This document shows, in pieces, positions 1 to 49,140 of a stretch of DNA of 49,140 nucleotides. Position 1 is the first letter of the stretch; each line of letters starts with the position of its first letter. This DNA is from an uncultured Bacteroidota bacterium (GTDB lineage: Bacteria > Bacteroidota > Bacteroidia > Bacteroidales > UBA12481), in assembly GCA_903851365.1 (NCBI GenBank), contig CAINOB010000114.1, forward strand, positions 1 through 49,140. The letters run 5' to 3'. The notes below the pieces were generated by a model, which saw only the letters and a program-made list of their open reading frames with translations, ran no database searches and was not told the DNA's origin. Position numbers and translations under genes: made by a program.

Positions 1-329
1 CTTACTTGACGGCGAGCCTGGTTTTTGTACTCTTCAACAAAAACAAACTTCGATGCATCATAAGGATCCTGATATAGCTGATAGGAAAGGCATCCTGGTT
101 CCTTATTCGACTTTTCAATAATCTCCTTGGCAATTTTGATAAAATCTTTAGTCTTTTCGGGTTTAACAGACAGTTTGGCGATGATGACCATTTTGGTATC
201 GGCGGTAGTTGCTTGGGTCATTTTAGTTTCGGGTTTATTACTCTCTTTAGATTTATTCAGCGCAAAGCTACTGCTCATGACAGCTATTCCAAGCAGCACG
301 AGGATAAAACGGGCGTTGATACTTTTCAT
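1..329 (-). CDS. Secreted antibiotic-biosynthesis-monooxygenase (ABM/YgiN-like) protein, 3' end cut by the window
   Basis: Reading the minus strand from the ATG at 329 gives about 109 codons open to the window edge. Residues 1-23 form a signal peptide (MKSINARFILVLLG... ending near SSSFA). A short polar linker follows, then a ferredoxin-like ABM fold starting at KMVIIAKLSVKPEK. The segment EPGCLSYQLYQDP and then FVFVEEYKNQ is the classic ABM/YgiN pattern. Members of the family are small heme-degrading or quinol-oxidising enzymes or of unknown function, and an exported form is a variant. The substrate cannot be told. The C-terminal part lies outside the window. Opposite-strand frames here look like shadows. 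Confidence 0.75.
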   Translation of the reverse strand, partial: MKSINARFILVLLGIAVMSSSFALNKSKESNKPETKMTQATTADTKMVIIAKLSVKPEKTKDFIKIAKEIIEKSNKEPGCLSYQLYQDPYDASKFVFVEEYKNQARRQV

Positions 330-354
330 TTTTTTGAAATTGTTTGAATTCCTT

Positions 355-362
355 CAAATATA
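355..362 (-). promoter_or_regulatory. Bacteroidota -7 promoter box for the ABM-like gene
   Basis: The minus strand reads TATATTTG, matching the TAnnTTTG consensus of the Bacteroidota primary sigma factor. It lies 25 bases upstream of the ATG at 329. I see no good TTTG -33 element at 19-21 bp, so this rests on the -7 box alone. Confidence 0.4.
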
Positions 363-381
363 TGGAAAGATCGGGGAAAAA

Positions 382-459
382 GTGACGGGTGACAGGTGAC
401 AGGTGAAGGGGGACATAGAAATCGTGACACGTAACGCGTAACACGAAACACGGAAGAAA
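382..459. repeat. Degenerate heptanucleotide tract 1 (GTGACAG / GTAACAC type)
   Basis: The plus strand is built of 7-base units that drift along the tract: GTGACGG, GTGACAG, GTGACAG, then GTGACAC, GTAACGC, GTAACAC, GAAACAC, GGAAG. It fills the gap between the divergent ABM-like gene and higBA. Related tracts recur in other gaps of this window. Confidence 0.8.
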
Positions 460-469
460 AAATTTCGCT

Positions 470-506
470 GCCATTTTTCCATTCGAGTGTCAGTTGTGCA
501 TCTATA
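470..506 (+). repeat. 37-bp shared element, copy A (before higBA)
   Basis: This 37-base segment aligns without gaps to 12214-12250 and 13390-13426. The shared core is TTTTTCCATT at the left and a TGCATCTATA-like right end. As in the other copies it follows directly on a heptanucleotide tract and precedes an accessory gene. It could be a promoter module or a recombination/insertion site. Confidence 0.6.
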
Positions 507-537
507 CCTTAAAATGTTTAAAAAAAATTCAACATTC

Positions 538-554
538 GTTCCCTATTTGGGAAC
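538..554. promoter_or_regulatory. Inverted repeat, likely higBA operator
   Basis: GTTCCC-TATTT-GGGAAC is a perfect 6-bp inverted repeat with a 5-base spacer, just upstream of the higB -7 box. HigA-type antitoxins normally repress their own operon by binding a palindrome at this position, so an operator role is inferred. A TTCCC/GGGAA palindrome also precedes the second toxin-antitoxin pair (14055-14074). Confidence 0.55.
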
Positions 555-561
555 TATTCAT

Positions 562-569
562 TAACTTTG
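562..569 (+). promoter_or_regulatory. Bacteroidota -7 promoter box for higBA
   Basis: TAACTTTG matches TAnnTTTG and ends 12 bases before the ATG at 582, implying a very short leader. The inverted repeat at 538-554 lies between the expected -33 position and this box, where a bound repressor would block RNA polymerase. No well-spaced TTTG -33 was found. Confidence 0.45.
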
Positions 570-581
570 TAAAATGAATTG

Positions 582-878
582 ATGAAAAGAATTCATGCTC
601 GGAGCGTCATTCGGAAATTTTGGGAGCTTCATCCAGATACAGAACAGTATTTAAAAAACTGGTATGATCAGGTACTTCTTGCGGATTGGAAGACTCCAAA
701 TGATGTTAAAAGAGATTTTAGCAGGGTAAGCATTCTCAAAAATGGCAGACTCATTTTTGACATAAAAGGTAATTCTTACCGGTTGGTAGTTAAGGTCAAT
801 TATGCGGAACTATGGGTATTTATCAGATTTATAGGTACGCATGAAGAATATGATAAAATTGATGCAAACAGTATTTAA
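582..878 (+). CDS. higB: HigB-family mRNA interferase toxin
   Basis: This 98-residue protein has the RelE-like HigB fold pattern. The N-terminal helix contains RKFWELHPDTEQYLKNWY, then come DVKRDFSRVSIL, the central NGRLIFDIKGNSYRLVVKV and the C-terminal IRFIGTHEEYDKID. These are the conserved HigB blocks; the IGTHxEYD end is diagnostic. HigB toxins cut mRNA on the ribosome. The ATG at 582 is preferred over an in-frame TTG at 579. The antitoxin gene follows after 8 bases, giving the toxin-first order typical of higBA. Confidence 0.93.
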   Translation: MKRIHARSVIRKFWELHPDTEQYLKNWYDQVLLADWKTPNDVKRDFSRVSILKNGRLIFDIKGNSYRLVVKVNYAELWVFIRFIGTHEEYDKIDANSI

Positions 879-886
879 ATTGAGTT

Positions 887-1255
887 ATGGAAATCAAACC
901 CATTAAATCTGAAGAGGATTATCAGGTTGCATTAGCGAGGTTGTATGAACTTTTTCATGCTCTTCCCGGAACATTAGAAAACGACGAAGCCAATATTCTT
1001 TCCTTATTGGTCGGTGATTATGAGGATCAGCATTACCCGATCGAACCTCCGGATCCCATTGAGGCCATACGTATCAGAATGGAAGAGATGAATCTCAGGC
1101 AAAAAGATCTGATTGATGCCGTTGGTGGTAAGAACCGGGTTTCTGAAATTCTCAACCGCAAACGAAAGCTCACGATTGAAATGATCAGAAATCTATCCGG
1201 ACGATTGAATATTTCAGTCGAAGTTCTTGTAAAAGACTATGAATTAATTCGTTAA
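887..1255 (+). CDS. higA: HigA-family antitoxin with XRE helix-turn-helix
   Basis: This 122-residue protein is acidic at its N-terminus and carries an XRE/Cro-type helix-turn-helix at about residues 65-115: MEEMNLRQKDLIDAVGG, KNRVSEILNRKRKLT, MIRNLSGRLNISVEVLV. The layout of about 60 N-terminal residues followed by the DNA-binding domain matches the long HigA form (COG5499). It should neutralise the toxin encoded 8 bases upstream and repress the operon, probably at the 538-554 palindrome. The 77 bases between its stop and the convergent FISUMP gene hold nothing I can assign. Confidence 0.93.
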   Translation: MEIKPIKSEEDYQVALARLYELFHALPGTLENDEANILSLLVGDYEDQHYPIEPPDPIEAIRIRMEEMNLRQKDLIDAVGGKNRVSEILNRKRKLTIEMIRNLSGRLNISVEVLVKDYELIR

Positions 1256-1332
1256 AAGCCTATTACCTGATCCGGAAGAAATGGCGAAGAGTTTTGAACG
1301 ATGGCTGGAGTCCGATCCTTCCTGACCCGGAT

Positions 1333-3213
1333 TTAATTTTTGGTCGGTGGGGTGTCTTTGATGCAGCGAACGGAGCAGAATTGGTCAACACTATTATCAT
1401 AAGTCTTTTGAATCTTATTATCCAACCATCCTAATTCAAACATCCATGTCAACGATCCGCCAATATTGGAGGAACTCCAAAATGTAGCAATAGCTCCTTG
1501 CCAACCAAAGTTTTCATAGCTTCCCCATCCACCAGGTAAGGCATTAAACCCATATTCATTATTTCCATTTCCAAAGCCAGGCTTACTTTTTGGAGAATAA
1601 TTCCAACCTGATATTGATTTCAATTTATAACCTACTGATGCTGTATCTGAAGTATTTTGTTTATCGCGATTTTCTGAAATATAGTTTGCAAGTATATCCC
1701 ACTCCTCAATGGAAGGGAGATGCCATCCTTTTGGACAAACCAATTGTGCAGTTTTATTATCATACAATCGACCATAGATATCACAATTTGTTGGGAGACT
1801 ATTTTGGCACCATGAACCATTCCCGTCCTTATAAGCATAATTCAAATTCTCTGCCATCCATACCTGCGATCCTATTTTCACAAAGTTGTATTTACGTCCA
1901 TCACGGTCATCCTTGAATGTCCCATCAACCTTGGAATTAACCTCATTTAGTATGTTAAAATCTCCGGAAAGCACATAATTCTTACCGAGAAAACTTCTTG
2001 CAATTATTTGGAGCTCATATTTTCCATCGGGAAACTCTTTTGTGTTCCAGCCAACGTAAAACCTACCACCTCCTTCACCAGTAAATGATGATCCGAGTAA
2101 TGTAGTATCTGAATTATGAATAACAAAAAAGTCTACTCTATTTATTTGTTGTCCATCTCTGATAGTGAATTTAATTGCCTCATAATCTTTTAATAACATA
2201 CCTGAAGCGAAGGAGTTCCAAAATTTAATTTTTGGCACAATTTCCTTGTCGGGGATCGATAACTCATTACGGATACACCTAACTGAATATCCATCTTCAG
2301 GAAAAGCCATCTCAACAAGGACTTGTTCTGTTAATTGTTGAATCCTTCTTGACCAGATTTTATCTGGATTTACAGAGGAAGACGTCCAATATAAGCCTGA
2401 CATACCCTCACTATAAAAGAAATTCTTGCCAGGTCTTTTAACCCTGGTTCCCCCTGGAACTGCACTAAAGGATGTCGCATTATATATCCAGGAAAGTTCC
2501 CAAATCTTTGGATCTATCAGCTTTCGGAATATTTCCGGATCTGTGAAGTTTTGCTTATCCTCGAAGGCATAAGATTCATTGCGTCCGACAAAATTATCAA
2601 GTTCGGTCCATTCATCCTGACTGGGCAGATGCCAACCTTGCGGACAGACGTTCTTTGCAGTATTCCAATCATATAAACATCCGTATCGATTAAAATTTTC
2701 AGTAAGTCGGGCTTGGTCAGCATTTTTCCCGTCATAGTCATAAACCCAGATTCCACCTTGCTCATTTAATGGACTCACCTTGGGCATATATGCCAAATTC
2801 TCAGCCATCCATACTTGCCTTCCAATCGTGACATATTTATACTTTTTCCCATCCCGTTCATCGGTAAAATATTTCGTTCCGCCGGAATTGTTCAGCTTTG
2901 CCCTGGCCAGATTTACAAGCTCTGGTTGATCGGAAAAATTCTCGACCACTTTAATGAAGTATTCCTCGGCTTTCGACTGCCCGAGCTTTTCGGCACACAA
3001 ACCCAATCGGTAAGTAGCCTGTCCGCAGGCTTTTTTATCCTGCGAGAAGTCTTTGAGAACCTGCTGATAAATCAGCGATGCTTTGGCGTAATCAGCGCTG
3101 ATATTTTCTTCATACAGCGCATTCGACATGAGGTCGACGGCTTTGGTTTCCTGAGCAGTCAGGTTAGCTCCAAGGAGAAGGAGAATGACTAGTGAAAGGG
3201 TGATGTTTTTCAT
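1333..3213 (-). CDS. Secreted TPR protein with two FISUMP domains (cassette 1 output)
   Basis: This 626-residue protein has four parts. Residues 1-21 are a signal peptide. About 25-105 form an N-terminal TPR-like pair (ALYEENISADYAKASLIYQQ and a second helix pair). The first FISUMP domain spans about 115-313, with GRQVWMAENLAYMP, CPQGWHLPSQDEW and a closing YSVRCIRN. A beta-rich Ig-like linker covers about 330-435. The second FISUMP domain spans about 440-622, with GSQVWMAENLNY, CPKGWHLPSIEEW and SVRCIKD. FISUMP domains are secreted or surface modules of unknown biochemical role. The gene lies 181 bases downstream of its regulator with a direct-repeat array in the gap. Unlike the other two cassette outputs it has no PQQ-like propeller but a second FISUMP domain. 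Confidence 0.9.
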   Translation of the reverse strand: MKNITLSLVILLLLGANLTAQETKAVDLMSNALYEENISADYAKASLIYQQVLKDFSQDKKACGQATYRLGLCAEKLGQSKAEEYFIKVVENFSDQPELVNLARAKLNNSGGTKYFTDERDGKKYKYVTIGRQVWMAENLAYMPKVSPLNEQGGIWVYDYDGKNADQARLTENFNRYGCLYDWNTAKNVCPQGWHLPSQDEWTELDNFVGRNESYAFEDKQNFTDPEIFRKLIDPKIWELSWIYNATSFSAVPGGTRVKRPGKNFFYSEGMSGLYWTSSSVNPDKIWSRRIQQLTEQVLVEMAFPEDGYSVRCIRNELSIPDKEIVPKIKFWNSFASGMLLKDYEAIKFTIRDGQQINRVDFFVIHNSDTTLLGSSFTGEGGGRFYVGWNTKEFPDGKYELQIIARSFLGKNYVLSGDFNILNEVNSKVDGTFKDDRDGRKYNFVKIGSQVWMAENLNYAYKDGNGSWCQNSLPTNCDIYGRLYDNKTAQLVCPKGWHLPSIEEWDILANYISENRDKQNTSDTASVGYKLKSISGWNYSPKSKPGFGNGNNEYGFNALPGGWGSYENFGWQGAIATFWSSSNIGGSLTWMFELGWLDNKIQKTYDNSVDQFCSVRCIKDTPPTKN

Positions 3214-3318
3214 TCGTAATTAATTAATTATTACAAAATAAATCGGCTTGTACTCATGGAGCCCTCACATCATATTCATTGCATTTTGCGAGCATAGCTC
3301 ATGAGGGGTTCATGGCCT

Positions 3319-3387
3319 TGTCAATTTTACACCAAAGCTATTCCGGCGGTACGTCAAGTTGCTCAAAGGGTTGTCAAGTTTTGTCAA
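3319..3387 (-). promoter_or_regulatory. TTGACA direct-repeat array upstream of FISUMP gene 1
   Basis: Plus-strand half-sites are TGTCAA at 3319, CGTCAA at 3352, GCTCAA at 3361, TGTCAA at 3372 and TGTCAA at 3382. Spacings are 33, 9, 11 and 10 bp, close to whole helical turns. On the coding strand they read TTGACA, TTGACG and TTGAGC. The array sits 106-175 bp upstream of the FISUMP start and just after the regulator stop. The geometry fits an OmpR/PhoB-family site; binding is inferred. Confidence 0.5.
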
Positions 3388-3394
3388 AGCAATA

Positions 3395-4093
3395 TCAAGA
3401 TTCCTGAACAATGAGTTTATAGCCCACGCCGCGAATGCTCTGGATGGAATTGCCCGGATAATCTGGTGTGCAGATCTTTTTCCGAAGATTGCCCATGTGT
3501 GTATCAATGGTTCGGGGAGAAACCACTACATCCGGCCCCCAAACGGTATCCAGAATTTCCTCGCGGGTAACCACCTGACCGGCATTTTCCATCAGCACCT
3601 TAATCAGATTAAGCTCGAGGGCGGTCATGATGAGGATTTTACATCCCAGACTGCATACAAATTTCCCAGCATCAAGTTTCAGTGGACCTACCTCAATTAC
3701 CTGTTTTGGTTTACTTATTGCCTGACCACCTGTGCGGCGCAATACCGCCTTCACGCGTGATCTCAATTCCGGGGGATTGTAAGGTTTCGTAACATAATCA
3801 TCGGCACCCAGTTCCAGGCCGATCACCTTATCGTAATCCTGACTTTTCGCAGTGAGCATGATGACAGGGGTTTGGATATCGTGACGGCGAAGCTCACGGC
3901 AGATATCCAGCCCATCCACCCCACCCGGCAGCATCAGGTCGAGCAGGATAATATCAAAGCTACCCGTGAGTCCAAAAGTCAATCCCTCAGGCCCCGAAAC
4001 TGCCGCCATTACTGCATATCCTTCAAAAGTAAAATCATCGACGATTGCCATCCGTATAGCAGGATCATCTTCAACCACTAGTATTTTCCTCAT
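3395..4093 (-). CDS. OmpR/PhoB-family response regulator (cassette 1)
   Basis: This 232-residue protein has a receiver domain with acidic pocket residues near 9-10 and the phospho-acceptor Asp52 (ILLDLMLPGG). The conserved Lys lies in VTKPYNPPELRSR. A winged-helix DNA-binding domain ends in SIRGVGYKL. The receiver has one extra residue after LMLPG compared with its two paralogues. The recognition helix reads PRTIDTHMGNLRKK, while the paralogues have R-T-[IV]-DAHIAK. The ATG at 4093 is chosen because MRKILVVEDD starts there; the frame upstream is not homologous. It overlaps the kinase 3' end by 23 bases, so the two are translationally coupled. Confidence 0.95.
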   Translation of the reverse strand: MRKILVVEDDPAIRMAIVDDFTFEGYAVMAAVSGPEGLTFGLTGSFDIILLDLMLPGGVDGLDICRELRRHDIQTPVIMLTAKSQDYDKVIGLELGADDYVTKPYNPPELRSRVKAVLRRTGGQAISKPKQVIEVGPLKLDAGKFVCSLGCKILIMTALELNLIKVLMENAGQVVTREEILDTVWGPDVVVSPRTIDTHMGNLRKKICTPDYPGNSIQSIRGVGYKLIVQES

Positions 4094-6125
4094 GATTCCT
4101 TTCCGGTTTAAAAGGTAAATAAAAACAGAAGGTGCTTCCTTCACCCGGACTGCTCTCCAGGGTAATCCGACCACCATGATCGGTTACAATTTTCCTGACA
4201 ATGGTTAGCCCGATACCACTGCCTTTTATACCACGGAAGAGGTTATCCTCACACCGATAAAAACGGTCAAAAACTTTGTCCTGATCTTTTTTGGCGATGC
4301 CGTATCCCCAGTCGCGAATGCAGGTTCTGACTTCCTTCCCATCAGCATCAACAGATATCTCAATCCGTTTGGATTCATCAGAATATTTTAGCGCGTTATC
4401 TAAGAGGTTAAAAATAACCTGCTGAATGGCATCGGGATCGATAGATACTTTTGGCAAACCACTCCCCCAAACCCTGATAATGCTTATGTCACGTGACCGG
4501 GCATGGTCATCCAGCTGACCGGTCCAACTATCCAGCAATTGAAGATAATCGATCTCTTTCATCCTGTATTTCTTGCGATTATCCTCCAAACGGGAAAAAT
4601 CAAGAATATTCTCGATCAGATAACTCAGATGCTCAGTCTGCTCAATCATTGTAGCATAGTATTTCTTCCGCTGATCCACGGTTTTCACACGGTTGGTATG
4701 GAGGAGGTCCATCAGGTGGCGGATGGAAGTGAGCGGACTCTTCAATTCATGCGAAACATTCGCGATAAAATCTGATTTAAGCCGGTTGAGTTTTAGCTCC
4801 TGATTCAGGGTATATAACGTAAAAATCAGTCCAAGAACCATGATCAGCCCTATAAACAGGAAAATCAGCAGAAAGGTGCCGGTCCCTTTCGATAGGATCC
4901 CATCGACCCAGTTCATTTCATTTTCCTTGATAGAAAGAGTCCATCCCGGAAAATCGGCGGTCAGATCGAAATGTATAAATTCATTCTTTTCTGAATTATT
5001 CCGGTTCACCAGCATGTTGTCTTGCTTGTCACGAATGATCCAACTCAGGGCATTCATTGAATCAGCCCTCTGCATAACTGATTCCGCTTTCGATTTGATG
5101 AGTGCTCCGAGGTCCATCACCATACCAAAACGTTCACCCTCTGCTGATTCCACATTCAAAAACAGAAATGAGCCATTTGTCCGGTTAAAAGGAAACCGAT
5201 GAAGACCCTGAATAATTCCCGGTGGTTTTAATCCTCCTTCCAGAACGAGCGGATTTCTTTCCCGGATCAGCCGGATATAGAAATCAGTCTCATCCTGCCT
5301 GATTTGCAATGTCTTACGTAAAGAATCGATTTCAGGATTGCAGAGAGCTTTCCATTGTTCCAGCTGCGTTTTAAAGAGCCGGTACAGCGATGCTTCATAA
5401 GCCATTCCGGGTTGAGCCAGAAAAGCATATCCGGATTTTACTTCATTGATGACTGAATCCTGCTTACCCAAAGTGGCGAAAAGTCGTGCTTTTTCGGTAA
5501 TGGCAATCAACTTAACCGGCATCTTACCGTTGATTTTCCACATCGGAAAACGGGGTTCGATTTTGCGCCATTCATCAATCGCATCGTCAGGTTTATTAAG
5601 CTTTTTATATATCCGTGCGATGGCCAGTTGAGCATCCAGCACTTCATTGGCATTTTTAGCACTTTGGATCGACTTATTAAATTGATTGATAGCCTTTTTA
5701 GGTTCGCGGCCCATTTGCTCGATACGTAACGCTTCCATAAAAGCCGTTGAGCGGTTAGGTTGACCTTGAATAACGGAATTTGTGCTATCCGGGATGAAGA
5801 GTAAATTATATTTAAGCAGGTCGGGATCCCCGGTTCCGGATTGGTGAAAGGCGAGCTGCACAAAATCAGGAAAATTCGGTTTATTTTTCCCGGGAATGGT
5901 CCGCGTGAGTTGCTCCATTTCTGCAATTACTATGGAATCCATCGACAGGCAAAAGGCATCGCGGGTTGACTGGAGGCGGGCTCTGCCCTCCTTTTCACGA
6001 CGGGCCTGATCGTTCTGTATCCCACGCCAGGCCAATATCCCAAGTAATATGCCGGGAAGCAATACAGCCAGTGCATATAACAGAATGATCCTTCGTTGCT
6101 TCGATTCGGGGTATTTAGGTTTCAC
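4071..6125 (-). CDS. Sensor histidine kinase with periplasmic TPR-like domain (cassette 1)
   Basis: This 684-residue protein starts with GTG at 6125. Transmembrane segment 1 is at about 11-30. A large periplasmic region (about 31-412) contains helical repeat motifs such as QLAIARIYKKLNKPDDAIDEW. Transmembrane segment 2 is at about 414-440. The HisKA dimerisation helix has His459 in NVSHELKSPLTSIRH, and the HATPase domain has N-box NLLDNALKYS, G1 DWGYGI and G2 GSGIGLTIV. It is a complete transmembrane kinase and should phosphorylate the regulator encoded next to it. The trigger is unknown. The phased TTCACA repeats 75-90 bp upstream suggest feedback or cross-control by a sister regulator. Confidence 0.94.
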   Translation of the reverse strand: MKPKYPESKQRRIILLYALAVLLPGILLGILAWRGIQNDQARREKEGRARLQSTRDAFCLSMDSIVIAEMEQLTRTIPGKNKPNFPDFVQLAFHQSGTGDPDLLKYNLLFIPDSTNSVIQGQPNRSTAFMEALRIEQMGREPKKAINQFNKSIQSAKNANEVLDAQLAIARIYKKLNKPDDAIDEWRKIEPRFPMWKINGKMPVKLIAITEKARLFATLGKQDSVINEVKSGYAFLAQPGMAYEASLYRLFKTQLEQWKALCNPEIDSLRKTLQIRQDETDFYIRLIRERNPLVLEGGLKPPGIIQGLHRFPFNRTNGSFLFLNVESAEGERFGMVMDLGALIKSKAESVMQRADSMNALSWIIRDKQDNMLVNRNNSEKNEFIHFDLTADFPGWTLSIKENEMNWVDGILSKGTGTFLLIFLFIGLIMVLGLIFTLYTLNQELKLNRLKSDFIANVSHELKSPLTSIRHLMDLLHTNRVKTVDQRKKYYATMIEQTEHLSYLIENILDFSRLEDNRKKYRMKEIDYLQLLDSWTGQLDDHARSRDISIIRVWGSGLPKVSIDPDAIQQVIFNLLDNALKYSDESKRIEISVDADGKEVRTCIRDWGYGIAKKDQDKVFDRFYRCEDNLFRGIKGSGIGLTIVRKIVTDHGGRITLESSPGEGSTFCFYLPFKPERNHEENTSG

Positions 6126-6199
6126 TGAGGGAAATTAGCAGAATTCCGGATCAATATGCCGAATACCGGGGGGATTTATGTCAAGGGAGACTGAGGAAA

Positions 6200-6215
6200 T
6201 GTGAAGAAATGTGAA
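6200..6215 (-). promoter_or_regulatory. TTCACA direct repeat upstream of kinase 1
   Basis: TGTGAA occurs at 6200-6205 and again at 6210-6215 on the plus strand. On the coding strand this is TTCACA twice at 10-bp spacing, 75-90 bp upstream of the GTG start. The same motif and phasing recur before kinases 2 and 3, the LytS-type gene and FISUMP gene 3. Confidence 0.5.
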
Positions 6216-6300
6216 GAAGACGAAACGCGTGACACGTGACACGGAAGACGAAGAAGAAGATCGGGGGACGAGGAAGAAGACCGAAAGACAGAAGATAGAT
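6211..6300. repeat. Degenerate heptanucleotide tract 2
   Basis: The plus strand runs from GTGACACGTGACACGGAAGAC into purine-rich GAAGAAGAAGA, GGGGGACGAGG and AAAGACAGAAGA units. It has the same composition and loose 7-base period as the other tracts and fills most of the gap between kinase 1 and the LytS-type gene. Confidence 0.8.
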
Positions 6301-6323
6301 GAAAAGATAACGGATTATAATGT

Positions 6324-6959
6324 TTAGCCCAGGCGGATGGTGACCTCGAATTCCGCAAAATGATCATCGATTTGATTTTCAACCATCTTCATCGACACCT
6401 CCCGTCCGGTTTTTAACTCATAGTCTTCCACGAGCGATTGAATCAGAACTTTACCATGCACGGATCCCGGAACCGGATCCAATTCATTTGAAAGAATTGG
6501 CGCAAGATTGCTGATCGAAACAACAGGTATGCCTGTCGTAAGGCCATTGGTTGATTTCTCATTCCATGCTTTTATGCGAATCCAACCATCAACATCCAAT
6601 TTTCTGATCCCGTGCTTTATTCCATTTTCCACAATACTGACCAAAAGCGATTTGGGGACCAATAGTGTATGGAACGATTCATCAACATCAATGTAATAAA
6701 GGAATCCTTTGCTTTTACAGATTCTTTCAATTTCCAGATAATCCCTGATTATATCCAACTCCTCAAGTAACGTTGCTTCAGTTCGGCCATTGATCAGAAT
6801 TTTTCGCAAAATCCTGGAATAGCATGATATTAATTCCATCGCGGTTTCAGGATCCTTTTCTGCTACAAATCCCTGCACCGAGTTCAGCACATTGAAAGTG
6901 AGGTGCGCATTAAAACGGGTGGTTATCAGCGAAGGAGATTCTTTCAGCAATTCGTACAT
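6324..6959 (-). CDS. Soluble LytS/YehU-type histidine kinase, orphan
   Basis: This 211-residue protein matches the His_kinase family PF06580. The phospho-acceptor block is RFNAHLTFNVLNSVQGF with His19. The linker is ELDIIRDYLEIERI, and the ATPase N-box equivalent is PKSLLVSIVENGIKHGI. The usual glycine-rich G-box is hard to see; the region reads GSVHGKVLIQSLVEDYEL, so ATP binding may be altered. There is no membrane segment or sensor domain and no LytTR regulator next door, both unusual for the family. The ATG at 6959 is 4 bases from a -7 box. TTCACA repeats upstream place it with the neighbouring cassettes. Confidence 0.85.
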   Translation of the reverse strand: MYELLKESPSLITTRFNAHLTFNVLNSVQGFVAEKDPETAMELISCYSRILRKILINGRTEATLLEELDIIRDYLEIERICKSKGFLYYIDVDESFHTLLVPKSLLVSIVENGIKHGIRKLDVDGWIRIKAWNEKSTNGLTTGIPVVSISNLAPILSNELDPVPGSVHGKVLIQSLVEDYELKTGREVSMKMVENQIDDHFAEFEVTIRLG

Positions 6960-6963
6960 ATTT

Positions 6964-6971
6964 CAAACTTA
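6964..6971 (-). promoter_or_regulatory. Bacteroidota -7 promoter box for the LytS-type gene
   Basis: The coding strand reads TAAGTTTG, a full match to TAnnTTTG, ending 4 bases before the ATG at 6959. If used, the transcript would be leaderless or nearly so. The TTCACA array at 7026-7063 lies upstream at activator distance. Confidence 0.45.
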
Positions 6972-7025
6972 ACCTGGCTTCGGAATCAAAGCTTTACCAA
7001 AAATAGCTTTCCTGTATAAGGGGTA

Positions 7026-7063
7026 TGTGAAAGTTCGATGGAGTATTGTGAAAGTTGTGTGAA
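7026..7063 (-). promoter_or_regulatory. TTCACA direct-repeat array upstream of the LytS-type gene
   Basis: TGTGAA occurs on the plus strand at 7026, 7047 and 7058, with spacings of 21 and 11 bp (two turns and one turn). On the coding strand these are TTCACA half-sites 67-104 bp upstream of the start. Three identical hexamers in helical phase within 38 bases are unlikely to be chance. Confidence 0.55.
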
Positions 7064-7107
7064 GAAGAGGTGACGGGTGACGAGTGAAGGGTGACACGGG
7101 AGAAAAG
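7061..7107. repeat. Degenerate heptanucleotide tract 3
   Basis: The plus strand reads in 7-base units GTGACGG, GTGACGA, GTGAAGG, GTGACAC, GGGAGAA. It starts within the last TTCACA half-site, so the regulatory repeats and the tract are directly joined, as also before kinases 1 and 2. Confidence 0.75.
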
Positions 7108-7143
7108 GACCAGCTAAGACGAGAAAACTAATGGTAATTTGAT

Positions 7144-9303
7144 CTAATCAAACTTGGGATAGGCGAAAATATTTAGGCCATCATTACAACCTATATATAT
7201 TCTGTTTTTATAGAATATTGGTAATGAACTTGGTGAAGCAGTCATATCAAAACGAAACCTGTTTGATCCTGTCTCGATATCGACTGCCAGGAGATTTGCT
7301 GATTTACCCTCAAAATCACCTAGAAAAAATGCCTTATGGTCAAAAATCACAGGGGACATATTACCAGCCATGGCTCTTGCAACGGTGGTTTTCCAGTTTA
7401 TATTACCTTGAATATCAAGTGAGAATATATATCCTTCTTTCAAAAAGGTGCTACCGTAAAACAGGAGTGAATTCTCCGACCTGGCTATCCTACCGGTCAT
7501 ACCTGCCCCAAACAAATAGGACCTCCCGGATATCTTACCGGAATCGGCTGAGATTGAATACAAACAAACACCAGTAGAAACGCTGTTCGGTGTGAAAAAG
7601 ACGGAACCATTAAAATAAAAGCAATCCCAGATAGAGCCTGTAGCTTCACATTTCCATAGCAACTTACCACTCTCCAGGTCCAGGGCATTAAGAACAGGCC
7701 CTTTTGTTTCTGCAGGCTCAAGGTCCAGAATTTTTATTAAAAACATTGGACAAAAGATTGTTTTCCCATCAAGGTCAGGAAATCCGAATTCCACCCCTTT
7801 CTCAGTATACACCCATTTATTTTTTCCATCAGAAACACGAATAGCAAACATGGTATCCCTGGTTGCCGTATAAAGTATTTCGTCACTAACCCTGTTAAAG
7901 ATTCCGGAATACTTACCTGATCTTTGCCACAAAACTTTACCATCAGCTTTAACCAAGGCCAGCAAACCATTGATAGTTTGGCAAAGCAAAACATCTTTAC
8001 AGGCCATATTCCTGTTCATCATAGAAATCGCATCTTTTGTAATGCATTTCCAGAGGGTATCAAAAGTTATGGCATTGATCGCAAAAACTACATTTGATTT
8101 AAAATTGGCGATATAAAGAATATCGTCATTAATCAAGAATTGCGGGGCAAACCGGGTACCCTGTGCACGACCAGGGAACTCCCATTTTTTAATCAGGTCC
8201 GGCTTGATTATTTGAACTTCAGGGAGATTTTTAGTCAGCGGTTTTTTTATGTTTTTTAATTTGGTTCGAGATATTGAATCCTGATTACCCGGTAGCGTAT
8301 TCGCCATATTGTTTTTTAAACACCGTACTGAAAATCCAGTTGTTCTATTTGCCCAGGATTCTCCCGACAAATCATCCGATTTGGCCTCCAATGACCGGTG
8401 AAAGCCTGTATAAACTTTTTCTTTAGTTCTGATGTTAACCCAACTTGTATCCATAGATGCCCAGAAATAAGAGGAATATCCAAGCTCCGTGAATCGTTTA
8501 TTTCCTTGATCTAATCGATAGCCAGCCGGCAATACTGACATTCCGGAAGAATTATCCCCATTTCCTTCCGTAAACCAATTATTGGTTGACTTCATTTTCT
8601 TCCCAACGTTTAAGCCAAGCGCCTTCTCCAAAACAGTCCATTCTTCATCCGTTGGCAAATGCCATCCATCAGGACAGATTCCCTGGTGGTTCTCGGAACT
8701 TCCATTCCATGACCGCTCCAGATATTCAGGTTCAATATCCATTGCGGTTGTCCAATCATACAGGCATCCGAATTTTTGATAATTATCTGTCGCGGCTGCC
8801 TCTGTCACATCCTCACCATCATAGTCATAAACCCAGATACCATGAATCTGGTCCTTTGGAGCATTCACCCAAGGCATATAAGCCAGGTTTTCGGCCATCC
8901 AGATCTGGTTGCCGATTTTCACCCATTTATATTTGTGCCTGTCGCGGGGGTCGGTGAATGTGTTGGCATGGTCGAGTTTATCGACGCGCGATTGAACCAG
9001 AGATATAATATCCTTTTGCTCAGGGTATTGTTCAATTACCCGGGTATAATATCCCAGAGCCTTAGCGGTACCGGCTTTTTCGCCAATCAGCCCCAGCCGG
9101 TACAGACTTTTTGCCATCAAGGCCCTGTCATCGGTTTTGGATTGCAAGATTTGTTCATACAATGATTGAGCCTTTGTCAGATTGCCATCAACCTGCTCCG
9201 CATACAAAGCCTGATAAAACATCTTCTCAGGTGAAATTTCCTGAGAAAACAGTGAAGTTCCGATGAGAACTATCAAAATCAGCAAAAAGCTTAAGCGTTT
9301 CAT
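7144..9303 (-). CDS. Secreted TPR-FISUMP protein with C-terminal PQQ-like beta-propeller (cassette 2 output)
   Basis: This 719-residue protein has a signal peptide at 1-20 and a TPR-like pair at about 25-110 (ALYAEQVDGNLTKAQSLYEQ, then ALGYYTRVIEQYP). One FISUMP domain covers about 118-330, with GNQIWMAENLAYMP, CPDGWHLPTDEEW, GMSVLPAGYR and FSVRCLKN. A charged linker follows, then PQQ-like repeats at about 370-719. The repeats show ILYIANFKSNVVFAINA, LLALVKADGKVLWQRSG, MFAIRVSDGKNKWVY, LNALDLESGKLLWK and LLAVDIETGSNRFRF. Such propellers bind partners or act as scaffolds; no enzymatic residues are evident. It lies 108 bases downstream of its regulator. Function beyond an exported envelope or surface protein is unknown. 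Confidence 0.9.
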   Translation of the reverse strand: MKRLSFLLILIVLIGTSLFSQEISPEKMFYQALYAEQVDGNLTKAQSLYEQILQSKTDDRALMAKSLYRLGLIGEKAGTAKALGYYTRVIEQYPEQKDIISLVQSRVDKLDHANTFTDPRDRHKYKWVKIGNQIWMAENLAYMPWVNAPKDQIHGIWVYDYDGEDVTEAAATDNYQKFGCLYDWTTAMDIEPEYLERSWNGSSENHQGICPDGWHLPTDEEWTVLEKALGLNVGKKMKSTNNWFTEGNGDNSSGMSVLPAGYRLDQGNKRFTELGYSSYFWASMDTSWVNIRTKEKVYTGFHRSLEAKSDDLSGESWANRTTGFSVRCLKNNMANTLPGNQDSISRTKLKNIKKPLTKNLPEVQIIKPDLIKKWEFPGRAQGTRFAPQFLINDDILYIANFKSNVVFAINAITFDTLWKCITKDAISMMNRNMACKDVLLCQTINGLLALVKADGKVLWQRSGKYSGIFNRVSDEILYTATRDTMFAIRVSDGKNKWVYTEKGVEFGFPDLDGKTIFCPMFLIKILDLEPAETKGPVLNALDLESGKLLWKCEATGSIWDCFYFNGSVFFTPNSVSTGVCLYSISADSGKISGRSYLFGAGMTGRIARSENSLLFYGSTFLKEGYIFSLDIQGNINWKTTVARAMAGNMSPVIFDHKAFFLGDFEGKSANLLAVDIETGSNRFRFDMTASPSSLPIFYKNRIYIGCNDGLNIFAYPKFD

Positions 9304-9320
9304 AAAACTAACCTATCATG

Positions 9321-9328
9321 CAAAGTTA
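9321..9328 (-). promoter_or_regulatory. Bacteroidota -7 promoter box for FISUMP gene 2
   Basis: The coding strand reads TAACTTTG (followed by C), matching TAnnTTTG, 17 bases upstream of the ATG at 9303. Only one weak TTCACG half-site is visible further up (about 9390), so unlike the other cassettes no clear direct-repeat array is seen here. Confidence 0.4.
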
Positions 9329-9411
9329 TCTCACTAATGATCGACAAGTATCAAGGTCCGATTGCGATTTGTTGGGGTTCCGTGAAATTTAAGATAATTT
9401 TATGCCGATCC

Positions 9412-10095
9412 TCACGATTCCTGAAATTTATAACCCACCCCTCTCAGGCAGACAATCCGATCCTGATCTTCAGCATTTTTAAACTTACGGCGCATTTTTG
9501 CAATGTGGGCATCAATGGTACGCGGCGTCACGTACACCTCTTTTCCCCACACCTCATTCAGAATATCATCACGCCTCAAAACCACACCCGGATGCCGCAT
9601 CAGCATGGCCATTAAATCAAATTCCAGCTGGGTCAGCTCAACAATCTCCCCGTGTAACCGGAATTCATATCTGGAAATATCAATATCAAATGGTTCCAAT
9701 TTTATCCGGTCGGCAGGTTTACCCGGATTGGATATGGTACGCCGCAGCACTGCCTTAATCCTCGATCTCAGTTCATGCGAATTAAATGGCTTAGTGATAT
9801 AATCATCGGCCCCAAGCTCCAGCCCGAGCACCTTATCGATATCCTGCGATTTTGCCGTCAGCATAATAATGGCCGTCCGGATGTTTTGGCGCCGAAGCTC
9901 CCTGCAGATTTCCAGCCCGTTCATACCGGGAAGCATCAGGTCGAGCAGGATCAGATTATGCGCCTGTTTCAAAGCCATTTCCATACCCTGATTACCATTT
10001 ACCGCAATATCAATCTCATAACCTTCCATGGCCAGATCTTCTTCCAGACTCAGTCTGATGGCCTTATCATCTTCAACAATTAGAATTTTTATCAT
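9412..10095 (-). CDS. OmpR/PhoB-family response regulator (cassette 2)
   Basis: This 227-residue protein has a receiver domain with Asp9/Asp10, phospho-acceptor Asp52 (LILLDLMLPGMNG), LTAKSQD and a KPFNSHELRSR lysine. A winged helix ends in CLRGVGYKF. The recognition helix PRTIDAHIAKMRRK is almost the same as in the cassette 3 regulator and close to PhoB. It shares an ATGA start/stop overlap with the kinase gene, so the pair is one translational unit. It is a likely candidate reader of the TTCACA repeats; that link is inference. Confidence 0.95.
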   Translation of the reverse strand: MIKILIVEDDKAIRLSLEEDLAMEGYEIDIAVNGNQGMEMALKQAHNLILLDLMLPGMNGLEICRELRRQNIRTAIIMLTAKSQDIDKVLGLELGADDYITKPFNSHELRSRIKAVLRRTISNPGKPADRIKLEPFDIDISRYEFRLHGEIVELTQLEFDLMAMLMRHPGVVLRRDDILNEVWGKEVYVTPRTIDAHIAKMRRKFKNAEDQDRIVCLRGVGYKFQES

Positions 10096-12047
10096 TTTGC
10101 AAGACTTTGATCTATTGGTAAATAAACATAAAATGAACTACCCATCCCCAGCTCACTCGACACGGTAACCCATCCCTGATGAGATTCAACAATCCTTTTT
10201 ATTAAGGTTAATCCAATCCCAGAACCTTTGATTCCTTCGTTTTGAGCATCATCAACCCGATAAAATCGTTCGAAGATCTTTTTTTGGTCCGCCGGAGCAA
10301 TTCCCCGGCCGTAGTCTTTTACCTCAATACAAATCTCTTTGTCGGTTGCGCTGAGATTTACATCGACTCTTCTGCCACCGGCAGCATATTTTCCCGCGTT
10401 ATCGAGCAGATTATATACCACCTGCCGAAGAGCGTCCTGATCTGCCATTACCTGCGGAATTGATCCGCTGACAGAAAAATTAAAGTCGAGGCCCGATTCT
10501 GCAGACCGGTTACGGTGAACATCAACCAGATTTTTAATCAGGTCGGTAGGGTCAATCTTTTTAAAATGATATTTTCTGATATCATCCTCAATTTTCGAAA
10601 AGTCCAGTATATTCTCGATCAGATGACTCAGATGATCGCATTGCTCGATCATGGAATCATAGAATTCATCTTTTTTTTCCTCAGTTCTCACGCGCCGTAG
10701 TTTCAGCAATTCCGACATGTGACGGATGGAAGTGACCGGCGATTTGAATTCGTGAGACACATTCGAAATAAAATTGGTTTTCATCCGGCTGAGGCGCAGT
10801 TCCTGGCTCAGCAGATAAATGGTAAAGATCAGTCCCATTATTAACCAGAGGACCAGTAATCCAAATACACCGGCATACAATCCTTTCCCGGATTCAAGCA
10901 ATGCCTTAAAAAAGGGTTTGGGATTGATTTGAATCTCGACTTGCCATCCGGGAAGTGGATTAGGAAACGGAAAAGGTAAAAGGGAAGTCACTCCCGGTTT
11001 GACATAATTAAATAGCACAATCCCGGAATCCTCCTTAATCTTCCAGCTGTAATGCCTCTCAGCATCAGCTGATTTGATCAGGGGTCCCAACCGATTATCA
11101 ATCATCCGGTTAAGGTCAACCAAGGCTGCCCTGATCTCTCCCGATTCAACCCTTTGGGTAACCAGCAAATCGCGGTAACCGTTCTTTGGCATATAAACCA
11201 GCTGATTACCTGGATAGGCCAGATATTCATCGGCCATCAGCAGGAATTTATTAAGATGATTGGTTCGCTGAATTGCCTGATCGAGGAGTTTGAACACAGT
11301 GTCAGCCTTCGGAATATTCACTTTCAGCTTTTGCAATTCGCTGTAAAACAGATCAAAAGTCTGAAAATTATAGGCTGATATTGGATTCAGCAGTTTAGCG
11401 GAAAAATCCTTTATTCCTGTCTTAACCTTGGCTGTATCATTAAGTGATTGATATATTTTCACTATTTCCAGTGCGGAAACCAGATTGGGCGGCAGCTGCC
11501 CGATATTTTCTGTCGGGTTAAGAAGAAGAATTTTCTGATATTCCTTCAGAGCATCGTCCAGTTTCCCTTGTTTTCGGAGTATCCGTGCCAGAGAACAGCG
11601 AGCATTAATTGCACTTGATCCCTTATCATTTCCCACGAGTTTGTTGACAAAAAAATCCTTGGCTCCTTCCAAATTATTCTCGAGAAATTCCAGTTCCCAT
11701 CCACGATCCGGACCGGCATTCAGCATTCCGTTTCCCTGATCGGTTAAAAACTTCCCCGGCAGGTAAAGAAGTTGATTTTTAACAATCCTGATATTGGAAT
11801 CACGATAGAGGACCAACGGAGAAAAAGTAGTATCGACTGACCAGTCAGCGAGTTCCTTATTGAATAATTGAAAAAAGTCCTGGGCAGCCAGATTAAGTTC
11901 CTGGCGGACCTGTTTTTCACGGAGTGCATCATCGCTTCGGATTCCGCGGTAAGCCATAAATCCCAGCACCACACCGGGAATTACCACTCCCAGTATGTAA
12001 ATAAGAATGATTCGGGTTCTTTTGGATCCGTGGTCAACCGGGTTCAT
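10092..12047 (-). CDS. Sensor histidine kinase with periplasmic TPR-like domain (cassette 2)
   Basis: This 651-residue protein has transmembrane segment 1 at about 13-32. A periplasmic region of about 365 residues includes the TPR-like CSLARILRKQGKLDDALKEY. Transmembrane segment 2 is at about 395-418. His432 lies in NVSHEFKSPVTSIRH, and the HATPase has NLLDNAGKYA, DYGRGI and GSGIGLTLI. It overlaps the regulator by 4 bases. Its N-terminal membrane segment and the following REKQVRQELNLAAQDFF resemble those of kinases 1 and 3, so all three descend from one gene. It has the shortest periplasmic part of the three. Confidence 0.94.
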   Translation of the reverse strand: MNPVDHGSKRTRIILIYILGVVIPGVVLGFMAYRGIRSDDALREKQVRQELNLAAQDFFQLFNKELADWSVDTTFSPLVLYRDSNIRIVKNQLLYLPGKFLTDQGNGMLNAGPDRGWELEFLENNLEGAKDFFVNKLVGNDKGSSAINARCSLARILRKQGKLDDALKEYQKILLLNPTENIGQLPPNLVSALEIVKIYQSLNDTAKVKTGIKDFSAKLLNPISAYNFQTFDLFYSELQKLKVNIPKADTVFKLLDQAIQRTNHLNKFLLMADEYLAYPGNQLVYMPKNGYRDLLVTQRVESGEIRAALVDLNRMIDNRLGPLIKSADAERHYSWKIKEDSGIVLFNYVKPGVTSLLPFPFPNPLPGWQVEIQINPKPFFKALLESGKGLYAGVFGLLVLWLIMGLIFTIYLLSQELRLSRMKTNFISNVSHEFKSPVTSIRHMSELLKLRRVRTEEKKDEFYDSMIEQCDHLSHLIENILDFSKIEDDIRKYHFKKIDPTDLIKNLVDVHRNRSAESGLDFNFSVSGSIPQVMADQDALRQVVYNLLDNAGKYAAGGRRVDVNLSATDKEICIEVKDYGRGIAPADQKKIFERFYRVDDAQNEGIKGSGIGLTLIKRIVESHQGWVTVSSELGMGSSFYVYLPIDQSLAK

Positions 12048-12120
12048 GCCATTAAATTACCACTAATGTTGTAAAGATTTGGCTTTTATCCAGATGAAAA
12101 ATGAAAGATCGACAGGATTG

Positions 12121-12137
12121 TGTGAAAGTTGTGTGAA
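12121..12137 (-). promoter_or_regulatory. TTCACA direct repeat upstream of kinase 2
   Basis: TGTGAA occurs at 12121-12126 and 12132-12137 on the plus strand, exactly 11 bp apart. The flanks are also alike, so the repeat unit is really TTCACACAAYY. It lies 74-90 bp upstream of the ATG at 12047, the same distance range as for kinases 1 and 3. Confidence 0.55.
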
Positions 12138-12210
12138 GAGAATCGAAACGCGTGACACGTAACATGTGACATGGAAGACGAAAAAGAAGACCGGTGGACG
12201 GAAGAAAGAG
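12138..12210. repeat. Degenerate heptanucleotide tract 4
   Basis: The plus strand runs from CGTGACACGTAACATGTGAC into GGAAGACGAAAAAGAAGACC and GGTGGACGGAAGAAAGAG. It lies between the kinase 2 control repeats and the 37-bp element copy B. The end GAAGACCGGTGGACGGAAG closely matches a stretch of tract 5, supporting a duplication of tract, element and DUF1016 start. Confidence 0.8.
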
Positions 12211-12213
12211 ATC

Positions 12214-12250
12214 ACTGTTTTTCCATTTCTGTGTTGGTTTTGCTTCTATA
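12214..12250 (+). repeat. 37-bp shared element, copy B (before the DUF1016 gene)
   Basis: It aligns gap-free with copies A (470-506) and C (13390-13426): TTTTTCCATTT near the left end and TTTTGCTTCTATA at the right. The ATG of the DUF1016 gene follows 17 bases later. The same element before a toxin-antitoxin pair and before a nuclease suggests it is tied to accessory-gene insertion or to a shared mode of expression. Confidence 0.6.
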
Positions 12251-12267
12251 CTGATAAATATAAAATC

Positions 12268-13290
12268 ATGGCAGCAACAAAGGAATATTTCGATTTTATT
12301 GGATCGGTTAAGGATCGGATCCGATCGGCACAGTATGCGGCATTAAAGGCGGTAAACAAAGAACTTGTGGGTCTTTACTGGGATATTGGAAGAATGATAT
12401 CCGAGAAACAGAAGGAGTTAGGATGGGGAAAGGCAGTCGTTAGGAATATTTCCAGCGATCTGCAATCTGAATTTCCAGGCAAGTCGGGATTCTCAGCCAG
12501 GAATTTATGGTTAATGGTAAGGTTATACACAGAATACAAGGACGATACAAAAGTGCAACCACTGGTTGCACAAATAGGATGGGCGAACAACCTTATGATT
12601 TTTTCGAAATGTCAGTCCACCGACGAGCGCAGTTTCTATATGGTTTCGTCTAAAAAATTCGGTTGGACTAAGCGGGTTTTGGAACACCAAATCGATAATA
12701 AAACTTATGAAAAGCATCTCCTTAATCAAACAAACTATGATAATCTGCCTTCCGAAAAATTCAGTGATCAGAAAGTTCTGGCAATCAAGGACCATTACAC
12801 CTTCGATTTTCTGGAACTTTCAGAGAAACACTCTGAACGCGAACTGGAGGAGGGGCTAATTCGGAATATGCAGCAATTTCTCCTGGAACTTGGAGGTGAT
12901 TTTGCTTTCCTTGGCAGCCAATATAAAATCACCGTTGGTTCTCAGGATTTTTATATCGACCTGCTACTATTTCATCGTCGTCTTCAAAGCCTGGTCGTTA
13001 TTGAATTGAAAGCCGGAGCTTTTAAACCTGAATACAAGGGAAAACTCGAATTCTATCTCAATGTTCTAAATGATACTCACCGGCTTTCATATGAAAATGA
13101 GGCAATTGGAATGATTATTTGCAAGAACAAGGACCGAATCGTTGTCGAATATGCTTTGAAGAAATCCCAAAATCCCATTGGCATTGCGAGTTACAGCACC
13201 AGTCCGGACTTACCTGAGTATTATGATAAGGCCCTACCATCTGTAAAGCAGATTGAGCGGGGGCTGGGGTTTTTGAGGAGAGACGAGTGA
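12268..13290 (+). CDS. DUF1016 / YhcG-family PD-(D/E)XK nuclease
   Basis: This 340-residue protein has the N-terminal DUF1016_N helical domain (KEYFDFIGSVKDRI, LVGLYWDIGRMI, GFSARNLWLMVRLY). The C-terminal PD-(D/E)XK nuclease fold starts near 195. Candidate metal-site residues are Asp231 (DFYIDLLLF) and Glu246/Lys248 in VVIELKAG. Length and motifs match complete family members. The family occurs near restriction-modification and defence genes; its biological role is not settled. The ATG at 12268 is chosen because MAATKEYFDF aligns with the truncated copy at 13445; the frame upstream runs through repeat DNA. The last codons and the stop lie in a heptanucleotide tract. Confidence 0.92.
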   Translation: MAATKEYFDFIGSVKDRIRSAQYAALKAVNKELVGLYWDIGRMISEKQKELGWGKAVVRNISSDLQSEFPGKSGFSARNLWLMVRLYTEYKDDTKVQPLVAQIGWANNLMIFSKCQSTDERSFYMVSSKKFGWTKRVLEHQIDNKTYEKHLLNQTNYDNLPSEKFSDQKVLAIKDHYTFDFLELSEKHSERELEEGLIRNMQQFLLELGGDFAFLGSQYKITVGSQDFYIDLLLFHRRLQSLVVIELKAGAFKPEYKGKLEFYLNVLNDTHRLSYENEAIGMIICKNKDRIVVEYALKKSQNPIGIASYSTSPDLPEYYDKALPSVKQIERGLGFLRRDE

Positions 13291-13383
13291 CAGGTGACAG
13301 GTGACGGGAAGACGGTAGAAGAAGATCGGTGGACGAAGAAGAAGACCGGAAGACGGAAGACGGAAGACCTCAGACGAAAGAAA
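13284..13383. repeat. Degenerate heptanucleotide tract 5, overlapping the DUF1016 stop codon
   Basis: GAGTGACAGGTGACAGGTGA and then GGAAGACGGAAGACGGAAGA show a clear 7-base period. The tract begins inside the last codons of the DUF1016 gene, so part of the C-terminal RRDE is encoded by repeat sequence. Confidence 0.85.
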
Positions 13384-13389
13384 AGAATC

Positions 13390-13426
13390 GCCATTTTTCT
13401 ATTTCGGGACTGCTTATGCATCTATA
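13390..13426 (+). repeat. 37-bp shared element, copy C (before the truncated DUF1016 copy)
   Basis: It aligns without gaps with copies A and B; GCCATTTTTC at the left and TGCATCTATA at the right are identical to copy A. The ATG of the DUF1016 fragment is 18 bases downstream, compared with 17 for the intact gene after copy B. This supports duplication of the whole tract-element-gene unit. Confidence 0.6.
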
Positions 13427-13444
13427 TAATCAAAAACAATTTTC

Positions 13445-13582
13445 ATGGCATCAACTAAGGAATATATGGATTTTATTGGTTCGGTCAAGGATCGTATCGG
13501 GTCGGCTCAGTATGAGGCGCTAAAGACCGAAAAGGAGATCAGGGAAATTTCTTATAAATATCCTTCCGATGCTGAAGCCTGA
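13445..13582 (+). pseudogene. Truncated 5' copy of the DUF1016 nuclease gene
   Basis: The frame from the ATG at 13445 reads MASTKEYMDFIGSVKDRI and continues GSAQYEALK, matching residues 1-27 of the DUF1016 protein at 12268. About four in five bases are identical. Similarity then fades near 13525-13535, and the frame ends at 13580-13582 after a stretch antisense to the end of the RelE-type toxin gene. The copy is offset 1177 bases from the intact start. The most likely history is tandem duplication followed by loss of the 3' part when the toxin-antitoxin module joined here. The 45-residue product is unlikely to work. Confidence 0.8.
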
Positions 13583-13805
13583 CCAGTATCATGGTATCAG
13601 TTTCAAGAAAAAGGCCAAGCCTGTAATTCCCAAGTTTTATTCTGTAAGCACATGGATGTCCTTTTAACTTTTTCAGATTGGGAATCTCAGTCATTATATT
13701 GACCGATTTCAGCAATACGATTATTTCTGATAATTTGCGGAGAGTAGATTTATTGCTGATGCACTTGATATCAGATAAGAAGGACCTTTCAAATAGAACT
13801 TTCAT
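13539..13805 (-). CDS. RelE/ParE-family toxin
   Basis: This 88-residue protein has the family pattern: an N-terminal MKVLFERSFLSDIKCI strand-helix, central KKLKGHPCAYRIKLGNYRLGL, and a C-terminal MILVRLQHRKDIYKKFP. The C-terminal RLQHRKDIYKKFP corresponds to the usual HRxxxY active-site end of RelE-like mRNA interferases. The antitoxin gene lies 3 bases upstream, giving antitoxin-first order as usual for relBE/parDE. Its last 44 bases overlap, antisense, the tail of the truncated DUF1016 frame. RelE and ParE activities cannot be told apart from sequence alone. Confidence 0.88.
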   Translation of the reverse strand: MKVLFERSFLSDIKCISNKSTLRKLSEIIVLLKSVNIMTEIPNLKKLKGHPCAYRIKLGNYRLGLFLETDTMILVRLQHRKDIYKKFP

Positions 13806-13808
13806 ATC

Positions 13809-14006
13809 CTATTGTTGGAGTGCCTCACTTATTTCCTGGTCGGAAACATAGTCACCTTTGCGATCCTGAAGCATATTCTTCAAAAGCTCAAAATCTTCCT
13901 TTTCCTCGTCATCAAGAATTTGGGCTTCATAACCAAGCTTTTGAATCAAACTGGATAAAAACTCCAGGTCTTTATCTGTCGTCGGTGTGATAATAATGGA
14001 TTTCAT
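13809..14006 (-). CDS. Small acidic antitoxin partner of the RelE/ParE toxin
   Basis: This 65-residue protein starts at the ATG at 14006 (MKSIIITPTTDKDLEFL); the frame upstream runs through repeat DNA and is discarded. It has an N-terminal beta strand, a helix (LEFLSSLIQKLGYEAQIL), an acidic stretch (DDEEKEDFELLKNML) and the C-terminal YVSDQEISEALQQ. It has no recognisable DNA-binding motif and resembles small partners of RelE toxins common in Bacteroidota. The assignment rests on size, charge and the 3-base spacing to the toxin gene. A palindrome 49 bases upstream (14055-14074) may be its operator. Confidence 0.8.
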   Translation of the reverse strand: MKSIIITPTTDKDLEFLSSLIQKLGYEAQILDDEEKEDFELLKNMLQDRKGDYVSDQEISEALQQ

Positions 14007-14054
14007 TCTATTAAGGAAACAATAAGTGTAAAGATAAGGAAAAAAAACTTGGCG

Positions 14055-14074
14055 TTCCCAGTATCTATTGGGAA
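14055..14074. promoter_or_regulatory. Inverted repeat upstream of the second toxin-antitoxin pair
   Basis: TTCCCA-GTATCTAT-TGGGAA has perfect 6-bp arms around an 8-base spacer, 49 bases upstream of the antitoxin ATG. The same TTCCC/GGGAA arms occur before higBA with a 5-base spacer. An operator role is inferred from position. Confidence 0.4.
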
Positions 14075-14133
14075 GAAGACGAGGAAGAAGACCGGGAGAC
14101 GAAAGACGAAAGACAGTAGACAGAAGAAAGACC
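14071..14133. repeat. Degenerate heptanucleotide tract 6
   Basis: The plus strand reads GGAAGAAGACGAGGAAGAAG, then ACCGGGAGACGAAAGACGAA and related purine units with 7-base drift. It fills the gap between the antitoxin start and the terminator of FISUMP gene 3. Confidence 0.75.
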
Positions 14134-14197
14134 GCAAGTTGTACTTTCCGCGGCCCTGAAATCAGGGAGGGGCCAGGGGTGGGTACAATTTTGGCGC

Positions 14198-14238
14198 ACA
14201 ACCAAAAGCCCCCACCAGTTTCATCCGGCAGGGGCTTT
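14198..14238 (-). terminator. Rho-independent terminator of FISUMP gene 3
   Basis: The stem AAAGCCCC (coding strand, pairing 14231-14238 with 14205-14212) encloses an 18-base loop and is followed on the minus strand by TTTTGGTTGT. It begins 24 bases after the FISUMP gene 3 stop. A further CCCTGA/TCAGGG hairpin lies at about 14153-14167. Confidence 0.6.
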
Positions 14239-14261
14239 CGAAATTCCATGAGTTTCGATTT

Positions 14262-16553
14262 TTAATCAATCTTCGGTAACTCGTAAATACAAAGACCATC
14301 ACTAAAACCAATATACATTTTGCCATTAAAAAAAACAGGATAAGTAACAGGGTTTCCTTCAAATTTAACAGAATACACTTTGGAACCAGTTCCTCCGTCG
14401 ACAGCATTTAATGTGGTGCTCTGGAGACTGTGTGTCTTATCGATGGTACCTGTAAGAAAGAACAATTTCCCGTCGTGGAGAATTGGATTATTATTGGTAC
14501 TCCCCATAATTCTTCCAAATTTATGCCTCCATTGAATCTCTCCTACGGTGCTCAGTTTAACAATCTCGTCAGAGTCGGAAAGAAATTGACTTATGGGAAT
14601 AAATAATGCCTTGTCATCTGACCATATCTTTGATTCAGGACCCATCACCGACATATATGTTTTCCATACCTTCTTACCGGTTTTGCAATCGACAGCTATA
14701 ATATAAGGACCAATAACCACATCAGTCAAATGAATTAAAACTGAATTGTCCGAAACAGAACATTGCCATAGATTTCCGAAAGATTTAAACTCCCAAAGCT
14801 TTTCGCCCGAATTGGAATTAAAAGCCATTAATACAGGCTGTTGTATTCTCACTTCCTCTTCGACTTTTCCAGTTTGACGAATCTTTGCTGGATAATTGAT
14901 TGGACAAAAAAGTGACCCGTCTTTAAAGTTAATTTTTCCATAACCCACTCCTTTTTCAATATGAATCCAATTATTCAATCCATTGCTTGCATTCATTGAG
15001 AAAAGAGTATCCTGATTAGAAGTATAGAGGGTCTCTCCATCAGCGATACTAAACACCAGACTAAATGGTCCCTTTCTTTGCCATACCTTCGTGCCATTCG
15101 CCTTATTTAATCCAACCAGGTTATTCTTAACCTGACAAATTACTACATCATGAGTTACTTGAATACCTTTATATGGTACAAATTCTTCATTTGCTTGATA
15201 AGTCCAGATTGTATCAAGATCAGGAAGTCTTAAAGCAAAGAGTTGTCTTGACTTAAAGTCTGAAAAATAAATAACACTGTCTTCGATTAGGAAGGCAGGT
15301 CCACCTATAATTAGCTTTTCCTTCGGAGGCAATTTGATTTTCCCAAGGAGCTTTGGCATGATTATAATGGAACTCTCAACTTTTCCTATAATAATTTTAA
15401 CTTTTGAAGGCTCAATACTTTTTGAAATATTACCACCCGCTAGTCTTAATGGAGTTTCATTATCATCCTTTAAGCATCTGACTGATACACCATAGGCTCT
15501 ATTAAGCCAGGCAGCCCTTTCAATATCATAAGTCTGGTTGTAAAAATATCTCTCAAAAGCAGTGTAATCCTGATTGAAAAATTTTGGATTTCTATCCAAT
15601 AATGCACTATCAGAGGCGGTCCAGAAACCAGTGTTATAGCCGAGATTTTCAAAATTTTTCCAAGGGAAATATTGTGCAAATATCCGCCGGCCTCCAGAGG
15701 GTATTATATTAAACCCCGAACTATTGTCGCCATTGCCTTCCTGAAACCATCCGGATGACGATTTTAAATATTTCCCCACCGGCACATAATCTTTTGATTG
15801 TGGATAATAGCTTTCATAAGCAGACCGTGTATCTTCCATAACATCCGCCAGTGAATCGGACATTCCCAAACTCTTCTCCAATGTTTTCCACTCCCCATCG
15901 GTCGGCAGATGCCAGCCGGGAGGGCAAATGCCCTGATGCTTTTCGGAATTACCGTTCCAGGGCTGTTCTAGATATTTGGTATCGATATCCATAGCCATCG
16001 CCCAGTCATACAGGCAACCATATTTCTGATAATTGTCGGTTGCCTTGGCTTCGGCAACGTCCTCGCCATCATAATCATACACCCAGATGCCGTCTTCCTG
16101 CTTTTTCGGCGGATTCACATGCGGCATGTACGCCAGGTTTTCGGCCATCCAGATCTGGCTGCCGATTTTTACCCAGCGATATTTATGGCCGTCGCGGGGA
16201 TCAATAAAGGTGTTGGCATCCTTCAGTTTGGCGATGCGACCGCGGGCAAGCTCGGCGAGATCAGACTGGTCTGGGTATTTTTCGATAACATCGGAATAAT
16301 AGCCAATGGCCTTGTCGGAGCCTTTCTTTTCATACGTCAAACCAATATGATAAAGGCATTTAGCAGCAAGAATGCGGTCGCTCTTGTTGACTTTAAACAG
16401 GTCCTGATAGATATTCAGGGCTTTGTCGAGGTCGCCGGTCACCTCCTCCGCCACCACGCCTTCGTAAAAGCGGGTATTGGCAATGGATTCCTGAGCCGTA
16501 ACATCCCACGTTTCCAGCATCAGGAAAACGAGTAAAATGGTTATGTTTTTCAT
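14262..16553 (-). CDS. Secreted TPR-FISUMP protein with C-terminal PQQ-like beta-propeller (cassette 3 output)
   Basis: This 763-residue protein has a signal peptide at 1-20 and a TPR-like pair at about 25-110 (EEVTGDLDKALNIYQDLF, then AIGYYSDVIEKYPDQ). One long FISUMP domain covers about 118-365, with GSQIWMAENLAYMP, CPPGWHLPTDGEW, FNIIPSGGRR and VSVRCLKD. PQQ-like repeats run from about 395 to 763, for example LVGLNKANGTKVWQR, LMAFNSNSGEKLWEF and IIAVDCKTGKKVWK. It is a paralogue of the cassette 2 output; the FISUMP part carries an extra loop of about 30 residues. It has the clearest control region of the set, with a three-site TTCACA array and a -7-like box upstream, and its own terminator. 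Confidence 0.9.
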   Translation of the reverse strand: MKNITILLVFLMLETWDVTAQESIANTRFYEGVVAEEVTGDLDKALNIYQDLFKVNKSDRILAAKCLYHIGLTYEKKGSDKAIGYYSDVIEKYPDQSDLAELARGRIAKLKDANTFIDPRDGHKYRWVKIGSQIWMAENLAYMPHVNPPKKQEDGIWVYDYDGEDVAEAKATDNYQKYGCLYDWAMAMDIDTKYLEQPWNGNSEKHQGICPPGWHLPTDGEWKTLEKSLGMSDSLADVMEDTRSAYESYYPQSKDYVPVGKYLKSSSGWFQEGNGDNSSGFNIIPSGGRRIFAQYFPWKNFENLGYNTGFWTASDSALLDRNPKFFNQDYTAFERYFYNQTYDIERAAWLNRAYGVSVRCLKDDNETPLRLAGGNISKSIEPSKVKIIIGKVESSIIIMPKLLGKIKLPPKEKLIIGGPAFLIEDSVIYFSDFKSRQLFALRLPDLDTIWTYQANEEFVPYKGIQVTHDVVICQVKNNLVGLNKANGTKVWQRKGPFSLVFSIADGETLYTSNQDTLFSMNASNGLNNWIHIEKGVGYGKINFKDGSLFCPINYPAKIRQTGKVEEEVRIQQPVLMAFNSNSGEKLWEFKSFGNLWQCSVSDNSVLIHLTDVVIGPYIIAVDCKTGKKVWKTYMSVMGPESKIWSDDKALFIPISQFLSDSDEIVKLSTVGEIQWRHKFGRIMGSTNNNPILHDGKLFFLTGTIDKTHSLQSTTLNAVDGGTGSKVYSVKFEGNPVTYPVFFNGKMYIGFSDGLCIYELPKID

Positions 16554-16569
16554 AGCGTTGATTTTACTC

Positions 16570-16635
16570 TAAAATTATCACCGCCTGCCGACCCGGGTTT
16601 GAAGCCCGTGTGAACCTTTGTGAAACATTTGTGAA
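16570..16635 (-). promoter_or_regulatory. FISUMP gene 3 promoter: TTCACA array plus -7-like box
   Basis: TGTGAA occurs on the plus strand at 16609, 16619 and 16630, spaced 10 and 11 bp; on the coding strand these are three TTCACA half-sites. Downstream at 16570-16577 the coding strand reads TAATTTTA, one base from TAnnTTTG. The array would therefore sit roughly 40-65 bases before the transcription start, the usual place for a class of PhoB-like activators. The start codon is at 16553. Confidence 0.55.
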
Positions 16636-16639
16636 TGCA

Positions 16640-17326
16640 TCAAATCGATACAAATTTATATCCCACCCCCCGCATGCACTTGATCCAGCTCTGTTCCTCA
16701 CTGTCGCCCATCTTACGGCGCAGCTTGGCAATATGGGCATCCACGGTGCGCGATGTCACATAAACATCCTTCCCCCACACCTCTGTCAACAGCCTGTCGC
16801 GGGTAATCACCTCGCCCGGATGCAGCATAAGTATTCTCAAAATCTCAAACTCGATGGCAGTGAGCACAATTTCTTCTCCATTGTTCTGAAAACGGTATTT
16901 ACCGGTATCCATCTGATAGGGCCCGGCCTTGATTACCTGATTGAACGACTTCTGATCAACTTGCATAGTACGTCGGAGAACTGCTTTTATCCGTGCCCTT
17001 AATTCGTGGGAGTGGAAGGGTTTGGTTATGTAATCATCGGCCCCCAGCTCCAATCCGATCACCTTGTCGAAATCCTGACTCTTGGCGGTGAGCATAATAA
17101 TTGGTGTACCGATATTTTTCCGGCGCAGCTCCTTGCAAACATCCAGACCATCCATCCCGGGCAGCATCAGGTCGAGCAAAATCAGATCGAGACCGGGTTT
17201 CATTGCCTTTTCCAATCCAGATAGGCCATTCACGGCAATTTCAACTTCATAGCCCTCGGCCCGAAGGTCGTCTTCCAATCCCATTCGAATGGCGCGGTCG
17301 TCTTCAATGATCAGAATCTTTATCAT
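16640..17326 (-). CDS. OmpR/PhoB-family response regulator (cassette 3)
   Basis: This 228-residue protein has a receiver with IIEDDRAIR, phospho-acceptor Asp52 (LILLDLMLPGMDG), LTAKSQD and TKPFHSHELRAR. A winged helix follows, with recognition helix SRTVDAHIAKLRRK and a C-terminal CMRGVGYKF. The ATG at 17326 is chosen because MIKILIIEDD starts there, leaving a 23-base overlap with the kinase gene like that in cassette 1. It and the cassette 2 regulator share nearly the same recognition helix and so probably read similar sites. The TTCACA array begins 5 bases after its stop. Confidence 0.95.
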   Translation of the reverse strand: MIKILIIEDDRAIRMGLEDDLRAEGYEVEIAVNGLSGLEKAMKPGLDLILLDLMLPGMDGLDVCKELRRKNIGTPIIMLTAKSQDFDKVIGLELGADDYITKPFHSHELRARIKAVLRRTMQVDQKSFNQVIKAGPYQMDTGKYRFQNNGEEIVLTAIEFEILRILMLHPGEVITRDRLLTEVWGKDVYVTSRTVDAHIAKLRRKMGDSEEQSWIKCMRGVGYKFVSI

Positions 17327-19355
17327 GATATTGGCTTTGGTCGATCGGTAAATGCACTGTAAAAACACTTCCCTTCCCTATTTCACTCTCCACATGAATC
17401 TGGCCGTGATGGGCCTCCACTATCCGTTTCACGATGGTCAGACCGATGCCGCTCCCCTTGATTCCCTCCGTCCGCAGCCTGTCGCCCCGGTAAAAACGCT
17501 CAAAAATCCTTGGCAATTCCTTCTCCGGAATCCCTAACCCAAAATCCCTCACACCCACCACCACAAACCCAACTTCTTCCTTATTTCTTTTATCTTCCAC
17601 CTTTCCTTCCTGCCTTTCTGCCTTTCTGCCCTCTTGCCCTAAGTATAAGAAAATCTCTATCCTTCTGCTCCCTCCTGAGTACTTATACGCATTATCTATC
17701 AGATTATAAAACACCTGCAACATGGCATCCTTATCGATATACAACATCGGCGGCTTAATCTTAGCCTCATATACCAGCTCAAAATCCGTCTCGGTAATCC
17801 GGCTGCGGTAGAGCCGTATCAGGTCGGTAAGGAGGGCATCTGGATTATGCCATTCGAACCGGTAGTTCTTTATATCTTCCTCTATCTTAGAGAAATCCAG
17901 TATATTCTCGATCAGGTGCCCCAGATGGTCGCACTGCTCCAGCATCGATTGCAGGTACTCTTCTTTTCTTGGCTCCGAACTGATCCTTTTCAGGTACATA
18001 ATCTCGGTCATGTGCCGGATAGACGTGAGCGGTGTCTTGAATTCATGCGACACATTGGAGATGAAATCGGATTTCATCTTGCTCAGCTTCATCTCCTGAT
18101 TTAACGTATACATCATGAAAACGAGTCCTGCAATCATCAGAAGTGTAATAAAGGCAAAAACGAAAACGAACAGGCCCTGACTGGTGCCGACCAGAATTTG
18201 CCAGCCGGATTGAGGTTTTGGCGAGATCGAAATTTTCCAGGGTGGATAATTTACCGGAAAGGTCACCTCCAACGGAGCCACCGTAGTATCAGCTGGCATT
18301 GGAAAGAGGTATTGGCCATACTCTGTCAGGATATTCCAGTGATAAGCGTTTTCGTTATCCAGCTCTTTAAAAATTGCCGGTAAGCGAAATTGTGCAAACG
18401 CTTTCAGATCGATAACCTTTCCAATCTGCATCCCCGATGGTTGATTTTCCTGGATGAAAAGAGCCGGAAACTTTTCAGAATCCAGATATTTTCGCTTGCC
18501 AGATTCACCATTGAAAAGACTCCCGCTGTTCTCAATTATGCCGATGAGGAAATCTGTTTTCGCCTTCTCATTCCGGAGATGAGACATTAAACTACTGTCG
18601 GGTTGTGGGTTGCATCTAGAAATATTCTGGCTGAGAAATTCAAAATACGACCGTTCAAAAGCTACTGTTGGTTTTAAAAGAAAAAGAACCAGCCTGTTCG
18701 CCCACGCTTCAGCAGCCTTTCCATTGCCAGTTTCACCGTTTATCCTGATAAGCTCAGTCATAGCCAAAGCCGATGCCGGCAGATGATCGCCAATGACGGT
18801 ATTACCGTAATTTTCAGCGATTCTTTGATATATCGCGACGGCGCTATCTTTTTGATTTTTCTGATAATATATTCTGGCCAAACCGTTGAGCGCCTTTACT
18901 GCCAGTATGCTATCGGCACTTTCACGAAAAACCCGATAGTAAAGATCCGATGCTTTTGCCAGGTCTTTATCCCTGAATTCGCAGTCGGTTGCCTGTTTAA
19001 ATATATCAGACTCCGGTTCAGGCGGCGGTGTTTTCAGGTAACCATCGGGAAAATAAATCAGGTGATTATGGATAAGCTGCGGGGTTTGACCGGTTTGTCT
19101 GGAGAATATGAGAAAAGATAGAGAATCGGGCAAATTTGTGGTTTCAATATCCAGCCGGCGAAAGAAATCCTGTGCCAGTATCTGAATTTCGTTGCGGGTT
19201 TGCTTTTCACGTAACGCCTGATCATTCCGGATTCCCCTGAAAGCAAGGAAACCAAGGATCAGTCCGGGGAGTACAACCCCCAGCGAATAATAGAGAATAA
19301 TTCTTTTGCGTTTAGACTCGGGATAGGTTCTTTTCACTTTACCGGTTTGGGCCAT
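17304..19355 (-). CDS. Sensor histidine kinase with periplasmic TPR-like domain and a repeat insertion in the ATPase domain (cassette 3)
   Basis: This 683-residue protein has transmembrane segment 1 at about 16-36. The periplasmic part has TPR-like helices (LAKASDLYYRVF, LNGLARIYYQKNQKDSAVAIY). Transmembrane segment 2 is at about 390-415. His437 lies in NVSHEFKTPLTSIRH, and the HATPase has NLIDNAYKYS, DFGLGI and GSGIGLTIV. Between the strand after the N-box and the G1 motif it carries about 22 extra residues, rich in Glu, Lys, Arg, Gln and Gly, that kinases 1 and 2 lack; they are encoded by a short tandem repeat (17573-17639). The frame is intact. Whether it still hydrolyses ATP normally is open, since the loop may simply protrude. 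Confidence 0.93.
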   Translation of the reverse strand: MAQTGKVKRTYPESKRKRIILYYSLGVVLPGLILGFLAFRGIRNDQALREKQTRNEIQILAQDFFRRLDIETTNLPDSLSFLIFSRQTGQTPQLIHNHLIYFPDGYLKTPPPEPESDIFKQATDCEFRDKDLAKASDLYYRVFRESADSILAVKALNGLARIYYQKNQKDSAVAIYQRIAENYGNTVIGDHLPASALAMTELIRINGETGNGKAAEAWANRLVLFLLKPTVAFERSYFEFLSQNISRCNPQPDSSLMSHLRNEKAKTDFLIGIIENSGSLFNGESGKRKYLDSEKFPALFIQENQPSGMQIGKVIDLKAFAQFRLPAIFKELDNENAYHWNILTEYGQYLFPMPADTTVAPLEVTFPVNYPPWKISISPKPQSGWQILVGTSQGLFVFVFAFITLLMIAGLVFMMYTLNQEMKLSKMKSDFISNVSHEFKTPLTSIRHMTEIMYLKRISSEPRKEEYLQSMLEQCDHLGHLIENILDFSKIEEDIKNYRFEWHNPDALLTDLIRLYRSRITETDFELVYEAKIKPPMLYIDKDAMLQVFYNLIDNAYKYSGGSRRIEIFLYLGQEGRKAERQEGKVEDKRNKEEVGFVVVGVRDFGLGIPEKELPRIFERFYRGDRLRTEGIKGSGIGLTIVKRIVEAHHGQIHVESEIGKGSVFTVHLPIDQSQYHDKDSDH
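17573..17639. repeat. Short tandem repeat inserted in frame in kinase 3
   Basis: The coding strand contains GGGCAGAAAGGCAGAAAGGC followed by AGGAAGG, an 8-base unit GGCAGAAA, then purine-rich GGTGGAAGATAAAAG. It resembles the intergenic purine tracts in composition and drift. It encodes about 22 residues missing from the paralogous kinases. Confidence 0.75.
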
Positions 19356-19410
19356 TTGCAGTAAAGATCAGAATTCTACGTCATTGATTTGTCAACGCAA
19401 ATTGCTGAAT

Positions 19411-19427
19411 TGTGAAAATTGTGTGAA
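19411..19427 (-). promoter_or_regulatory. TTCACA direct repeat upstream of kinase 3
   Basis: TGTGAA occurs at 19411-19416 and 19422-19427 on the plus strand, 11 bp apart. On the coding strand this is TTCACACAATT followed by TTCACAATTC, 56-72 bp upstream of the ATG at 19355. Confidence 0.55.
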
Positions 19428-19448
19428 ACCCTGAAACCCTGAAACCCT
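19425..19448. repeat. Three tandem GAAACCCT units
   Basis: GAAACCCT is repeated three times exactly. It starts inside the second TGTGAA half-site of kinase 3 and ends in the stop codon of the GH51 gene. Confidence 0.85.
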
Positions 19449-20994
19449 ATTGCAGCTCCAGCACCATCACCGACTTCGAAGGAAGGGTGATCTGCAACGT
19501 GGAAGGTCCGGTCTTTTTGAAATTTTTAAAGTCGGCAGGCTTTACCACATCAGGCTTATCGAAGGAATTAAAAGAATTATATTCAGGGGCGGTAAGCACA
19601 CTGGCTGACCTCACCTTGTCAAACATTTTCCCCACCAATTCAACGGAAAGTGTGACTTCCTTATCCGGATTCAGGTTAGAAACTGATACATGAATATTAC
19701 CATTTTTATCCTGCGAAACGGAACTGCTTAGGGCGGGTATCTTTTTGCCATCCATCTCATAATCTTCGGATATCAACTGGCTTGATAACAATTTTGCATC
19801 CTGATGGACATTGAACATTTTAAAAACATAATAGGTTGGTGTAAGAACCATCTTATTGCCTTCGGTGAGAATTACAGACTGTAAAACATTGATTGTCTGA
19901 GCTATATTTGCCATTTTAACACGATCGGCATGGTTATTAAAAACATTTAAGGTAACCGATGCAATCAGGGCATCGCGGATTGAATTCTGCTGAAAAAGGA
20001 AGCCTGGCTCAGTTCCGGGCTCAACATCAGTCCAGATACCCCACTCATCAACCATTAATCCAACCTGCTTTTTAGGATCATATTTATCCATGATGGCACT
20101 GTGTTTTTCCACCAGATCATTGATTTTCAATGCATTTTGCAGGCCTGAGAAATAATACTTCTTCTCAAAACCAGTCGCAGGTGATTTATCGCCCCACCCC
20201 TGTCCTGCGATGGTATAATAGTGGAGTGAAAGTCCACTTATGCCGCCGGGTCTTTGTTTCATAACCACATCAGTCCAGTTATAGTCAGCACCATTGGCAC
20301 CGCAACCGATTTGCTGCAACTTCCACTGGCCATAAATACCAGCCATTTCAGAATAATTGCGAAGCAGATTCACATAATAATCAGGTGTCATTCCACCGCC
20401 ACATCCCCAGCTTTCGTTCCCGATACCCATATACTTGACATTCCATGGCTTTTCTCTTCCATTCTGCCTGCGTAGGTTGGCCATCGGAACGTCCTTGTCG
20501 GAATTCATATATTCAATCCATTGGGTCATCTCAACTACTGACCCACTGCCCACATTAGCAGATATATAAGGATCGCAACCCAGCATCTCGCATAGATTTA
20601 AAAATTCGTTGGTTCCGAAAGTGTTGTTTTCAACCACCCCACCCCAATGATAATTCATCATTTTCGCGCGCTTATTCTCGGGTCCAATACCATCCATCCA
20701 ATGATAAGTATCTGCAAAGCAGCCACCTGGCCAGCGCAATACTGGAATCTTCATATCCTTGAGCGCATTGATAATATCGGTTCGGTAACCATTGATGTTA
20801 GGAATCTTTGAATCTTTTCCTACCCAGATGCCATCGTAAATGCAACGTCCGAGATGCTCGGCAAAATGGCCGTATATATTCTTGTTTATAACCACATTAC
20901 CAGATGTGGCATCTACAATCAGCTTGTTGCTTTCCTGTGCATTGATTCCGGTTACAATCAGAAAAAAGCAGAGAAGGGAATAGATTCGTTTCAT
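19447..20994 (-). CDS. Secreted GH51 alpha-L-arabinofuranosidase
   Basis: This 515-residue protein has a signal peptide at 1-19 (ending VTGINAQ). The GH51 catalytic barrel carries the acid/base Glu194 in MGIGNESWGCGG and the nucleophile Glu317 in LMVDEWGIW. Other family blocks are IYGHFAEHLGRCIYDG, VLRWPGGCFADTYHW and LSLHYYT. A C-terminal beta-sandwich ends in LPSKSVMVLELQ. Enzymes of this family release terminal arabinofuranose from arabinan, arabinoxylan or arabinogalactan side chains; the signal peptide places it in the periplasm or outside. It lies 29 bases downstream of the MFS gene on the same strand, so the two are probably co-transcribed for uptake and use of pentose-containing glycans. 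Confidence 0.95.
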   Translation of the reverse strand: MKRIYSLLCFFLIVTGINAQESNKLIVDATSGNVVINKNIYGHFAEHLGRCIYDGIWVGKDSKIPNINGYRTDIINALKDMKIPVLRWPGGCFADTYHWMDGIGPENKRAKMMNYHWGGVVENNTFGTNEFLNLCEMLGCDPYISANVGSGSVVEMTQWIEYMNSDKDVPMANLRRQNGREKPWNVKYMGIGNESWGCGGGMTPDYYVNLLRNYSEMAGIYGQWKLQQIGCGANGADYNWTDVVMKQRPGGISGLSLHYYTIAGQGWGDKSPATGFEKKYYFSGLQNALKINDLVEKHSAIMDKYDPKKQVGLMVDEWGIWTDVEPGTEPGFLFQQNSIRDALIASVTLNVFNNHADRVKMANIAQTINVLQSVILTEGNKMVLTPTYYVFKMFNVHQDAKLLSSQLISEDYEMDGKKIPALSSSVSQDKNGNIHVSVSNLNPDKEVTLSVELVGKMFDKVRSASVLTAPEYNSFNSFDKPDVVKPADFKNFKKTGPSTLQITLPSKSVMVLELQ

Positions 20995-21023
20995 GGCCTG
21001 ATGAATTAGTGTAATATTTACAA

Positions 21024-22205
21024 TTATTCAAATTTAGCAAATTTCTGATAGTGCGGTAAGCTGACAATCAGAAAAAACAACAAACCTGCCATTGCCAGGA
21101 TGGCCGCGGCATTATATGTCCAGGATAATCCTAATGATTGGGAAAGGACACCCGTCAAAACAGATCCCAGTCCCATGCCCAGATCAAGTCCGGTAAGAAA
21201 AGTTGAGTTAGCTGCCCCGCGCCGGTCAGGCTCCACCACATTATTAGCCATAGTCTGCATCGTTGGAAAAATGACGCCAAAACCAACGCCGATCAGAAAG
21301 CCCGAAAGGAGAAAAAAGTTTAATACAGGTGCATGGGATAGCAGAAGCAGCCCTCCGGAAACCGAGATTATTCCCAAAACCGAAATGAGAGTAGGACCAT
21401 ATCTATCAAATAGTTTTCCTGAGAAAACCCTGGTAAGCGCGGTACCAACAGCCATAATGGTAAAAAACCAGCCGGTATAGGAGTTTAAATTTATCTCCTT
21501 GGCATACAGAGTAATAAAAGTCATTACCCCGCCATAAGCAGCAGCCACAATCAGCATATTTAAAGCTACTGGAACTGATCTTTTAGCGATAAGCATTTTC
21601 AAACTGAAAACCGGATTATCCGGATATTTAAAAACCGGATATTTTATCAGGAAGGACATCAGTATACCCAGGGAAGATACCACTGCAGCCACCAGAAACA
21701 ATGCAGTAAAATGATCGTGTCCCATGACTTTCAACCCAATAACCGGCCCGATAGACATGGCAACAGTAAATGACAAAGCAAAGTAACTGATTCCCCGTCC
21801 ACGCTTTTCGGCTGGCACCAGGTCGACAACCAGCGTAAATCCTGCCGTTGTTGAAGCTCCCCAGTTTAATCCGTGAATAAAGCGAACGATAAGCAAAGAA
21901 ATTAATGCCCCGGCTAAAGGATAAAACAGGAATAACAATGAAAAAAGGATTATACCAATCAGAAAAATCCACTTACGGCCATAAGTATCAAGTGCATAAC
22001 CCGATATGGGGCGTACCAGTAAAGCTGCAAGCGTGTAGGTTCCGATTATCAGCCCCACCTCAAGTTTACCTGCCTTAAGAACCTCTTGCAGATAAACAGG
22101 TAAAGTTGGCATCAAAAAGTAAAACGCTGTAGAGATCAGGAATACCGACAGAGTCAGGTAGATAAAATCTCTCGAAAACAATGATGAATTTGCTTTTTGA
22201 GTCAT
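21024..22205 (-). CDS. Major facilitator superfamily transporter
   Basis: This 393-residue protein has about 12 hydrophobic segments in two bundles. The family signature after segment 2 is visible as RPISGYALDTYGRKW, and its weaker counterpart in the second half as RVFSGKLFDRYGP. The size and the motif LVVDLVPAEKRGRGISYF fit the drug/sugar-efflux-like MFS branch annotated as arabinose or multidrug transporters. It is encoded immediately before the GH51 gene on the same strand, which makes a sugar substrate reasonable but not proven. It diverges from the GH29 gene across a 52-base gap. Confidence 0.88.
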   Translation of the reverse strand: MTQKANSSLFSRDFIYLTLSVFLISTAFYFLMPTLPVYLQEVLKAGKLEVGLIIGTYTLAALLVRPISGYALDTYGRKWIFLIGIILFSLLFLFYPLAGALISLLIVRFIHGLNWGASTTAGFTLVVDLVPAEKRGRGISYFALSFTVAMSIGPVIGLKVMGHDHFTALFLVAAVVSSLGILMSFLIKYPVFKYPDNPVFSLKMLIAKRSVPVALNMLIVAAAYGGVMTFITLYAKEINLNSYTGWFFTIMAVGTALTRVFSGKLFDRYGPTLISVLGIISVSGGLLLLSHAPVLNFFLLSGFLIGVGFGVIFPTMQTMANNVVEPDRRGAANSTFLTGLDLGMGLGSVLTGVLSQSLGLSWTYNAAAILAMAGLLFFLIVSLPHYQKFAKFE

Positions 22206-22221
22206 AGTGCAAATAAATGGC

Positions 22222-22229
22222 TAAATTTG
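22222..22229 (+). promoter_or_regulatory. Bacteroidota promoter of the GH29 gene
   Basis: TAAATTTG matches the TAnnTTTG -7 consensus, 28 bases upstream of the ATG at 22258. A TTTG -33 candidate lies at 22196-22199, separated by 22 bases, slightly long against the usual 19-21. Confidence 0.45.
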
Positions 22230-22257
22230 GATAAAATCGATAAATAAACACTCTGCT

Positions 22258-24318
22258 ATGAAATCCAGATTTTTATCCGCTTTATTATTTATGCTTCTGA
22301 TGGTGAGTTGCAAGCAAAAAACTATCGACTACCTTGCCGAAAGCAAGACTGACAAAGATGCCCGCATGGAATGGTGGAGAGAGGCCCGATTCGGGATGTT
22401 CATCCACTGGGGCTTGTATGCAGTGCCGGCCGGAGAATGGAAGGGACAGAAAAATCATGCAGAGTGGATCAGGGAATCGGCACAAATACCACTGGAAGAA
22501 TACAGCAAATTTGTCGGTCAGTTTAATCCGGTAAAATTCAATGCCGATGATTGGGTAAAATTGGCCAAAGATGCCGGGATGAAATATATCGTGATCACTT
22601 CGAAACATCATGACGGATTCGGGATGTTCAATTCGAAACAAACGGATTTCGATATCATGTCAACTCCATTTAAAAGAGATGTTATGAAAGAGTTGTCGAA
22701 AGCTTGTGAAAAACAGGGTATGACTTTCTGCTTTTACCACTCAATAATGGACTGGCATAATGATAATTATCTGCCACGCAGAAGCTGGGAGAAAACACGA
22801 AGCACCGAGGGGGCCGACTTCGACAAATATCGCTCTTACCTGAAGTCGCAGTTAAAAGAATTGCTGACCCATTATGGCAAGATCGGTGTTCTGTGGTTTG
22901 ACGGAGAATGGGAAAACACCTGGACCAGCGAATATGGCAAGGATCTCTACAATTACGTTCGCAATCTCCAGCCGGGAATTATCATAAACAACAGGGTTAC
23001 AGTTGGCCGTTCGGGCATGGCTGGTATGACTGGAGAAGGTGAATTCTCCGGAGATTTCGGAACCCCGGAACAGGAAATTCCAGCTACCGGAGTACCCGGC
23101 GCCGACTGGGAATCCTGCATGACGATGAATGACCATTGGGGTTACAATAAAAACGATAAGAACTTTAAATCCTCAACTGAAATCCTACGAATGCTTGCTG
23201 ATATAGCATCAAAGGGAGGAAATTATCTGCTGAATATAGGGCCAACAGCAGACGGTGTTTTTCCTCAGGAAAGTATTGACCGGCTAAAAGAAATTGGCAA
23301 GTGGATGAAAACCAATGGAGAAGCTATCTATAGTACTCACGCAAGTCCATTTAAAAATCTCCCATGGGGAAGATGCACCCAGAAAAAAATGACCGGCAGC
23401 ACCAGGCTGTACCTGCATGTTTTTGACTGGCCAACAAATCAGAAGCTGCTTGTTCCAGGCCTCGGTAATAAAGTCATCAGGGCGTATATGCTTTCCGATG
23501 CCAATCAGGAAGAAATGCCAGTTTCAACAGAATCGGGCGGAATCACCATACAGGTTCCGGCTCAGGCTCCTGATATCATCAATTCGATCATCGTTTTGGA
23601 TATTGAGGGCGATCCAGCCATTTATGATGCCCCTGAAATCAAAGCTTCAGCAGAAATCTTTCTTGACCAAACCGAAATTACCATTGCTAAAAATGAGACT
23701 TTATCTGAAATAAGGTATACCCTAGACGGAAGTATGCCATCGGTTACTTCTGCAGTTTATACCACCCCGGTTAAAGTTTCAGCCACCACAACCATTACTG
23801 CCGTTTGCTTCAAGGATGGCAAAATCATGTCTGGGAATACTACGCTAACAGTCAGCAAAGTGACTCCAGTTCCGGGACGAACCCTGCCACAGGTCAAGCC
23901 CGGATTGGTCTTCAAGCTTTATCATGGCGACTGGGACAAAGTACCTGATTACAATGGCCTTACGCCAAATTTATCTGGCATTGCCACTGACCTTAGCCTG
24001 GCCAATAAAGCTGCAGATGAGAAGTTTTCAATCGATTATCAGGGCTTTATTAATATTCCTGCGGATGGGATCTATACCTTAAGCCTGAATTCTGATGATG
24101 GCAGCCTACTCTATCTCGGTGAAAAATTGGCTATTGATAACGATGGTCTGCATGGGCCAACAACAAAAAGTGCAGATCTCGCCCTGGGGAAAGGTCTGCA
24201 CTCCATACGAATCTCCTATTTCGAAAAAAGCGGAGGGAATTGCCTTGAACTGAAATGGAAAACAGGAAATGGTAAATCAGAACCCATTCCAGCCTCGGCT
24301 TTATTCTATTACCGGTAA
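22258..24318 (+). CDS. GH29 alpha-L-fucosidase lipoprotein with C-terminal PA14 domain
   Basis: This 686-residue protein has a lipoprotein signal with lipobox LMVSC (Cys18). The GH29 barrel covers about 35-370, with RFGMFIHWGLYAVPAGEW, KYIVITSKHHDGFGMF, the nucleophile Asp215 in VLWFDGEW, and GGNYLLNIGPTADG. A beta-sandwich follows, then a chitobiase-C-like module at about 465-540 (IRYTLDGSMPS). The C-terminal PA14-like domain (about 548-686) contains GIYTLSLNSDDGSLLYLG. The PA14 and chitobiase-like modules probably bind glycan. The enzyme removes alpha-L-fucose from glycans at the cell surface or in the periplasm. Its last 10 bases overlap the convergent penicillin-acylase-family gene. Confidence 0.95.
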   Translation: MKSRFLSALLFMLLMVSCKQKTIDYLAESKTDKDARMEWWREARFGMFIHWGLYAVPAGEWKGQKNHAEWIRESAQIPLEEYSKFVGQFNPVKFNADDWVKLAKDAGMKYIVITSKHHDGFGMFNSKQTDFDIMSTPFKRDVMKELSKACEKQGMTFCFYHSIMDWHNDNYLPRRSWEKTRSTEGADFDKYRSYLKSQLKELLTHYGKIGVLWFDGEWENTWTSEYGKDLYNYVRNLQPGIIINNRVTVGRSGMAGMTGEGEFSGDFGTPEQEIPATGVPGADWESCMTMNDHWGYNKNDKNFKSSTEILRMLADIASKGGNYLLNIGPTADGVFPQESIDRLKEIGKWMKTNGEAIYSTHASPFKNLPWGRCTQKKMTGSTRLYLHVFDWPTNQKLLVPGLGNKVIRAYMLSDANQEEMPVSTESGGITIQVPAQAPDIINSIIVLDIEGDPAIYDAPEIKASAEIFLDQTEITIAKNETLSEIRYTLDGSMPSVTSAVYTTPVKVSATTTITAVCFKDGKIMSGNTTLTVSKVTPVPGRTLPQVKPGLVFKLYHGDWDKVPDYNGLTPNLSGIATDLSLANKAADEKFSIDYQGFINIPADGIYTLSLNSDDGSLLYLGEKLAIDNDGLHGPTTKSADLALGKGLHSIRISYFEKSGGNCLELKWKTGNGKSEPIPASALFYYR

Positions 24319-26705
24319 AACTTCATTTGGTATAACTTTTTGCTTTCCACTTTTGAACGGGTTATATAATCCGTATGATATTGATTTGTCATATACATCG
24401 TTGTCTGATCGCAATAATTTTTGCTTGCCGGAATACCCGATGTTCCTGTGGGAATAACAGTCAACGATTTATCCCAGTCGGAAGTATCGAAAATATGCCG
24501 CTCGGAAGAACCGTTATTGACTTTATCGTTTTGATTTAGGGAATTTGAATATGGCGATACGGTATGAAAACTGCCTCCGACAGCATAGGGTCCCCGGTTT
24601 AACTTGAAAGCCTTGTCCAGGATTTTAACGCTCGACATCGGATGTGACAAGGTAAACTGATGCTCATCGCCCCATTTCCACTGACCCGGTTTTGCTCCGT
24701 ATTTAACAGTTATCTCCTTCACCGCCTCCTGAAACGAAAGGCCAATGATATCTCCAAACGATTCGGTTACATTGGTCGTGGTAACATCGTCGGCCCAGGC
24801 TGCGCTTGGCGATACCAGCATGTTTTCCATAAAATTCTGGAAGAAGATTTTCTCCCCGGTAAACTCAGTCACTAAAAGTGAATCCATCTGATCCTTGACC
24901 AAATTGAGACCGGTGCGATAATACCACTTCTCGAAAACCAAACCTTCCGGCCTATCCTTCGACATATTAAAATCCCAGGTTCTCATCAATTCATAGACTA
25001 CTTTTTCCGATTGAGACAGCCCGGTCTTTGCTACCATGTGACTAAGGAAATACCGAGTAAATTTTTCAGCCATTTTAGATTTCTGATCGCCCTGCATCCG
25101 CTTAAAATCATCAATTGACAATTTCTCCTTTTCGTTGAGCATTTCCACTATTCGATTCTGGCGATACGGCAGAATATACCATGAACTAATGTAATATGGA
25201 TAATCTGCCGGCGCCGTTTTGCAATTAGCCGAAGCAACATAACCACACTCCGGATTATAAGTATTCGGAAGCTGATCAAAAGGAACCAGCCCTTTCCAAT
25301 CATAACGGTCGGTATCGCCCGGATAAACCAGTTTTCGGTCACCTTCGCGAATGGGGATACCGATAGTCGATTGCAAGCCTATATTCCCTTTAACATCAGC
25401 ATACACCGCATTTTGGTTCACTGATACAAAAGTTCTTAGGGCATTGCGGAACTCAGTCCAGTTTGAAGCCCTGTTCAACTGATAGACTGCCTGAACTTCG
25501 TTGCTGTCTTCATTGCCCAGCCACCTCATCGACAGTACTTTATCATTTACTTTTTTCAATTCCGAAATAATCGGGCCCCGATGGGTATAACGATTGAATT
25601 TTATCACGCTGTCGCCCCCCTTGATCAGTATCCGTTCCCTCACTTTTACCAGATCCTTCCAGGAACCATTAAAACGATACTGGTCAGGATTATTAGGATT
25701 GATGGTTTCCTGATAAAAATCCGCATCATCAGTCATGACATTGGTAAAGCCCCAGGCTATCGAATCATTGTGGCCGGCGATCACCATGGGTTGACCAGGT
25801 AATACCACCCCGGTTACATTGAGTTTCCCGGGAATCACCTGATGCATTTGATACCAGATTCCGGGAATATTTAATCCAAGATGCATATCATTGGCCAACA
25901 ATGGCTTACCCGTAAAACTTTTTTTACCTGCCACGGCCCAATTGTTACTGCCCCGAAAAACATCAAGCCCCATTTCGTCAACCACTGAGGCGGATTTTAA
26001 GAATCCGGATAACGCTTGAGTTGTCGAAGCATCCAGCTTAAAATCCTTATAGATCATGGTTTTATGCACCGAATCCATATCGGGCACCATATATTTTGCC
26101 AGTTCGGGGCCGAGTTTCTGATTCATTTTATCCAAGAGAACCTCACAAGGCCAGCCGGTCGAAAGATCCCAGGCCATATATCCGATGAGGTTCAATGATT
26201 GTTCAGGAAGCCAGGGCTCTGGTTTGTAGCCAAGAATTCCAAATTCCGGCGGGAGCTTTTTTGATGCACTGACGATGAACTGGTTTACCCCGTCGGCAAA
26301 TGCCTCCACACAATTCCTCATCACTGGATCGGCCTTGGCCAGTATCCTTTTAGATTTTTCGGTAAACCGGAGCGACCTGAAAAGCATATCTGCATCCACC
26401 AAGTCCTTCCCGAAAATCTCGGCCAGACGACCTTGTGTTACACGCCGGAGCAGGTCCATCTGCCAGAGTCGGTCCTGCGCCATTGCATAACCTACCGCCA
26501 CATAAAGATCATGTTCATTCTCTGCATAGATGTGGGGAATAGCCAGTGAATCCCGGATAACGGTTACATCGGCAGTCAGTCCTGCCAGTTTGATGTCCTT
26601 ACCATAATCAGGTAACGATTTGGTTTTGAAGTTGTTAATAAACACCAACCCACCAAGAATAATCACCCCGAGGATTACCCCCAGGATCGCCAATATTTTT
26701 TTCAT
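24309..26705 (-). CDS. Penicillin-acylase-family N-terminal nucleophile hydrolase
   Basis: This 798-residue precursor has an N-terminal membrane/signal segment (residues 1-28). An alpha part carries IRDSLAIPHIYAENEHDLY and GYAMAQDRLWQMDLLRRV. The autocatalytic boundary falls at Gly252-Ser253 in GSNNWAVAG; Ser253 would become the N-terminal nucleophile of the beta chain. PLLANDMHLGL and IPGIWYQMH follow, and GHNDSIAWGFTN with Asn is the usual oxyanion/metal region. Family members cleave amide bonds in penicillin G, acyl-homoserine lactones or other acylated amines; the substrate cannot be read from the sequence. The protein would be periplasmic. Confidence 0.93.
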   Translation of the reverse strand: MKKILAILGVILGVIILGGLVFINNFKTKSLPDYGKDIKLAGLTADVTVIRDSLAIPHIYAENEHDLYVAVGYAMAQDRLWQMDLLRRVTQGRLAEIFGKDLVDADMLFRSLRFTEKSKRILAKADPVMRNCVEAFADGVNQFIVSASKKLPPEFGILGYKPEPWLPEQSLNLIGYMAWDLSTGWPCEVLLDKMNQKLGPELAKYMVPDMDSVHKTMIYKDFKLDASTTQALSGFLKSASVVDEMGLDVFRGSNNWAVAGKKSFTGKPLLANDMHLGLNIPGIWYQMHQVIPGKLNVTGVVLPGQPMVIAGHNDSIAWGFTNVMTDDADFYQETINPNNPDQYRFNGSWKDLVKVRERILIKGGDSVIKFNRYTHRGPIISELKKVNDKVLSMRWLGNEDSNEVQAVYQLNRASNWTEFRNALRTFVSVNQNAVYADVKGNIGLQSTIGIPIREGDRKLVYPGDTDRYDWKGLVPFDQLPNTYNPECGYVASANCKTAPADYPYYISSWYILPYRQNRIVEMLNEKEKLSIDDFKRMQGDQKSKMAEKFTRYFLSHMVAKTGLSQSEKVVYELMRTWDFNMSKDRPEGLVFEKWYYRTGLNLVKDQMDSLLVTEFTGEKIFFQNFMENMLVSPSAAWADDVTTTNVTESFGDIIGLSFQEAVKEITVKYGAKPGQWKWGDEHQFTLSHPMSSVKILDKAFKLNRGPYAVGGSFHTVSPYSNSLNQNDKVNNGSSERHIFDTSDWDKSLTVIPTGTSGIPASKNYCDQTTMYMTNQYHTDYITRSKVESKKLYQMKFYR

Positions 26706-26773
26706 ATGTCAGGAATTAGGTGGCGAAAAGATATGAATTATCCTTATGCATGCAATACCTGCGAAAACTTTAC

Positions 26774-26906
26774 GGGGGACGAAAGAAAGATCGACAGACG
26801 AGAAAGAAAATCGGTCGACGATAAAATACCGTATTGGCAAGATTTCCCAATGTCTCTATACCTCTCGTCTTCTGTCTTCCGGTCTTCTTCTTCGTCTTCC
26901 GATTCT
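26774..26906. repeat. Two opposed heptanucleotide tracts forming an inverted pair (tract 7)
   Basis: 26774-26822 is purine-rich on the plus strand (GACGAAAGAAAGATCGACAG and similar). 26862-26906 is its pyrimidine counterpart (CGTCTTCTGTCTTCCGGTCT and CTTCTTCGTCTTCC). The arms are about 40 bases apart. The right arm ends at the stop codon of the LolA-like gene, and the left arm lies upstream of the acylase start. The middle ends in TGTCTCTATA, faintly like the right end of the 37-bp element. Confidence 0.7.
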
Positions 26907-27637
26907 CAGCGCAGTGCCGCCTTGCTGAATATCGATTCGGGAATATTTACATCAAACTGGATATCATTGATAACGAATTCAGTTCCACCGCCTGTTTTCA
27001 GCATATCCTTATAGATCATTTTGGTCGGGAACCATCTGCCATTCAGCTTTTTAACATCGCTTAATGTTGTTTGCTTAAGCAGTTTGCCTGCTTTGGCGTA
27101 CCATTCCTCCTTAAGCGGGATATTCCTGTCCTGATCGATCCACATTTTTCGCATAAAATAGGCGACGTCATCAGTTTTGGCCCGGAGCTCCAACACCCAG
27201 CATGGTCGTCCATCGATATTATCCGGTCCTATGACTACGGCATTGTATACATCGGTCAGTTTGCGGTCGTCCATCATATCCTCGTAGGAAAGGTCCGATC
27301 CCATGACCGACTGGCGCAACATATGGCCTGAAATCTGGATAATACGATCGGCGGAGGGGGCAAACATCCATAACTGATCTGCCAGCTTGAGCATTTTGGT
27401 CCCCTTGTCGCGGGCAGGTGAAAGGTATTCAGTGAATGATTTCTTATCTCCTTCCGACCAGACTTTCATTTCCATAGTACGATCATCGCGCTGCCCATGA
27501 ACTATCATTGTAGCGGTCATGATCCTGTTCTTTGAAGCCATGTTTTTGTCGATCTGTTCAATAATCCTGGAAGCCGAAGGGTTCTGTCCAAACAACACTG
27601 ATGGCAGGAATGCCATTAATATCAATAGTTTATTCAT
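26906..27637 (-). CDS. Periplasmic LolA-like lipoprotein-sorting-type carrier
   Basis: This 243-residue protein has a signal peptide at 1-18 (ending VLFGQ). A LolA/LolB-like half-barrel follows: IIEQIDKNMASKNRIMTATM, MKVWSEGDKKSFTEYL, DKGTKMLKLADQLWMF, MRQSVMGSDLSYEDMM and MWIDQDRNIPLKEEWY. The pattern matches the COG2834-type outer-membrane lipoprotein-sorting proteins that carry lipids or lipoproteins. It is the last gene of an operon after two FtsX-type permeases; its ATG shares a base with the preceding stop (TAATG). It probably accepts a hydrophobic cargo from the ABC complex. Confidence 0.88.
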   Translation of the reverse strand: MNKLLILMAFLPSVLFGQNPSASRIIEQIDKNMASKNRIMTATMIVHGQRDDRTMEMKVWSEGDKKSFTEYLSPARDKGTKMLKLADQLWMFAPSADRIIQISGHMLRQSVMGSDLSYEDMMDDRKLTDVYNAVVIGPDNIDGRPCWVLELRAKTDDVAYFMRKMWIDQDRNIPLKEEWYAKAGKLLKQTTLSDVKKLNGRWFPTKMIYKDMLKTGGGTEFVINDIQFDVNIPESIFSKAALR

Positions 27638-28905
27638 TATTCAAGTTCTTTAAAAAGTTGAGCAGTATTGCGTTTATAGATTCCTATACCAGCCAATGCC
27701 GTTCCAATTACAGTGGCAAACAACCCGGGGATAAACCCGATATAAAATGCAGGAGAGGTGATAACCGTCCGGTACACTGAAGGCATCATCATGGATGCAT
27801 TTTTCATAAATCCCGAGACATTGATGCCGTTCTTCCCGATCCATAACGATAGCAGCAGTCCAATTACCGAGCCAATGACTGATCCGATAGAGCCGATCAA
27901 AATGGATTCCCAGATGAGCGACCGATAGACATGGCCTTTTGATTCGCCCACAGCCAACCGGACTCCAACCTCCCCATATCGTCTCAAGCCTCCCAGCAGT
28001 CCGGCATTCCAGAGCACGAGTGACATAGCCATAACAAATATTGAAATGATCATCACCGAAACCAGATCCTCGTAATCAACCATCTCACCCAAGTTGTTCT
28101 GGTCCCGGAGGCTTATCATAACCGGAGCATATGGATCTGCCGTGTTCATGGCAGACATAAATTTTTTGACTGCGTCAGCTGCTTGTATCTTATCATAGCG
28201 GTTGTTTTTAAAATACCCCAGAATTTCGCTGGCGGCATCCGGCATATCGAGTGCCTGGCCGACATCGGAAATATCAGCAATAAAGGCGCCCCGGTCAAGG
28301 ACCCCGCTTCCGAAAATGACCGTACCGGCTACCTTGAAATTATACACTGTCATACCACCGTTCATTGTCGATCCAAAGAGGGTGATCTGGTCACCAGGCA
28401 CCACCTTGAGCTTTTCGGCAAACTGGTTGCTTAGAAGCACCTCACCGGCCTTTTTCGGAAGATGACCACTGACCATAGATTTTGGAATGTTCATTCTTTC
28501 GGCTTCTTTCGACCCAGCCGACAAAAAGTCGATACCCCACCCAATGGCAGGTCCCTGTGAACGGGTCTCCCCAATCGAGTCGGGCGCATCAATAAGGCCG
28601 CCAAAACGGATCCGCGGAACCCATTCCATGGATGGAAATTCGGTCTGCAACTTTTCCTTCAATTGAGCTACCTTACTCAATGCAAGATCGTTAGGTGTTT
28701 GATCCATCCGTTCGGCATATGCCTTGGTAACCACTTTTACATGCCCGGTCGAGAACTTGGCATTGAAATCAATCAGGTCACCCAGTATCCCGGTCATCAT
28801 AGTTTGCATTAAAACAGTCAGTAAAACTCCTGTCACCACAACGATAACCGGCAGTAAACTGCGCTGACGGTCCCTGAAAAGGCCTTTTAATAGAAATCTT
28901 ATCAT
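27637..28905 (-). CDS. FtsX-family ABC transporter permease (second of two)
   Basis: This 422-residue protein has an N-terminal transmembrane helix (about 18-42). A large periplasmic MacB-like core domain follows, then three C-terminal transmembrane helices, with the FtsX signature near LVLWNAGLLGGLRRYGEVGVRLAVGESKGHVYRSLIWES. The fold is that of LolC/LolE and MacB permeases, which extract lipoproteins or drive periplasmic machines rather than moving solutes through a pore. It overlaps the first permease by 4 bases (ATGA) and the LolA-like gene by 1 base, so the genes are translationally coupled. The ATPase partner is encoded upstream. Confidence 0.93.
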   Translation of the reverse strand: MIRFLLKGLFRDRQRSLLPVIVVVTGVLLTVLMQTMMTGILGDLIDFNAKFSTGHVKVVTKAYAERMDQTPNDLALSKVAQLKEKLQTEFPSMEWVPRIRFGGLIDAPDSIGETRSQGPAIGWGIDFLSAGSKEAERMNIPKSMVSGHLPKKAGEVLLSNQFAEKLKVVPGDQITLFGSTMNGGMTVYNFKVAGTVIFGSGVLDRGAFIADISDVGQALDMPDAASEILGYFKNNRYDKIQAADAVKKFMSAMNTADPYAPVMISLRDQNNLGEMVDYEDLVSVMIISIFVMAMSLVLWNAGLLGGLRRYGEVGVRLAVGESKGHVYRSLIWESILIGSIGSVIGSVIGLLLSLWIGKNGINVSGFMKNASMMMPSVYRTVITSPAFYIGFIPGLFATVIGTALAGIGIYKRNTAQLFKELE

Positions 28906-30074
28906 TGTATTTTTCCTTTTATTGCTTCGGTTGGATTCATTTTGGCAATCCGTCGAGCAGGTATATAACTGACAACCAAAGCTGTAAGCATTACAAAACA
29001 GATGGTCACAACAACTAATCCAACGCTGTAAACCGGGAAGATTTTCTCGGCAATAGCCATTCCCATAGAGTTGGAAGCTTTAGGCATGGGGATTCCATAT
29101 TTAGCCTGAGAGGCCAGAAACGGAATTCCATAAACTGCTGCAAGAAGAGCAGCCAACACCCCATTCATGGCACCTTCCAGCGTGAAAAGGCGGACCACCT
29201 GCCCGCGGGTCATTCCAAGTGCAATCTGGGTTCCGATCTCACGCTGCCTCCTGAAAATAGAGAGCACCTGAGTATCAAAAATGGCAAGCATGGCCAGCAA
29301 CAACAAAATCAGGTACAGGATTGAGGTTGATACGGATTTCGCCTTGATCACCTGATCAATATCTGCCGTCAGCGATTTCAGGTCCTTAACGATCCACTGA
29401 TCCTTGCCAAAGGAAGGCCAGTCTGATTTCCCACGGATAAACAGGGTGGCTTCGCCAGGCAACTGCATCATCTTTTGCAGGCGGCTAAGCGGTATCCAGA
29501 TCTGACCGCCATCGACCGTTGGTACATTGGTTTCAAAAATAGCCGTTATCAAAACGTCGGCTGCATCAAAGGTACCGTTACGATCGCGCCAGCGGATTGT
29601 GATCACATCCCCCTTTTTGATCTTGTTGGCTTCGGCCATTCTCTTGCCCACCAGCCCGGGAATCGATGAGGAATCAGCTGTCATTGAGGCCGTTGGCAGT
29701 TCAATCACTTTCTGGTTCTCCGGAATTCCTTTCAGCAGGATACTTTGAATCCGGCCTTCAGGATAAAACGATGCCATGGTAACCAGCACCGGGGCAATTT
29801 TCCCTTCACCGATCATTGTGTTGAAATCAGCGGGTATAGGGTCAAAGCTGTCCTGCAGGGTAAAAGGATCGGACGGGTCATAGTTTTTTTGCCATAACTG
29901 ACCCTGCCCGGTATCCCAGTTCATCATATCTGATTTGGCCTGCACGTTCCAACCGTCGAGCATACCATTCATGTAAATGATGACCACATAGGAGAGCGAC
30001 AAAACAAAAACATTCAGCCAGGTCCGCAGTCCGGCACCCACCAGGTTTCGGAATGCAAGTTTGAAAGTTATCAT
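28902..30074 (-). CDS. FtsX-family ABC transporter permease (first of two)
   Basis: This 390-residue protein has the same layout as its neighbour. An N-terminal transmembrane helix is followed by a periplasmic core with LPTASMTADSSSIPGLVGKRMA. The C-terminal FtsX domain has QVLSIFRRQREIGTQIALG, MTRGQVVRLFTLEG and the closing YIPARRIAKMNPTEAIKGK. The end motif PARRIAxxxPxEAI is typical of LolC/E and MacB-type permeases. It sits 12 bases after the ATPase gene. With the second permease it should form the membrane heterodimer. Confidence 0.94.
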   Translation of the reverse strand: MITFKLAFRNLVGAGLRTWLNVFVLSLSYVVIIYMNGMLDGWNVQAKSDMMNWDTGQGQLWQKNYDPSDPFTLQDSFDPIPADFNTMIGEGKIAPVLVTMASFYPEGRIQSILLKGIPENQKVIELPTASMTADSSSIPGLVGKRMAEANKIKKGDVITIRWRDRNGTFDAADVLITAIFETNVPTVDGGQIWIPLSRLQKMMQLPGEATLFIRGKSDWPSFGKDQWIVKDLKSLTADIDQVIKAKSVSTSILYLILLLLAMLAIFDTQVLSIFRRQREIGTQIALGMTRGQVVRLFTLEGAMNGVLAALLAAVYGIPFLASQAKYGIPMPKASNSMGMAIAEKIFPVYSVGLVVVTICFVMLTALVVSYIPARRIAKMNPTEAIKGKIQ

Positions 30075-30086
30075 AACTGATTCTCC

Positions 30087-30791
30087 CTATTTTTTCGCAA
30101 AAATCTCATCGGAAGCCACTTTACCATCCACAAGCTTGATAATCCGCTTCAGGTAGCCGATCACCTTCTCATCATGAGTGGCGAAAAGAAATGTCGTACC
30201 CAGACTTTGATTAAGTTTCTCCATCGTTTTCAGGATGTTATGAGAATTCTCAGCATCCAGGTTAGCAGTGGGTTCATCAGCGAGTACGATCTCCGGTTTT
30301 TTAACGATTGCCCGGGCGATAGCCACACGCTGACATTCTCCCCCAGACATCTGGGCCGGTCGCGATTTTGCCTTATCCGTCAAACCCACCCAATCAAGTG
30401 CATCCATAACGGATTTTTTTCGATTGGCGGCACTCATCTTCTGAAGAAGAAGAGGAAATTCAACATTCTCAAAGGTTGAATAAACCGGTAATAGATTAAA
30501 TGTCTGGAAAACAAATCCAATTTTCATATTTCTCAGATTTGCTGCTTTCTTTTGCGACAGCTCTCCAACTGAATCACCCAGAACGATTGCCTCACCTTCG
30601 GTAGGTGAATCGAGTGTTCCAATGATATTCAGCAAAGTGGTTTTCCCAGAGCCGCTGGGACCTACAAGCCCCGAGAATTCGCCTTTGGCGAAACTCAGGT
30701 TGATACCATTAAGCGCCGTGAATTCCCGATTACCCATCGGAAAGGTTTTCACGAGGTTACGAATTGTAATGACCGTTTTATTAGATTCCAT
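30087..30791 (-). CDS. LolD/MacB-type ABC transporter ATP-binding protein
   Basis: This 234-residue protein has Walker A GPSGSGKT (44-51), the Q-loop in GFVFQTFNLLP, signature MSGGECQRVAIARA, Walker B IVLADEPTANLD and H-loop FATHDEKV. The sequence ALNGINLSFAKGEFSGLVGPSGSGKT and the short length place it in the LolD/MacB/FtsE class that works with FtsX-type permeases. It powers the two permeases encoded just downstream. The gap to the upstream barrel gene is 21 bases, within one operon. Confidence 0.95.
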   Translation of the reverse strand: MESNKTVITIRNLVKTFPMGNREFTALNGINLSFAKGEFSGLVGPSGSGKTTLLNIIGTLDSPTEGEAIVLGDSVGELSQKKAANLRNMKIGFVFQTFNLLPVYSTFENVEFPLLLQKMSAANRKKSVMDALDWVGLTDKAKSRPAQMSGGECQRVAIARAIVKKPEIVLADEPTANLDAENSHNILKTMEKLNQSLGTTFLFATHDEKVIGYLKRIIKLVDGKVASDEIFAKK

Positions 30792-30812
30792 TTTATCGAA
30801 ATAATTATTTTT

Positions 30813-31955
30813 TTAATGATTCCATACAAAAAGAAGCTGTATCCCTTTACCGCCCATAAGGTTGGAATTACCTGTATTCTGATATAAATCAAATGAATCG
30901 GGATTCCAGAATGCAATGAGATGAAGGCTGATCTTATTCAGGTTAATGGTCCAGTTTATGAACCGGTACCAGTTTTTTGCCGACCACTGATAAAATACCA
31001 TGGCTGATAGGGAATGAGTTAGGCTGATCGGATAAGTCAATGATGCTGCAGTGAATGTCATCTGGGTTGAATTATTGAATATTTCGGGTCCCATCTGGTA
31101 AAAGAATTGTTCGGCCATAGCGGTCAGTCCGTTGCCAAGGCCGAAAGTGTAATCGGTACCCAATGTCAGCATCCGGATATGCCTCATGTTTATAACCGGA
31201 ATTTTGGAATAGGTATAGGTACCCTCAAACCAGACTCCGGGGCCAATATCCCATTTACCATCCAGACCCATGCGATATTCAGGAATCGGATTCTGATTAA
31301 CCTGCGTACCCCAAATCGACTGTTGGGCGCCGATGTACCTGAAATGTCCTGAAAGGGCCAGTTCTCCTTTGCCTGCCGGTAATTGTATCCTTCCTCCGAA
31401 CTCAGGGCGTTTTCGATCAGAAGTAACGCTCTCCCATCCCTTGGTCGTTTTCCCCGGCAAGATGCCCCAAAGCCATATATTTGCATTATTCTGAAAGAAA
31501 TACCGGCCCAGAACAGCATAAACACCATCGGTTAATTGAAGGGGATCGCGCGGATCCATGTGATCGAACCACATCAGCGGTCTAAGCATTGCTGCGCTGC
31601 CGAAACTGATTTTCTGAAGTCCCAGCCTCAATTCAAATCGTTCAGAAGCCAGTTTGCCAATCACACGGTAAGGTTTAAAACTAAAATCGCCACTGATTGA
31701 ATCAGGAAGCTTAATATCCAGATGGCTGTAAGCATTGACCGAAGCCTCCAGATCAAAATTCCAGGTCTTCGTTATTGGCTGGTGCCACTTGATTTCAGGT
31801 ATATAACGGATACCGGTAACCGACTGCCAGGGGTTTTCTATTTTTGATAAGTGCAAAGCTGAGATTTGTCCGTTGAACTCAACTTTCTGGCTGAACAGTT
31901 TTGGCTGGGTCAGTAAAAGGATGAAAAACAACAATATTATGCGGTTACTTTTCAT
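30813..31955 (-). CDS. Outer-membrane beta-barrel protein, first large gene of the ABC/LolA-like operon
   Basis: This 380-residue protein has a signal peptide at 1-22 (ending LFSQ). It is built of amphipathic beta strands rich in Trp, Tyr and Phe at alternating positions, for example WNFDLEASVNAYSHL, FELRLGLQKISFG, MWFDHMDPRDPLQLTDG and MAEQFFYQMGPEIF. It ends in a barrel-like strand with a terminal aromatic (LLFVWNH). It resembles alginate-porin or DUF1302-like barrels but I cannot name the family. Its position at the head of an operon with an ABC complex and a LolA-like carrier suggests it is the outer-membrane end of the same trafficking route. Confidence 0.8.
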   Translation of the reverse strand: MKSNRIILLFFILLLTQPKLFSQKVEFNGQISALHLSKIENPWQSVTGIRYIPEIKWHQPITKTWNFDLEASVNAYSHLDIKLPDSISGDFSFKPYRVIGKLASERFELRLGLQKISFGSAAMLRPLMWFDHMDPRDPLQLTDGVYAVLGRYFFQNNANIWLWGILPGKTTKGWESVTSDRKRPEFGGRIQLPAGKGELALSGHFRYIGAQQSIWGTQVNQNPIPEYRMGLDGKWDIGPGVWFEGTYTYSKIPVINMRHIRMLTLGTDYTFGLGNGLTAMAEQFFYQMGPEIFNNSTQMTFTAASLTYPISLTHSLSAMVFYQWSAKNWYRFINWTINLNKISLHLIAFWNPDSFDLYQNTGNSNLMGGKGIQLLFVWNH

Positions 31956-32086
31956 TTTCCTTTTGTTTCACCAGTCGGATCAGCATAAATATCCCTAATA
32001 ATCTCCTCACTCAGCAAGTTAGAGGTATCGTTTTTCATTTGAATGGTAGCACTGATTTTTTCTACAAACGGCGCATCTCGGTCCAT
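31952..32086 (-). CDS. Possible 44-residue leader or gene remnant overlapping the barrel gene start
   Basis: From the ATG at 32086 the minus strand reads MDRDAPFVEKISATIQMKND and continues through LLSEEIIRDIYADPTG to a TGA at 31952-31954. The stop overlaps the barrel ATG (ATGA), as between true genes of this operon. Composition is protein-like but I do not recognise it. It may be a coupled leader peptide or the C-terminal end of a lost upstream gene; the palindromic repeat at 32099-32118 lies right before it. An internal ATG at residue 17 would give 28 residues. Confidence 0.35.
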   Translation of the reverse strand: MDRDAPFVEKISATIQMKNDTSNLLSEEIIRDIYADPTGETKGK

Positions 32087-32098
32087 GTTTGGGACGGG

Positions 32099-32118
32099 AT
32101 CCCAACTTTCGTCGGGAT
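32099..32118. repeat. Palindromic repeat of the ATCCCGAC-GAAA-GTYGGGAT type
   Basis: The minus strand reads ATCCCGAC-GAAA-GTTGGGAT, an 8-bp stem with a GNRA-type GAAA tetraloop and one G-U pair when transcribed. The flanking GTC and CCC extend the similarity to dispersed repeats of this form found between genes in many bacteria. It lies between the asparaginase stop and the barrel operon and may act as an RNA hairpin or terminator. Confidence 0.55.
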
Positions 32119-32134
32119 GACAACTCCACCAGGG

Positions 32135-33112
32135 TCATTCGTTACCAAATATTGCAATTTCGTGCCTTCCTTTGCTGTCAGCAGCACCCCGGTACATCCC
32201 GGCAGAGTTGAAAACCAGGGCGATATTGCCATCCTTATCAACCGAGATAACGCCACCTTCGCCACCTGCAGCTTTCAATCGATTAATGATCACCTCATCT
32301 GCTGCCTGCTTAACCGTCATCCCCTTATATTCCATCAGTGCGGCAATTTCTCGGGCAACGGTATAACGGATAAAAAATTCACCGTGACCAGTGCCAGAAA
32401 CGGCGCAGGATTTATTGCTGGCATAGGTGCCGGCTCCGATAATCGGGGTATCGCCTATTCGGTTCCACTTTTTATTGGTCATGCCTCCGGTGGAGGTCCC
32501 GGCTGCGAGGTTACCAGCTTTGTCAAGGGCCACGCAACCAACAGTACCGAACTTATTGGCCTTTTCTTTGGCAATTGCATCCTGCAGGTCCTTCCATCTC
32601 CGCTCGGTGAAAAAGTAGGTACTGTCAACAATCTCAAGTCCCTGTTCACGGGCAAAATCAGTGGCCCCCTTTCCGGAAAGCATCACATGGTCGGAATTTG
32701 TCATCACCTTGCGTGCCAGGCTGATCGGATTTTTCACGTTTCTGACTCCAGCCACAGCGCCGGCCATAAGGTTCGATCCATCCATCACAGCAGCATCGAG
32801 CTCATTGTATCCGTCATGAGAAAATACCGCTCCCTTGCCAGCATTGAACAAGGGACAATCCTCCATAACACGTATAACCTTTTCAACCGCGTCAAGTGAT
32901 GAACCTCCTTTTGCGAGAACCTTTTCCCCGACCGTTAAGGCTGAATCAAGCATGTGCCGATAAGCCTTCTCCATCTCCGGCGACAGGTTTCTCTTAAGGA
33001 TGACTCCCGCTCCACCATGTATCGCAATGGCCCATTCCGGTTTCGTTGGTGTACCAAATGACATCAGCGCAGCCAATAAAACCGTTCCAAAACCCCACTT
33101 CCAATTTTTCAT
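32135..33112 (-). CDS. Isoaspartyl peptidase / plant-type L-asparaginase
   Basis: This 325-residue protein (ATG at 33112 preferred over an in-frame TTG at 33121) has a signal peptide at about 1-20. The Ntn-hydrolase blocks are AIAIHGGAG, FNAGKGAVFSHDGYNELDAAVMDG, and the autocleavage site Gly189-Thr190 in NKFGTVGCVALD, with Thr190 as the nucleophile. STGGMTNKKWNRIGDTPIIGAGTYA and SGTGHGEFFIR complete the signature. The enzyme degrades beta-aspartyl dipeptides and asparagine; the exported form suggests peptide scavenging in the periplasm. It diverges from msrBA across a hairpin-forming repeat. Confidence 0.95.
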   Translation of the reverse strand: MKNWKWGFGTVLLAALMSFGTPTKPEWAIAIHGGAGVILKRNLSPEMEKAYRHMLDSALTVGEKVLAKGGSSLDAVEKVIRVMEDCPLFNAGKGAVFSHDGYNELDAAVMDGSNLMAGAVAGVRNVKNPISLARKVMTNSDHVMLSGKGATDFAREQGLEIVDSTYFFTERRWKDLQDAIAKEKANKFGTVGCVALDKAGNLAAGTSTGGMTNKKWNRIGDTPIIGAGTYASNKSCAVSGTGHGEFFIRYTVAREIAALMEYKGMTVKQAADEVIINRLKAAGGEGGVISVDKDGNIALVFNSAGMYRGAADSKGRHEIAIFGNE

Positions 33113-33172
33113 TTCCGTCAAGTTTTAATGTGAAAAGATAAACAAAATTTAGAATCAAGCGTTTTAATCCTT

Positions 33173-33234
33173 GTGACAGGTGACAGTTGACTGGTGACAC
33201 AACTATATGTCACTCTTCACTAGTCACTCGTCAC
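33173..33234. repeat. Inverted heptanucleotide repeat between asparaginase and msrBA (tract 8)
   Basis: The left arm (33173-33199) has GTGACAGGTGACAGTTGACT and then GGTGACA. The right arm (33208-33234) reads back as TGTCACTCTTCACTAGTCAC and TCGTCAC. The arms pair with few mismatches around an 8-base loop. It uses the same GTGACAG units as tract 1 but folded as a long hairpin between divergent genes. Confidence 0.8.
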
Positions 33235-33248
33235 ATCAAAAAAATACA

Positions 33249-34178
33249 ATGAAAAACATTTTTCTAACCATAGCATTAATAATGAGCGTTATATCAAATT
33301 CTAACGGGCAATCTGCCAGCCATCGGAATGCATTAACGGCCGAGGAAAAGAGAGTAATCATCGACAAGGGTACCGAAAGACCTTTTACGGGCAAGTTTAC
33401 CGACTATAAGGAAAAGGGAACCTACACCTGTAAATATTGCGATGCTCCGCTTTATCTCTCCGACTCAAAATTCGATTCACATTGCGGGTGGCCAAGTTTC
33501 GACGATGAGATTCCGGGAGCCATAAAAAGGATTCCTGATCCTGATGGCAGCCGCACTGAAATCGTCTGTGCGAATTGCGGCGCCCATCTGGGCCATGTAT
33601 TTACAGGTGAAGGATTTACTTCAAAGAATACACGACATTGCGTAAATTCGATTTCTTTAAATTTCAAACCCGGGCAAACCATGGGAAAAGAGGTGAAAAC
33701 TGAGACTGCAATCTTCGCCGGAGGCTGCTTTTGGGGTGTGCAGCACTATTTTGATAAAGCACCCGGGGTGTTAAAATCCGAAGTAGGCTATACTGGAGGA
33801 ACCAAAGCCAATCCAACCTATAGAGAAGTCTGTTCTCATACAACTGGCCATGTCGAAGCGATAAAAGTGACTTACGACCCCACGAAAACTTCCTATGAAT
33901 CCATGGCTAAGCTGTTTTTTGAGATCCACGATCCTACCCAAACCAACGGTCAGGGTCCCGACCTCGGGCCACAGTATCTGAGTGAGGTATTTTACGCTGA
34001 TGAAAATCAGAAAGCAATAGCCGAAAAACTAATCAGCATCCTTACAGCCAAAGGATTAAAGGTGGCTACTAAAGTCAAACCGGCTGTTACCTTTTGGCCG
34101 GCTGAGGAATATCATCAGGAATACTATCAAAAAACAGGGGGTGCTCCTTATTGCCACGTTTATACGAAACGGTTCTGA
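33249..34178 (+). CDS. msrBA: Exported methionine sulfoxide reductase, MsrB-MsrA fusion
   Basis: This 309-residue protein (ATG at 33249; the frame upstream is repeat DNA) has a signal peptide at 1-20. The MsrB domain (about 28-142) has zinc cysteines 61/64 (CKYC) and 107/110 (CANC), HCGWPSF, and catalytic Cys131 in RHCVNS. The MsrA domain (about 150-309) has catalytic Cys160 in GGCFWG and GYTGGTKANPTYREVCSHTTGHVE. The two domains repair R- and S-methionine sulfoxide. Fusion and export point to repair of oxidised envelope proteins. The order MsrB then MsrA is the less common one. Confidence 0.96.
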   Translation: MKNIFLTIALIMSVISNSNGQSASHRNALTAEEKRVIIDKGTERPFTGKFTDYKEKGTYTCKYCDAPLYLSDSKFDSHCGWPSFDDEIPGAIKRIPDPDGSRTEIVCANCGAHLGHVFTGEGFTSKNTRHCVNSISLNFKPGQTMGKEVKTETAIFAGGCFWGVQHYFDKAPGVLKSEVGYTGGTKANPTYREVCSHTTGHVEAIKVTYDPTKTSYESMAKLFFEIHDPTQTNGQGPDLGPQYLSEVFYADENQKAIAEKLISILTAKGLKVATKVKPAVTFWPAEEYHQEYYQKTGGAPYCHVYTKRF

Positions 34179-34228
34179 ACACAATGTGCTAATTTGCTAA
34201 TAAACTAATGATAAGAATATTACATTAG

Positions 34229-35551
34229 TCAAACAGCAATCTGGATTTTGACCTTTTTGTTCTTAATCTTCTGGTCAGATATGTTACTCAGAAGGCTGTC
34301 AATTTTATCCCTTTTAATGGCTGCATAGGAGATATTATCCTTTACGTCGATCAGGCCCAGTTCATCCTTTTCGAGTTTTCCGATTTTTAAAAGGAATCCA
34401 ACAATATCCATTTTGTTAACCTTGTCTTTTTTGCCGGCACCGATGAACAGGGTGATCCACAGAGGTTTCTCAGGCAGGCTGACATCATTTTCGAGGTGAA
34501 ATCCTTCAGGTACCTCTGTAATATAATCAGGTACCGGTTCCTCTGCGGATAATATAATAAAGGTTGTTCCAGTGGCATTCATTCTGGCAGTCCGGCCGTT
34601 TCTGTGTATGAATGCATCGCCCTTGGAAGGCAGGTGATAATGGATGATGTACCTTATTTCGGGTATATCTAAACCACGTGAAGCTAAATCCGTGCTGATG
34701 AGAATATTATTACTGCCATTTCTGAACCGGACCAAAACACTCTCCCTGTCCTGCTGTTCAAGCCCTCCATGGAAGTATTCATTAACCACCGATTTTGAGG
34801 AGAGAAAACTGCTCACCCGCTCGACAGATTCTTTATGATTACAGAAGATAAGAGTTGAGCCATTATCAAGATTGCAGATTAGATTAAAGAGAGTCAATAA
34901 CTTATCGCGTCCCTCCGAAATAACCATCTTTATCGTTAGGTTCGAGGCACTTCCTTTGTCGGCGGCAAAGTCCAGATGCGTGGGAGATGTTAAACCGACA
35001 AAATCAGGAATTTCAATCGATTGGGTTGCAGAGGTCAGGATACGTTTTCTAATGGATTTCACCTTCCTGATAATAAAGGACATCTCTTTCTCAAAGCCAA
35101 ATTCCAGCGATTTATCAAATTCATCGAGAATAAGGGTTACGATTGATGCCGTATCAAAATTTTCACGGTCTATATGATCTGCAATCCGGCCAGGTGTTCC
35201 GATCAGAACAGCAGGCGGCTCCGAGAGGTTTTTCTTTTCGATGCTCATGGAATGCCCGCCATAGCAGCAATTCACCTTAAAATCAGTGCTCATCGAGCGG
35301 AATACCTGTTCAATCTGTAAAGCCAGTTCTCGTGATGGAGCCAGTATAAGAGCCTGAACTCCTTTTATTTCTGGTTTCAGTCGCTTGACCAGAGGCAGTA
35401 AAAATGCCAGGGTTTTTCCCGAGCCGGTAGGTGCTACCAATACCACATCACCCCTTTTATCAATTGCCCTGATAGATGCCTGCTGCATTTCATTCAGGCT
35501 TTCAATTTTCAAAGTGACCAGTATCTGATCTATCAATTTATCGTTTTCCAT
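34229..35551 (-). CDS. DbpA-like DEAD-box RNA helicase with DEFD box
   Basis: This 440-residue protein (ATG at 35551, MENDKLIDQILVTL) has both RecA-like domains. The first shows APTGSGKT (40-47), APSRELALQIEQ, TPGRIADHI, the motif II variant LDEFDKSLEFGF and SATQS. The second has IFCNHKESVERVSSFL, STDLASRGLDIPEI and HRNGRTARM in place of the common HRxGRTGR. The C-terminal region (about 365-440, ITLFIGAGKKDKVNKMDIVGFLL) is the DbpA/CsdA RNA-binding domain. DbpA helps assemble the large ribosomal subunit by binding 23S rRNA. DEFD instead of DEAD is unusual but keeps the acidic pair. Confidence 0.93.
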   Translation of the reverse strand: MENDKLIDQILVTLKIESLNEMQQASIRAIDKRGDVVLVAPTGSGKTLAFLLPLVKRLKPEIKGVQALILAPSRELALQIEQVFRSMSTDFKVNCCYGGHSMSIEKKNLSEPPAVLIGTPGRIADHIDRENFDTASIVTLILDEFDKSLEFGFEKEMSFIIRKVKSIRKRILTSATQSIEIPDFVGLTSPTHLDFAADKGSASNLTIKMVISEGRDKLLTLFNLICNLDNGSTLIFCNHKESVERVSSFLSSKSVVNEYFHGGLEQQDRESVLVRFRNGSNNILISTDLASRGLDIPEIRYIIHYHLPSKGDAFIHRNGRTARMNATGTTFIILSAEEPVPDYITEVPEGFHLENDVSLPEKPLWITLFIGAGKKDKVNKMDIVGFLLKIGKLEKDELGLIDVKDNISYAAIKRDKIDSLLSNISDQKIKNKKVKIQIAV

Positions 35552-35555
35552 GCCG

Positions 35556-35563
35556 CAAAGGTA
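35556..35563 (-). promoter_or_regulatory. Bacteroidota -7 promoter box for the helicase gene
   Basis: The coding strand reads TACCTTTG, a match to TAnnTTTG, ending 4 bases before the ATG at 35551. A TTTA at -33-like spacing (18 bases) lies upstream. The implied transcript would begin at or next to the start codon. Confidence 0.5.
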
Positions 35564-35633
35564 ACTATGACCACTCATTCCTAAACATTCTTTTTATCAA
35601 TGTGTTTAATATTAAATTCAACACGATACTATA

Positions 35634-36260
35634 ATGAAAAAACTATTACTCCTTTTGTCGGTTTTCTCGGTTTTGACTATGAATGTCAATGCCACAAAAC
35701 ATACTGTTTCTATCAGCGGATTAGCTTATTCGCCGGCTCTATTATCGGTCCATATCGGTGATACGGTGACCATTGATGGAACGATCTCCCATCCACTTCT
35801 TCAGGTAAGTAAAACTACCTGGACAAACAACGGCACCGCAGCACTTTCTGGAGGATTCGGTCCCACGACTAAGAGTTACACTTTTACAGTTACCGCAGCA
35901 GATACTATTTATTATATCTGTACGGCACATGTGCAGTTTGGAATGAAAGGGAGGGTTATTGTCGCTCCTTTATCAGGCATCAATGAGATCCCTTCAGAGA
36001 ACTTTGCAGTTGCTCTTTATCCAAACCCGGTAACAACCAAAGCTACTGTCAGGCTTACTTCCCCAGGAACAGGTCAGGTTAAAATCATGTTATTCTCCAT
36101 GAATGGTCAGATGGAAAAAGACTTAACCCCTGGTCTGAGTAACCAAAATGGGGATTACTATTGCGAATTTGATGCCAGCAGGATGTCCAGCGGAAATCAT
36201 TTTGTGATGGTTACCGAAGGAAGTAACCGGGTGGTTAAGAAGTTTGAAGTGATTAAGTAG
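35634..36260 (+). CDS. Secreted cupredoxin (plastocyanin-like) with type IX sorting domain
   Basis: This 208-residue protein has a signal peptide at 1-20 and a cupredoxin domain at about 21-110. The copper ligands line up as His53 (ISHPLL), Cys96, His99 and Met104 (YYICTAHVQFGMKG), the plastocyanin/azurin arrangement. The C-terminal sorting domain (about 125-208) has LYPNPVTTKATVRL, QVKIMLFSMNGQ and a closing VKKFEVIK, as in cargo of the type IX secretion system. It would be exported across the outer membrane and may carry electrons or bind copper at the cell surface. It stands alone, convergent with the Hdr-like operon. Confidence 0.92.
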   Translation: MKKLLLLLSVFSVLTMNVNATKHTVSISGLAYSPALLSVHIGDTVTIDGTISHPLLQVSKTTWTNNGTAALSGGFGPTTKSYTFTVTAADTIYYICTAHVQFGMKGRVIVAPLSGINEIPSENFAVALYPNPVTTKATVRLTSPGTGQVKIMLFSMNGQMEKDLTPGLSNQNGDYYCEFDASRMSSGNHFVMVTEGSNRVVKKFEVIK

Positions 36261-36280
36261 TAGGTAGTAGGCAGTCGAAA

Positions 36281-38134
36281 TCAAAGGGCAGTCACCGGAA
36301 TTTCCCGGGATGATTTTAATGCTCTGTGGCTTTCCGGTTGCGTTGGTTCTAAAATAAGGCTTCTGACTACAGCTTCAGAGAAATCCAGCACGGGAATATC
36401 TGATACCGGAGCAAAGGACTTTTTACAAAGTGGGCATGCGGTAACCAATACATCAGGTTTTCCAAGGGTGATATCATTAAAAGCACTACGCGCGACAGCT
36501 CGTCGGGTAGCCAGAGCCAGACCCGGGCCACCAAGACTTCCTCCGCAGCATAGTCCGTCAATTAGAGGAGTAGCGTCACTTTGGTATAATTTTGACATCA
36601 GCTTACGCGGTTCCGATGTGACCCCCGATCCTCTGCCCAATTCGCATGGTTCATGGTAAGCGCCCTTAAGCATGCTCGGGTTGACCTTAATACGGTTCCA
36701 TTCAATAAGTTCGAGTATATATTGGGTATGATGCAGGACCGTGATGCCGGGCAAAACAAAATCTTCCTTAAACATCCGGTAGCATATCGGACAGGAGGTT
36801 ACCAGCAATTCTGCTCCGGAAGCAAGGAAATCCGCCTCGAGCTGTTCCCTGACAGAAGTTGCGCCTTCAATCTGACCAGCCAGTTTAAGCGGCCGGCCAC
36901 AGCATGATTTCCCATCGGAATCGTAGAAATACCAGGAGGAGCCCGACTGTTCAAAAATCGTGGTCATCGACCGAATGACCGATGGGGTAAGATGTGTCAT
37001 GCAACCGGCGAAATACAGGATCCTGTGTTTTTGGCCATTCCTCCCATTATGTCCGGAAATAGTTGCTTTGGATCCGATTTCCATGTCCTTGCGGCTGATT
37101 TGCCGGAGGGGCATGATTTCCAGTTCTACCGGACAAATCTTTTCGCATCTCCCGCATTGCAGGCAGTCCCATTGGACATTTGAGGGTTCTTTATATCTCA
37201 ATGCCTTGATAAAGTAATTGCTTTGTATCCGGCGGTCAGGCAAGGAATCAGCCAATTGGCAGACATCAATGCACACACCGCACGAGGAGCAGGCATGTAA
37301 TGAAAGGTCAGTAAATCCGGGGGATTCTTTGGATACTCTGATACCATATTTTCTGAAAAATATCAGCACTGCTTCTGAAGGGATATGAGCATATCGGGTA
37401 AATGGCAGGCAAAGGAAAAATACCATCAGCACAAAGGAATAGGACCACCATATAGGGAGAACGAAAGGCTCAAGACTCAAGGAGGAAGCCATGAGGTGAC
37501 CCAGGGTACCGGTTAAAAAACTACCGGTACCATTGACCCCACAGGTAGCGCTTTCAGCGAGCAAACGTATAGGAAAAATCAGCCAGAGGGCGGTCAGGGC
37601 GAATCTGTCGACAGGCCGTTGGCGTGTAGTCCTCTTTAAACCTAGCCATTGCGACCGAAATCGTTTTATTATAGCCAGTGTCAGTCCGCTAATCACGAGC
37701 AGCAAAAAGAAATCCATCCAAAAGGCGAAACCCGGGAGGTAAACAGCCTTAGGGAACGATGCACCTGGATCAAAGAATCGCCAAAAAACAGAAACAAAAA
37801 TAGGTTTAAAAAATCTCCCCGAATAATATATTGACTCAATATTCCCGATCAGGATCAGCATAAACCAACCAAAAGCAAGACTCATATGCATAAACCCCAA
37901 TCGCCGGTTTACACCAAAAATTCTCTTGTGCAATAAGGATTCCTGGATAGTTTCACCCAGTGCCTGCCATGTTTTAACGGTAAAAATGTTGTTAATCAAA
38001 AGCTCCTTATCCTCCTCAGAAAGCTTTTCAATCCAACGGATAACCTTATAGAGGAAATAAATTCCCATAAAGGTAAACCCGATTGTAAACAGCAGCACAA
38101 AAGGGTCAAACGGATGGAATACCTTCTGCAACAT
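36281..38134 (-). CDS. Membrane-bound heterodisulfide-reductase-like Fe-S oxidoreductase (HdrE-HdrD type fusion)
   Basis: This 617-residue protein has an N-terminal membrane domain (about 1-260) with several hydrophobic helices like HdrE or nitrate-reductase gamma subunits. Two 4Fe-4S motifs follow: CSSCGVCIDVC and CLQCGRCEKICP. Then come two complete CCG domains: CCG1 with AGCMTHL, SCCGRPL, SCPICY and CCG2 with HEPCELG, LCCGGSL, ACPLCK. CCG cysteines hold the noncubane cluster that reduces disulfides in HdrB/HdrD. The fusion would link membrane quinone or cytochrome b to disulfide chemistry. It overlaps the preceding ferredoxin-like gene by 29 bases and ends the operon. Confidence 0.9.
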   Translation of the reverse strand: MLQKVFHPFDPFVLLFTIGFTFMGIYFLYKVIRWIEKLSEEDKELLINNIFTVKTWQALGETIQESLLHKRIFGVNRRLGFMHMSLAFGWFMLILIGNIESIYYSGRFFKPIFVSVFWRFFDPGASFPKAVYLPGFAFWMDFFLLLVISGLTLAIIKRFRSQWLGLKRTTRQRPVDRFALTALWLIFPIRLLAESATCGVNGTGSFLTGTLGHLMASSLSLEPFVLPIWWSYSFVLMVFFLCLPFTRYAHIPSEAVLIFFRKYGIRVSKESPGFTDLSLHACSSCGVCIDVCQLADSLPDRRIQSNYFIKALRYKEPSNVQWDCLQCGRCEKICPVELEIMPLRQISRKDMEIGSKATISGHNGRNGQKHRILYFAGCMTHLTPSVIRSMTTIFEQSGSSWYFYDSDGKSCCGRPLKLAGQIEGATSVREQLEADFLASGAELLVTSCPICYRMFKEDFVLPGITVLHHTQYILELIEWNRIKVNPSMLKGAYHEPCELGRGSGVTSEPRKLMSKLYQSDATPLIDGLCCGGSLGGPGLALATRRAVARSAFNDITLGKPDVLVTACPLCKKSFAPVSDIPVLDFSEAVVRSLILEPTQPESHRALKSSREIPVTAL

Positions 38135-38462
38135 TTTTTCGTGATTGTAACTTTTGCATAATCAGAATCGACAGGTAGCGGGTTGGTATGCCCCGCGGAC
38201 ATACAAGCTGGCATTTACCGCAGAGGAAGCAAGACTTTAGAGTTGGCAACTCTACGTTATGCTGAAAGGCTCTGTTTAGAGTTGGCAACTCTGAGCGGAA
38301 TGATATGCCTGCCGGACAGGTAGCGACACAGGATCCGCAACTGATACAGGCCCTCCACGCCCCTACTTCCAGTGCAATATCATCAGCCAGGGTACTGTCG
38401 GTAACGTCAATATCGATCTGACGGCCAGCCTTGATTACAAATCCAAAATTCTTTCCAGACAT
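38106..38462 (-). CDS. HdrC-like dicluster ferredoxin subunit
   Basis: This 118-residue protein has two 4Fe-4S motifs: CISCGSCVATCPAG near 40-53 and CFLCGKCQLVCPRG near 80-93. It matches the short HdrC-like subunits that pass electrons between HdrA and HdrB/HdrD. The segment between the clusters contains ELPTLN and ELPTLK, encoded by two copies of an identical palindrome (38239-38292), an odd feature inside a gene. The gene starts 6 bases after the HdrA-like stop and overlaps the membrane subunit by 29 bases, so it is firmly within the operon. Confidence 0.88.
   Translation of the reverse strand: MSGKNFGFVIKAGRQIDIDVTDSTLADDIALEVGAWRACISCGSCVATCPAGISFRSELPTLNRAFQHNVELPTLKSCFLCGKCQLVCPRGIPTRYLSILIMQKLQSRKNVAEGIPSV
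38239..38292. repeat. Two copies of the palindrome AGAGTTGGCAACTCT inside the HdrC-like gene
   Basis: AGAGTTGGCAACTCT occurs at 38239-38253 and 38278-38292, each preceded by TTT, giving 18 identical bases 39 bp apart. Each is a perfect 7-bp inverted repeat around a central G. The frame stays open through both. This looks like a small mobile palindromic repeat captured in coding DNA. Confidence 0.8.
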
Positions 38463-38468
38463 TCCTGT

Positions 38469-39518
38469 TTATCTGCTTGTTAAATATTGCCATGCCTCAA
38501 TAGCTGCTGATCTTCCCGAAGCCGCAGCTTCCGGGATGCTCATCGGACCACCGCACGCCCCCGCACTGAATATTCCCGGCTTTTCCAAACCAGATCCGGC
38601 AAAAGGATTCTGAAGTTGGTAAAAACCTGTTTCCGGATCGCTGCATTGTGCCTGATTAACAGAAACCTGCGTGCAAGATGGAACCATCCCGACAAGAAGC
38701 ACCAACCAGTCGACTGTGACTTTCAACGGTCGCGCCATTAAGGTGTCCTCAGCCTTAACTACAATTCTATTCTGTTGGTTTTCTGATGCTTCAGAAACGC
38801 GCCCTCGAATAAAATGGATATTGTATTTTTCCTGAGCTTGTCGATACAGTTCTTCATAGCCACTGCCAAAGGCACGGATATCGATATAAAAATTATAGAC
38901 CTTGCAGGAAGGAAACAATTCTCTGATTTCAATGGCTTGTTTGATACCGGTTATACAACACAAACGGCTGCAATAGTTGATTCCGATCTGCTGATCGCGC
39001 GATCCCACACAATGCACGAACGCCATCGATTCAGGTGCGATACCACCTTTTTTTAGCTGGTCATGACCGGTTTTCAGGATTTTTTCCAGATCGGGCGAGG
39101 TGATCACATGGTCATAAATACCATAACCAAACTCCTCTTTTATTCTGGCATCAAAGAAATCAAACCCGGTGGCAACAATAACCGAATCGCATCGTCCAAC
39201 CACTTCCGTATTTGAATACAAAACATTTTGCCCATTTGCGGATTCGATTCTCGTGATGGTTGTGCCAAAGTGCTTTTTAATCCTGATGGAATCCGCTTTT
39301 CCGGTAAAATCATCCAATACAAGGTCGGCAAATTCACGGTCAGGAAACAATTGATGGTAATCGTTCAGCTTACCGCCGGGCCGGCTCTCCTTATCATACC
39401 AGTCCACTTCCATACCGATCGCTGCTGCTGAAATTGCCGCAGAAATTCCTGCCGGGCCGGAGCCGATCACAGCAATTCGGAATTGATTTGGCTCAGTATG
39501 TTTCTTTTCAGTTAGCAT
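38469..39518 (-). CDS. Short HdrA-like FAD-dependent oxidoreductase
   Basis: This 349-residue protein has an N-terminal FAD-binding motif (IAVIGSGPAGISAAISAA) and PGGKLNDYHQLFP. The HdrA signature is VHCVGSRDQQIGINYCSRLCCITGIKQ. A C-terminal FAD contact is FSAGACGGPMSIPEAAASG. It lacks the N-terminal and ferredoxin domains of methanogen HdrA, which is nearly twice as long; a short HdrA is also known from sulfur-oxidising Hdr-like (sHdr) systems. It would act as the flavin hub of the complex. It overlaps the HdrB-like gene by 7 bases. Confidence 0.9.
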   Translation of the reverse strand: MLTEKKHTEPNQFRIAVIGSGPAGISAAISAAAIGMEVDWYDKESRPGGKLNDYHQLFPDREFADLVLDDFTGKADSIRIKKHFGTTITRIESANGQNVLYSNTEVVGRCDSVIVATGFDFFDARIKEEFGYGIYDHVITSPDLEKILKTGHDQLKKGGIAPESMAFVHCVGSRDQQIGINYCSRLCCITGIKQAIEIRELFPSCKVYNFYIDIRAFGSGYEELYRQAQEKYNIHFIRGRVSEASENQQNRIVVKAEDTLMARPLKVTVDWLVLLVGMVPSCTQVSVNQAQCSDPETGFYQLQNPFAGSGLEKPGIFSAGACGGPMSIPEAAASGRSAAIEAWQYLTSR

Positions 39519-40564
39519 AGGTGGTGTTGAATCATTTCTGGTTCACCGATCAGATTACCTTTTCTATCAGCATATTTCAGTTCAGGATTATAGTCAATTC
39601 CAATTTTATCGAGCAAATCCTCGACTTCAACCTGATGTGTTTGCAGTCCGATTTCCCATGGATCGTAGCCGAGAACCATGCCGGCAAGTTCTTCATGGGT
39701 GACCACAGGTATCTTTCGTCCCCTGGCTCCATAAATCGATCCCTCAGTTTCTTCCAATGTATACTGCCAACGATCGAGAAACATGGCACAACCCGGACAA
39801 TTAGCCACCATTAAATCAGGCTCATAAGGTTTCATTGATTCCAGTTTGATCTTCGACTGGGCAATAGAGTAACCCCGGTTTTCCTGAACCAGATAGTTTC
39901 GAAACCCGAATCCACAGCAATGTCTCCGTTCAGGGTAATCCACGGTTTGCCCACCCCAGGCCGTGATCAGGCCAGTTAAGACCTGTGGAAATTCAGCTCC
40001 CCCCACGCCACGTTCCGGAAATGTCTTGGCATAATGGCACCCGATGTGATCAACAATTTTCAATGGCTCGCCGGTGTGCCTGTTCACCAATTTATGTTTG
40101 GCAATCGCAGCAATATCATTTCGGTATTTATAAAGGATATCCGAGGCATGAACCATATTCTTCGGCTCCATGAATTTGCGGCCCGTAGCCTCTGCCAGGT
40201 ATCCGGCAATCTTCTTTTTTAATTCCGGGTTATGCTTCCACATATCCAAAATCTCAGAATAAAGTCCGAACGAGGTAACACAGGAAACCACGAGGTTTTC
40301 ATAACCCTTTTCCATCATCAGGGCAAATTGCCGGGAAACAACAGTCATGGTAGTTTCAAGTGGTACTATATCTGTATGATAACCAATCCCGGTGCATGTG
40401 GTATGATCGGCATCTTCAAAAACCGTTTTTCCCAATTTATTTCGCAGAATATCAATAAACAGATTTTCCGCACCAGGAAAAAAGTTCTGCCTGATACAGC
40501 TCCTGACATAGAAATAGTTATCGTCTGCAATTTCCTTTTGATATTCTTTCCAGTATTTGCTCAT
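39512..40564 (-). CDS. HdrB-like CCG-domain subunit with degenerate N-terminal cluster site
   Basis: This 350-residue protein has an intact C-terminal CCG domain: HIGCHYAKTFP, RHCCGFGFRN and ANCPGCAMFLD. In the N-terminal half the corresponding positions read RSCIRQ, TTCTGIGYH and SCVTSFG. There CC is reduced to a single Cys and CxxC to CxxS, so only one noncubane cluster seems possible in the usual manner. HdrB subunits reduce disulfides such as CoM-S-S-CoB in methanogens; the substrate here is unknown. The gene overlaps its upstream neighbour by 4 bases and its downstream neighbour by 7. Confidence 0.9.
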   Translation of the reverse strand: MSKYWKEYQKEIADDNYFYVRSCIRQNFFPGAENLFIDILRNKLGKTVFEDADHTTCTGIGYHTDIVPLETTMTVVSRQFALMMEKGYENLVVSCVTSFGLYSEILDMWKHNPELKKKIAGYLAEATGRKFMEPKNMVHASDILYKYRNDIAAIAKHKLVNRHTGEPLKIVDHIGCHYAKTFPERGVGGAEFPQVLTGLITAWGGQTVDYPERRHCCGFGFRNYLVQENRGYSIAQSKIKLESMKPYEPDLMVANCPGCAMFLDRWQYTLEETEGSIYGARGRKIPVVTHEELAGMVLGYDPWEIGLQTHQVEVEDLLDKIGIDYNPELKYADRKGNLIGEPEMIQHHLC

Positions 40565-41184
40565 AGTGACAAGTGACTATTTTCGATCTGATCCCACAAT
40601 TCTTTGCAGCCGGTAACCTCGAAAATCCGGTCCAGCTCATCGAGGGAATTTTTACTTATTTTCCTTAGCAAGCCTGGTCCCGCCTGATCATAACCGGCAT
40701 CGAATCGACCATAAACCTGATCAGAATTATTTGACATCCAGGCCCATACAGGCCCTTGCTCCGGATGCATTTCCGGATCTACGCGGGTAGGATGAATGCA
40801 ATAACCGGTTTCCAGAATATTATGTCCGATAGCTCTTTTTATGGCGAGTTGTTGACGGCCAAGGGATGATTTAGAAAACAAGCCATTCTTGATGGAAACA
40901 CTTCTGAGGATCTGGATCATGGCTCCCGGTACATTACTTCTGGGACATCGAGGCTTGCAGCTCATGCACTGACCGCAGTACCAGATTAGGTCCGACTGCA
41001 AAAGAGCTGTCAGTGTCTCTTCATCGCTGTCCCTGATGAGGTTCATAATTACCCGGGGATCATAGTCATAATATCCTGCAGCCGGACAAATTGCAGTACA
41101 AACACCACAATTCATGCACGAGCGGCATGCCTCATGATAACGTGGATCCTCAAATATTTGTCCGGCGAGATTTCCCTTGTTCAT
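40561..41184 (-). CDS. HdrC-like iron-sulfur subunit, first gene of the Hdr-like operon
   Basis: This 207-residue protein has two 4Fe-4S motifs: CMNCGVCTAICPAAG (about 23-37) and CGQCMSCKPRCPRS (about 70-83). An alpha-helical C-terminal part holds LDELDRIFEVTGCKELW. The layout fits HdrC subunits. It overlaps the HdrB-like gene by 4 bases (ATGA). Together the five genes run HdrC-HdrB-HdrA-HdrC-HdrDE, an order like the C1-B1-A-C2-B2 series of sHdr loci. A -7 box lies 7 bases upstream of its start. Confidence 0.9.
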   Translation of the reverse strand: MNKGNLAGQIFEDPRYHEACRSCMNCGVCTAICPAAGYYDYDPRVIMNLIRDSDEETLTALLQSDLIWYCGQCMSCKPRCPRSNVPGAMIQILRSVSIKNGLFSKSSLGRQQLAIKRAIGHNILETGYCIHPTRVDPEMHPEQGPVWAWMSNNSDQVYGRFDAGYDQAGPGLLRKISKNSLDELDRIFEVTGCKELWDQIENSHLSL

Positions 41185-41191
41185 CAGAGAA

Positions 41192-41199
41192 CAAAGCTA
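41192..41199 (-). promoter_or_regulatory. Bacteroidota -7 promoter box for the Hdr-like operon
   Basis: The coding strand reads TAGCTTTG, matching TAnnTTTG, and ends 7 bases before the ATG at 41184. No TTTG at the expected -33 distance was found. If used, the operon mRNA would have almost no leader. Confidence 0.4.
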
Positions 41200-41278
41200 C
41201 TGCACTGCTGCTGTTTTCAGTAGAGAAGGAATACCGTAAAAAATTGATAGCGGTACTGAATCTTTTGCGTATAAATAC

Positions 41279-41920
41279 TTACAACTCGACCAGTTTTTCC
41301 TTAATCGCATAAACCACCAGGCTGGCGGTATTTCTGCAACCTGTTTTGAGGAGGATATTCGCCCGGTGACTATCGACAGTACGTTTGCTGAGGCACAGTG
41401 AATCAGCGATCTCCTGCGTCGACATCCCTTTGCATATCAGCAGGATAATTTCTTTTTCCCGGTCAGATAGCGGAGAATCCGGAGTCAGCTCCTCGGGAGA
41501 ATTTTTTAGTGAATTTACCAGGTTCATCAACAGTTCCCTTGAGAAATAGTTACCCCCTTCCATAACTGTTTCAAGAGCCATTCGTACTTCAGTAAAATCC
41601 GAATTCTTCAATAAAAACCCTTTAACCCCGGCATCAACCATTTTAAAATAATAGTCCTGCTCACCGAACATGCTGAGTGTAATAATCTTTAGATCCGGAT
41701 ATTTCAGCAAAGCAAGACGTGCTGCTTCTATTCCATCCATTTCGGGCATGGCAATGTCCAGCATAACAATATCGGGCTTGCCCTGATCGAGCAGACTAAG
41801 GAATTCCACGCCATTTGAGGCCTCCCCGGCAACCTCAAACCGGTTTAATGTATCGATAAGCATCCGCAGACCTTTTCTGAAAAGCTTATGGTCATCAACC
41901 AGTACCACCTTGTATTTCAT
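41279..41920 (-). CDS. NarL/FixJ-family response regulator
   Basis: This 213-residue protein has a receiver domain with Asp9/Asp10 (LVDDHKLFRKGL), phospho-acceptor Asp55 (IVMLDIAMPEMDG) and a Lys in GFLLKNSDF. A LuxR-type helix-turn-helix at about 148-210 has LSDREKEIILLICKGMSTQEIADSL and SKRTVDSHRANIL. It overlaps the kinase gene by 4 bases (ATGA). It should be phosphorylated by that kinase and probably controls the divergent FISUMP lipoprotein gene. It is unrelated to the OmpR-type regulators of the three cassettes. Confidence 0.95.
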   Translation of the reverse strand: MKYKVVLVDDHKLFRKGLRMLIDTLNRFEVAGEASNGVEFLSLLDQGKPDIVMLDIAMPEMDGIEAARLALLKYPDLKIITLSMFGEQDYYFKMVDAGVKGFLLKNSDFTEVRMALETVMEGGNYFSRELLMNLVNSLKNSPEELTPDSPLSDREKEIILLICKGMSTQEIADSLCLSKRTVDSHRANILLKTGCRNTASLVVYAIKEKLVEL

Positions 41921-42876
41921 GACTTCTTGATTGCTTTAACTTTAATAAATACCCGAATCCCCAACCCCGGCTTTGATTCTATCGTCAGATCACCTTTGAG
42001 TGACTTGATCCTGGATTGAATATTTGTTAATCCCGCACCATCTCTCTGGTTCTCCTTCATTGTTCTTTCTGCCCCAAAACCTATCCCATTATCCTGATAT
42101 TCCACAACCAGTTCCCCTGATTCATATTGTAACGACAGATTTGCGCGCGTCGCTTGAGAATGCTGTATTGTATTATGTATCAACTCACTAGATACCCTAT
42201 AGATGACCACTTCCAAATTTTCATCGAACCGTTCTGATTTCAGGTTAGTCTGGAAATCAATTTCCAGCTGGCCGGTCTGGACAATTTTATGAACATAGTT
42301 TGCCAGTGCCCTGACCATGCCAAAATTAGCAAGAACATGCGGACTCAGATGGTCCGAGATATCCTTTAGGCTTCTGATGGCTTCATCGACTGTTTCACTG
42401 GCATTTTTAATAATAATGAGGCTTTGCTGATCATGTGCCAGATGTTCGAGAGTCGATACTGACATCTTTACTGCGCTGAGCAAAGGCCCCATCCCATCGT
42501 GCAAATCTTTGGCTATCCTGGTTCGTTCAGCCTCTTCTGTCTGAATAATTGCTGTCAGAAACCTGCGCTCAGTCTTTCGCCGTTCAACTTCCACCTTTTT
42601 CATATAATTGAAAATTTGCTGGATCAGGTAAACACCGGTCGCAAAGAAAACAGAAGTTACAACCCCCATCCAGATATATAATTCACGAAAATAATCTGGT
42701 TTAAAATCACTGATGAAAGGAAGGAATTCGATGAATCGCAGAATCACCATCAGGAGGAACCCAATGGTAATCAATATCCAGGATAATGCATATTTTGTTA
42801 CGCTGAACAATTTTAACGCGATCCCTGCAGCGATAAGTTGAAGAATTATTGAAAAGGCCAGTAGTATTTTCAGCAT
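41917..42876 (-). CDS. NarX/DegS-type sensor histidine kinase (HisKA_3)
   Basis: This 319-residue protein has three hydrophobic helices (about 4-25, 32-52 and 70-92), a coiled-coil linker (KKVEVERRKTERRFL) and the HisKA_3 block with His126 in AKDLHDGMGPLLSAVKM. A HATPase domain has ELIHNTIQHSQA, DNGIGFGA and GAGLTNIQSRI. It has almost no periplasmic domain, so the signal is probably sensed in the membrane or cytoplasm. The gene starts 65 bases from the divergent FISUMP lipoprotein gene, with facing -7 boxes in the gap. Confidence 0.93.
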   Translation of the reverse strand: MLKILLAFSIILQLIAAGIALKLFSVTKYALSWILITIGFLLMVILRFIEFLPFISDFKPDYFRELYIWMGVVTSVFFATGVYLIQQIFNYMKKVEVERRKTERRFLTAIIQTEEAERTRIAKDLHDGMGPLLSAVKMSVSTLEHLAHDQQSLIIIKNASETVDEAIRSLKDISDHLSPHVLANFGMVRALANYVHKIVQTGQLEIDFQTNLKSERFDENLEVVIYRVSSELIHNTIQHSQATRANLSLQYESGELVVEYQDNGIGFGAERTMKENQRDGAGLTNIQSRIKSLKGDLTIESKPGLGIRVFIKVKAIKKS

Positions 42877-42896
42877 GGCGAATCGGTTTTCATGCC

Positions 42897-42924
42897 CAAA
42901 TGTAATGAAGTAATAGTAACTTTG
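42897..42924. promoter_or_regulatory. Divergent promoter pair between the NarX-type kinase and FISUMP gene 4
   Basis: On the minus strand TACATTTG (42897-42904) is a -7 box for the kinase gene. On the plus strand TAACTTTG (42917-42924) is a -7 box for the FISUMP gene. They lie 12 bases apart, so the two promoters overlap and are likely to be controlled together. Confidence 0.45.
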
Positions 42925-42941
42925 CCTAAACTGTTTTTATT

Positions 42942-44132
42942 ATGAAAAGGCATTTCCTGCTCGTTTTCTCTCTTCCAGCATTAGCCATTTTTCTGATGTG
43001 CCAATCGTGCGCAAAGGAGAATCTCCCTCCCGTGGCCCAATTTACAATTGATCCTGCAACCGGTAATGATCAAACAATCTTTGTCATGGATGCTACGGCA
43101 ACTACTGATCCGAACGATGATCCGGCAACAATATTGATAATGTGGGATTGGGAAGGCGACGGAATTTTCGATTCACAATACTCCTCTAAGAGAAAAGGCG
43201 ATCATAAATATGCCAAAGCCGGCGAATATATGGTGACACTGGTAGCTAAGGACCCAAGAGGACTCACTGACACACTGAGAGTTCCACTGACAGTCGCCAG
43301 CTCCAACCTTCCTCCGGAAGCGCCATTTAGTCCCCAGCCAGAAAATGGACAGTTAATCAAAACCATCAATCCGTGGATGAAGTGGAGCAGTAGCGATCCG
43401 GAAGGTGATCCTATGTTTTTTACCTGCTACTTTGGCAAGACTAATCCTCCGCCTCAATTTATTGCCAGCCAGATGGTTGGGACCTTCAGTCCCGGCAAAC
43501 TTGATTACGGAACAACCTATTACTGGAAGGTTAAGATCCGCGACACCAAAGGAAATATCACGGAGGGTCCGGTTTGGAGCTTCTCTACTTATGATCTGCA
43601 TATCGGCTCCATAACAGATGCACGTGATGGACAAACCTATCATACTATTCAGATGGGAGATGCGTGGTGGATGTCGGAAAATCTCAGGTTTGATGCAGGA
43701 GATGGAAGTTTCTGTTATGAAAATACTGATGCCAAGTGCCAGTCATATGGCAAACTCTACACCTGGGAGGCAGCTATGCGTTCCTGCCCTGCCGGATGGC
43801 ATCTTCCAACACTCAAGGAATTCGAGACCATGATCAACGTGGTCGGTGGTCAGGATGTTGCCGGCGGTAAACTGAAAGATTATGAACAGTCTCTCTGGAG
43901 GGAAGTCAATGTTGGGGCAACCAATGAATTTGGATTTAATGCGTTACCTGCCGGGCGTCGCTATGACTCAGGATTATTTGCCGGCGCCGGTTACTACGCG
44001 CAGTTCTTCTCATCAACCGAATACAATAGCGGGGAAGCCTATAATCTGACCATCGGATATGACTATGCCAATGCGTTTATCTATAACTATAAAAAGGCAT
44101 ATGCAATTTCGGTAAGGTGCGTGAAGAACTGA
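42942..44132 (+). CDS. PKD-domain FISUMP lipoprotein (FISUMP gene 4)
   Basis: This 396-residue protein has a lipoprotein-type signal ending near Cys20/Cys23 (FLMCQSCAKE). A PKD-like domain (about 28-118) has MWDWEGDGIFDSQYS and HKYAKAGEYMVTLVAKD. A fibronectin-III-like domain (about 122-215) has GTTYYWKVKIRD. The C-terminal FISUMP domain (about 218-396) has GDAWWMSENLRF, CPAGWHLPTLKEFE, FGFNALPAGRR and ISVRCVKN. It lacks the TPR and PQQ parts of the cassette outputs but again stands next to a two-component system. It probably sits on the outer membrane. It is convergent with the ClC genes with a 3-base gap. Confidence 0.92.
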   Translation: MKRHFLLVFSLPALAIFLMCQSCAKENLPPVAQFTIDPATGNDQTIFVMDATATTDPNDDPATILIMWDWEGDGIFDSQYSSKRKGDHKYAKAGEYMVTLVAKDPRGLTDTLRVPLTVASSNLPPEAPFSPQPENGQLIKTINPWMKWSSSDPEGDPMFFTCYFGKTNPPPQFIASQMVGTFSPGKLDYGTTYYWKVKIRDTKGNITEGPVWSFSTYDLHIGSITDARDGQTYHTIQMGDAWWMSENLRFDAGDGSFCYENTDAKCQSYGKLYTWEAAMRSCPAGWHLPTLKEFETMINVVGGQDVAGGKLKDYEQSLWREVNVGATNEFGFNALPAGRRYDSGLFAGAGYYAQFFSSTEYNSGEAYNLTIGYDYANAFIYNYKKAYAISVRCVKN

Positions 44133-44135
44133 TAA

Positions 44136-45896
44136 TCAGTCTTCCGACATCTCTTTCATCAGTTCGCGATATTTTGAGAATACACGTGCCCGGCTAACGC
44201 ATCCAACATATTTTCCCTGGTCCAGAACCACGAGAATATATTTTCCGGACGCCTGAATCTTTTGGGCAAGTTCCTCAACAGTATCGCTGACCTCAACCAT
44301 GTATTCAGGCTTGTACATCAAATCCCTGCAAAGGGTAGTCTGATATTGTTCAGTCTTAAACATCACCGGCCGGAGTCTTTCCATAATGATCAGGCCAAGG
44401 AACATCCCTTCCTTATCTAAAACGGGAAAAACATTGCGGTTTGATTCTGCTACCACCCGAACCAGTTCACCCAGCGTTTGGTCAGGACCTACATCCTTGA
44501 TATCATGCTCAATCAATCCCCTGATATTCATTCTGGTTAACGCAGCCTTATCCTTATTGTGGGTGATAAGTTCACCTCGACTGGCCAATCTCCGCGTGTA
44601 AACTGAGTGTGGCTCAACGAGATGAGCGGTTATGTAAGCGATTGCAACAGTGAGCATCAGAGGAATAATTAAAAGATATCCGCCGGTGATCTCAGCAATA
44701 AGGAACATGGCAGTCAGAGGGGACCGCATCACTCCCGACATAACGCCAGCCATACCAACCAGTGTAAAATGCGTTTCTGAAACATTTACCATCCCCATGG
44801 TGTTCAACAGGCGGGCCAGAAAAAACCCGCTCATCCCTCCCAGGAAAAGGCTTGGCGCAAATACTCCCCCAACCCCACCAGCACCCATAGTTACTCCTGT
44901 AGCAACAACTTTCAGAAGAATTATGCCCAGGATAGCGCCCAGAAATATCCAGGGATCCTGGATTTTACTGAACCACCAGCTATTGGCAAGAACCTCACCC
45001 GGATGTCCGTGCAGCAGGCTGGTCAGCGAGGTATATCCTTCGCCGTAAAGTGGTGGAAAAAGGACAATGAGAAAGGAGAGGATTAATCCGCCGATCAGCC
45101 ATCTAGCCCAGACAGAGGAAATGGTATCCATCTTGCCCTCAATAAGACGCAATCCCTGTGAGAAGTATATTGAAACAACTCCGGTAAAAATGCCAAGAAT
45201 TAGAAATGCTGGTAATTCCACGACGGTAAAAATGTCCTTAAGCGAATAAGAAAACAATACGGCATCGCCCATTAAAAGCCACGCAACAGAGGTTGCCGTA
45301 ACAGCTGCGATCATGAGTGGAACCAGTGAAGCCATGGTCAGGTCGAGCATCAACACCTCCATGGCAAAAAGAACCCCGGCTATCGGAGCCTTAAAAATCC
45401 CTGCGATGGCCCCGGTGGCTCCGCAACCTACTAATAATGTAATCGACTTGTAATTTAAGTGGTAACGCTGTCCCAGCCACGAACCAAGTGCAGAACCTGT
45501 TAGCACAATCGGTGCCTCCAACCCAACTGATCCGCCAAAGCCGACCGTAAGTGTACTGGCAACCATTGAGGTATGCATATTATGCTTGTGCAGCAGACTG
45601 CTTTTCTTGCTTATAGCGTATAAAATCTTACTAATACCATGAGAGATAGGATCTTTCACCATGTATTTTACATACAAAACGGTGAGGAGCAATCCCACCA
45701 TTGGATAAAGAAGATACTCCCAGTTGGCTTCCGAAACTTGAAATCCGCTGGTCAGGAATATCTGAGTATAGTGCACCGCTTTTTTCAACAAAACCGCTGC
45801 AAGTCCGCTCATCAGACCAACGACTACCGCCAGAAAAATGTTCAATTGCCGGCTGTTCGGCTTTAGATAAGAGGTAATTATTTGTGCCAGTTTCAT
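44136..45896 (-). CDS. ClC-family chloride channel/transporter with tandem CBS domains (copy A)
   Basis: This 586-residue protein has about ten or more membrane helices with the gating glutamate Glu127 in GSVGLEAPIVLTG and helix motif FKAPIAGVLFAMEVLM. The second half has GAGGVGGVFAPSLFLG and SPLTAMFLIAEITGGY. C-terminal tandem CBS domains (about 450-580) have FPVLDKEGMFLGLIIMERL and LVVLDQGKYVGCVSRAR. The first anion motif reads SHGIS instead of GSGIP. The position of the internal proton glutamate of the exchanger is Val (MEVL). It starts 4 bases after the stop of copy B and is thus co-transcribed. Confidence 0.94.
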   Translation of the reverse strand: MKLAQIITSYLKPNSRQLNIFLAVVVGLMSGLAAVLLKKAVHYTQIFLTSGFQVSEANWEYLLYPMVGLLLTVLYVKYMVKDPISHGISKILYAISKKSSLLHKHNMHTSMVASTLTVGFGGSVGLEAPIVLTGSALGSWLGQRYHLNYKSITLLVGCGATGAIAGIFKAPIAGVLFAMEVLMLDLTMASLVPLMIAAVTATSVAWLLMGDAVLFSYSLKDIFTVVELPAFLILGIFTGVVSIYFSQGLRLIEGKMDTISSVWARWLIGGLILSFLIVLFPPLYGEGYTSLTSLLHGHPGEVLANSWWFSKIQDPWIFLGAILGIILLKVVATGVTMGAGGVGGVFAPSLFLGGMSGFFLARLLNTMGMVNVSETHFTLVGMAGVMSGVMRSPLTAMFLIAEITGGYLLIIPLMLTVAIAYITAHLVEPHSVYTRRLASRGELITHNKDKAALTRMNIRGLIEHDIKDVGPDQTLGELVRVVAESNRNVFPVLDKEGMFLGLIIMERLRPVMFKTEQYQTTLCRDLMYKPEYMVEVSDTVEELAQKIQASGKYILVVLDQGKYVGCVSRARVFSKYRELMKEMSED

Positions 45897-45900
45897 GAAA

Positions 45901-47691
45901 TCAATCCTCGCTCCATTTTTTCAGCAATTGCCGGTACGAAGAGAACAACCGGGCACGGGAAATATAGCCGACATATTGGCCATTTGATAATACTGGTATA
46001 TTAAAAGCACTGGTCTGATGAAACTTAAGAGCTACCTCCTCCATGCTTTCTCCGGGAGTGATCATCACCGGCGACTTGGCCATCAGGTTGCGGATAAAGG
46101 TGGTATCGTACATTTCAGTCTTAAACATGATTTCGCGTACACTATCCATATTGAGTACTCCGTAGTAATTATTCTCATCGTCGACTACCGGATACAAGTT
46201 TCGCTTGGAAGAGGCAATAACCCTCACCAGGTCGCCCAAAGTAGCATCAAGTTTAATCGGTGAAAAATTTGTCTCGATGAGTTTGTCAACCTTCATCAGC
46301 GAGAGTACAATTTTGTCTTTGTCCTGTGTAAAGAGCTGTTTCCGCCTGGCCAGCTGGATATGGTAAAAAGATACCGGCTGAAAAAAGCGTATGGTGATGT
46401 ATGACATGCCGGCTGCTATCATCAAAGGAACAATCAGGTTATACGCAAGGGTAATTTCGGCCAATAGAAATATAGCAGTCAGAGGAGCATGTAAAACGCC
46501 GGCAAACATGCCCGACATACCAATTAATACAAACAAAGTCAACGAGATATGCGGGTCAAAAAAATGATTATATACAGTTCCAAAAAGCAATCCTACGGCC
46601 ATACCGGTAAAAAGGCTGGGTGCAATTATGCCTCCAACTCCTCCGGCACCGATAGTCAGCGCTGTTGCCACAACCTTGAGCAATACTAGCAAAAGCAATA
46701 TCAGAATAGTAGTTCCAATCTCACCAGAGAAAGTATAATACCCGGAATTATCGAAAAGGAAACCCATATCGCCGTTTATCGCCCGGTTTATCGAATCGTA
46801 ACCTTCACCATACAGGCTCGGAAATAAAAATATTACGACACCCAGTAAACCGGCAGCAACAAACCAGCGGCTCCATTTCGATCTGATTTTTTTCATCAGG
46901 TCATCGACCCCCGTAATAACCCTGCTGAAATAAAGCGAAACTACACCGGTTAATGCACCGAGAAGAATATAAAGAGGGACTTCCCTCAACTTGAAAACTT
47001 CGGCAATTTTCAGAGGAAGCAAAATATCCTGTCCAAGGAAGAGATCGGATGTGAGGGTCCCGCATATAGAGGCTAAAAGCAATGGCACTAAGGAGGAAAG
47101 TGTGAGATCGAGCATCAGCACCTCGATTGTAAAAATAATAGCTGCGATCGGGGCCTTAAAAATTGCTGCCAGAGCACCGGTAACTGCACAACCTATCAGC
47201 AGGATGATCTGTCGGTAATTCAGATGAAGCAGCTGTCCAAGATTCGATCCGATTGCTCCTCCCGTCAGTACGGCTGGCCCTTCAAGTCCAACTGATCCTC
47301 CAAACCCAGCCGTAAGTGTACTGGTGAGGGCCGAAGAAAACATATGGTGCGGTTTAATGGCGCCCTTAGTTCCGGATATTGCATGAAGAATAACAGGGAT
47401 TCCCAAGCCGATCCTTACTTTCAGAACAGAGTGAACCAGCAAGACCACCAGGGCAATACCAATAGCGGGATAGATGAAAAACCAAAAATTATGCATTTCG
47501 GCAGAAAACCCGTGCGTGAGAAATGTCCTGATTAGATGCACCCCATTTTTCATGATCACCACCGCTAACCCGGAAAGCAGGCCGATAAGTGCGGCAACAA
47601 CAAGAAAAAAGTTACGGGTTGATACATTCCGGATTCTCCATCTCAGGAATCTTACCAGCAGATTGTACTTTTTATGCGGCTTCGCACTCAT
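45901..47691 (-). CDS. ClC-family chloride channel/transporter with tandem CBS domains (copy B)
   Basis: This 596-residue protein uses the ATG at 47691 rather than an in-frame TTG at 47700. It has the same fold and CBS tail as copy A. Gating Glu137 lies in GSVGLEGPAVLTG, the anion motif is LGIPVILHAISG, and FKAPIAAIIFTIEVLM again has Val where exchangers carry the proton glutamate. GAGGVGGIIAPSLFTG and APLTAIFLLAEITLAYN lie in the second half. Adjacent paralogues with 4 bases between them point to tandem duplication and perhaps a heterodimer. CBS domains often bind adenine nucleotides and gate transport. Confidence 0.94.
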   Translation of the reverse strand: MSAKPHKKYNLLVRFLRWRIRNVSTRNFFLVVAALIGLLSGLAVVIMKNGVHLIRTFLTHGFSAEMHNFWFFIYPAIGIALVVLLVHSVLKVRIGLGIPVILHAISGTKGAIKPHHMFSSALTSTLTAGFGGSVGLEGPAVLTGGAIGSNLGQLLHLNYRQIILLIGCAVTGALAAIFKAPIAAIIFTIEVLMLDLTLSSLVPLLLASICGTLTSDLFLGQDILLPLKIAEVFKLREVPLYILLGALTGVVSLYFSRVITGVDDLMKKIRSKWSRWFVAAGLLGVVIFLFPSLYGEGYDSINRAINGDMGFLFDNSGYYTFSGEIGTTILILLLLVLLKVVATALTIGAGGVGGIIAPSLFTGMAVGLLFGTVYNHFFDPHISLTLFVLIGMSGMFAGVLHAPLTAIFLLAEITLAYNLIVPLMIAAGMSYITIRFFQPVSFYHIQLARRKQLFTQDKDKIVLSLMKVDKLIETNFSPIKLDATLGDLVRVIASSKRNLYPVVDDENNYYGVLNMDSVREIMFKTEMYDTTFIRNLMAKSPVMITPGESMEEVALKFHQTSAFNIPVLSNGQYVGYISRARLFSSYRQLLKKWSED

Positions 47692-47832
47692 AATTTCCAA
47701 AAGAAAGGGTTAAAAATAACCACTGTGAAGATACTTCAATTTCTTTTAACACATATTTTAAATAGCTCTCCCCGGACGATTCAACCGGAATCCTTATCTT
47801 TATCGGTTTGAAAAATTAGTAATCTATTGGAT

Positions 47833-49113
47833 ATGAAAAGAGATACAGAAGTTTTTGATTTGATCAATAAAGAGATTCAAAGGCAAAAGAATGGAATTGA
47901 ACTTATTGCCTCGGAAAATTTTGTAAGTAATCAGGTACTTGAGGCCATGGGCTCGGTACTCACCAATAAATACGCCGAAGGCTACCCCGGGCACCGCTAT
48001 TATGGAGGTTGTGAAGTTGTAGATCAAACAGAGCAACTGGCAATTGACCGTCTGAAAGAACTCTATGATGCTGAATATGCGAATGTTCAGCCTCACTCTG
48101 GAGCTCAGGCCAACATGGCAGTTTTTCTGACCGTTCTTAAACCTGGTGACACCTTTATGGGTCTCGATCTTTCGCATGGTGGCCATTTATCGCATGGATC
48201 ACCGGTCAACAGTTCAGGAATTCTTTATCATCAGGTTTCCTATGGCGTTAAAGAAGATACCGGCCGTGTGGATTACGACATGATGGAAGAAGTGGCAATG
48301 CGCGAAAAACCAAAAATGATCATCGGTGGTGCATCTGCTTATTCCAGGGAATGGGACTATGCCAGAATGCGGGCCATTGCTGACAAGATTGGAGCTATCC
48401 TCATGATCGATATGGCTCATCCAGCTGGCCTTATCGCTGCAGGACTGCTTGATAATCCTGTAAAATATGCACACATAGTAACCTCCACCACGCATAAAAC
48501 TTTACGTGGTCCACGAGGCGGAATCATCATTTTGGGTACTGATTTCGATAATCCCTGGGGAATTGCCACAAAAAAGGGGGAAATACGCAAAATGTCGTCA
48601 CTCATCGATTCAGCTGTGTTTCCTGGAATCCAGGGAGGACCGCTGGAACATATCATTGCAGCTAAAGCTGTTGCCTTCGGCGAAGCTTTAAGCCCGGAAT
48701 TTACGGTTTATCAGAAACAGGTTAAGAAAAATGCGGCTTTAATGGCAGAAGCCTTTATGAAAAAGGGTTACAAGGTCATTTCCGGCGGCACGGATAACCA
48801 TAGCATGCTGATTGATCTTCGGACAAAAGTTCCCTTGGTAACCGGCAAACAGGTTGAAAATGCATTGGTAAGAGCCGATATCACAGTCAATAAAAATATG
48901 GTTCCATTCGATTCACGCTCACCTTTCCAGACTTCAGGTTTAAGGGTTGGAACACCTGCAATAACCACCAGGGGAATGAAGGAAGCTGATATGGAACAGA
49001 TTGTCAATCTTATCGATCGCGTTGTCACGGATCACGAAAATGAGGACCTCATTTTAAAAACAAAAAAAGAGGTGAATGGAATGATGAGCAGTTTACCCAT
49101 GTTTGCAGATTAA
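47833..49113 (+). CDS. glyA: Serine hydroxymethyltransferase
   Basis: This 426-residue protein (ATG at 47833; an in-frame TTG lies 6 bases earlier) has the PLP lysine Lys222 in [14 protein letters not shown]. Family blocks are [47 protein letters not shown] and [13 protein letters not shown]. Length is normal. It converts serine and tetrahydrofolate to glycine and methylene-tetrahydrofolate. A weak -7-like TATCTTTA lies at about 47795-47802. The last 27 bases of the window include an ATG at 49130 that may start the next gene. Confidence 0.98.
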
Positions 49114-49140
49114 TCTCAGTAACACTCAAATGAAAATTAA

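Follow-up and report, generated by a model that had tools for sequence, protein, structure and literature searches.

Direct-repeat arrays upstream of paralogous kinase-regulator-FISUMP cassettes in a Bacteroidales genome: candidate binding sites of the cassettes' own OmpR/PhoB-type regulators

The window, a stretch of 49,140 nucleotides from an uncultured Bacteroidota bacterium, carries three paralogous cassettes on the minus strand, each consisting of a sensor kinase (HK), a regulator (RR) and an output gene (FISUMP). In the first, HK1 (4071..6125) encodes a kinase with HisKA and HATPase_c domains (Pfam), RR1 (3395..4093; start taken at 4093, reading frame open to 4177) an OmpR/PhoB-type regulator, and FISUMP1 (1333..3213) an output protein with two Fib_succ_major stretches. 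HK2 (10092..12047) and HK3 (17304..19355) share these kinase domains and add weak TPR matches. They are accompanied by the OmpR/PhoB-type regulators RR2 (9412..10095) and RR3 (16640..17326; start taken at 17326, frame open to 17368), and by FISUMP2 (7144..9303) and FISUMP3 (14262..16553), both of which combine Fib_succ_major with a PQQ-type beta-propeller. A short LytS-like kinase core (6324..6959; Pfam His_kinase) is encoded on the same strand. By eye, the sensor kinase has two membrane segments flanking an outer sensor part. As the initial annotation stated, every cassette encodes a regulator of this family; each has a receiver (Response_reg) and a winged-helix domain (Trans_reg_C), both above the Pfam cut-off; RR2 can be aligned with PhoB and other OmpR/PhoB-type regulators.

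The hexamer TTCACA recurs upstream of several of these genes. All twelve copies listed in the initial annotation are present at their stated positions, all on the minus (coding) strand, and recomputing how far they lie from the start codons confirms the range of 56-104 bp. The spacings of 10, 11 and 21 bp do not represent competing pitches but successive steps within a single array. Single hexamers show no enrichment across the window (26 against 32.8 expected), whereas TTCACAN{3,6}TTCACA matches six times against 0.03 expected, a number reached by none of 100 shuffles. A CRP-type site, TGTGA-N6-TCACA, is an inverted repeat, and was rejected because all twelve copies point one way.

The arrays, all on the minus strand, differ in completeness. 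The LytS-like gene has the full set (6998..7063), with TTCACA at 7058-7063, 7047-7052 and 7026-7031 (steps 0/11/32) and a -7 box, TATTTTTG (6998-7005), matching TAnnTTTG at 6/6 positions. At the kinase promoters a third half-site accompanies the pairs reported initially. Upstream of HK1 (6179..6215; steps 0/10/31), TTCACA at 6210-6215 and 6200-6205 is followed by TTGACA at 6179-6184. HK3 (19362..19427) has TTCACA at 19422-19427 and 19411-19416, TTGACA at 19390-19395 and a -7-like box, GATCTTTA (19362-19369; 4/6). HK2 (12072..12137) has TTCACA at 12132-12137 and 12121-12126, a degenerate TTCATT at 12100-12105 and the box AATCTTTA (12072-12079; 4/6). Among the output genes, FISUMP3 (16570..16635; steps 0/11/21/32) shows TTCACA at 16630-16635, 16619-16624 and 16609-16614, TTCAAA at 16598-16603 and the box TAATTTTA (16570-16577; 5/6). 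The FISUMP1 array (3333..3387), missed initially, is TTGACA-N4-TTGACA (3382-3387 and 3372-3377) with TTGACG at 3352-3357 and the box TAGCTTTG (3333-3340; 6/6). FISUMP2 has a weak array (9321..9386) of TTCACG at 9381-9386 (-58) and TTGATA at 9349-9354 (-26), with the box TAACTTTG (9321-9328; 6/6); its pair score of 7/10 is no better than that of shuffles.

Comparison with promoters of related genes, 35 regions in all, gives a common geometry. Kinase and LytS-like promoters place TTNACA half-sites at steps 0/11/32, three in all, and a -7-like box 47 bp beyond the middle one; in output genes, a TAnnTTTG box is preceded by half-sites at -58/-47/-37/-26. A perfect TTNACA pair occurs on the coding strand in 20/35 regions and on the reverse strand in 1/35. 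Head-to-tail half-sites at a 10-11 bp pitch upstream of genes, as used by OmpR/PhoB-family regulators, are thus present; by pair score alone, 14/35 regions, FISUMP2 included, do not exceed their own shuffles at 0.05. In the kinase/LytS promoters the third half-site lies exactly at +21 in 12/14 (any other offset from 7 to 45 in at most 3/14) and the -7-like box at +47 in 12/14. Of the 17 output-gene regions, 14 have a half-site at -47 relative to the -7 box; the box itself matches at 6/6 in 11/17 and at 5/6 in five more, that of genome G279 lying off the expected place. Two output-gene regions (G188 and G279), truncated by a start codon further upstream, are scored as misses. The Bacteroidota sigma-ABfr consensus includes a -7 box TAnnTTTG (PMC7366714), which output genes match better than kinase genes, where mostly 4/6 positions agree. 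A half-site sits at about the place of the -33 TTTG, and the two are not told apart. The third half-site and the -7 columns are fixed; elsewhere the promoters vary (0.44 bits on average).

The initial annotation proposed a genome-wide scan for TTCACA-N4/5-TTCACA and enrichment upstream of genes, and such enrichment is found. In the 5.23-Mb genome, TTCACAN{4,5}TTCACA has nine matches and the reversed pattern none. Seven of the nine lie just upstream of cassette genes, six of them in the window and the seventh (C64:119820) on another contig, upstream of a fourth kinase paralogue that is the only other kinase of the cassette family in the genome. The remaining two (C112:129, in a CACAAAG-type repeat, and C64:83597) are outside ORFs of at least 90 aa, as are all nine, so that the pair is not equally common inside genes here. 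The exact 0/11/32 pattern has six matches, of which five are cassette sites. The other is a TTAACA array at C20:78657; the ORF on one side of it adjoins another regulator, and the one on the far side begins with a signal-peptide-like stretch. With one mismatch allowed, this pattern gives 23 matches against 17 reversed, and these are therefore mostly background; TTTCACA-N4-TTTCACA with two mismatches gives 72 raw matches against 27 reversed. OmpR-type regulators number 18 matches at 1e-25, four of them in cassettes, leaving at least 14 further ones. At these 14 control loci all ORF upstream regions remain below a pair score of 9/10; perfect TTNACA pairs on one strand occur in three of the whole loci, none of them within 140 bp upstream of an ORF of at least 180 aa.

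The array layout recurs before related cassettes in other Bacteroidales families, whose regulators are about 50-60% identical. Among more distant kinases fetched later, the pair precedes 5/6, with the third element at +21 in four; the array is absent at the distant kinase of G006. Four of 80 kinase-matched loci (L055-L058) were used, the contig of L055 being equal in length to that of G011, and the other 76, matching mainly the conserved kinase core, were dropped; the count of at least 5/393 is a lower bound, with the three best candidates per genome scored. Of 15 regulator matches, eight were already in the set, six were followed and one (L198) was set aside since its preceding ORF does not resemble a kinase. 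Across 11 further genomes of the family, background accounts for most of the exact TTCACA pairs: of 20, five precede cassette or LytS-like genes, nine fall inside ORFs and six in other intergenic positions, and the reversed pattern has 12 matches over all 12 genomes. Promoters of one genome (G010) are near-copies of those in the window. Another (G005, 92% complete) has a full LytS-like array, but searches for a cassette regulator (at 1e-44) and a cassette kinase (at 1e-75) returned nothing there; having been picked up through the motif search, this array does not count as independent evidence.

The arrays are probably binding sites of the OmpR/PhoB-type regulators encoded in the adjoining cassettes, which would control their own operon and the output gene. 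That the arrays recur before related cassettes across several families argues for the autoregulation predicted initially. The sensor kinase would phosphorylate the regulator of its cassette, whose subunits, in a phosphorylation-dependent manner, would occupy the TTNACA half-sites in head-to-tail order, spaced by roughly a helical turn, at -58/-47/(-37)/-26 counted from where the -7 box starts. The last half-site falls roughly where the -33 element is expected, so that recruitment of RNA polymerase by a regulator bound at this point, in the manner of PhoB, is the likeliest mode of action. The predicted outcome is feedback control of the kinase-regulator operon, with the output gene controlled separately and the LytS-like gene as a further target.

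The promoter layout is unusually clear, and the way of working is already of a known kind. E. coli PhoB targets phosphate genes through a pho box with the half-site TGTCA and a sigma-70 -10 box; here the half-site is TTNACA, the box is TAnnTTTG, and the genes are the cassettes' own kinases, regulators and FISUMP/propeller proteins. Mycobacterium tuberculosis PhoP binds as a tandem head-to-tail dimer to TCACAGC-N4-TCACAGC, a 7-bp direct repeat with a 4-bp spacer (PMC4832192). The 11-bp pitch and a TCACA core are common to both systems; the source describes paired sites with a strict spacer, whereas arrays of 11/21 and 11/10/11 occur here, and recognition-helix residues, sigma factor and targets differ. 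Closer in lineage is PhoP of Riemerella anatipestifer (Bacteroidota), whose DAP-seq motif is most strongly conserved at TTTAACA; EMSA shows it binding ahead of its own operon, and 583 candidate targets are reported (PMC9603813). It shares a similar TTNACA core and sites before its own operon, but base 3 is A there and C or G here, its targets far exceed the handful seen here, and the excerpted account (PMC9603813) does not describe a direct-repeat array or a fixed distance from the -7 box. The titles and abstract openings covered in the open-licence literature give no account of FISUMP-kinase cassettes, or of TTCACA direct repeats with a response regulator.

Alternatively, the cassette regulators could bind the arrays and repress by covering the -33 region, to which the array extends and where binding could block polymerase. 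Such negative autoregulation is a variant of the preferred reading, with which its odds overlap, and it appears unlikely: the array stops some 20 bp before the -7 box, and the kinase-gene boxes are poor (4/6 in most), indirect signs that suit an activator. It is less likely still that a different regulator of the cell, another OmpR-type protein or a global factor, reads the arrays while the cassette regulators act elsewhere. The genome holds at least 14 further candidates, TTNACA arrays occur away from cassettes (C20:78657), and G005 has its LytS-like array with no cassette regulator found; yet the exact pair is nearly confined to cassettes in this genome, upstream regions at the 14 other loci score below 9/10, and base 3 follows the class of the neighbouring regulator, though through a single change. 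That the repeats are functionless remnants of promoters copied between duplicated cassettes, or part of a decaying simple repeat, is highly improbable. The cassettes are indeed paralogous, and several arrays are preceded by a GTCAC-rich stretch; but that stretch is ruled out as the full origin by its absence at HK3 and FISUMP3, the third half-site and -7 columns stay fixed amid variation, and the layout recurs with regulators about 50-60% identical.

Binding by the cassettes' own regulators leaves the question of pairing, as cross-talk between cassettes had also been predicted. Base 3 of the half-site tracks the class of the neighbouring regulator: RR2/RR3-type cassettes have TTCACA, and the others more TTGACA or TTAACA. 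RR1-type regulators also differ from RR2/RR3-type ones in two recognition-helix residues (A196/K200 against T/N, RR2 numbering). The RR2 DNA-binding domain aligns with E. coli PhoB (1gxp) over 95 residues, and the two positions fall, by count, on V197 and R201, which contact bases when PhoB binds head to tail on the pho box (PMC3973317); they probably contact bases here as well. Residue-base covariation on half-sites gives a Fisher p of 4e-8, but the tree holds a single change of the residues, with one independent pair that can be used, which makes the covariation a lead only. The differences in base 3 and helix hint, at the sequence level, at partial insulation of RR1-type from RR2/RR3-type cassettes. 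Tentatively, a one-base shift (TTCACA/TTGACA/TTAACA) and two helix residues might partly insulate the tandem paralogous cassettes, while the mixed HK1 array and the LytS-like gene would keep a defined cross-control.

The proposed scheme places an uncharacterised sensor family and its adjoining FISUMP/beta-propeller proteins in a concrete regulatory circuit, with predictions down to single bases. The cooperation of an OmpR/PhoB-type regulator with the Bacteroidota sigma factor can be modelled, in a testable way, from the constant spacing between array and -7 box. If the partial insulation is true, the cassettes would form a natural series in which to follow shifts in the specificity of such regulators, and the paralogues may reveal how related regulators within one cell stay apart.

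All 12 TTCACA hexamers that the initial annotation placed before the cassette and LytS-like genes are present on the coding strand. Lone hexamers are not enriched in the window (26 vs. 32.8 expected), whereas close pairs are (6 vs. 0.03 expected). The genome-wide scan suggested there, run with TTCACAN{4,5}TTCACA on the window's own genome (5.23 Mb, 130 contigs, 99% complete), returns 9 matches, and none for the reversed pattern. The window supplies six of the nine; a seventh (C64:119820) lies upstream of a fourth kinase paralogue, the only member of the cassette kinase family at 1e-40 in this genome besides HK1-3, the kinases of the three window cassettes. With base 3 relaxed to G or C the scan returns 12 matches vs. 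2 reversed, 8 of the 12 at cassettes, and adds a TTGACA-N4-TTGACA pair, missing from the initial list, before the output gene FISUMP1. In 11 other genomes of the same family the exact pair is mostly background: its 20 matches comprise 5 at cassette or LytS-like genes, 9 within ORFs and 6 in other intergenic positions.

The pair belongs to a longer array, examined in 35 promoter regions (15 upstream of kinases, 17 regulator-output gaps and 3 upstream of LytS-like genes), seven of them from the window itself. The coding strand carries a perfect TTNACA pair with a pitch of 10 or 11 bp in 20 of the 35 (6/7 in the window, 14/28 in the rest), the reverse strand in one; by pair score alone 14 regions are no better than their own shuffles at 0.05. 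Among the 14 kinase and LytS promoters with a pair score of at least 9/10, 12 have a third half-site (≥4/5) exactly 21 bp past the second, no rival offset from 7 to 45 exceeding 3/14. When the 14 are aligned on their second half-site, positions +21 to +24 read TTNA in every one, +48 is always A, and +51 and +52 are both T. Mean information is 1.6 bits in the half-site columns (the first two half-sites having been selected by the alignment itself), 1.2 in the -7 columns and 0.44 in the remainder. A -7-like box (≥4/6 to TAnnTTTG) starts 47 bp past the second half-site in 12 of the 14. The box is better in the 17 output-gene regions (6/6 in 11, 5/6 in 5 more), 14 of which have a half-site at -47 relative to the box, the exceptions being FISUMP2, G188 and G279; further half-sites stand at -58, -37 and -26. 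A single grammar, -58/-47/(-37)/-26, thus describes kinase/LytS-like and output genes alike. The G010 promoters, being near-copies of the window's, are not independent evidence, nor is the LytS-like array of G005, which was discovered through a motif search. That gene (L182:1087-1823) carries a full array (TTCACA, TTCACA, TTCACC) in a genome that yielded no cassette kinase at 1e-75 and no cassette regulator at 1e-44. GTCAC-rich stretches lie immediately upstream of several arrays (window about 6221-6245, 7066-7097 and 12146-12172; C64 kinase promoter).

Among the 35 window ORFs of at least 200 aa, five carry a 10/10 pair in the 140 bp upstream, all of them cassette or LytS-like genes, and one further ORF scores 9. 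At 14 further loci for OmpR-type regulators, every ORF of at least 180 aa in the flanks examined has an upstream score below 9; perfect pairs occur elsewhere within three of these loci. Six more distant kinases were picked by regulator similarity and examined once the array layout was known: a TTNAC pair scoring 8 to 10 of 10 lies 80-90 bp ahead of five, four of which also show a third element at +21, and the kinase of G006 has no upstream TTNAC pair. TTAACA-type repeats precede two paralogous small ORFs (L231 and L232; C110:34660 and 35674) and lie between a regulator-adjoining ORF and one whose start resembles a signal peptide (L212; C20:78657); they possibly mark regulons of other OmpR-type regulators.

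Each window cassette opens with a HisKA/HATPase_c kinase, continues with a regulator built of Response_reg and Trans_reg_C domains (RR1-3) and ends with a Fib_succ_major protein (FISUMP1-3), with an additional PQQ-type propeller in FISUMP2 and FISUMP3. TPR matches under the Pfam cut-offs occur in HK2 and HK3, and none in HK1. The kinase-regulator-output order is found again in relatives; six output proteins from beyond the family carry PD40-type propellers and TPR_6 matches (above cut-off in 4/6), and none of the six contains Fib_succ_major. The kinase family is uncommon, being present, with the window's genome counted, in 5 of 12 genomes of its own family at 1e-75 and in at least 5 of the 393 genomes of the order sample, where three candidates per genome were scored at 1e-80. 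It also occurs in two of five genomes of G188's family, and named kin are an uncultured Bacteroidetes from the Loclat bin (L055), Bacteroidales fen_980 (L056), Bacteroidales UBA2198 (L057) and Bacteroidetes B13_G6 (L058). The G279 kinase (L180:8148-10189) is split over two reading frames of 378 and 309 aa, suggesting a broken gene or an assembly error. A cassette kinase follows the short LytS-like kinase core both in the window (core at 6324-6959, then HK1) and in G001.

A YhcG/DUF1016 PDDEXK nuclease gene adjoins cassettes or arrays in 5 of 9 own-family loci and in L168 (window 12166-13290; L173, L175, L177, L182, L184, L168), and is absent from L179-L181, L056-L058 and L206-L211. The window copy begins beside the HK2 array, divergent from HK2, and its genome holds two more. 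Between it and FISUMP3 lie two small ORFs (13539-13805 and 13809-14249), one of 88 aa with a weak ParE_toxin match under the Pfam cut-off and one of 146 aa with no Pfam match.

Half-site variation is concentrated at base 3. In the RR2 DNA-binding domain 95 residues align with 95 of PhoB (1gxp), so that A196 and K200 correspond to PhoB V197 and R201, counting from a first chain residue that we take to be 124. In PhoB, R201 bonds a guanine and V197 touches thymines (PMC3973317). A manual match through the Arg-Arg pair sets K200 against Tyr220 of Mycobacterium tuberculosis PhoP, which contacts C5 of TCACAGC (PMC4832192), equivalent to base 3 of TTNACA. Regulators with A196/K200 (RR2, RR3, G001a, G011, G010a) are associated with C at base 3 in 25 of 28 half-sites; in 16 others the first of these residues is T or S and the second N or S, and their 61 half-sites have C in 17, G in 26, A in 15 and T in 3, with G185b and G001g, which have other residue combinations, excluded from both sums. 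The residue change occurs once in the tree, and the association is a lead for specificity, short of proof. This association counts in favour of the cassette regulators as putative readers of the arrays.

Most likely, the phosphorylated regulator binds the predicted array in tandem, the last half-site covering the -33 region, and would activate the kinase-regulator operon, with the output gene activated separately. The array geometry and the poor -7 boxes at kinase genes point to activation, although the cassette regulators may repress instead. The initial annotation predicted cross-talk; the base-3 association argues against unrestricted cross-talk between RR1 and RR2 or RR3, and on this view the TTCACA array of the LytS-like gene would be read by RR2 or RR3.

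Binding of direct repeats by OmpR/PhoB-type regulators is established (PMC4832192), and a Bacteroidota PhoP whose motif is TTTAACA binds upstream of the operon that encodes it (PMC9603813). The cassette family and its array are not described in the literature searched; within this known type of regulator, the family has an unusually clear promoter grammar.
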